Assembly (NCBI GenBank): GCA_026387615.1
Contig: JAPLLI010000152.1
Location: 1 to 38,109 of the forward strand
DNA length: 38,109 nt
Reading direction: 5' to 3'
DNA from: Nitrospirota bacterium
Lineage (GTDB): Bacteria > Nitrospirota > Nitrospiria > Nitrospirales > Nitrospiraceae
Below are positions 1-38,109 of the stretch, in pieces. The notes below the pieces were generated by a model that was not told the origin of the DNA, did not search any database, and saw only the letters and a list, made by a program, of their open reading frames with translations. The position numbers and the translations under genes were made by a program. The first letter of the stretch is position 1. The number at the start of each line of letters is the position of its first letter.

Positions 1-784
1 CCAGACATGGCACAGACAGAAGCAGCCGATCCGTCGCAAGTCGCCCCGCATCAGTGGCACGATAGGTTTTTAACCCGATCATCAGTCCCACGAACAACAC
101 AAGCGCTGGGATGAAATGCCGGTTGAGCCCGACGATGAGATCGAGCAGCGCTTGGGTCGCTCCCGGTAAGGCCTGAGCTGATTCACCGTAGACATTCACG
201 AACGTGGGCATCACATAGCCAACGAGAAAGCCAATCACACCCACACCGACGATTACGAGAAAAGCCGGATAGGCGAGCGCCTTGGCCACTTTCTGCCTCA
301 GCTCCATCATGAGTTTGAGATAGGCGATATAGCGTTGGAGCACATCCGGCAGATGGCCCGACTGTTCACCGGCGCGAATCGTCGCCACATAGAGCTCGTT
401 GAAATACCGTGGATGCTTGGCTACGGCTTCGGACATGGCGCTGCCGCCACGGATATCTTCCCTCACCGTGCGGAGCGCGCGCTGAAAATCCGCATGGCCG
501 GTGCGTTCAATGAGCAAATCCCACACGCGCAAAACCGCTAACCCGGCTTTGAGCAGGGCCAACAGCTCCTGGTTGAACACGAGCATGTCATGAAGCGGGA
601 GCTTGCCGGCGAATCCGAACCGGCAGGTCCATGCATTTCTATTTTCATCCCGGGCATGAAGCTGGATGACGATATAGCCATCGTTCTCCAGTCGATTCCG
701 CACAGCACGCTCGTCATCGCCATCGATCTGGCCTGCGAACGTCGCGCCACTTGGCTTTGCCGCCCTGTAGGTAAAAGTCGCCAT
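1..784 (-). CDS. GspF/PilC-type (T2SS_F) inner-membrane protein, C-terminus truncated by window edge
   Basis: Own reverse-strand translation from ATG at 784..782: MATFTYRAAKPSGATFAGQIDGDDERAVRNRLENDGYIVIQLHARDENRN...LPLHDMLVFNQELLALLKAGLAVLRVWDLLIERTGHADFQRALRTVREDIRGGSAMSEAVAKHPRYFNELYVATIRAGEQSGHLPDVLQRYIAYLKLMMELRQKVAKALAYPAFLVIVGVGVIGFLVGYVMP. This is the typical GspF layout. It is absent from the supplied ORF track, probably because it has no stop inside the window. Confidence 0.9.
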   Translation of the reverse strand, partial: MATFTYRAAKPSGATFAGQIDGDDERAVRNRLENDGYIVIQLHARDENRNAWTCRFGFAGKLPLHDMLVFNQELLALLKAGLAVLRVWDLLIERTGHADFQRALRTVREDIRGGSAMSEAVAKHPRYFNELYVATIRAGEQSGHLPDVLQRYIAYLKLMMELRQKVAKALAYPAFLVIVGVGVIGFLVGYVMPTFVNVYGESAQALPGATQALLDLIVGLNRHFIPALVLFVGLMIGLKTYRATDAGRLATDRLLLSVPCL

Positions 785-810
785 GGCTATTATCCTTCAC
801 CGCTCGGGAA

Positions 811-833
811 CGATCCACCACGATGGATCGTGG
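811..833. repeat. Two overlapping inverted repeats (CGATCCA-N6-TGGATCG and CCACGAT-GG-ATCGTGG)
   Basis: Read directly: cgatccaccacgatggatcgtgg. 811-817 pairs with 824-830; 818-824 pairs with 827-833. Confidence 0.7.
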
Positions 834-1017
834 ACCTCCGGCTCATCGGACGGGCATATCACATGTGGAGAATATTTAGATCGTTGAGAACCTATCGACG
901 CAGGAAGAACCTGCGACCTGGCACACGACGTGTGGCGGAGACGGCCTCAAATGATACATCGAAATGGTCGATTATGATGGATAGCGGCCTCACAACGAAG
1001 TTCCCTTTGCTGGGCCG

Positions 1018-2394
1018 CTACCGACTGCCATGGCCCAACAACACCACAGAAACGGTTTTAAACAAGATTTTGAGGTCTAGGGCGACAGACATGTTCTTGA
1101 AATAATAGAGGTCGTATTCCAGCTTTCTGCCCGCATCTTCGACCGACGCTCCGTAGGGGCAATTCACCTGCGCCCAACCGGTAATGCCCGGCTTCACCAT
1201 GTGCCGAAACGAATAATACGGGATTTTCCCATGGTACTCCTTGACCAAGATGTCCCACTCCGCTCTCGGTCCCACGAAGCTCATATCGCCTTTGAGCACG
1301 TTCCACATCTGGGGGATTTCATCGATACGCCAGAGGCGCAGGAATTTGCCGACTCGCGTGACCCGGGGATCGTTCGCAGCCGTATAGCGCGATCCATTCT
1401 CGCCACCGGAGAGCATCGTCCGCAACTTCAACACGGTAAAGGGCCGCTCGTTCTGTCCCACGCGAGTCTGGCGGTAGAGCAGCGGGCCTGGCGCCTCGAT
1501 TCTGATCAGGATCATGGCGATCAGCATGATGGGCCATGCCAGCACCAGCCCCGTTGCGGCACAAAGAATGTCCAGCAGTCGCTTGATCAACCGGAACAGA
1601 TGTTGATGCACAATGAGAAAGCCCGGCGCAAACAGGAACCAGGCCTCGCGGGCATGTTCCAGGAGCACCCGGCCGGTCAATTCCTCCCCCAGCGTGAGCA
1701 GGTCTGACACAAACACCCCTTGCATGCGGCAGCGCAAGGTCGCCCGAATGAGCTGCTTTTTATCCGGGCCTGCGACCGCCACCACGATGCCATCGACTTG
1801 ATGTTTTCTGACAAGGGACACCAGAGCCGCCGAGCCCCCCAACACCTTGTAGTTGTCGATGAGGCTGGCCTTCCTCTCGGGATCGTCATCAATAAACCCA
1901 ATGACGTGGTATTCCGCGTGAAACCCTTCCAAAATCTTTAAGGCCGCCCGCCCCTGCTCCCCTGCTCCGACAATGAGGACCGTCTTGGGGATCAGCGATT
2001 CTTCGCGCAACCGCCAAAAATTGATGCGCCAGAGAAATAACAACGGAATGGTACAAACCATCTGGATCACGAACACCCCGCGAGGCAGCTTGACCTCCGG
2101 GAACATGTAGTAGAGCGCAGACAGGCCCATGCTGGCGACCAACACGGCGCTGCTGATATCGGCCAACGTGGACGATTTCTGTCTGTGATAGTTGGCGCGA
2201 ACGTCGTAGAGATCAAACCGGGCCAAGAAGAACAGATAGGCGGCCAGTACCACGAACCCCACGGTGAGGTACTCACCGGGATCCGGGCCGACATTCCATC
2301 CGAATCTCATGGCTTGATGAAAGACGCTCAGCAATATCACGGCGTCCACTGCGAGCAGACCGGCTTGGTACTTTTTCAATCCGCACCGATACAT
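1018..2394 (-). CDS. Exopolysaccharide biosynthesis polyprenyl glycosylphosphotransferase (initiating sugar-phosphate transferase)
   Basis: N-terminal TM region, Rossmann-like VLIVGAGEQGRAALKIL, C-terminal sugar transferase motifs RLLDILCAATGLVLAWPIM, LKLRTM, LRLWRIDEIPQMWNVLKGDMSFVGPRAE, KPGITGWAQVNCPYGAS. Start re-chosen at ATG 2394 (MYRCGLKKYQAGLL) instead of 2448. Confidence 0.92.
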   Translation of the reverse strand: MYRCGLKKYQAGLLAVDAVILLSVFHQAMRFGWNVGPDPGEYLTVGFVVLAAYLFFLARFDLYDVRANYHRQKSSTLADISSAVLVASMGLSALYYMFPEVKLPRGVFVIQMVCTIPLLFLWRINFWRLREESLIPKTVLIVGAGEQGRAALKILEGFHAEYHVIGFIDDDPERKASLIDNYKVLGGSAALVSLVRKHQVDGIVVAVAGPDKKQLIRATLRCRMQGVFVSDLLTLGEELTGRVLLEHAREAWFLFAPGFLIVHQHLFRLIKRLLDILCAATGLVLAWPIMLIAMILIRIEAPGPLLYRQTRVGQNERPFTVLKLRTMLSGGENGSRYTAANDPRVTRVGKFLRLWRIDEIPQMWNVLKGDMSFVGPRAEWDILVKEYHGKIPYYSFRHMVKPGITGWAQVNCPYGASVEDAGRKLEYDLYYFKNMSVALDLKILFKTVSVVLLGHGSR

Positions 2395-2498
2395 ACGTCT
2401 GCCTCCGCCACCGTTCGGTGTCGACCCCGCATCCCGTGGGCATAGCACCAGACCTACGGCTCACCCGTCGCACGGCACATGTCAGTACTGTATGGCAG

Positions 2499-2554
2499 AT
2501 ACGCGACACAGGCAAATCAATTAGGTATTTTAACTCATACGCGACGATTGCCAC
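2499..2554 (-). promoter_or_regulatory. Candidate sigma70-type promoter for the glycosylphosphotransferase gene, overlapped by a 9-bp direct repeat
   Basis: Minus strand: GTGGCA (2554..2549), 16-bp spacer, TAAAAT (2532..2527). Direct repeat ATACGCGAC (plus-strand reading) at 2499-2507 and 2537-2545. Confidence 0.35.
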
Positions 2555-2629
2555 GAGGGACCCGCGTGAGACCCCACCCATCAAACGTAAGGCGCTTTTG
2601 AGCCCCTCACGCTGTTCGATGATACGTGC

Positions 2630-3895
2630 TCAGACACCCTCCCCCGCCGCTACATCGCTTACCGTCGCTCGACTCAGATCCTCCAGTGACTTGAGCATCC
2701 GTCCTGCTAACTGGGTGCGATCGTACCCACGGGCCGCCGCCACGCAGCGGGCCCGGAGGCCTTCGTATATCGCGGGATCCCGGCTGACCAGCTGGAGCTT
2801 TAAGCACAGCTCCGCGGCATTCTCCGGTTCGAACAGGATCCCGACCCCTTCCCGCTCCACGATCTCGGCCGACTCGCCCGCCACTCCGTGCAACACCGGT
2901 ATGCCCATCGCCATACATTCGAACAGCTTACTGGGGATCACGGTCTTGAAAAGCTCCTCTTTCTTCAGATGCGTAATCCCCACATCCAGCAGCGACCAGT
3001 ACCGGACGACTTCTTCTTTGGGCACCGAGTCGAGAAAGATCACATTCCCAAGCCCCAGGGAACGAGCTCTTTCGACCAGAGCCTGCTTTCTGGCCCCGTC
3101 CCCCAACAAAATAATACGGTAGCGGTGGCCATCCTCCAGGCCTCGCAGTTTATCCGCTGCGTCCAGAATCGTCTCAAGCGCATGCGCCATCCCATGGGTC
3201 CCGATGTACCCCGCGACGAACTTGCCCTCCAAATGGAAGCGCCTCACCAACTCGGCATCTTTCGTCCTGGCCCCAAACCGCTCAAGGTCGGCCCCGTTCG
3301 TCACCACCACGATCCTGCCTTCCGGAATATGTCTTGCCACGAGATTGCGCTTGAAGGAGTTGGTCAGAGAGACAATCGCGGCTGCCTTCCGGTACAGGAA
3401 AAGCTCCATTCGCTCCAATAGACGCAAAGTTCCTGCATGCTTCATAGCGCCCACCGCCTTAATGGATTCAGGCCACAGATCTCGCAACTCGAAGACGAAG
3501 GGGATTCCCTTACATCGACTCACCACATAGGCCGCACAGGCTGTAAAAAACTGCGGCGAGGTGCCAATCACCAGGTCCACGTCTTTCACCCATGGCGCCG
3601 CCAGCACCGATGCCACCATATAACTCAGATAGTCCAGGGTGCGCTTTACAAATCCTTCGTTGCCCGTGATATAGGTCCACACTCGTATGACTCGGATGTT
3701 GTCCATCACCTCGCTCTGCCAGAGCCGGTTCCGATAACCGGGATAGATCGTGCCCTTGGGAAAATTCGGCACACCGGTCACCACCGTGACCTGATGCCCG
3801 GCCCTCACCCATTCCCGGCAATGTTCGAACGTGCGCGAGGCTGGCGCATTCACTTCGGGCGGAAAGTTGTCGGTCAAAAAAAGAATGTGCATCAC
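2630..3895 (-). CDS. Glycosyltransferase family 4, WbuB-like
   Basis: MMHILFLTDNFPPEVNAPASRTFEHCREWVRAGHQVTVVTGVPNFPKGTIYPGYRN...; C-terminal IPSKLFECMAMGIPVLHGVAGESAEIVEREGVGILFEPENA. First codon is GTG (3895), with ATG immediately after. Confidence 0.9.
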   Translation of the reverse strand: MMHILFLTDNFPPEVNAPASRTFEHCREWVRAGHQVTVVTGVPNFPKGTIYPGYRNRLWQSEVMDNIRVIRVWTYITGNEGFVKRTLDYLSYMVASVLAAPWVKDVDLVIGTSPQFFTACAAYVVSRCKGIPFVFELRDLWPESIKAVGAMKHAGTLRLLERMELFLYRKAAAIVSLTNSFKRNLVARHIPEGRIVVVTNGADLERFGARTKDAELVRRFHLEGKFVAGYIGTHGMAHALETILDAADKLRGLEDGHRYRIILLGDGARKQALVERARSLGLGNVIFLDSVPKEEVVRYWSLLDVGITHLKKEELFKTVIPSKLFECMAMGIPVLHGVAGESAEIVEREGVGILFEPENAAELCLKLQLVSRDPAIYEGLRARCVAAARGYDRTQLAGRMLKSLEDLSRATVSDVAAGEGV

Positions 3896-3896
3896 G

Positions 3897-5558
3897 TCAC
3901 CAGGTAAAGACCGTTGTACATCCGGGCCCGTCGAAGTGTAGCTGCAGACAACGGGTCTGGACGGAACGTCCGAATTCCGGATGCCAGGTGCTCAGGCAGA
4001 CCTGCGCCCTGGCCCCGGACACGGCCCACATGACTGTCTCTCCCGTCGGCAGCCGTAACCAGCCGCTCTGCTCGGTCCCTTCAACCGCCACATCTGGATG
4101 CAGGTGGAACCGCGCCACGGCGTCATGAAAACGTCCCTCGATGCGGTCGGTCACCACGAAGGATCGTTCGCCGATACGCCATTCACGCCGGTGAATCGTT
4201 CGACCCGCGAGGCTGCGATAGCCGTCATGCGCGCCACGCACCACCAGACCATTCTCCTCTTCAATAATCTCCCGCTCGAACGGCCTGGCCCGCTGCCCGA
4301 CGCGAAAGCCACTCCACACGTCACTGGAATTTTTCCCATCCAGCTCCACTGTGTTATGCGCCGCGGTGCCTCGCTGGCGCTGTCTTTCGCCATCCTCGCC
4401 ATACTGCGATATGCCAGAGTTGACGAATACCCGCTGACCGAACAGGCTCAGCTCACAACTGAGGGTATCGGCATGCCCATGCCCGGGAAGATAGTCGGGC
4501 CCGAGAGGCGCCAAATCCAACAGAGCCACGCCCCTCTCAGGAAGGTCCACCCGACAATAGCCACTCTGTTCCAGCCACCGCCACAACAGCTTGCGACCAC
4601 CGAATGGTTTCTCTGGCGGCTGCGGCGTCGCGTGGCAGCCCAGACTCTCCGCATAGGCATTGACCGCTGCTGGCTCAGGCGCAAGGCCAAAGGCCGCATC
4701 GTTGAACAATGCGATACGTCCGTCCGGATGCGACATGGTGCCCAACCAGGCAAGACCTCGGTTCACCACTTCACGCCAACGAGGAATCCGTTCGTGCAAC
4801 TCCCCCAATCCTGTGCATTCAGCCAGACGAAGCACATCACAGATATCGCTGAGCACAATCGCCTGATACATGGGAGACCGCTCGAAATGTCCGCCATCCG
4901 GAAGAAACTGTTCCGGGATTTCTCGATCCAAAATCTGAAGACCACGCGTCAACCATTGCCCGGCTTCATCTCCCTCCAGAAACGCTCCGGCAAAGACCAG
5001 GGCTTTGGCGTTGGCCAAGAGATGATTGCCCAGAATGTGAAACTCCAGTTGTTGGCACAGGGCCTGAGTCTGCAGCCCCACACTGTTCACCCAGGCCGGT
5101 TCGACCAGCGCCTGGCGGGAACACCATTTGACGAGATTCACGATCCTGAGCGAGAGAGGATAGGGTTCCCATCCGTGACCGCTCACCGGAGGATTCTCCG
5201 CAATCCACCGGTTAATCAGGCATCGATGCGCATCCCGCCGGCCATCGGCGCCGACGGCATTCAGGTCATCCAGGTAGTGGAGATGATAGAGCCACAGCTT
5301 GCTCTTGCGAAGGTCGTTCCACGAATCCTTGTCCGTGAGATCGCCTTCTTCTCCCAGAAATGCGACGCGGTCGCGGGAACGGAAGGATGAGGACAACAAC
5401 GCCGGACTCGACCATGAAGCCAGCCATGGCCTCTGACGATAGTCCTGTCGCTCGGCCAGACGAACCTTGGCACACCAGTAATAGAGACGATAGGCGAACT
5501 GTTCCGCCTTCAGATGGCGCAAGGTATGAAACAGCCTGAGCATCGTGCGCCACGACAT
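3897..5558 (-). CDS. Heparinase II/III-like polysaccharide lyase family protein
   Basis: MSWRTMLRLFHTLRHLKAEQFAYRLYYWCAKVRL..., LGNHLLANAKALVFAGAFLEGDEAGQWLTRGLQILDREIPEQFLPDGGHFERSPMYQAIVL, LGPDYLPGHGHADTLSCELSLFGQRVFVNSGISQYG, RGTAAHNTVELDGKNSSDVWSGFRVGQRA. Start re-chosen at 5558; the ORF-track start at 5693 would overlap the upstream gene. Confidence 0.92.
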   Translation of the reverse strand: MSWRTMLRLFHTLRHLKAEQFAYRLYYWCAKVRLAERQDYRQRPWLASWSSPALLSSSFRSRDRVAFLGEEGDLTDKDSWNDLRKSKLWLYHLHYLDDLNAVGADGRRDAHRCLINRWIAENPPVSGHGWEPYPLSLRIVNLVKWCSRQALVEPAWVNSVGLQTQALCQQLEFHILGNHLLANAKALVFAGAFLEGDEAGQWLTRGLQILDREIPEQFLPDGGHFERSPMYQAIVLSDICDVLRLAECTGLGELHERIPRWREVVNRGLAWLGTMSHPDGRIALFNDAAFGLAPEPAAVNAYAESLGCHATPQPPEKPFGGRKLLWRWLEQSGYCRVDLPERGVALLDLAPLGPDYLPGHGHADTLSCELSLFGQRVFVNSGISQYGEDGERQRQRGTAAHNTVELDGKNSSDVWSGFRVGQRARPFEREIIEEENGLVVRGAHDGYRSLAGRTIHRREWRIGERSFVVTDRIEGRFHDAVARFHLHPDVAVEGTEQSGWLRLPTGETVMWAVSGARAQVCLSTWHPEFGRSVQTRCLQLHFDGPGCTTVFTW

Positions 5559-5568
5559 GCGAGGCCTC

Positions 5569-7680
5569 TCAGTCCCGTTGCCGGCGAAGCAGCTCCGCCG
5601 CCTCGATCGACATTCTCGCCACCTCAAACACCTCATTGATGGGAATCGGCGTCTCCCCTCCCTCCGCGATCGCGGACAGGAATTGACGGACACAATCGGT
5701 CTGTCCCTTGTCCTGCTTCCACCGGTTCATGGTCGTGAAGCCGGGCCAGCCAAAACCTTGCAACGTACGGAAGTTGTTCAACTGCAACACCCGGCCCGCC
5801 GCAAAGACTTCGACCCGTTCTTTCGGAAAACTGGCGGCGCCATTGGCCAAGTAATGAATGGTGCCGAACGAACCATCCGCGAACCCCAGGGTAATGGCCG
5901 CCTTGTCTTCGGTCTGGGCGATACCGGACGTTTCACCCATCCGACGAGCCTGCACCGACACAATGGCGCTTCCCGCGAGGAAGCGCATGAGGTCGATATA
6001 GTGGCAGGCCTCGCCAATGATGCGGCCCCCCCCCACATCGACGTCCTGAGTCCAGTGATCGGCCGGAATCATGCCGGCATTCATGGTCATGATAAAGGAC
6101 TTCGGCTCATGCACCGACCGCAGGAGCGCCTTCATCTTCTGTATCTGCGGAGAAAAACGGCGATTGAAGCCCACCATCACATGAGGCCTAGCCCCGCTCT
6201 CATGCGCCGCCTGGTATGCCTGCTCAATGTCAGCAAGCTCTTCATGGTTCAGGGCCAAGGGCTTTTCGACGAAGACATGCTTGCCAGCCAACAGCGCCTG
6301 TGTCACAAAACTGGCATGGCTATTGTGGCGGGTGACGATGACGACCGTATTGATTGCCTCATGGGCAAGTATCGCTCCGATATCGGTAGAGGCTTCTGCA
6401 AAGCCCGCCTTTCCCCCGTGAATCACGCCATGAAGGCCTCCAGCCGTGACAATCGTATGCAGCTGGGCGCCAGCCGACTTAAAGGCGGGAATCAGGGTGC
6501 GGGAGGCATAATTGCCTGCTCCGACAAATCCAACCACTGGATGGCGAGCTGCAAAGATCGCATCCGGCTTCAAAACAACTCGTGTGATGGATCGCTGACG
6601 GACGTCCGAAGTGTATTGCAACAGTATCCCCAGCGCTGAGGTATCGTGAGTCAGCGCCTGATAGGCCTCAGGGGCCTGCTCAAACGCAAAGCGCTGCGTG
6701 ATCAAGGGCTTCATCGCCAGTTGACCGCCGGCCATTAAGTCTAGTACGGCTTCAAAGTTTCGCTGCTCGGTCCAACGCACAAACCCATAGGGATAGTCCT
6801 GCCCTTGCTCTTCATAATTGGCGTCATACCGTCCAGGTCCGTATGAGCAGGACACCTGAAAAGACAGTTCCTTTTCATAAAAGTCCGCCCGGCGTAACTC
6901 CAGTCCGGTCACACCGACCAGAATGATGCGGCCTCGTTGGCGACACATGCGAGCCGCCTGAGACACAGGATCGCTGGATTTGGTCGAGGCAGTGATAAGC
7001 ACGCCGTCAACGCCTTTCCCGCGACTGAATGCCATGCCCGCTGCAACCGGATCTTCTCCCTGGCCTGGATGACAGACCTCCGCGCCGAAGGCTCGGGCCA
7101 AGGCCAGCTTACGGTCATCGAAATCCACCGCCAAGACCCGGCACCCATGCGCGCGAAGCAGTTGCACGGTCAGTAACCCGATCAGGCCAGCGCCCGTCAC
7201 GACAAATGCTTCGCCTAAGGTCGGCTGCGCCAGACGAATGCCTTGCAAGCCGATACTGGCCATCACGGCAAACACCGCAGACTCATCATCGACAGAATCG
7301 GGAATCTTTGCGCAGAGGTGCGTGGCCACCGTGACGACATCGGCATGAGGACCATTCGAGACGACCCGGTCTCCCGGCCTGAACCCCTCGACCCCAGGAC
7401 CAATCTCAGCCACCACCCCCACATTGCAGTAACCCAACGGCAAGGGCTGCGCCAGCTTGGACCGCACGGCCTCAATCGTCGCCAGCAGACCATCCGTCTT
7501 GACCTTCGCCAACACCATCTTCACCTTTTCTGGCTGCTGGCGAACTTTCTCGATCAGCGAGGCCCTGCCAAACTCGACCAACATCCGTTCTGTGCCGGCG
7601 GAGATCAGACTGGTCGTGGTATGGATGAGGAGGTAGCCTGGTCGTATCTGAGGAACCGGGGCCTCCACAACGCTGGTCAT
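5569..7680 (-). CDS. Bi-domain oxidoreductase: zinc-type alcohol dehydrogenase domain plus Gfo/Idh/MocA domain; N-terminus apparently truncated
   Basis: SLISAGTERMLVEFGRASLIEKVRQQPEKV...QPLPLGYCNVGVVAEIGPGVEGFRPGDRVVSNGPHADVV (MDR domain), then VVGFVGAGNYASRTLIPAFKSAG...VVIVTRHNSHASFVTQALLAGKHVFVEKPLALNHEEL (Gfo/Idh/MocA). Begins MTSVVEAPVPQIRPG without the usual short N-terminal lead-in. Confidence 0.88.
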   Translation of the reverse strand: MTSVVEAPVPQIRPGYLLIHTTTSLISAGTERMLVEFGRASLIEKVRQQPEKVKMVLAKVKTDGLLATIEAVRSKLAQPLPLGYCNVGVVAEIGPGVEGFRPGDRVVSNGPHADVVTVATHLCAKIPDSVDDESAVFAVMASIGLQGIRLAQPTLGEAFVVTGAGLIGLLTVQLLRAHGCRVLAVDFDDRKLALARAFGAEVCHPGQGEDPVAAGMAFSRGKGVDGVLITASTKSSDPVSQAARMCRQRGRIILVGVTGLELRRADFYEKELSFQVSCSYGPGRYDANYEEQGQDYPYGFVRWTEQRNFEAVLDLMAGGQLAMKPLITQRFAFEQAPEAYQALTHDTSALGILLQYTSDVRQRSITRVVLKPDAIFAARHPVVGFVGAGNYASRTLIPAFKSAGAQLHTIVTAGGLHGVIHGGKAGFAEASTDIGAILAHEAINTVVIVTRHNSHASFVTQALLAGKHVFVEKPLALNHEELADIEQAYQAAHESGARPHVMVGFNRRFSPQIQKMKALLRSVHEPKSFIMTMNAGMIPADHWTQDVDVGGGRIIGEACHYIDLMRFLAGSAIVSVQARRMGETSGIAQTEDKAAITLGFADGSFGTIHYLANGAASFPKERVEVFAAGRVLQLNNFRTLQGFGWPGFTTMNRWKQDKGQTDCVRQFLSAIAEGGETPIPINEVFEVARMSIEAAELLRRQRD

Positions 7681-8725
7681 GCCATGGGCAAGCAGGGATC
7701 GCGCCCTTCTTCCAATCCCCCGCCAGCAACCGCGCCAATGCCGGGGCGAGATTGCCCGGGCTTGTGCCGATCAACTCATTGGTGCCGAGGGTCACCGTCT
7801 CCGGCCGTTCAGTATTGTCGCGCAGGGTCAGGCACGGCACGCCCATCACGGTGGTTTCCTCCGTGATGCCACCCGAGTCCGTAATCACCCCCTTGGCATG
7901 TTTCACCAGGTAGTTGAATTCCAGGTAGCCCTGCGGGTCGATATAGTGCAGACTGGACAACTGTCCTTCTAATTCACGCAGATTCTTGGCGGTGCGAGGA
8001 TGCACGGGAAACACCACCGGCAAACCGTCCGTGCCCTCGGCAATCGCTTGCAGCAGGCGCAATAACTGTTGCTCGCCATCCACATTGGCCGGCCGATGCA
8101 GCGTCACCACAAAATACCGTCCCGGCTGTAAGCCCAGCTCCCCCCAGCAAGTCGGCGCGCGCAAGCGCGGCATCTGCTTCAGTAACGTATCGATCATGGT
8201 GTTGCCGACGAAGAAGATACGGTCGTCCGTCACGCCGGCATGGCGGAGATTTTCGTTGGCCGTTTCGCTCGTGGTAAAGAACCAGTTGGTCAGGGAATCC
8301 GTCACGACCCGGTTGATCTCCTCCGGCATCGTCCAGTCCCCGGACCGGATCCCCCCCTCCACATGGGCCACCGGCACCCCCAGCTTGCGGGCCACGATCG
8401 AGCAGGCCATGGTCGACGTCACATCCCCCACCACGAGACAGAGGTCGCTCCGCTCCTGCAACAGCACCTTTTCGTAGCGCACCATGATATTGGCGGTCAG
8501 CTCCGCCTGCGTGCCGGAGCCAGCATCCAGATTGATGTCCGGTTCAGGAATGCCCAGCTGCTCAAAGAAATTGCCTGACATGGCTCGATCATAATGCTGT
8601 CCTGTGTGGATCAATCGATGGGTCAGATGGCTTCCATGCGCCTGTGCGGCCTTCAGCGCGTCGATAATCGGCGCAATCTTCATGAAGTTGGGCCGTGCGC
8701 CGGCGATGAGATCGATGCGCGTCAT
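7472..8725 (-). CDS. wecB: UDP-N-acetylglucosamine 2-epimerase (non-hydrolysing), C-terminus disrupted
   Basis: MTRIDLIAGARPNFMKIAPIIDALKAAQ...HTGQHYDRAMSGNFFEQLGIPEPDINLDAGSGTQAE...VVGDVTSTMACSIVARKLGVPVAHVEGGIRSGDWTMPEEINRVVTDSLTNWFFTTSETANENL...GVITDSGGITEETTVMGVPCLTLRDNTERPETVTLGTNELIGT. After GDWKKGAIP the reading frame runs into out-of-frame sequence of the next gene. Start re-chosen at ATG 8725. Confidence 0.9.
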   Translation of the reverse strand: MTRIDLIAGARPNFMKIAPIIDALKAAQAHGSHLTHRLIHTGQHYDRAMSGNFFEQLGIPEPDINLDAGSGTQAELTANIMVRYEKVLLQERSDLCLVVGDVTSTMACSIVARKLGVPVAHVEGGIRSGDWTMPEEINRVVTDSLTNWFFTTSETANENLRHAGVTDDRIFFVGNTMIDTLLKQMPRLRAPTCWGELGLQPGRYFVVTLHRPANVDGEQQLLRLLQAIAEGTDGLPVVFPVHPRTAKNLRELEGQLSSLHYIDPQGYLEFNYLVKHAKGVITDSGGITEETTVMGVPCLTLRDNTERPETVTLGTNELIGTSPGNLAPALARLLAGDWKKGAIPACPWHDQRCGGPGSSDTTRLPPHPYHDQSDLRRHRTDVGRVWQGLADRESSPAARKGEDGVGEGQDGWSAGDD

Positions 8726-9528
8726 TTGTGTGCCTCGATCAACATGAACAAACCGTGTTTCGGTAGTGCCCAGCGCAACAAGCGACAGGGCCACAGCTGC
8801 TTCGCCAGCGATAGCAGCCAGCCCCGATGGCGTTGCCCGGCCTCGGATTCCAATAAATCCCCATGAGTCAACACTGGGGCCATCTCACATCGCGTGAACC
8901 GTGTACACATTTCACGCGCCTCTGCCTCCGTATAGGCTTTCGTTCCCGGACTCTCCAAATGCTGAGCGTAGATATCTCTCAGGCTCCGCCAGGGCTTTCC
9001 CGCCAACAGGCCATAGCGGAGCCAGAGCATATAGCCGACCAGCGAATGGGTGTGGTAGATCATCATTTTTGCCGTCCCCCCGCGCCTCAGGACCCGCCAC
9101 ACCTCGTCGATGGCCTTGGCGGTATCCGGAGCATGGTGCAGCACGCCCCACGAATAGACCAGATCGAACGATTCATCGGCGAACGGCAACGACTCCGCAT
9201 CGGCCACCCGCAAATCGGACTTCAGCCCGAGCAACTCAAACCGCCTGCCGGTATGCGCCACCGCTCGCTCGGTCAAGTCGATCCCTGTCAACCGGGCGCC
9301 TGCCTGGGCGAACCGCTGGTGATCCGCCCCCAGCCCGACGCCAATTTCCAGCACATCCAGATCGCGTGAGGCATCAAAACCGGCGAACGGTTCGATGAAG
9401 GGCTCCAGCTCATAGCGCTTGTACAGCTGCGCCACATACCCAGACTTGTCCAATGCCTCGAGCAGCAACCGTTCTCCGCACGACGCTTCGTTCCAGAAAT
9501 CGCGCACCGCTTTCGTTCGATCATCCAC
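8722..9528 (-). CDS. Class I SAM-dependent methyltransferase
   Basis: DLDVLEIGVGLGADHQRFAQAGARLTGIDLTERAV...DAESLPFADESFDLVYSWGVLHHAPDTAKAIDEVWRVLRRGGTAKMMIYH. GTG start at 9528; its stop overlaps the wecB start (ATGA). Confidence 0.9.
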   Translation of the reverse strand: MDDRTKAVRDFWNEASCGERLLLEALDKSGYVAQLYKRYELEPFIEPFAGFDASRDLDVLEIGVGLGADHQRFAQAGARLTGIDLTERAVAHTGRRFELLGLKSDLRVADAESLPFADESFDLVYSWGVLHHAPDTAKAIDEVWRVLRRGGTAKMMIYHTHSLVGYMLWLRYGLLAGKPWRSLRDIYAQHLESPGTKAYTEAEAREMCTRFTRCEMAPVLTHGDLLESEAGQRHRGWLLSLAKQLWPCRLLRWALPKHGLFMLIEAHK

Positions 9529-11440
9529 TGAATGTGCCTTCCGTCAAAGCATTATCAGCATATTCACGGCACCATATCTCCGTACATACCAACCCTAATA
9601 TCGTGTAGGCCGCATCCACACGCCCCGCCTGGTCATCCGCCACCAAATCCGCCACCGCCTTGGGATCGAACAGGCCACGACGACGCAGACTGTCAGCAGA
9701 CAAGATATCGCCGACCCATTCCCTCAACTCATGGCGCAGCCAATGCCGCAACGGGGCGCCAAACCCTGTCTTGGGCCGATAGATCACCTCATGCGGCAGA
9801 TAGGACTCCATCGCCTTCTTGAGCACCCACTTCCCTTCTGCGCCACGCTGTTTGAATGTCGGCGACAGACCGTTCGCCAGTTGCACAAGGTCCTGATCCA
9901 GGAACGGCACCCGCACCTCGACACCAGCCGCCATCGACATCTTGTCCGTGTAGAGCAGGTTATGGTCGGCCAAGAAAAACCGCTGTTCCAGAGCCAGCAT
10001 CCGCTGCAAGGGAGGTAATGTGGACGGCAATGTTCCGAGATAATCGTCGAGCGGTCCGGTCATCACTTCCCGTCCCAACGCCGCACGATGTTCTTGAGCA
10101 AATAAGCCCAGCACCAATGCCGGATCCGCCCACAAGAAATAGCCGGCCAATCGCTGATCCTGAGAACCGCCGGCATGGGCGAAGGCCTTGGTCACGCGCC
10201 GGCCCAACGAGCCGCCCTGGCCCATATGCGAAGTCATATGGCGCAGACCTTGCCGCGCAGCCACCGGCATCCAGGCCCAATACCGTTCCAACATCAACGC
10301 CCGGTGCCGGCGGTACCCCGAAAACAGGTCATCGCCCCCCGCGCCGGACAGCAGCACCTTGACCCCCTGCTGCCTGGCCAATTGACTGATGTAGAGGACA
10401 TGTAACGGGGCCGGATCGGCGAGCGGCTCGTCCAACTGGATCACCATCCGTTCCAAGTCCGCCGCCATCCTGGACGAATCGACCTGAATCTCGTGCAGCT
10501 TCACCCCCATGTGTTTCGCGACCTGACGCGCATAGGGCAGATCATCGGCCACTCCCGCATCACGAACCGCACCCGTATCGATGGTGAAACATTCGATGGC
10601 CGGCGACACCTCGTGCGCCATGGCCACCACGGCGCTGGAATCCAGCCCGCCGGAAAGAAAAGCCCCCACCGGCACGTCGGACACCATTTGGCGATGCACG
10701 GCCGTACGCAAGCCCTCTTCCACTAAACGGATGGCCTCACCCTCATCCAGCTCCCGCGGGTCGGCCGCCCACAGGGACTCTGCCCAATGCCAGCGGCGGA
10801 CGATATGCCCAGCCTTGACCATGAGTGCCTCGCCTGGTCCCAGACGGTTCACCCCCTTGAACGGCGTGGCGCCGCCAGGGCTCCACAAAAACCCCAGCGT
10901 GCGGAAGAGAGCCGACAGATCCAGCTCCCCCATCAGCCCGCGACACACACGCAAGGCCTTCAACTCACTGGCGAACGCGAATCCGTCGCGCCCCTCGCTG
11001 CAATAGAGCGGCTTCACCCCCATCGCATCGCACGCGAGAAACAACGTGCGATCAGCCCGGTCATAGATCGCGAAAGCGAAGATGCCGTTGAGCAGAAGCA
11101 GCATCGCCTCGCCCCGCGCCTGATAGAGCGCCAGCAGCACCTCTGTATCGGAGTGGCCGCGAAAGCGATGTCCCTGCGCCTCCAATTCACGGCGCAGTTC
11201 ACGGAAGTTATAAATTTCCCCGTTGAAGACGATGACCACCGCACCAGCCGCATCGCACATAGGCTGATGCCCGAGGGGCGACCGGTCGATAATGGCCAGA
11301 CGGCGATGCGCCAGGCCAACGGCTCCATCTGGCGAATGCCACTCGCCACAATCATCCGGCCCGCGATGGGCAACAGCCTGCGCCATCTGCCCCAGCAGAT
11401 CCGGCTCAAACTGTCCCTGGAAACCCACAATTCCGCACAT
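9521..11440 (-). CDS. asnB: Asparagine synthase (glutamine-hydrolysing) family amidotransferase, copy 1
   Basis: MCGIVGFQGQFEPDLLGQMAQAVAHRGPDDCGEWHSPDGAVGLAHRRLAIID...VVIVFNGEIYNFRELRRELEAQGHRFRGHSDTEVLLALY...VPVGAFLSGGLDSSAVVAMA...KVLLSGAGGDDLFSGYRRHR. Catalytic Cys2 and the SGGLDSS PP-loop are both present. Confidence 0.93.
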   Translation of the reverse strand: MCGIVGFQGQFEPDLLGQMAQAVAHRGPDDCGEWHSPDGAVGLAHRRLAIIDRSPLGHQPMCDAAGAVVIVFNGEIYNFRELRRELEAQGHRFRGHSDTEVLLALYQARGEAMLLLLNGIFAFAIYDRADRTLFLACDAMGVKPLYCSEGRDGFAFASELKALRVCRGLMGELDLSALFRTLGFLWSPGGATPFKGVNRLGPGEALMVKAGHIVRRWHWAESLWAADPRELDEGEAIRLVEEGLRTAVHRQMVSDVPVGAFLSGGLDSSAVVAMAHEVSPAIECFTIDTGAVRDAGVADDLPYARQVAKHMGVKLHEIQVDSSRMAADLERMVIQLDEPLADPAPLHVLYISQLARQQGVKVLLSGAGGDDLFSGYRRHRALMLERYWAWMPVAARQGLRHMTSHMGQGGSLGRRVTKAFAHAGGSQDQRLAGYFLWADPALVLGLFAQEHRAALGREVMTGPLDDYLGTLPSTLPPLQRMLALEQRFFLADHNLLYTDKMSMAAGVEVRVPFLDQDLVQLANGLSPTFKQRGAEGKWVLKKAMESYLPHEVIYRPKTGFGAPLRHWLRHELREWVGDILSADSLRRRGLFDPKAVADLVADDQAGRVDAAYTILGLVCTEIWCREYADNALTEGTFSG

Positions 11441-11449
11441 GTCGATGTG

Positions 11450-12323
11450 TTACAGGGTCCTCGGTGGAGGCTGGTGCTGTTTCTTCAGTTCCAAATACTT
11501 CAGATCAATCAGCATCGGATACCAGAGTGCATGCAAACAGTGGTAGGTGAATGCGGCTTGGCCGTCCCAAAACCCGCCAGCCAAAACATAACGGTAGAAA
11601 AAATAACAGAACGGCCTGATCAGCGGCGGCATGCGATTCCAGATCCGATACCGCAACCAGCGAGTACGCTGCGCCTGGGAGCCGAATAGGCTGGCATCGA
11701 TTTCCCGATAGGCTGGCCCGGACCTCGCGTTCAGCAGTTCCTGTGCCTCTCGCGTCGCGTAGCCGTTATGTTTGGCAATCCAGTCGGTCACGCCCTTCCT
11801 GTCCTCATGCATGAAGTCGTGGCGTAATTGTCCGGTCTTGCCCTCGACAATCAGATGTTCATTCACCGCACGATCCTCGCAACGGCCTGTCCCCTGCCGG
11901 AACAGCCGTAAAATCCAGGAGGGGTAATAACCCCGACGAATCCATCGGCCCATCCAGATCAGACGCCGCTTGAGGTAGAAGCCATTGGCGTCCGGCAACG
12001 TGGCAATGAGGGAGGAGATTTCCTCTTTGAGCGCCTCGGGCACCCATTCGTCGGCATCCAGAAACAGGATCCACTCGCTACGGATCGGCAGATGATCGAG
12101 CGCGTAATTGCGCTGTTTCGCGTAATTCTCAAACTGGTGCTGGGCGATGTGGCACCCATACCGGCGGGCGATCTCCCGCGTCCGGTCCGTGCTGCCTGAA
12201 TCGAGGATGAAGAGTTCATGCGCCCAGCCTGCGACGGAATCCAGCGCCTGCGCGAGGTTGGCCTCTTCGTTGTACGTGAGGATGATGAGGGCAACCGCCT
12301 GTGGACGTATCTCGCGGTCCATC
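11450..12323 (-). CDS. Glycosyltransferase family 2 (WaaE/KdtX-like)
   Basis: AVALIILTYNEEANLAQALDSVAGWAHELFILDSGSTDRTREIARRYGCHIAQHQFENYAKQRNYALDHLPIRSEWILFLDADEWVPEAL. Start re-chosen at ATG 12323, overlapping the GMC stop (TGATG). Confidence 0.92.
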
Positions 12324-13917
12324 ACGGAATGCGTCCGACGGATGCGGTATCGACACTCTTGCTCGCCAGTTGCTCTGCCAACCGATCTCCTAAACACAGC
12401 ATGCTAAATGTAGGATTGGCCGTGCCCGCGCTGGGAAACAGTCCCGTGCTCAACACGTACAGATTGCGCGTGCCTTTTACTCTAAGATCCAAATCGACGG
12501 TGGCTTCTGCATCAGTCCCCATACGACACGTTCCCACCGGGTGATACGCCCCATAGGGCTTCGGGGCCGCAGCGTCCCTCTGGATCGGAATGAATCGTGG
12601 AAATCCGCGCGATCTATCAGGCCATTTCATTAAGAGTGATTCTGACAGCATCTGAATATTTGCATAGTCAATTTCGCGTATCTGCCACTGCACGACCGCA
12701 ACAGGCCGGCCGAATCGATCCCTCTGCTCCCCAAGATGCACCCGATTGCCAGAGTATGGAGCTTGCTCGATATCCAGCTGAAGGTGCGCGGAGGTATCCG
12801 GAGGAATACACAATCGTGATTGCAGGAAACGGGCATAGGCCAACTGCGACAGCCCCGAGACCCCGCTAATCACATCCGAAAGGCGCACAGCTGGCACAGC
12901 CCCAGTCTGCAGACTGGACAGCAGATCTTTCGCCAGCCGGAACCCGGCATGGTCGATGTCGAAAATCATATGCGCGAAATGGCGAGGCACTGACGGCGCC
13001 CTGGAAGGGGCGATAAATCTGAAGCTCCGCAGCCGGCCCTTGCGGAATATCGGCCCCAACAACTCTGCCGCGCCATTCCGATCTTCCGGTTGCACGTTGG
13101 CGATGGCGCAAGACAGGTGGTCGGAGAGATAGCGGCCAATCGACGCGGAGCGTGGCACCATCCGCTCGCCGGTCAGCCGATCGATTTCCAGCAACATCCG
13201 AGCAGATTCGATGGCCCCAGCCGCCACGACAAACGACTGTGCCGAGACGCGTACGCGTCTCCCTCCCTGCGAGACAGCCTCGACGGCATGCACGGCGCCG
13301 ACAGCCTTCCCGTCCGGTTTCACGAACCACTTCGACACGGCGGCATTGAGGTACACGGTCACATGTCGGCTCGTTCGCGCCGAGGCCAAATAGGTCAGAT
13401 TCCGACGCCGAAACGGGAGAAACTCCGCCGCGACCGTTTCCAAGCCGCCGTCGCGAAGGACTGTCGCCTGCCGGCCGAGTGAGACGTCTGGCACCGAAAA
13501 GAAATCCGGGCTGTCCCCCAGCCCAAGAGAGGACAACACCGCATGACTGCGCGCGTGAACCACCTGGACGATCTGCTTCCACGCGACGGATTCAGGGCTC
13601 GGTCCCTCGCGAAGGTCCAATGCGGAATGAGGAACCAACAAGCCACCCCAACGGGAGGTGGTTCCACCCCACCCAAATGCCCGCCCCTCTAACGCGCCAG
13701 GGTAGGGGCTCCCCGTGAACAGAGGGTCGATCCCGATGGACGCTCCGGACCCGCAGGCTGCTCCGCCAGCTTCCAGCAGAATGACCCGCAGCCCGTCACG
13801 AGACAGCCGACTGGCCAGATACAGCCCGGCTGCCCCGGCTCCGATGACACAGACATCGCACGTTGCCTGCGTATCCGGCTGCGGAGATTCGTTCAAGTCA
13901 ATGATTGTCGCCATCAT
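12322..13917 (-). CDS. GMC family oxidoreductase (FAD-dependent)
   Basis: DVCVIGAGAAGLYLASRLSRDGLRVILLEAGG (FAD-binding), RAFGWGGTTSRWGGLLVP, SFVVAAGAIESARMLLE, C-terminal PYGAYHPVGTCRMGTDAEATVDLDLRVKGTRNLYVLSTGLFPSAGTANPTFSMLCLGDRLAEQL. Start re-chosen at 13917. Confidence 0.9.
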   Translation of the reverse strand: MMATIIDLNESPQPDTQATCDVCVIGAGAAGLYLASRLSRDGLRVILLEAGGAACGSGASIGIDPLFTGSPYPGALEGRAFGWGGTTSRWGGLLVPHSALDLREGPSPESVAWKQIVQVVHARSHAVLSSLGLGDSPDFFSVPDVSLGRQATVLRDGGLETVAAEFLPFRRRNLTYLASARTSRHVTVYLNAAVSKWFVKPDGKAVGAVHAVEAVSQGGRRVRVSAQSFVVAAGAIESARMLLEIDRLTGERMVPRSASIGRYLSDHLSCAIANVQPEDRNGAAELLGPIFRKGRLRSFRFIAPSRAPSVPRHFAHMIFDIDHAGFRLAKDLLSSLQTGAVPAVRLSDVISGVSGLSQLAYARFLQSRLCIPPDTSAHLQLDIEQAPYSGNRVHLGEQRDRFGRPVAVVQWQIREIDYANIQMLSESLLMKWPDRSRGFPRFIPIQRDAAAPKPYGAYHPVGTCRMGTDAEATVDLDLRVKGTRNLYVLSTGLFPSAGTANPTFSMLCLGDRLAEQLASKSVDTASVGRIP

Positions 13918-14719
13918 CTCGCTCTGCGATGGAAGCCAGCTCGCGGACATGGGCCACTTGCCGCGTGGAGACCAGAATCGACCCGGTTCTGTTCCTCCGC
14001 ATCGCCTGTTCCAATATCGCTCTTGCGTTCAATGATCCAGGCTGGGTGGAAGACGAGGACACATATCCGTAGGTCAGCTGCAAGGCGCGCCCCTGCGACT
14101 GGACGAGGTCCGCTTCCCTACCATCCAGACTGTCCTGAACTTGCAAGACCATGCCAAGCGGATGATCCACCGACAGCCAGGGCTCCAGGCAATCCACGGG
14201 ACCAGCTAATCCCCACGCGCGGATTCTCCCCCTGCCTTGCTCCTCCTTGAGCCAGTCCAGAAACATTCCTGATTGAACAACGCCCACAAGCGGCTCATGC
14301 AAGAGCAACAGATCAATGTGATCGATTTTGAGTCGGCGCAGGCTGCGGTCTAGGCTCTGTGACGCAACAGCAACGGACCAGTCGACCAGAGACCGGGACA
14401 CAGCAGGCCATACCCTGCCCGTTGCCTTCCGTAACCAGACAGAGGCGGTGTTGGGGTGCGAGCCGCCTGGCGGATACAGACCAACCTTCGTGGCGATCGT
14501 GACCCTGCCTTGCCGGCCTTGCACAAACTGCCCGACTTCCTGTTCGGCCATTCCGAACCCATAGGAGGGTGCCGTATCGAAGTGGGTCATGCCGTGATCG
14601 AAGGCCGCAGCCAGGAGATCTTGGCGCCGGCTGCTGGTTGGAAGGTAGTGCAGGCTGGCCGTCCCGAATGAGAGGCGAGACACAGAAATTCCGGCCCCCT
14701 GTAGCAGCACCTGGCGCAT
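13898..14719 (-). CDS. Aldo/keto reductase
   Basis: MRQVLLQGAGISVSRLSFGTASLHYLPTSSRRQDLLAAAFDHGMTHFDTAPSYGFGMAEQEVGQFVQGRQGRVTIATKVG...SLDRSLRRLKIDHIDLLLLHEP. Start re-chosen at 14719, overlapping the FkbM stop (TGATG). Confidence 0.9.
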   Translation of the reverse strand: MRQVLLQGAGISVSRLSFGTASLHYLPTSSRRQDLLAAAFDHGMTHFDTAPSYGFGMAEQEVGQFVQGRQGRVTIATKVGLYPPGGSHPNTASVWLRKATGRVWPAVSRSLVDWSVAVASQSLDRSLRRLKIDHIDLLLLHEPLVGVVQSGMFLDWLKEEQGRGRIRAWGLAGPVDCLEPWLSVDHPLGMVLQVQDSLDGREADLVQSQGRALQLTYGYVSSSSTQPGSLNARAILEQAMRRNRTGSILVSTRQVAHVRELASIAERDDGDNH

Positions 14720-15426
14720 CAGGTGATCCTGCTGGCAATGAGATGCGACGCATCCGGCCACAGCAGTGAAAAGCCAGAGGAGACCAGGAGCTGTTCGATA
14801 TCCGACGGCGCATGGGGCAGCCCTCGCTCCTTCAACAGGCTGAAATGGATCTCGATACACAGCGTCCTGACGCTTGCGTGCCGTAGCGTGAACTGAAGGC
14901 CCCGTAGCACATCCAATTCAAAGCCTTCGGTATCAATTTTGATGACATTCGGCCTGGCAACCCTGCCCGATGATACGAGATGGTCACCACTCGATAGCTG
15001 TACGGCGATCTGCCCTACTGACGCCCCGTCAGCCCTTGCGACGATTCGACTCGTCGCACCCAGGGAGTCAAGGCCTTGCTCAAATTGCACGACAGCTTCA
15101 CGATCCCCCAGCGCCACCGGCATCACCGTCACATTTCCCAGCGAAGCCACTGCCTCCTGGAGTCGCAACAGGTTGTCAGGGCTTGGCTCAAATGCCACCA
15201 CTTGTCCTGAGGGACCGGCCTTCTCAGAAAATTTCCTGGAATAGAGGCCCACGTTGGCGCCCACATCCCACACCAGGTCTCCTGGCCTGATCGCACCAAG
15301 CATCGCCACTTGAAATCGATCCTCATACCTCTCCCCGCCGAGGCACGAGGCCACGAGACGATTCACCCCGAGGGCACGACCCAAGTTCCGCATCAGCAAC
15401 ACCGTACGACTCGTTCTCCAACTCAT
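14719..15426 (-). CDS. FkbM family methyltransferase, copy 1
   Basis: RPGDLVWDVGANVGLYSRKFSEKAGPSGQVVAFEPSPDNLLRLQEAVASLGNVTVMPVALGDREAVVQFEQG...NVIKIDTEGFELDVLRGLQ. Confidence 0.9.
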   Translation of the reverse strand: MSWRTSRTVLLMRNLGRALGVNRLVASCLGGERYEDRFQVAMLGAIRPGDLVWDVGANVGLYSRKFSEKAGPSGQVVAFEPSPDNLLRLQEAVASLGNVTVMPVALGDREAVVQFEQGLDSLGATSRIVARADGASVGQIAVQLSSGDHLVSSGRVARPNVIKIDTEGFELDVLRGLQFTLRHASVRTLCIEIHFSLLKERGLPHAPSDIEQLLVSSGFSLLWPDASHLIASRIT

Positions 15427-15445
15427 AGAATGACCATTCGTATCT

Positions 15446-16597
15446 TCAATCTATGCGTACCCAGGGTGGAACCTCTCCACCCTCCATCACCCAGCGATAG
15501 GTCTGGTCCATCCTGGTCCCAACGCTGTGCCAGGAAAACTCTCGCATCATCCATTCGCGTCCATTTATTCCACGCCGCACTAATTCATCTGGCGATTGCG
15601 CCATCGCCTCCGTCAAACAGGCGACGAGCGCATCGATTCCCTGGTCGATCCACCAACCAGACCGGTGCGCCTCCAACCCTTGCCACGGCGCCCCCTTGGT
15701 CACGATGGCAGGCGTTCCGGCCGCTAAGGACTCGGCAACCGTCATGCCGAAGTTCTCCGAATGGGAAGGCAGGATAACGAGGTCGGCTTCTCGATAGGCT
15801 GTCCACTTGGCCTCACCGTATAGCGGCTCGACAAACTCTATTCGTGCCAGCTGCAGTTTCGCCGCGAGCGCTTTCATCTGTTCACGGTAGCCACCTTGCA
15901 CGCCATAGCCCCTATCCGTTCCCACAACCAATAGCCGCCAATCGGGAAAGCGAGGCATCACCCCGGCCCAGGCATTGAGCAGGACATCAATCCCCTTGAC
16001 CGGGTGGATGCGCCCTAAAAACAGCAACGTTCTGTCACAACTCACCGCTCGCGGCACGAACTCAGGCACATCAATCCCATTCGGAATCACGGCAACCGGC
16101 TGCAAGAAACCCAACCGTCGTATATCCTGGTACTCCGCCTCAGCCGTCGCATGAAAACAGGATGCCCCTGCCAGCGCTGGCCGTTGCAGCAAGGGCCAGA
16201 AGATCTTCTTGAACCGCGATCCGTGGCTCATAGCCCAGACAGACAATGCCCCGCGCGGTGACACGACCAGCTTTACCTTGCTGCCCTTTGCCGCCCACCC
16301 AGGGTACAAGGCATTCATCTGCCACATGCCATGGCTATGGACCACATCAGCCTTTCCCTCGCTGGTCTCGCCCATCAGCCAGCGAGACATGTCCGGCGAA
16401 CGGCCAAGCCGTCGAGGGCCGATTCCCAGCGGAAACACTTTCATAAACCCCGGCATGGACGGGAATGGAGACCAATCCAACGCTGCGAGGGTGACGTCCT
16501 CGCCGGCTTCCATCAACGATTGACAGAGCCGCACCACAGAATACGACGGACCGCTGGCCTCTTCTGTAATCGCGGGAACGACATGAATTACTCGCAC
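15446..16597 (-). CDS. Glycosyltransferase family 4
   Basis: VIHVVPAITEEASGPSYSVVRLCQSLMEAGEDVTLAALD...VVHSHGMWQMNALYPGWAAK...LLFLGRIHPVKGIDVLLNAW...LVILPSHSENFGMTVAESLAAGTPAIVTKGAPWQGLE. GTG start near 16597 preferred over 16642. Confidence 0.9.
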   Translation of the reverse strand: MRVIHVVPAITEEASGPSYSVVRLCQSLMEAGEDVTLAALDWSPFPSMPGFMKVFPLGIGPRRLGRSPDMSRWLMGETSEGKADVVHSHGMWQMNALYPGWAAKGSKVKLVVSPRGALSVWAMSHGSRFKKIFWPLLQRPALAGASCFHATAEAEYQDIRRLGFLQPVAVIPNGIDVPEFVPRAVSCDRTLLFLGRIHPVKGIDVLLNAWAGVMPRFPDWRLLVVGTDRGYGVQGGYREQMKALAAKLQLARIEFVEPLYGEAKWTAYREADLVILPSHSENFGMTVAESLAAGTPAIVTKGAPWQGLEAHRSGWWIDQGIDALVACLTEAMAQSPDELVRRGINGREWMMREFSWHSVGTRMDQTYRWVMEGGEVPPWVRID

Positions 16598-18405
16598 CCC
16601 GGCATCCCCTCCATGACCGTCCGCGCCCAGCGCCGCGCCCACGGTGTTCCAGACGCGCTCAGGAGAGGCAGCTCAGACCCTGCGCGCCTGTGCCGCACAT
16701 CCGACAACCACCGCTCCATGGGCAACGAAAAGCCCGTCTTGGGGCGATGCACGATTGAATCAGGCAGGGGCTTTTGGGGCGATTGCGCCAACAGCATCTT
16801 GCCGGCACGGCCCGCAAACCCAGAGGTGAACGGCCCAAGCGTTTCAAGCAATTTCGCATCCACCAGCGGCGTGCGCAGTTCCAGGGAATGGCCCATGCTG
16901 GCCCAATCGCTGTCGCGCAATAATTGATTGCGCAGATACAGCGTGGATTCCAGCAGACCAACCGCCGCGCCGCTATCCCTCGCGTGGGCTGATGTCATGC
17001 CTGGCGGGAACCCGCCGAGCCTTGCCAACCCCTCCCGCGCCAGATCCGCTCCCACCAATGCAGGCAGCTCGGCGGGCAGGAACAGGCAACGGCGCAGGAA
17101 ATACAACGATTCCAAGGAACCGGAAAACTGAGGCACACCGGCCAGCTTGGGCTGCACGCGCAACTTGGCAAGAGCCGCGAAGGGAACCTTCAACAAGGAT
17201 CTGGCGCCGGTGATGGACGAAAGCATCGCTCCCAGCGCCGCATACGACGGGAGTTGCTGGAACAATGAATAGCCGAAAAAAAGCTCATCGCCGCCGACCC
17301 CGGACAGCACCACTTTGTAGCCCCGTTCGGCCGCCGCCTTGCTGGCAAACCAGGTATTGACGCCATCGATGGAGGGCTGATCCATCGCCTCGATCATGTG
17401 CTGGGCCTCCTGCTCGAATTCAGTGCGGGTGACCCTACGGACGTAATGAGGCAAGCCGTAGTGGGCTGCCACGGCGCGCGCGCCAGGCACTTCGTCCTCC
17501 TGCCCGCCACCGAACTCGTCAAAACTGATCGTCACACCCTCTACCCTGACACCAGACTCCTGCGCCAAGCCGGCGATGGCCCCCGAGTCGATGCCACCGG
17601 AAAGAAACACGCTTACCGGCACATCCGACACCAGATGCGCACGCACGGAATCCGTCACGGCCTGACGCACCCGTGCCCGCAATTCATGCACGGAGGTCTC
17701 GCAGCCCTTGCTTTGCCAACGGGCTCGGATGTCCTGCCAACAAACTGGCGCATCCGCCACACCGTCGCAGATCCGTACCCAATGACCGGCTGGCAAAGCG
17801 AAGACACCCCGAAACAATGTCCAGGGCTCCGGCACAGTGCCCCAGAGATAAAAACCGGCCAGTCCGGCTGGCTCCCGTTCCGCCGACACCAGCCAGGATG
17901 CCAGCAGCGCCTTGACCTGAGACGCGAACAACAATCCGTTTTTCGTGCCGGTGTAGTAGAGCGGCTTGATGCCGTACGGGTCGCGCGCCAGGAACAGCTC
18001 TCGGGTGCGCGTATCCCAGATGGCGATGGCAAACATGCCACGCAGCCAGGGCAACATCTTCGTGCCTTCGCGCGCGAAGAGCGCCAGCAAGACTTCGGTA
18101 TCGGACGTGGTACGAAACGCCACGCCATCCGCCTCCAGCTCGCGACGCAACTCACGGAAGTTGTAAATCTCTCCGTTAAACACGATGGCGTAGCGGCCAT
18201 CGGCCGACAACATCGGCTGGTTGGCGCGCGACTCCAGATCGAGGATCGAGAGGCGGCGGTGACCCAGCACCACCGATGCAGTCGACCACAGGCCCTCCGC
18301 ATCGGGGCCGCGCCGGCGCATGTGAGCGGTCATCCGCCTGGTAGCCTCAATCGCCGGTGCGACCTCCGCCCCAGGCCGTAGAACCATACCGGCTATGCCA
18401 CACAT
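16588..18405 (-). CDS. asnB: Asparagine synthase (glutamine-hydrolysing) family amidotransferase, copy 2
   Basis: MCGIAGMVLRPGAEVAPAIEATRRMTAHMRRRGPDAEGLWST...YAIVFNGEIYNFRELRRELEADGVAFRTTSDTEVLLALF...VPVSVFLSGGIDSGAIAGLA...KVVLSGVGGDELFFGYSLF. Catalytic Cys2 and SGGIDS present. Start re-chosen at 18405. Confidence 0.93.
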   Translation of the reverse strand: MCGIAGMVLRPGAEVAPAIEATRRMTAHMRRRGPDAEGLWSTASVVLGHRRLSILDLESRANQPMLSADGRYAIVFNGEIYNFRELRRELEADGVAFRTTSDTEVLLALFAREGTKMLPWLRGMFAIAIWDTRTRELFLARDPYGIKPLYYTGTKNGLLFASQVKALLASWLVSAEREPAGLAGFYLWGTVPEPWTLFRGVFALPAGHWVRICDGVADAPVCWQDIRARWQSKGCETSVHELRARVRQAVTDSVRAHLVSDVPVSVFLSGGIDSGAIAGLAQESGVRVEGVTISFDEFGGGQEDEVPGARAVAAHYGLPHYVRRVTRTEFEQEAQHMIEAMDQPSIDGVNTWFASKAAAERGYKVVLSGVGGDELFFGYSLFQQLPSYAALGAMLSSITGARSLLKVPFAALAKLRVQPKLAGVPQFSGSLESLYFLRRCLFLPAELPALVGADLAREGLARLGGFPPGMTSAHARDSGAAVGLLESTLYLRNQLLRDSDWASMGHSLELRTPLVDAKLLETLGPFTSGFAGRAGKMLLAQSPQKPLPDSIVHRPKTGFSLPMERWLSDVRHRRAGSELPLLSASGTPWARRWARTVMEGMPGCE

Positions 18406-19622
18406 AGGTGTCCTGCCTTCTGCAGCAACCGGTCCCACACCTCCAGGAAGGCCAACCTCGCAACCTCCTCGGCATACCGCTGTTCGATTGTGGCGCGAGC
18501 CCGCTGACCCATCATCCGATTCAGCCCCTGGTTTCGATGCAGCCGCACGATCCGGTCAGCCAACGCTGCCACATCATCCAGGGGCACCAAGTACCCGTCT
18601 TCACCGTCAGTGATCAGGCTGTCCGGCCCGCCGCTGCGGGTGGAGACCACTGGAATTCCGCAAGCCATGGCTTCGAGCAACACCACGCCTAGCCCCTCTT
18701 CGTCCGACGGCAGTGCGAAGAGGTTCGCCTGCCGATACAGGGAGATCAGCTCATCGCGAGAGGGATGATGGAGAAACGCAATCCGGTCTCGGAGGCCCAG
18801 AGCCTCAGCCCTCTGCCAAAAACTATCCGCTGGTCCGGCGTGGCCCGCGAGCACCAGCCTCATGCGACTGCGGATATCCAACGGGATCAGCGCATAGGCC
18901 TCCAGCAGCAGGCCAATGTTCTTGCGCGGGTCGTCCAACCGTCCGACACACAACACATAGGGATCACGGTCTAAGGTGCGTTCACTGCCAGGACAAAACG
19001 AATGGGCGTCGACGCCGGGCGGGGCATAACGCAAATCCACCTCGCGACCGTCATTGAGCTCGCGAGCATACTCATACATCCAGAGATTCTCGACCTGGAT
19101 GGCGTTCACAGAATGAAGGGCCCAGTTGTCTATCCGATCCGTAATTTCAGTCATGCCTTTGCGCCACCAGCCGGCCAGCCCTACCGGATTGGCATCGCGC
19201 CGGCGTCGCTCGACTCTGGCGCGCGTGGCGCATTGCACAGACACCGGCTTGCCCAGGCCACAGACGGCATAGGCCGAAGCGGGCGAGCCACAAATCACCT
19301 GTAACAGGTCGCAGTCGGCCACGGCCTCGGCCAACACTCTTCGAGGAAGATAGCGCTGAAACTCCAGCTCACCCGCCACCGCTCCGACAGACACGAACGG
19401 CAAGCCCTCCCAGGTGCCCTGAAAACTGGTCGCGCCGCGCCACCAGCTCCCAGGCCGTGAGAGGCCAACGCTGCTCGCATCCTGCGCTGACGTCGCCAGG
19501 GATATGAGCTTGAGATCGTATCGGTCGGACGACAACACCACATCCTTCACGAAGCGCGCGACGGCAGGCACACCTCCGCCTTGCTCAAGAGAGGGGACGA
19601 CGAGTCCAATGCAAGGCTTCAC
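18393..19622 (-). CDS. Glycosyltransferase family 4
   Basis: VKPCIGLVVPSLEQGGGVPAVARFVKDVVL...YVLCVGRLDDPRKNIGLLLEAYALIP...ANLFALPSDEEGLGVVLLEAMACGIPVVSTRSGGPDSLITDGEDGYLVP. GTG start at 19622 overlaps the upstream stop (GTGA). Confidence 0.9.
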   Translation of the reverse strand: MKPCIGLVVPSLEQGGGVPAVARFVKDVVLSSDRYDLKLISLATSAQDASSVGLSRPGSWWRGATSFQGTWEGLPFVSVGAVAGELEFQRYLPRRVLAEAVADCDLLQVICGSPASAYAVCGLGKPVSVQCATRARVERRRRDANPVGLAGWWRKGMTEITDRIDNWALHSVNAIQVENLWMYEYARELNDGREVDLRYAPPGVDAHSFCPGSERTLDRDPYVLCVGRLDDPRKNIGLLLEAYALIPLDIRSRMRLVLAGHAGPADSFWQRAEALGLRDRIAFLHHPSRDELISLYRQANLFALPSDEEGLGVVLLEAMACGIPVVSTRSGGPDSLITDGEDGYLVPLDDVAALADRIVRLHRNQGLNRMMGQRARATIEQRYAEEVARLAFLEVWDRLLQKAGHLCVA

Positions 19623-20338
19623 AGTGTTGCCGCCTCTTTGCGCAGGACGACCATCATGTTGGGAGAGATCACCGCGCTGCCATGCCCCATCAGGACCTGT
19701 CGAATGAATGAAAAGACCACCGTCTGCAAGCCACGAACTGCCATCCGTCGCGCAGCACGCAGGGGGCCGAGACCCCACAGGGGCAGCACAGGCGAACGGA
19801 CTTGGGACACCTCGAAGCCTGCTTCCAGGGCCAATTGCCGTATGGCGCCGGATCCCAGGAGGGTACGATGGGTGAGATCCCCACGATAGATCGCCAGTGA
19901 GAAGGGACTGTCGCCACTGGGAAGGCGCACCAGCAACAGTCCCCCGGGCCTGAGGGCTTCGTTGGCCTCGCCCAGGAAAGAACGAATGGCATCGAGTTCC
20001 AGGTGTTCGATCACATCGAAGGCCACCATCAAATCAAACGTTCCAGGCCCATAGGCATGAGAGAACGCCTCCTTCGACGGGATGACCTTAAATCCAGCCC
20101 CTACGGCACGGTGCTGCAACTCCGAAATGGCCTCACGGCCCACCCACTGTCCACCGGCGCTTTGCACCCAACCGGCAAACGCGCCATTGCCATAGCCCAA
20201 CTCCCCGACCAGCAGCCCGAGCACAGAGGTCATCCCGCTGGCCTGAAGCTCTTGCTCGTAATAGAGGGCATCCTCAGTGCAACACCGACCGAAATCAGTT
20301 CCCTGCCAGCCCTTCCAGCCCACATAACCGTTCGTCAT
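19619..20338 (-). CDS. Class I SAM-dependent methyltransferase
   Basis: LGLLVGELGYGNGAFAGWVQSAGGQWVGREAISELQHRAVGAGFKVIPSKEAFSHAYGPGTFDLMVAFDVIEHLELDAIRSFLGEANEALRPGGLLLVRLPSG. Confidence 0.87.
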   Translation of the reverse strand: MTNGYVGWKGWQGTDFGRCCTEDALYYEQELQASGMTSVLGLLVGELGYGNGAFAGWVQSAGGQWVGREAISELQHRAVGAGFKVIPSKEAFSHAYGPGTFDLMVAFDVIEHLELDAIRSFLGEANEALRPGGLLLVRLPSGDSPFSLAIYRGDLTHRTLLGSGAIRQLALEAGFEVSQVRSPVLPLWGLGPLRAARRMAVRGLQTVVFSFIRQVLMGHGSAVISPNMMVVLRKEAATL

Positions 20339-21411
20339 GCCTCTCCCCTGGACGGGTTGCGCGACGTGAGGAGCTGCTCAATATGTCGTAAGACGCTCGC
20401 GGCCCGCTGCGGAATGGCATAGGCTGGCACCGCTCGCGCATGGGCTCTGGCCGCCATCACCCTCCGCCCCGCCTCGTCCGGTAACCAGCGACGCACCAGA
20501 CCGGCAAGCTCATTGGCATCACTCCACAGCGGAACCTCCTGTTGCTCGTCATACAGGGTGGCCACATAGTCGGTCCGTTGATGCAGGAAAAAACAATGGG
20601 CAGCCGCCAGTTCATACGTGCGTGTCGTGTCCATATCACCCCGTTGCGTGACGCCGCGAATCACCACCTCGCCGTTGACCGGCGCGATCACGATCTTGGC
20701 TGAGCGCAAGAACTCGCCATAGGCCCGTCCCACTCTGGGCCCGCAATACTCCCAATGGTGGGGAAGCTCGGCACGAGGGGCGTCCCATCCAGGGCCGGCG
20801 ACCACCACCGACACGGAATCATCATCCAACGCTTCGGCGAAGGCGCGCATCAGTCGATGGTATTCCGGGCGCCAGGTGCCGCACAGGGCTACGTCATACG
20901 ACTGCGAGGGCATCGGGACAGACCAATAATGCACCTCAGGGTCATAGCCATGCGGCACACAGACACAAGGGTTGCGGTAGCCATAGCGCGACTGCCAGAG
21001 CTGTGGATGAAAGGGTTTGGTCGAAATAACCAGGTCGTAGCGACCCATTGCGGCTTGAAGCCTGCGGCCATAGGCATGGGGCGAATAATCGGGAAACACA
21101 TTGACCGTAGGAATGTCTGCGCACCGGATCGCGTTCAACAGACCTGAGCCGATGCCCGCCCCCTTGTACACCACGATCACATCGGGGCGACATTCACTGA
21201 TGGCGCGGAGCACGGCACACTCCAGCTCCTGCCTCTGTAGCGGCCGCAATAATCGATTGGCGAGGCGCAACAGGAGGCCTCGATGATTGGGAAGGAAGCG
21301 ATCTTCCCCGACCTCATGCATCACCACTGAAGGATCCAGCGCGAGCGCCTCGCACAAGGACCGGGCACTGGAGCCCTGCCAGGTATCACCGACAAAGAGA
21401 ATACGTGTCAT
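20335..21411 (-). CDS. CgeB-like glycosyltransferase family protein
   Basis: MTRILFVGDTWQGSSARSLCEALALDPSVVMHEVGEDRFLPNHRG...DVIVVYKGAGIGSGLLNAIR...DTTRTYELAAAHCFFLHQRTDYVATLYDEQQEVPLWSDANELAGLVRRWLPDEAGRRVMAARAHARA. The C-terminal pattern is typical of CgeB/glycosyltransferase family 1-like proteins. Start re-chosen at 21411. Confidence 0.8.
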   Translation of the reverse strand: MTRILFVGDTWQGSSARSLCEALALDPSVVMHEVGEDRFLPNHRGLLLRLANRLLRPLQRQELECAVLRAISECRPDVIVVYKGAGIGSGLLNAIRCADIPTVNVFPDYSPHAYGRRLQAAMGRYDLVISTKPFHPQLWQSRYGYRNPCVCVPHGYDPEVHYWSVPMPSQSYDVALCGTWRPEYHRLMRAFAEALDDDSVSVVVAGPGWDAPRAELPHHWEYCGPRVGRAYGEFLRSAKIVIAPVNGEVVIRGVTQRGDMDTTRTYELAAAHCFFLHQRTDYVATLYDEQQEVPLWSDANELAGLVRRWLPDEAGRRVMAARAHARAVPAYAIPQRAASVLRHIEQLLTSRNPSRGEA

Positions 21412-22883
21412 CCTGCCCGGCCTCTCTGACTGAGGCGCGGACTCAAGACCACACCGACACAGACGAGGCAGCAGGCCAAGACAAACGTCCCGCAGTAGTC
21501 CGGCAGAAATCCCCCGTCGATGCGAAAGGCCATGAAGCTGCCGAGCAAAGCCAGCGGCATCCACAGCAGCGCCCGTGCTCGATAGACCTCAACCGCAAAG
21601 GCCGAAGTCCAGGCCAACATGCACCCCACGGCGACCCCCACCGCCACCACGCCCCACCAACCCAAGTTGTAGTACCCGTCCACAAAGACGCCGATGCCGG
21701 TCGAGGACGTGTCCATGCCCGTCACCTTGTAGTGAAATCCTGGCCCACTTGCGGTCATCACGGGTTTGTCGGAAAAGAGCACACGAGGCAGGAACACCCA
21801 GCCCAACAGACGGTAATCTTCACCGCCTTGGTCCATATCGTAAAAGTTCAGCGCGGCGCCCTGGGGAATCAAATAACAGAATCGCACCCAGGGATAATAC
21901 TTACTCTCCGTGGCGGCATGGCTTGAGAGGAAGAAGCTATCGGACAGGAAGGTTGTACGCTCATGCCAGTCGACCTGGTCGCCCAGCACCTGCATGTCTC
22001 GCGCGGTATTGACCGGGTTCCCGATCAATAGGTAGACCGCCAGGAGCCCAGCCACACCGGGAACCATCACGCGGCGAACGCCCAGCCGCCAGGCCAGCCC
22101 CACAAGCAGCGCCACCATCGGCTGCAACACGCTGGACTTGTTCAACAGCAGCAGGCCGCCCACGGCCTGAAGCCCTGTCAGCACAATAGCCAATGACAAG
22201 AGCCAGACAGAGCCGCGGCCACGATGGGCCGCCGCCACCGTAATGGCGACCAGCAACAAGCGCGACAACATGCGAAAGAGGCCGGACACCACCTCGCCGG
22301 GATGCGGATCAAGATCAAACATGAGCACATTGAATGAGCTCATCCCACCGGCCAGCAAGAATCCCGCGATGATCCATTCCTGCGGGATGAACTGCCCCAA
22401 GCCGATGGCCTTCTGCGCCAGGCCGGACACCCACTGCCGCCCGATCAAGGACCCCGAAACAAGGGCCAGACCAAACCCGATGCAGTTGACCGCCGTGACA
22501 CGCAGGGCCAATACCGCATCTATTCTATAGTACGACTGAGCCACCTCTACTTCTTCCTCCGAGCCAAAAGGGATCAGCAACGCACCGATCACGTAATAGG
22601 CAATGAAGGCACAGGACAACACCAGTAGGTGATCTCCCAGTACGTCCGCGACCCCCTTGCACAAGGTTCGCCACATCGCAGGGAGCAGCATCAGACCACT
22701 CGCGATACTGAAGCCTCCGACCACCCACCACTCATCAGCCTGAATGGATGTGTGATAGACCCACGCAACAACGCCCAGTCCGAAGATCGCAACCCCGGGA
22801 CCCCACCATACGGGGTTCGACCTAGGAGCACTGACGACAGCCTGCCCCTGCTGCCGCTTGGGTACTGGCACGGCACTCACCAT
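21408..22883 (-). CDS. Wzy-like O-antigen/oligosaccharide repeat-unit polymerase (multipass membrane protein)
   Basis: Many predicted TM segments (VAWVYHTSIQADEWWVVGGFSIASGLMLLPA, LLVLSCAFIAYYVIGALLI, LLVAITVAAAHRG, GVAGLLAVYLLIG), a large loop ending in GYYNLGWWGVVAVGVAVGCMLAW, and position next to flippase and glycosyltransferases. Confidence 0.75.
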   Translation of the reverse strand: MVSAVPVPKRQQGQAVVSAPRSNPVWWGPGVAIFGLGVVAWVYHTSIQADEWWVVGGFSIASGLMLLPAMWRTLCKGVADVLGDHLLVLSCAFIAYYVIGALLIPFGSEEEVEVAQSYYRIDAVLALRVTAVNCIGFGLALVSGSLIGRQWVSGLAQKAIGLGQFIPQEWIIAGFLLAGGMSSFNVLMFDLDPHPGEVVSGLFRMLSRLLLVAITVAAAHRGRGSVWLLSLAIVLTGLQAVGGLLLLNKSSVLQPMVALLVGLAWRLGVRRVMVPGVAGLLAVYLLIGNPVNTARDMQVLGDQVDWHERTTFLSDSFFLSSHAATESKYYPWVRFCYLIPQGAALNFYDMDQGGEDYRLLGWVFLPRVLFSDKPVMTASGPGFHYKVTGMDTSSTGIGVFVDGYYNLGWWGVVAVGVAVGCMLAWTSAFAVEVYRARALLWMPLALLGSFMAFRIDGGFLPDYCGTFVLACCLVCVGVVLSPRLSQRGRAG

Positions 22884-23689
22884 GTTTCCCGAAACCAGTC
22901 GCGTATCAGCCTCGCCGCCGGCCTCAATCGCCGAAAGATCGGACCGACGACACAATACCGTTCAAGTCGTGCTAACCGCTTTGCGCGTACGTGAGATTCA
23001 TTGAAGCTACGTGACGCCCCAAGGTGCGTGAATCCGGAAGGCAGCTCGATCGACGCGACCCGCCACCGACCCTGGCATGCGACCCGCTGCTGATAGTCCC
23101 GCTCCATATCGCTCATGGTCATGCCTTCCCGATATCGGCCGATGTCCTCGCAGAACTGTCTGCGCTTCACGTGCGGCTGATCCGAGTAGGGTCGCGCGCC
23201 ACTCTCTCGCAGGCGAGGCACTCCGTCGTTTTCGTAGATCCGATACCGCAGCCCCTCTCCGAGGCACCTCATGTCATGGGCAATGCCAGGCGTTTGATGT
23301 GTCAGTTGAACGGTGCCGACATCTGGATCTGATCGAAGTATATGCAAGGCTGTGGCGAGCAATGTTCGACCGCCGACAAACTCGCAGTCATCCTGAACTT
23401 GCAGCACATAGTCTCCCTCCGCAGCCGCGAGGCCCTTATTGCAATTATGCCCCAGGCCCATGGTGGCCGTGGACAGGACATATTTATCGAAGGGGAGCGA
23501 TCGTATCCGTGCAAGATGCGTTGGCTCACTCGCATCATCAGACACGAGGAATTCAACCCGCAACCGTCCAAAATCAATTCGTTCGCGAATGGCCAGGAAG
23601 GCCGTCTCCAAAAGGTCGGACCGGTTGTACGTAATGAACAGGACGGACAGGTCGATTCCACGACGCGGCACGGGGGGTTGCTCACGCAT
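22877..23689 (-). CDS. Glycosyltransferase family 2
   Basis: IDLSVLFITYNRSDLLETAFLAIRERIDFGRLRVEFLVSDDASEPTHLARI...MGLGHNCNKGLAAAEGDYVLQVQDDCEFVGG. Confidence 0.87.
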   Translation of the reverse strand: MREQPPVPRRGIDLSVLFITYNRSDLLETAFLAIRERIDFGRLRVEFLVSDDASEPTHLARIRSLPFDKYVLSTATMGLGHNCNKGLAAAEGDYVLQVQDDCEFVGGRTLLATALHILRSDPDVGTVQLTHQTPGIAHDMRCLGEGLRYRIYENDGVPRLRESGARPYSDQPHVKRRQFCEDIGRYREGMTMSDMERDYQQRVACQGRWRVASIELPSGFTHLGASRSFNESHVRAKRLARLERYCVVGPIFRRLRPAARLIRDWFRETW

Positions 23690-25130
23690 GCTGTACCCCC
23701 GATGCAGTCCGAAGCTCAGTCAAGAGGCCGGCAGTCCACCCGCGTGAGCAAATGGCATACACGAGGCCGCCATAGACCGCGAACACGGCACACAGACTTC
23801 CGAACTGAAGCTCCAACCCGATGCTCAGCAAGACCGCTAAACTGCCGGCCAGCGCGACAAGCAGCACAAACGATCGCACGTTCTGGTGCGTGCCAGCCCT
23901 AGGGCCTAGCACTTTCCCGAGCCAGGAGAGGGTCACCCCAGCCGCCCCGATCTGGGTTGCACTCCGCGCAACGGCAGCGCCTTCGATCCCAAAGCTGGGG
24001 ATCAACACAAATGCCGCCACGAACAACGCAATGCCCCCGACCATGGTCACATCCCGCGCAAACTTGCCGTTGGCCGACGCCTGGATCACCAAATGCGCGC
24101 ATCCGGACGCCAGCCCCAACGGTCCCAACGCAAGAATCAAAACCAGCCGCGAACTTGAGACGAATCTCTCGCCGAACAACAGCGCGACAAGATAGGGCGC
24201 AAAGCACATCACAAATCCCGCAGACAGTCCGGCCATGAGCATCAAGAGGTTCGTCACACAACTGGAGAACCGCCAGAGCTCATCTCGATCCCCCTTGTCC
24301 CAGGCGCGCGCAATGTGTGGCCACAGCGCGCCCGTGAAAAGACCTATCCCTTGGTTCACAATCCCGGAAATGGTGAGACCGACGGAGTAATAGCCAACCG
24401 CCATTTCACCGAGGTGGCCCTTCACGACCGAGATCTCTCCACGCGACCATACGAGTGACGCAACGATTGCGGTTAACCAGGAATTTGTCGCGTAGGATCG
24501 AATGAGTATTGAATCTGCAGCCGCCAGTGGCTCGTTGTGTGAAATCCGTTTGCCGTCAAAAATGTCCATAACACAACAGGCTCCCGCGGCCAGGTTGGCC
24601 GTCGCGACGGCGAGCATGGCCCCCAGGAAATCACCGCCTATTTGCGGAAGCGCCAGCCCCACCAGCGCGACGGCGACGTACAACGTGGACGAAGCCACGA
24701 ACCGTTTGAACTGGAACAGGCCCTGTGCGCGCGCGCCCAACAGAGCCCAGACCGAAGAGGTCGCAGCCCAAAACGTCACGACCGTAACTGGTGCGACACG
24801 ACCAAGATCTGAAAACACCTGGACCGCCACGGTCGCAAAACAACTCGTGAGCAGAACCACGAGCGCGCCGACGCGAAGGAACCAGCGATTGAAACCAGGG
24901 ATGAGGTCCCGGTCCATGCCGGCAGACCGAGGAAAAAACCGCGTGGCCACTCCCGTTAGCCCTACCGAATAGATTAAAAACGTCATCTCGATCAGCCATT
25001 GCACGAACACGAACAGACCAAACAACTCGGGGCCAAGCCGCCTCGCAAGGATCACGGTGACGGCCATACGGCCGATCACGTTCATGATATTGCCGGCCGC
25101 GCTCCACGATGTATGGCGTACGAGAGACAA
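23682..25130 (-). CDS. Wzx-like oligosaccharide flippase
   Basis: SLVRHTSWSAAGNIMNVIGRMAVTVILARRLGPELFGLFVFVQWLIEMTFLIYSVGLTGVATRFFPR and many hydrophobic segments along 482 aa, typical of polysaccharide flippases of the MOP superfamily. Confidence 0.87.
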   Translation of the reverse strand: MSLVRHTSWSAAGNIMNVIGRMAVTVILARRLGPELFGLFVFVQWLIEMTFLIYSVGLTGVATRFFPRSAGMDRDLIPGFNRWFLRVGALVVLLTSCFATVAVQVFSDLGRVAPVTVVTFWAATSSVWALLGARAQGLFQFKRFVASSTLYVAVALVGLALPQIGGDFLGAMLAVATANLAAGACCVMDIFDGKRISHNEPLAAADSILIRSYATNSWLTAIVASLVWSRGEISVVKGHLGEMAVGYYSVGLTISGIVNQGIGLFTGALWPHIARAWDKGDRDELWRFSSCVTNLLMLMAGLSAGFVMCFAPYLVALLFGERFVSSSRLVLILALGPLGLASGCAHLVIQASANGKFARDVTMVGGIALFVAAFVLIPSFGIEGAAVARSATQIGAAGVTLSWLGKVLGPRAGTHQNVRSFVLLVALAGSLAVLLSIGLELQFGSLCAVFAVYGGLVYAICSRGWTAGLLTELRTASGVQHA

Positions 25131-25241
25131 GGATCAGCCGTGAGTCCAGAACATCAAAATGTGAACGTCTTCCCGCCTAGACATGGTTCGTACCTCATAA
25201 ATAAAGCCGGTGCTCACCCGAGAGCTACAACGAGAACTACG

Positions 25242-26153
25242 TTAGCGTGAAAGCCACCCCTCTTCTGGTCGAAGGAACAGCGCATCGTAGTGCTGCCGTC
25301 CAGCTAACGCGCAACTGAGCGGGGACAACTCGAGTTGTGACAGGAAGGTCAGTTTGGGAATATAGGCCTGAAACCCCTGTCCCAGCATCAGGTTGAATAA
25401 CTCCTCCGCGGAGCCGCCCAAGTCCCGTAGCCATTGGTCTGTGATCTCGACCAGAAACCCCGTGCGGGGACGCGTCAGCAACGACGGCCACCCCTTCAGG
25501 GCTCGCAATTCGTAACCCTCCACGTCCATTTTCACAAGAATCCAAGTGTCCGATGGCCAATCGCGACGCACATCGTCTCCGCGCATGATTTGGATCTTCG
25601 CGCCACTGCTATCGGCGTGCCGCAGATTCGCTTTACTGGAATGCTCGTCGAGATCGAGCACTCCCTCCACCATGGCATCGCCTAACGCGTATCGATACAC
25701 CGTCACGTTCTCGATCCTGTTATGCAGCAATGCGCGATCGAGCCGATCCGCCATAGCTGTGAATGGTTCGAACGCCAACACCTTGCCTTCGCGGCCAACT
25801 GCCCGTGACGCCGCTAACGTCACAAAACCTAAATTGGCTCCCACGTCGATGAAGTAGTCCCCTTGGCGAAGCAGCCTCACGACTGTCGCCGTGACATCAA
25901 TCCCCCAATAACATCCAAGGAAATAGGCGAAGCGTTCCATGGGATCATCGAGCTGGAGCTCCATCTCGTAGCGATGAGGGCTCACCCGTCGCCGCTTCAC
26001 AATGCCCGAGCATCCCGTCTCTCCAAAATGGCTCCCGACCATGCGCCTATAGAATCGGGCCTTCCACCAAGGCGGAAACAGACGAATGAGCGGCGCAACG
26101 GCCGTCAGCATCGTGTGGCGAAATTGCTGGCCGGAAGGCATCATCGGCAACAT
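25242..26153 (-). CDS. FkbM family methyltransferase, copy 2
   Basis: GDYFIDVGANLGFVTLAASRAVGREGKVLAFEPFTAMADRLDRALLHNRIENVTVYRYALGDAMVEGVLDLDEHSSKANLRHADSSGAKIQIM...WILVKMDVEGYELRALKGWPSLL. Start re-chosen at 26153 (MLPMMPSGQQFRHTM). Confidence 0.9.
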   Translation of the reverse strand: MLPMMPSGQQFRHTMLTAVAPLIRLFPPWWKARFYRRMVGSHFGETGCSGIVKRRRVSPHRYEMELQLDDPMERFAYFLGCYWGIDVTATVVRLLRQGDYFIDVGANLGFVTLAASRAVGREGKVLAFEPFTAMADRLDRALLHNRIENVTVYRYALGDAMVEGVLDLDEHSSKANLRHADSSGAKIQIMRGDDVRRDWPSDTWILVKMDVEGYELRALKGWPSLLTRPRTGFLVEITDQWLRDLGGSAEELFNLMLGQGFQAYIPKLTFLSQLELSPLSCALAGRQHYDALFLRPEEGWLSR

Positions 26154-26155
26154 TC

Positions 26156-26998
26156 CTATCTCGGGCTCCCAACATTCGACCCGTCGAACTGCACCGTCGA
26201 GCCGAGCAAGCACAATGGACTGTCATTCCTGATCAACACATAGTTATTTTCGAAAAAGCGATCGAGTTCAAAGTGCCATTGGTCATAGAATTCCACGGCA
26301 TGACCGACCAACTTGCCCAATCGATAGGGTTTATCCGAGATCAGATCGAACACATCGCGCAGGCAGGCATGATTGAGTAACCATCGCCAGTTGTACTCGA
26401 ACTGCACAAGATCGATCCGCCCCTCGCGCAATGACTGTTCGGCGCCTCGCAACACGAGCAGATCAAACCCTTCCGTATCAATCTTGAGCATCGAGACCGA
26501 CTGTATCTCCGACCGATGTACGAATTGATCAATAGTCATGCGCGTGACCGCTTCGACGCTCAAGCCCGAAGACGGCGAAAGCGAATTCGTGCCGGCGCCC
26601 GCCTCGTGGCTATAGAACAGAGCCTCCCCTTCCGTCTCAGCAAGCGCACAGGGATGCACGGTGACAGCAACGGCTCCTGCGAATCGAGCCGTCAGCATCG
26701 CCCTGGTGGCCAGTGATGGCTCGAATGCATGGATCTTGACCTCGTTTGGCGCTGGGATGACCCCTAACGCATAGGCCGTCCAGTCGCCTTTATTTGCGCC
26801 AACATCGAGCAATATCGTGGGCCCTGGTGAGGCGCTCAGGACCTGCTCAAGCAGCCAATATTCACCGTTGGTGCGCGAGTCATTCTGACCGTCACCGCGG
26901 GCGCAGGTATACAGAGCCCGTCCCACACGCCACATCAGTTTTCGGATCACCGCAGACGCACACATGGATTGCATCAGTGCCGTACTCCTCACGGTCAT
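26156..26998 (-). CDS. FkbM family methyltransferase, copy 3
   Basis: PTILLDVGANKGDWTAYALGVIPAPNEVKIHAFEPSLATRAMLTARFAGAVAVTVHPCALAETEGEALFYSHEAGAGTNSLSP...VSMLKIDTEGFDLLVLRGAEQSLREGRIDLVQFEYNW. Start re-chosen at 26998 (ATGA overlap with the upstream stop). Confidence 0.9.
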   Translation of the reverse strand: MTVRSTALMQSMCASAVIRKLMWRVGRALYTCARGDGQNDSRTNGEYWLLEQVLSASPGPTILLDVGANKGDWTAYALGVIPAPNEVKIHAFEPSLATRAMLTARFAGAVAVTVHPCALAETEGEALFYSHEAGAGTNSLSPSSGLSVEAVTRMTIDQFVHRSEIQSVSMLKIDTEGFDLLVLRGAEQSLREGRIDLVQFEYNWRWLLNHACLRDVFDLISDKPYRLGKLVGHAVEFYDQWHFELDRFFENNYVLIRNDSPLCLLGSTVQFDGSNVGSPR

Positions 26999-28293
26999 CC
27001 TTTCCGAACAGATCGGCGCAATGCTGCCGTCATGCCCTGGCGGCATTGTTCATAGCTCCAGCCGCTGATGAGGGCCAGGCTGGCCGCGCCCATACGCTGT
27101 CTCTGGGGCTCATCGGCCAGCAGCTTGCCGAGGGCCCTCACCAGAGAGCCGACATCACCCGCTTTCATGAGGTACCCGTTGGCGCCATCCTTGACCAGGT
27201 CAGGGACACAGCCAACCTCCTCGGAGACCACCACCGGAATGCCGGCGCACATCGCCTCATTGACGATTAAACCCCAGGGCTCGTTCTCGGACGGAAGCAC
27301 GAAGACATCAGCCACGGCATAGCAGCTGGGCAGCTCGGCCTGGTTGATGAAGCCGCCAAAGACGACGGTCTGCAAACACAGCGACTTCGAGAGCTCGCGT
27401 AGCTCCTGCTCCATCTCGCCGGTCCCAACCATGAAGAGCGTGACGGTCTGGCCTGCGTCGCGCAACCGCGCTATCGCCCGGATCACATCATCCGGGTGCT
27501 TGCGGCGCATGAACTTCGACGCGTAGAGCACGACCGGCCCGCCGGCCGGCAGGCCATATTTCTCCCTAGCTTTTGCGCGCTGCCCTGGCACCAAGGCTGC
27601 CGCAGCGATGAAGCGATCGTTATCTACCGTGTAGGGCACGTCAAAAATCTTGTCCTCTGGCACCCGCAACGCGCGGTAATAGGCCCGATTGGCCGTGCCG
27701 ATGGCCAGGAACCCATCGACGAAACGATAGGCAACGGATAACACGGCATCCCGAATCCAGCGTTTCCATCCCTTCCGCTGGAGGCCCAGATGCGTCTCCG
27801 AACGCATGAACACGGGCAGACCCTTGGTTGAAGCGGCCAGGAACGCAAGAATATTCACGGCGTAGCTGTACCCATGCAGCAAGACTGCGTCGTAGCGGCC
27901 ACTCCGAATCTCGGACCAGACTTGCGGACAGATCAACGACCAAAAGCCGCCTGGTGTGCGCTGTCTGGCTTCCTCGCCGAGAAAGACGGACCGATACCCG
28001 GACAACAGATCGACATCCCACGTGACCGCCTGCCGAAAGCCAGGATCAATGGCCCCACGCAGGCTGAAGTCACTGCAATAGAGGGCCGTCACTTCCAGCG
28101 CCGGATCGCGGGTGAGGTACGCATAGAGCGGAGCGAAGTATTGGATCGGGTGTGAATTGACCACCGCCAATCGAACAACATGAGTCACGGTGACACCAAT
28201 CGCCGTCCTCCGAAACCGACACCAAGATTCGTCGGAATCCAACGAGGGAGCATGGCAATGCTGAGAATGGACTCCCAGCGCAACAGCCGGCAC
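26995..28293 (-). CDS. Glycosyltransferase family 4
   Basis: VVRLAVVNSHPIQYFAPLYAYLTRDPALEVTALYCSDFSLRG...VVLYASKFMRRKHPDDVIRAIARL...VFVLPSENEPWGLIVNEAMCAGIPVVVSEEVGCVPDLVKDGANGYLMKAGD. The real start may be a GTG near 28189 (VTHVVRLAVV); the first ~35 residues of the ORF-track version look non-coding. Confidence 0.88.
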   Translation of the reverse strand: MPAVALGVHSQHCHAPSLDSDESWCRFRRTAIGVTVTHVVRLAVVNSHPIQYFAPLYAYLTRDPALEVTALYCSDFSLRGAIDPGFRQAVTWDVDLLSGYRSVFLGEEARQRTPGGFWSLICPQVWSEIRSGRYDAVLLHGYSYAVNILAFLAASTKGLPVFMRSETHLGLQRKGWKRWIRDAVLSVAYRFVDGFLAIGTANRAYYRALRVPEDKIFDVPYTVDNDRFIAAAALVPGQRAKAREKYGLPAGGPVVLYASKFMRRKHPDDVIRAIARLRDAGQTVTLFMVGTGEMEQELRELSKSLCLQTVVFGGFINQAELPSCYAVADVFVLPSENEPWGLIVNEAMCAGIPVVVSEEVGCVPDLVKDGANGYLMKAGDVGSLVRALGKLLADEPQRQRMGAASLALISGWSYEQCRQGMTAALRRSVRKG

Positions 28294-28327
28294 ACATCAG
28301 CGCAACAATGGGTCATATACCCCTGCC

Positions 28328-30562
28328 TCATGATGTACTCACCTGGCGGCCATAGGACTTTCGTTGAGACGAGGCGTAGTACTCGCTGTAATAGGCGGAA
28401 AGATCGCATTGCTTCAATTGCTGCATGACGACTCCCAGAATCTTCGTCTGGTGAGCCTGCAAGAGACGGACGGACGCCTGAGCCATTTCGTGAGTCGTGT
28501 GGGCCGCATGCACGACCAGAATGGTGCCGTCCACCGCGTGGTGACTCACAATCGCCGGATCAGACACGGCCAGCATCGATGCGCAGTCGATGATCACGTA
28601 CAGGCCTTCCGTCCTGAAGCTTTCGAGGAGATCCTGCATGTACGTGGACATGAGTAACTCCACAGGATTGTGGGGCACGGCCCCGCAAGGGATGAGCAGG
28701 AGATTGGGCACGACAGTCGGCTGCACGATCTCCATGAGCTCCGCTTCACCAACCAGGTACTGGCTTAACCCTTTCTCCACAGTGAAGCCAAATACCTGGT
28801 GGAGACGAGGATTTCGCAAGTCACCGTCAATCAACACCGTCCGATGACCCATTTGTGAAAACGCGATAGCCAGATTGATGGCGAAGGTTGTCTTCCCCTC
28901 CCCCTTGGCCGCACTGGTCACCACGAAGGACGTGGGCGGTTTTTCGGACTCAGAAAGCAATAAACCGGTTCGAATAGAGCGGATCTGCTCGGCAAAAATC
29001 GAATGCTGATCTTCATGCGCGATCAGGGCTGCGCCGGAGGGATGACGGCGGGATCGCCGGACAGCGGGCAGAAATCCTAGGAAGGCCAGACCCCGGAGGG
29101 ACTGCGCCACATCCTCCGGAGACTTGAGCGAGTTGTCGGCAATGTCTAGAAACACAATCAGCCCAACCGCGCCCAACAGGCCAAACAGGGTAGCCAACAG
29201 GACAGTCTGTGTCCTCTTCGGTTTGACCGCCACGAGCGACACGATGGCCGGATCCATCACGTAGATGTTACTCGTGCGAATTTCTGTCGTGATATCGGTT
29301 TCCTTCATGCGTTTAAGGAACATGCTATACAGCTGCCGATTGCTCTCCGCTTCCCGTAGGAGAATGCCGTACTGTACTTCGTGCTGGCCTGTTTGCAGGA
29401 CTTCGGTCTTCTGCTGGCTGAGGGCTTGGCGAAGTGTGCGTTCACGGGCCGCGGCAACGTCATATTCCGACTTCACCGAGGTGTACACCTTTTTGATCTC
29501 CAGTTGAATGCGGCGCTGGATTTCATTCATCTCAGACGTTGCCTGCACCATCGCCGGGTGCTTCGGCCCATATTTGTCTCCGAGCTCCGCGACCTTTTGC
29601 CCCGCCTGAATCTCCTGGTTCCGCAGTAATTGGATGAGCCCGGAACTGAGAACCTCGAAGGAGGACTCCAGTTCTCGCGGGTTGTCGATGACCGAGGCAA
29701 TCTGTTTAAACCGAGCCTCTGCTTCGGCCCGTCGGGTTTCTGCATGGACCAACTGAGTCTGCAACTCGCTTAATTTCTGCGTCACGAGGCGTTGCCGGTC
29801 GCCGACATTCACGAGACCGACTTGACTGGAAAACTCCTGTAACGCTCGCTCCGACTCTTCGACTTTCCGGCGAATCTCTTCCACCCTCAACGTGATCCAT
29901 TTTGTCGCTTCTTCGGCTGCGCCAACTTTTATAGCCAGGGAGCGAGAAATATACACCGAGGCAATCATGTTGGCGGCATCCGCCGCGAGTTGCGGATGGG
30001 TGGATTCGACTGCGACCCGGATGATGCGGCTATTCATGACCGGCTTGACTGCGACGTGCGCGCCGAACGCTCTGACCAGCCGTCGCTCGGCCTCACCATC
30101 GACTACGCCGCTCGCGTGATCAGGCTGCGTCGATGTTGCCGGAAACAAGACCGAAAAGAACAACGTTTTCGGGTCCGGCATCCATGAATCCAATGGCTCC
30201 GGTAACTTCACCAAGTATTCAGGGTGGGTCTGCAGGCTCAGATTCAAGACCACTTCGCGGAGGATCTGATAACTTTTGACGATTTCATATTGGGTCTTAT
30301 AATAATCACTGTTCATCGTGGCGGGTATATAGACTTCCTCAACCGTCTTGGACACCACATTCGGTCCGGTCGGCTCCACCAGGATGCTGACCGTGGATTC
30401 ATAGACCAACGGTTGCAGCATGACGGCGCGCGTCGTCCCGACGATGACGAACGCGACAAGGCCAAGAAGAATCCATTTCCGCTTGCGAATGATGCGGACA
30501 TACTTACGCAATGGAGCTGGAGCAATTTCAAGCGGCTGGGCTGATGAAGGGGGATAGTCCAT
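28328..30562 (-). CDS. Wzc-like polysaccharide co-polymerase / tyrosine autokinase
   Basis: Wzz-type N-terminus (PLRKYVRIIRKRKWILLGLVAFVIVGTTRAVM), coiled-coil middle, Walker A VTSAAKGEGKTTFAINLAIAFSQMGHRTVLIDGDLRNPRLHQVFG, tyrosine-containing tail LSAYYSEYYASSQRKSYGRQVSTS. Confidence 0.93.
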   Translation of the reverse strand: MDYPPSSAQPLEIAPAPLRKYVRIIRKRKWILLGLVAFVIVGTTRAVMLQPLVYESTVSILVEPTGPNVVSKTVEEVYIPATMNSDYYKTQYEIVKSYQILREVVLNLSLQTHPEYLVKLPEPLDSWMPDPKTLFFSVLFPATSTQPDHASGVVDGEAERRLVRAFGAHVAVKPVMNSRIIRVAVESTHPQLAADAANMIASVYISRSLAIKVGAAEEATKWITLRVEEIRRKVEESERALQEFSSQVGLVNVGDRQRLVTQKLSELQTQLVHAETRRAEAEARFKQIASVIDNPRELESSFEVLSSGLIQLLRNQEIQAGQKVAELGDKYGPKHPAMVQATSEMNEIQRRIQLEIKKVYTSVKSEYDVAAARERTLRQALSQQKTEVLQTGQHEVQYGILLREAESNRQLYSMFLKRMKETDITTEIRTSNIYVMDPAIVSLVAVKPKRTQTVLLATLFGLLGAVGLIVFLDIADNSLKSPEDVAQSLRGLAFLGFLPAVRRSRRHPSGAALIAHEDQHSIFAEQIRSIRTGLLLSESEKPPTSFVVTSAAKGEGKTTFAINLAIAFSQMGHRTVLIDGDLRNPRLHQVFGFTVEKGLSQYLVGEAELMEIVQPTVVPNLLLIPCGAVPHNPVELLMSTYMQDLLESFRTEGLYVIIDCASMLAVSDPAIVSHHAVDGTILVVHAAHTTHEMAQASVRLLQAHQTKILGVVMQQLKQCDLSAYYSEYYASSQRKSYGRQVSTS

Positions 30563-31152
30563 TAGAAAAAACTCTGTGGCACGACGACGATATCGTCGGG
30601 GAATACGGGATCTTGCAGAATCACGGAAAGGGTTTCCTCTTCTTTGTCTTTCTGCCGTTTGATCTTAATCCGTCCAGTCGAGGCCTTGTCGGTGAAGCCG
30701 CCAGCCATCGTGGCCGCCTTGAGGACCGTCAGCCCTTCTTCATAGGGATAGGCGCCGGGTTTCTTGACTTCACCCGAGACGAAGACGCTTCGGTATCTGG
30801 TGATATAGACGCTGACCCTCGGGTTCTTAAAGTACCCGTCGGCCAGCCGGACCATGATCAATTCTTCCGTTTCTTTGACCGTGAGCCCTTGCGTGTTCAA
30901 GGCGCCAATGAACGGCAACACGATCCTGCCCTCTCCGCTGATCCGAGTCTCGGTCGTGAGCCCCTCTTCGCCAAAAACCTGGACTCGAATAATGTCGTTG
31001 ACGCCGAGTTTGTACCCGGGATTCGGCGTGCTACCTTGAACCGACTGATCGGCCTGCCCGCTCTCGAACAGGGACGCCGCAGACGAGGCGCAGACGAACA
31101 GAAAGAGGCCCAGTGCAAGTGACAACAAACATGTCATCCGCGCCTTCTTCAT
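30562..31152 (-). CDS. Polysaccharide export protein, short Wza-like (Poly_export plus SLBB)
   Basis: Signal-peptide-like N-terminus, then YKLGVNDIIRVQVFGEEGLTTETRISGEGRIVLPFIGALNTQGLTVKETEELIMVRLADGYFKNPRVSVYITRYRSVFVSGEVKKPGAYPYEEGLTVLKAATMAGGFTDKASTGRIKIKR. Stop overlaps the Wzc start (TAATG). Confidence 0.92.
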   Translation of the reverse strand: MKKARMTCLLSLALGLFLFVCASSAASLFESGQADQSVQGSTPNPGYKLGVNDIIRVQVFGEEGLTTETRISGEGRIVLPFIGALNTQGLTVKETEELIMVRLADGYFKNPRVSVYITRYRSVFVSGEVKKPGAYPYEEGLTVLKAATMAGGFTDKASTGRIKIKRQKDKEEETLSVILQDPVFPDDIVVVPQSFF

Positions 31153-31160
31153 GGCATAGC

Positions 31161-32413
31161 TCAGAACTGGGCTTGAATCGAGGCCATTGTCTGATTGGCG
31201 TTATACTGTACGCTCATGACGTTGGACAGCCGTTCGGTATAGAGATAGGTCAGGCGCGCGCCGAGCCATGGCTGGATCTGGTACCACAGGCCGCCGCCAA
31301 ACGTCAGATAGTCATCCTGCCGCGCACCTCGTGTGCCGTCGCCGAAAATCTGGTCAGAGTAGGTGTCCCGCTCATAGTTGACCTGCGCCGTGACGTTCCA
31401 TTTCCTGGTCACCGCATGCACCATATCCAGCCTGGTGCCCGTGGCTGTGTAGTACAGGGTATTGGCCAACACGGTCTCACTGGTCCGGCGATAGAGGTTC
31501 CAGTTGAGGTGCGTTTGCTCTTGGGGCTTCCATTGCATGCCGCCGTTCATGTACAGACCGCTACTCGCTCCAGATCCACGGGTGCTGGCACGGTCCATAT
31601 TCCTGGTCTGCCACCCCACAGAAAACTCACCCGCTGACTTGGCGGTCCCTTCCCAGATAACTCCCAGGGCTCCGGTATAGATGGCGCTATCCAGGTCTTT
31701 GTTGACCTCATAGTGCTCCCGCTGAAACAAACCTTGGACAAAGAGATATGTTTTTTGGGCAACCCGCCCCCCGAGTGCCAGCGACGAATAGCTCTCTTGT
31801 CGGTTCCTGGTATTGATGTCGCCCATCGAGTTGGGATCACGCGAGCCGGCCAATGGCCCGGTAAATTGCCAACGAATCGATTTAAACTGCGCCTTCACGT
31901 AGCTCTGGCTCTTGAATTCAAGCTCACCGCCATACTCGTTATTAAAAAATTTGTTAATGGTCGAGCCGGTGCTGACACCCTGAATGATATTTTCAGTCGC
32001 AGACCCACGGTAATCGTATACGCCCGGTAGTCCATGATGATTCTGTGGCGCCCCATGACAGGAAGCTGAATTTGCAGACCAGGCTGGTAGGTCGTATACC
32101 AATCGGCCGTCCTGCCGCCGAACGTCTTATCCGTTCGAAGCACGTTATCCGTATAGTTTTCCGCAATGCCGAGGTGGGGATGGAGTAAAAACGGGCCAGC
32201 CTTCACGTTGCCCTCTTTCATGGGAATCACGGTCAAATCGATACCGGACGGATAAATATTGTATGGCACGTTGGTGAATCTTGATTGCTGGGTCAGAAAG
32301 GGATTCAAGGGAATCACGGTCGCCACGGGTGTAATTTCTGCTCGTGCATGAAGGGGGACGGTTCCAAGAAGAAATAGTCCTAGCGCCGTGACGATGTAGC
32401 GAATTCTTGGCAT
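31161..32413 (-). pseudogene. Outer-membrane beta-barrel exopolysaccharide protein (BBP2-like), split by a frameshift near 32008..32035
   Basis: Frame A: MPRIRYIVTALGLFLLGTVPLHARAEITP...LHPHLGIAENYTDNVLRTDKTFGGRTADWYTTYQPGLQIQLPVMGRHRIIMDYRAY. Frame B continues: DYRGSATENIIQGVSTGSTINKFFNNEYGGELEFKSQSYVKAQF...LSNVMSVQYNANQTMASIQAQF, with alternating beta-barrel texture and a terminal F. Neither half is complete alone. Confidence 0.8.
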
Positions 32414-32415
32414 GA

Positions 32416-32444
32416 GGCCACACGATGGACCTGGTGGTGTGACC
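32416..32444 (-). promoter_or_regulatory. Leader hairpin abutting the start codon of the first exopolysaccharide gene
   Basis: Minus strand GGTCACAC-N13-GTGTGGCC, 8-bp stem with one G-U pair, 2 nt upstream of ATG 32413. Confidence 0.4.
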
Positions 32445-32634
32445 TTCAGCAAGGCAACAATCTCTGTCTCGCGCTCACGCCCATAGGCCAATCACCATGT
32501 CTGTCCTGTCGATGGGGCTGGCGCCGCCCATAGCTTCGCCCTTTCACTTACAGGCGCAACGGGCGGGCGGCGAATACGTTGTCGCGTCCTGGCAAGGAGG
32601 ATCTTGGCGAGAAGTTTGGCCTACGACGAGGAAG

Positions 32635-32650
32635 AGCAATCCACAGGCCG
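32635..32650 (-). promoter_or_regulatory. Candidate sigma54 (-24/-12) promoter upstream of the exopolysaccharide block
   Basis: Minus strand CGGCCTGTGGATTGCT versus consensus TGGCACG-N4-TTGCW: invariant GG-N10-GC preserved, plus TTGCT. Not scored computationally. Confidence 0.35.
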
Positions 32651-32961
32651 GCACACCGGACTAACCCTACGATAACTTCAGCCAGTACTTTCCCCTATGG
32701 CAAAGTATCCCCACATCAAAAACCCGTCAAGACATAACGGAATACTGGAAAGGCCCGTCGAGCCCTCCCTGCACCCTACCCAGCGCTCCCCATACCACCG
32801 AGGGCGCAATGGATCGACGTTCGCTTCTTACGTTCTCAGCAGTGACCTGCGCGAGTCGTCCAGGACGGCTGACGCGCAACGGCAACAACCACGGAGAGCA
32901 TTGGCCAGACATGAAGAAAGAAAGAAAGGAATGAAGAAAGGACGGGAGAACGAACGCCCGC

Positions 32962-33768
32962 TTACGCCCCTTTGGGAAGTCGCGAGAAGTAGAAGGTGGC
33001 GATTGCCACGGTGGCCGCGACGTTCAAGGATTCCACATCGCGGCTGAGGGGGATGGTAAATCGAGTGGTGGCCTGGGTGCGGATCTGAGCTGACAACCCG
33101 CGACTTTCATTGCCGACCGCAAACACGAGCTTCCTGGGCGCCTGGTGAATGTCGTCGATCGGAAGGGTCCCGTCTCCGCCCACTTCTGCGGTAAAGATCT
33201 GGCAACCCTGCTGGATCAGCCCGGATACATCCCTGGTGGTAAAAATCGGAAGCGCGAGCAGCGCACCGCTCGTTGAACGAACCACCTTGGGATGATAGGC
33301 ATCGGCGGAATCCGGCGTCAGCCACAGTGCGCTCACGTTCAGCGCAGCCGCCGTTCGAATGATGGCTCCAACATTGGCGGGATCTTGCAGCTGCTCTCCG
33401 AAAATTCCCAGAACTGTCGGCTGTCGGAGGACCGCCGCTTCATCCCATATCGGTTGGCGCACCAAGGCGAGAATGCCTTGCGGCGCGTCCAAATCTGATA
33501 ATTTAGAAAATTGAAAGTCCGGACAGGAATACTGCGGCATCAAGGCGGCCAGTCGAACCACCCGATCACTCTCCCCCTCTTGGAGCAGGTACCCGTGGGC
33601 CGTCACGACCATGAGGATCTGTTCGGGATAGCGAGTCAGGAGATCGCGCACGACGTGGGCGCCTTCGACAACGAAGGCGCCTTCCTGTGCTCGCACACGT
33701 CTATCAAGAAGAAGGGTCCGAATAAACGCGCCTTGCGAGCGCGTCAAAAGAGGGAGTGGGGCAGCCAC
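32962..33768 (-). CDS. SpoU/TrmH family RNA 2'-O-methyltransferase
   Basis: LTRSQGAFIRTLLLDRRVRAQEGAFVVEGAHVVRDLL...VLGIFGEQLQDPANVGAIIRTAAALNVSALWLTPDSADAYHPKVVRSTSGALLALPIF...LVFAVGNESRGLSAQI...FTIPLSRDVESLNVAATVAIATFYF. Confidence 0.93.
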   Translation of the reverse strand: MAAPLPLLTRSQGAFIRTLLLDRRVRAQEGAFVVEGAHVVRDLLTRYPEQILMVVTAHGYLLQEGESDRVVRLAALMPQYSCPDFQFSKLSDLDAPQGILALVRQPIWDEAAVLRQPTVLGIFGEQLQDPANVGAIIRTAAALNVSALWLTPDSADAYHPKVVRSTSGALLALPIFTTRDVSGLIQQGCQIFTAEVGGDGTLPIDDIHQAPRKLVFAVGNESRGLSAQIRTQATTRFTIPLSRDVESLNVAATVAIATFYFSRLPKGA

Positions 33769-33797
33769 GCTAGTGAGTCACAGTGAACAACGCCGAC

Positions 33798-34139
33798 TCA
33801 GCGACGTTTCCGTCCAGATGCGGCTTCGGCAGCGCGAATCCGTTGTGCCCGCAGCTTCGCACGCTTGAGGGCCGTCAGCTTCCCTGTGGTACGATCCTGC
33901 TCATGTTGCAGCTTATCGAACTGCGACTTGAGATGGACTTTTTCACGTTTGTGCAGCGTGGCACATTCTTCTTCAGAAAGATGTATCCAGTCGCCGCTCG
34001 TCTTGGCCCGCTTAATCCGCTGCTCTAACGACTCCCGCAACTGCTTGGAGCGCATGGTGAGAAGCGACTTCAAGGCTTCCTTGCGCCGCTGAACTTCTTC
34101 TTCCTCTGCGAGAATTCCGCGAATATCTGTTCCTAACAT
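33798..34139 (-). CDS. Small highly charged protein, function unknown
   Basis: MLGTDIRGILAEEEEVQRRKEALKSLLTMRSKQLRESLEQRIKRAKTSGDWIHLSEEECATLHKREKVHLKSQFDKLQHEQDRTTGKLTALKRAKLRAQRIRAAEAASGRKRR. GGAGG Shine-Dalgarno shortly upstream of ATG 34139; TATAAT at 34185..34180. Confidence 0.7.
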   Translation of the reverse strand: MLGTDIRGILAEEEEVQRRKEALKSLLTMRSKQLRESLEQRIKRAKTSGDWIHLSEEECATLHKREKVHLKSQFDKLQHEQDRTTGKLTALKRAKLRAQRIRAAEAASGRKRR

Positions 34140-34179
34140 GGCACGCCTCCTCACTGAATCGAGAATGAACTGAGGCAGC

Positions 34180-34185
34180 ATTATA
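34180..34185 (-). promoter_or_regulatory. Candidate -10 box (TATAAT) for the small charged protein
   Basis: Perfect TATAAT on the minus strand about 40 nt upstream of ATG 34139; the -35 region is poor. Confidence 0.4.
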
Positions 34186-34219
34186 CCTGATTTCACCCCG
34201 CTTCTTCCATCGAGTGAAA

Positions 34220-34247
34220 TTAACAGTAAGCTATTGATTTATATAGT
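34220..34247 (+). promoter_or_regulatory. Candidate sigma70 promoter for the XRE-type gene
   Basis: TTAACA (34220-34225), 16-bp spacer, TATAGT (34242-34247); each hexamer is 5/6 to consensus. Confidence 0.5.
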
Positions 34248-34311
34248 GAGAATAGCGGCACCGCAATAGAAAGTGGTTGCGAAGAGGCGCCCCCTTCAGT
34301 ATCATCGCGGC

Positions 34312-34773
34312 ATGGCGCTTGGACAACAGATTCAGGCCTGGCGTATGTCGCGAGGCCGTTCGATCGACAACTTGGCTGCTGAGTCCTCCCTACAACCTCA
34401 GGCGCTGGAGGCTATTGAGGCTGAGGAAACCGACCCCTCCGCCTCGACACTAGAATCGCTCGCTGCCGCGTTAAAAATTCACCCGGCCTGGCTCTTTCAC
34501 CATCCCACCTCGTTCCGCACCCTGTTTGAGGATCCAGAAGAAACAGAAAGTTCCATCCCGCCGGGCCCCGACCCTGTCACAGAACGCATTCTCTCCGGAT
34601 CACGGATGGACCGTTCGCTCTACGTCCTCCTGACAGCGATCATGCAAAGCGGTGAACCGAAATTGCTCCGTGCGGCGGAGGTGAATTTACGGAGCCTCGT
34701 CAAGCAGGCCAAGCAGGCCACGATCCCCTGGCAAAACCGCCCCTCCGGTCACTTCGAACCGCCGAACGACTAG
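34312..34773 (+). CDS. XRE-type helix-turn-helix regulator
   Basis: MALGQQIQAWRMSRGRSIDNLAAESSLQPQALEAIEAEETDPSASTLESLAAALKIHPAWLFHHP is a Cro/C1-type HTH; distinct C-terminal region PDPVTERILSGSRMDRSLYVLLTAIMQSGEPKLLRAAEVNLRSLVKQAKQATIPWQNRPSGHFEPPND. Start re-chosen at 34312. Confidence 0.85.
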   Translation: MALGQQIQAWRMSRGRSIDNLAAESSLQPQALEAIEAEETDPSASTLESLAAALKIHPAWLFHHPTSFRTLFEDPEETESSIPPGPDPVTERILSGSRMDRSLYVLLTAIMQSGEPKLLRAAEVNLRSLVKQAKQATIPWQNRPSGHFEPPND

Positions 34774-34781
34774 TTATTCGC

Positions 34782-34916
34782 GCGAGACTTGCGCGATGAC
34801 ATGCGAAACGCAGGACGAGCGAGACAGACTGAAGACTGAAATGTTCGAAACGTTGAACTCCGACCGTTAGCCTTCGGACTCCGGCCTTCGTGGCGCGCAC
34901 ATCCCGCGTGTCTCGC
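34782..34916. repeat. REP-like inverted pair of GCGAGAC-nn-GCG-n-GATG units
   Basis: GCGAGACTTGCGCGATG (plus, 34782-34798) and GCGAGACACGCGGGATG (minus, 34916..34900), 14/17 identical. Separately, a perfect 10-bp inverted repeat GAGCGAGACA (34817-34826) / TGTCTCGCTC (34909-34918). Confidence 0.5.
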
Positions 34917-36110
34917 TCACAACACCTGCAGAATGAAACATTTCAAATAGCGCGTTTCCGGCATGGTGGCAAAGATGGGGTGATCGCTGGCCTGGCCCCG
35001 CTGCTCCAGCAGACGAACCTGTCGCTTCGCATCTCGCGCCGCCAGACGAATACCCATCCACAATTCCTGCTCGGTGACGTGATGAGAGCAGGAACTGGTA
35101 ATCAGAAATCCCTCCGGCTTCGTGAGCTTGATCCCGAGCAGGTTCACGTCCTTGTAGCCCGCCAGGGCACGAGACACCGCCTGCTTACTGCGGGCAAACG
35201 CGGGGGGATCGAGCAACACCAGATCATAGCGGCGCCCAGCCCGTTCCAGCTTGCGCATCTCCTCAAACGCATCCGCCATCCGATAGACACAACGATCCTC
35301 CACCTTGTTCAAGACTGCGTGGTTGCGCGCAAGCGCCAGGGCCTCCTCGCTCACGTCCAACCCTTCGACCGACTTGGCCCCTGCCAGCGCCGCATGAATC
35401 CCAAAGGCGCCGGTATGCGCGAACACCTCCAAGACCTCCGCCCCTGCTGCGAACTGAGCCGCCACCAGTCGATTCTCCCGTTGATCGCAAAACCAACCGG
35501 TTTTCTGCCCCCGCTCGATATCGACGAGAAACCGAGCTGGCCCCTCCTGAACCTCGACGATCGTCGCGCCGTCCCCGCGCAAAAAGCCTCGCTCCACCGG
35601 CAGCCCCTCCAGCGTACGGCTCTTGGCATCGTTGCGCAGATAGACCCGCGCGGCCCCGGACTCCTGACACAAGAGATCGGCTAATAGGTCTTTCCGGCGA
35701 TCCATCCCGGCTGAAAGGGTCTGCATGACCAACACATCGTCATAACGATCCACAATCAAGCCAGGCAAACGGTCCGCTTCTCCGTAGACGAGGCGATACG
35801 CATTGGTACCGGTCACGATCTTCCGGCGCAGCCGGACCGCCTGCGCGAGTCGCCCACGCCAAAACTGTTCGGTGATCGGTTCGTCTTCAAACGTGAGAAT
35901 CCGCACACGAATCTTGGAGACGGGATTGTACAGGCCTCGCGCGAACCATCGCCCATTTGGCGCGAGAACATCCACCACATCGCCTGCAACCGGCTCGCCG
36001 CTGACCGATTCGACGTAGCCGGCATAGATCCACAAATGCCCTGGCTCCTCGACCGCACGGGTACGAGAAAGCCGAACCTGCCCGCGGGAGCTGTCATCAT
36101 GAATAGTCAT
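34917..36110 (-). CDS. RlmI-like class I SAM-dependent rRNA methyltransferase (PUA plus methyltransferase)
   Basis: HLWIYAGYVESVSGEPVAGDVVDVLAPNGRWFARGLYNPVSKIRVRILTFEDEPI...ETGWFCDQRENRLVAAQFA-like stretch (QKTGWFCDQRENRLVAAQFAAGAEVLEVFAHTGAFGIHAALAGAKSVEGLDVSEEALALARNHAVLNKV), LVLLDPPAFARSKQAVSRALAGYKDVNLLGIKLTKPEGFLITSSCSHHV. Start re-chosen near 36110 (MTIHDDSSRGQ). Confidence 0.92.
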   Translation of the reverse strand: MTIHDDSSRGQVRLSRTRAVEEPGHLWIYAGYVESVSGEPVAGDVVDVLAPNGRWFARGLYNPVSKIRVRILTFEDEPITEQFWRGRLAQAVRLRRKIVTGTNAYRLVYGEADRLPGLIVDRYDDVLVMQTLSAGMDRRKDLLADLLCQESGAARVYLRNDAKSRTLEGLPVERGFLRGDGATIVEVQEGPARFLVDIERGQKTGWFCDQRENRLVAAQFAAGAEVLEVFAHTGAFGIHAALAGAKSVEGLDVSEEALALARNHAVLNKVEDRCVYRMADAFEEMRKLERAGRRYDLVLLDPPAFARSKQAVSRALAGYKDVNLLGIKLTKPEGFLITSSCSHHVTEQELWMGIRLAARDAKRQVRLLEQRGQASDHPIFATMPETRYLKCFILQVL

Positions 36111-36255
36111 ACTGTACTTATCCAATGGGCGCGAACCGAACGTCCAGTCCTTCCGCACGGATCGGCTTGCTTGACGGCTGAGCCGCGCTGTGGTTTGCTG
36201 CACGTGGCATCATCGCACCGCTTGCGTTCCGCGCCATCACCCAGGAGCCCCAACG

Positions 36256-37911
36256 ATGCAGGGCACAACGACCATTGGCTCCGCCGTCATTGAGCGCCTC
36301 CATCAGCTGGGTGTCCGGCATATCTTCGGCATCCCGGGCGACTACGTCCTCAGCCTCTACAAATTGCTCGAAACCTCCCCCATCCGCCACATCGGCACCA
36401 CGCGCGAAGACTGCGCGGGGTTCGCCGCCGATGCCTATGCCCGCATCAACGGCATCGGAGCGGTCTGCGTCACCTATTGTGTCGGAGGGCTGAATTGCGT
36501 GAATGCGATCGCCTGCGCCTATGCAGAACGGTCGCCGGTCGTGCTGCTCACCGGAGCACCGGGACTCTCGGAACGAATTCGCACTCCCTATATGCACCAC
36601 ATGGTGCGAGACTTTGCCACGCAGCGTGAGGTCTTCGAAAAAATCACGGTCGCCGCCGTCTCGCTGGACGATCCCTTAACGGCCGAACGGGAAATGGACC
36701 GGGCCTTCGCGGCCCTCTTGCGCTATCGCCGCCCCATCTACATCGAAATCCCTCGCGACCTCGTCCATGCGCCACTACCAGCCCCCCTACGCCCCCTGTG
36801 CCTTGACGATGAGCCGAGCGATCCCGCCGCCCTAGAAGAAGCGATCGGCGAAGTCCGTTCGATGCTGGCGGCTGCACGCCGCCCCTGTATTCTCGCAGGA
36901 GCCGAAATCGGACGCTTCGGCTTGCACGATGACCTGACTCGCCTGGTCGAACGGTTGAATGTCCCTATCGCGTCGACCCTGTTGGGGAAGTCCGTGATCC
37001 GTGAAGACCATCCCCTGCACGTGGGCATCTACGGAGGGCTCATCGCGCGCGACGAGGTGCAGCGGTTCGTCAATGAGTCGGACTGTCTACTGATTCTCGG
37101 CTCGATCCTCTCGGACGTGGAAGATCTGGACGCCCAGTCTCCCTTGCTCACCGAAGGCCGCACGATCCATGCAACGGCGGACCGGGTGACGATCAAGCAT
37201 CACCGCTATGAAACCATTCGCTTCCAAGATTTCGTCAGAGCCTTGGGCAGCGCGTCACTGTCCTCGTTTTCCTCACGGCCGTTACCGGCTCAGGCCCAGA
37301 CGGCAGAGCCGGCTCTGGCTCCCACAGCCCCCATCGCCCTACAGGGTCTGTTCCACCATCTCGACAGTATCCTGGACAAGAACATGCTGGTGATCGCCGA
37401 CGTCGGAGAGTCGCTCTTTGCCGCGGCGGACCTCCATGTCCACCGGCGATTCGAGTTCCTCTCTCCGGCCTATTACACGTCGATGGGCTTTGCCGTTCCT
37501 GCGGCAGTCGGCGCATCCTGTGCCGACCCTTCGCTCAGGCCGATCGTGCTGGTGGGAGATGGCGCGTTCCAGATGACCGGCTCAGAACTGTCCACCTGCG
37601 TCCGGTACGGCCAGTCTCCCATCGTCATCATCTTGAACAATCGCGGCTACTCGACCGAGCGGGAGATTTTAGAGGGGCCGTTCAACGACGTACATGAATG
37701 GCGCTACGAGCGGATCTGCGACCTGATCGGCGGCGGCGTGGGGTCGCGCATTGCGACGCAAGGCGAATTCGAACGTGCACTGGCCGCAGCCCTGGCTGAT
37801 TCAGGCCACCTGCACGTCCTCAATGTCTTACTCGATCCAGCCGACCGATCGCCCGGCATGGTCCGGCTGGCGCGCCGCCTCGGCGAGAAACTCTCGACGG
37901 ACAAACCCTAG
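36256..37911 (+). CDS. ThDP-dependent 2-oxoacid decarboxylase (indolepyruvate/pyruvate decarboxylase-like)
   Basis: MQGTTTIGSAVIERLHQLGVRHIFGIPGDYVLSLYKLLETSPIRHIGTTREDCAGFAADAYARINGIGAVCVTYCVGGLNCVNAIACAYAERSPVVLLTGAPGL...AFQMTGSELSTCVRYGQSPIVIILNNRGYSTEREIL. ThDP-binding GDGAFQMTGSELSTCVRYGQSPIVIILNN motif present. Confidence 0.93.
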   Translation: MQGTTTIGSAVIERLHQLGVRHIFGIPGDYVLSLYKLLETSPIRHIGTTREDCAGFAADAYARINGIGAVCVTYCVGGLNCVNAIACAYAERSPVVLLTGAPGLSERIRTPYMHHMVRDFATQREVFEKITVAAVSLDDPLTAEREMDRAFAALLRYRRPIYIEIPRDLVHAPLPAPLRPLCLDDEPSDPAALEEAIGEVRSMLAAARRPCILAGAEIGRFGLHDDLTRLVERLNVPIASTLLGKSVIREDHPLHVGIYGGLIARDEVQRFVNESDCLLILGSILSDVEDLDAQSPLLTEGRTIHATADRVTIKHHRYETIRFQDFVRALGSASLSSFSSRPLPAQAQTAEPALAPTAPIALQGLFHHLDSILDKNMLVIADVGESLFAAADLHVHRRFEFLSPAYYTSMGFAVPAAVGASCADPSLRPIVLVGDGAFQMTGSELSTCVRYGQSPIVIILNNRGYSTEREILEGPFNDVHEWRYERICDLIGGGVGSRIATQGEFERALAAALADSGHLHVLNVLLDPADRSPGMVRLARRLGEKLSTDKP

Positions 37912-38102
37912 GAGGGCTTCTTCGTCGCAAAAACGGTCGCGTCGCACGCGAGGTATTTGATCTGCTTCATCGGGATAATGATCACTTCCTTTGCCGAATC
38001 GACCTCCAGCACTTCCATATCGTCACTGATGGTATGGCGGATCGCATCCTTGACCAATAGCTCCTGATTATCGACGAACACAATCTTTACCCAATATTGC
38101 AC
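37908..38102 (-). CDS. Small protein, function unknown
   Basis: MQYWVKIVFVDNQELLVKDAIRHTISDDMEVLEVDSAKEVIIIPMKQIKYLACDATVFATKKPS; plausible compact beta-rich composition. The start could lie beyond the window. Confidence 0.6.
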   Translation of the reverse strand: MQYWVKIVFVDNQELLVKDAIRHTISDDMEVLEVDSAKEVIIIPMKQIKYLACDATVFATKKPS

Positions 38103-38109
38103 AAGTAAC

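Follow-up and report, generated by a model that had tools for sequence, protein, structure and literature searches.

The window analysed here is the whole of one contig (38,109 bp, containing no N) from a metagenome-type Nitrospirota draft assembly of 2.64 Mb in 281 contigs that is 88.9% complete. In this contig, a gene for a predicted outer-membrane beta-barrel is divided between two reading frames, and the question is whether the organism has lost the gene, switches it, reads it as two parts, or carries it intact behind a fault in the draft.

We determined the setting of the gene from Pfam and NCBIfam matches. The exopolysaccharide block lies on the minus strand between 32413 and 1018, its genes in the order barrel, short OPX protein, Wzc-like kinase and then the remaining polysaccharide genes (Table 1). 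The barrel gene is thus the first of the block, as the first-pass annotation had it. A SpoU-type RNA methylase gene, unrelated to the block (Pfam), sits upstream of the barrel gene, and no further split genes were noticed within the block. It was also noted that block genes (1018-32413) with a counterpart in the genome of the nearest relative, G001, mostly share 57-75% identity with it, while genes beyond the block (32962-37911) share 83-94%, and that the distance from the barrel gene to the SpoU gene is approximately 6-7 kb in G001 compared to approximately 0.5 kb in the window. Because of this contrast between block and flank and the differing spacing, the exopolysaccharide block looks like a fast-changing locus.

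Table 1. Coordinates of the split barrel gene and of its neighbours in the exopolysaccharide block (positions of the window).
Feature	Position	Strand	Basis
Barrel, N-terminal part: signal peptide and first strands, through ...IIMDYRAY	32018..32413	-	Alignment with G001; weak BBP2_2 match
Join lacking approximately 121 nt, where every relative has 41 residues, with a frame change	32013..32020	-	Alignment of relatives
Barrel, C-terminal part, DYRGSA...QAQF, open to the natural stop	31164..32015	-	Alignment with G001; BBP2_2 match; third-position bias
Short OPX protein for polysaccharide export (196 aa), presumed to partner the barrel	30562..31152	-	Pfam, NCBIfam; neighbour of the barrel in G001 and two soil MAGs
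Chain-length determinant / tyrosine autokinase (Wzc-like PCP)	28328..30562	-	Wzz, GNVR and AAA domains; eps_fam kinase above cut-off
Rest of block: glycosyltransferases, methyltransferases, flippase-like protein, sugar-modifying enzymes; initiating sugar transferase at the far end	1018..28293	-	Pfam

Two reading frames of one barrel gene

The minus-strand frames 31895..32491 and 31161..32102 were found to code for the N-terminal and the C-terminal portion of a single barrel protein, in agreement with the first-pass annotation, as both align to one open frame of 482 aa in G001. The N-terminal part spans 132 codons from a probable start at ATG 32413, placed by its signal-peptide-like beginning and by the alignment, and is 73% identical over 110 aa to G001 residues 50-157. 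The C-terminal part, read from 32015, is 64% identical over 284 aa to residues 199-482. The proposed assignment to the BBP2 type was likewise confirmed by matches to the Pfam family BBP2_2, which are clear in the C-terminal part (profile positions 163-378, E 1.7e-20) and weak, below the cut-off, in the N-terminal part (profile positions 8-63, E 0.0018).

We then considered whether either part has begun to degrade. The dN/dS ratio relative to G001 was saturated at synonymous sites for both parts, and codon-position bias was used instead. The differences from G001 fall mainly at third codon positions, as they do in the intact neighbouring genes, and both parts look like genes under constraint with no trace of decay. 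The event that separated them is therefore either very recent or not real.

The stretch absent from the join

In the window, only 2 nt (32017-32016) lie between the codons TAT (32020-32018) and GAT (32015-32013). In G001, by comparison, the match to the N-terminal part runs to residue 157, and that to the C-terminal part begins at residue 199. We found 41 residues between DYRAY and DYRG in all eight relatives that span this point (G001, G040, G053, G019, G018, G004, G044 and G057, of which G040 and G053 are genomes of the same order as that of the window), with a gap-free alignment there. Setting the 41 residues of the relatives against the 2 nt of the window, approximately 121 nt are missing, a size on which all of the relatives agree, and the frame changes. 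It had been claimed that one extra base would repair the gene; with a conserved 41-residue stretch gone, altering a single base would not recreate the protein of the relatives. The accompanying remark that the site has no long homopolymer was correct.

The missing piece was also searched for directly. With the 41-residue piece of G001 as the query, it was recovered in each of the six relatives searched (E 6e-4 or better) and was not found by the same search in the window's own assembly. A shuffled or relocated cassette was rejected on these results, since the piece is nowhere in the assembly while being detected in six relatives. Collapse of a repeat at the join was also rejected, the 19-base join sequence being present once in the genome with 2 mismatches allowed.

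Because both frames are open and conserved, the barrel could in principle be produced in two separate pieces, or a programmed frameshift could yield a single protein. However, the C-terminal part has no signal peptide, and the gene encodes a single protein in every relative that spans the point. With a stretch missing that is universal in the relatives, neither option would equal their barrel, and no relative was found that has this arrangement and lacks the stretch as well. We consider either form of split expression highly improbable.

The first-pass annotation had also drawn attention to an imperfect 17-bp tandem similarity at the site, from which it suggested slipped-strand gain or loss. 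The similarity is real (12/17), and its interpretation has changed. The two stretches, GACTACCGGGCGTATAC / GATTACCGTGGGTCTGC, encode DYRAY and DYRG, which are 41 residues apart in G001, where a D-Y-R motif stands on either side of the 41-residue piece (VDYRAY ... HDYRGS). They are adjacent in the window because the intervening stretch is absent, and they represent the retained flanks of the missing piece and not a footprint of slippage. Slippage between the two copies would leave one of them; as both are kept, it did not make the deletion. Neither a repeat tract nor direct repeats whose copy number would explain the change, the hallmark of slipped-strand events, were found at the join.

These observations bear on the suggestion that the barrel undergoes phase variation through slippage at this similarity, a suggestion in keeping with the presence of the similarity at the site and with the position of the gene at the head of an export block. 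However, a local switch could not put back a stretch that is nowhere in the assembly, and no relative carries the gene in an off state here. With no repeat to drive it, unsplit relatives, and similar gaps in housekeeping genes (below), the phase-variation reading is unsupported, and we give it only a very slight chance of being right.

Out-of-frame gaps elsewhere in the assembly

Comparable gaps were sought in a sample of approximately 600 kb of the window's assembly, compared with approximately 640-830 kb of G001, the only close reference. Among 147 genes testable at the protein level, four contained clean out-of-frame gaps (CoaBC, TilS, the barrel and ClpB), and a DNA-level comparison added CarB; the names CoaBC, TilS, CarB and ClpB are taken from NCBIfam. 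Relative to G001, the gaps measure 362 nt in CoaBC, 122 in TilS, 121 in the barrel, 83 in CarB and 55 in ClpB, and all are N-free and out of frame. The gaps in CoaBC (L098 near 1637, G000:C62) and TilS (L100 at 1034|1035, G000:C64) show no shared bases at the join, and at the DNA level the matches on their two sides abut exactly on the draft side. Protein identity on either side of the gap is 95-98% in CarB (L108 near 1347, G000:C230) and 96-97% in ClpB (L112 near 23482, G000:C234).

It was noted that CoaBC has one locus in the assembly and TilS one match above the family cut-off, and that both of these are the broken copies. CarB and ClpB weigh less, because other partial ClpB-like matches occur in the assembly (C114 and C62) and the sole-copy result covers CoaBC and TilS. 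In the reverse comparison, the genes of G001 contained no out-of-frame gaps of at least 15 nt and only two in-frame ones, while frame differences of a few nt were encountered in both directions between the draft and G001. Two candidate frame changes were discarded, one in the upstream part of a TsaD-like gene and one in a LigA-like gene, where the shift falls just as the stop-to-stop frame opens, ahead of the likely gene start. A separate difference was observed at L092 (near 7727-8102, G000:C56), where the draft lacks approximately 226 nt and, slightly further on, has approximately 96 nt extra compared to G001.

CoaBC and TilS are normally essential, and a cell deprived of both would not be expected to live. 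Taken with the absence of the missing piece from the assembly, the unsplit relatives, and the similar joins in four other genes including these two, this makes a local assembly error in the draft the probable cause of the split. Two pieces of one barrel gene would have been joined with approximately 121 nt omitted, shifting the frame, and the join itself would be absent from the real chromosome. The first-pass annotation was therefore right to allow for an error in the sequence. Several points count against an assembly error: neither an N nor any visible trace of a scaffold gap marks the join, the survey covers a sample of the genome set against one close reference, and, at 88.9% completeness, the assembly could lack additional copies of the housekeeping genes.

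Errors of this type have precedents. Local assembly errors in metagenome assemblies leave incomplete or incorrect protein-coding genes (PMC7111523), and scaffolding errors in short regions have been documented (PMC5079060). The present case resembles those described in these reports (PMC7111523, PMC5079060) in that short regions are misjoined, protein-coding genes are rendered incorrect, and several sites are affected in one assembly. It differs in that the joins here are gap-free deletions deduced from relatives, while the standard test is read support.

The same evidence was weighed for a real and very recent deletion of approximately 121 nt that inactivated the barrel, leaving a strain or sub-population that no longer exports the polymer. 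The clean, N-free join and the otherwise undamaged state of both parts are what a recent event would be expected to leave, and exopolysaccharide loci turn over fast, as the contrast in identity between this block and its flanks illustrates. However, the same kind of gap occurs in genes not expected to be lost from a living cell, including CoaBC and TilS, the join has no direct repeat to explain the loss, and the remainder of the block appears intact. We regard a real deletion as unlikely, although it is a more serious contender than switching or split expression.

The export pair and the meaning of the split

We sought to place the intact gene among known export systems. In a composite OPX/beta-barrel translocon, the proposed role of the barrel is to take the polymer through the outer membrane (PMC9601211, PMC9603273), and in Myxococcus xanthus the EpsX barrel is needed for export, its loss strongly reducing exopolysaccharide (PMC9601211). 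An OPX protein of such a translocon is recognized by a length not exceeding 280 aa, the presence of Poly_export and SLBB domains, and the lack of an outer-membrane-spanning C-terminal helix. The OPX protein of the window has 196 aa, with Poly_export and one SLBB domain and no match to Wza_C (Pfam); its predicted model, which is partly confident and weak in this part, has no long C-terminal helix. Two features of a composite translocon are thus present, namely a short OPX protein and a coupled outer-membrane beta-barrel gene, the latter split in the window. The two genes are adjacent in the window, in G001 and in two soil MAGs.

Among solved structures, those nearest to the OPX protein are polysaccharide export proteins, including short ones of 185-186 aa. 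The barrel was less informative: the AlphaFold model of an intact relative's barrel has a mean pLDDT of 30 and is unusable for counting strands (18 in the composite translocon), and a PDB search with the C-terminal part returned weak matches only (best E 0.008).

Compared to EpsY/EpsX (WzaX/WzpX) of Myxococcus xanthus, the window is alike in that a short OPX gene directly adjoins the barrel gene and that the exopolysaccharide block also holds a Wzc-like gene. It differs in that its barrel belongs with the BBP2_2 and EpsL-like sequences, which PMC9601211 and PMC9603273 do not name, and in that the window copy is split. EpsL (TIGR03014) is an XrtB/PEP-CTERM-associated outer-membrane protein, and the C-terminal part matches its positions 222-385 (E 4.1e-17); at 62.3 bits against a cut-off of 275, with the parts scanned separately, the barrel is a relative of EpsL and not a member by the model. 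The intact relatives fit a short-OPX and beta-barrel pair for polysaccharide export, and from this likeness we infer that the barrel would serve that export.

As this locus shows, what looks like a small frameshift in a draft genome that has not been curated can turn out to be a far longer missing stretch, and examining housekeeping genes from the same assembly helps to separate artefact from biology without reads. Caution is warranted with any other apparent pseudogenes in this assembly. Were the less likely deletion real, a natural Nitrospirota population would have had its export barrel knocked out, yielding a polymer-negative lineage with the block otherwise intact, an ordinary case of lost polysaccharide export. 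If, as is probable, the split is a local assembly error, the barrel gene is most likely intact in the organism, where it would encode an outer-membrane beta-barrel forming the exit route of the polymer together with the adjacent short periplasmic OPX protein.
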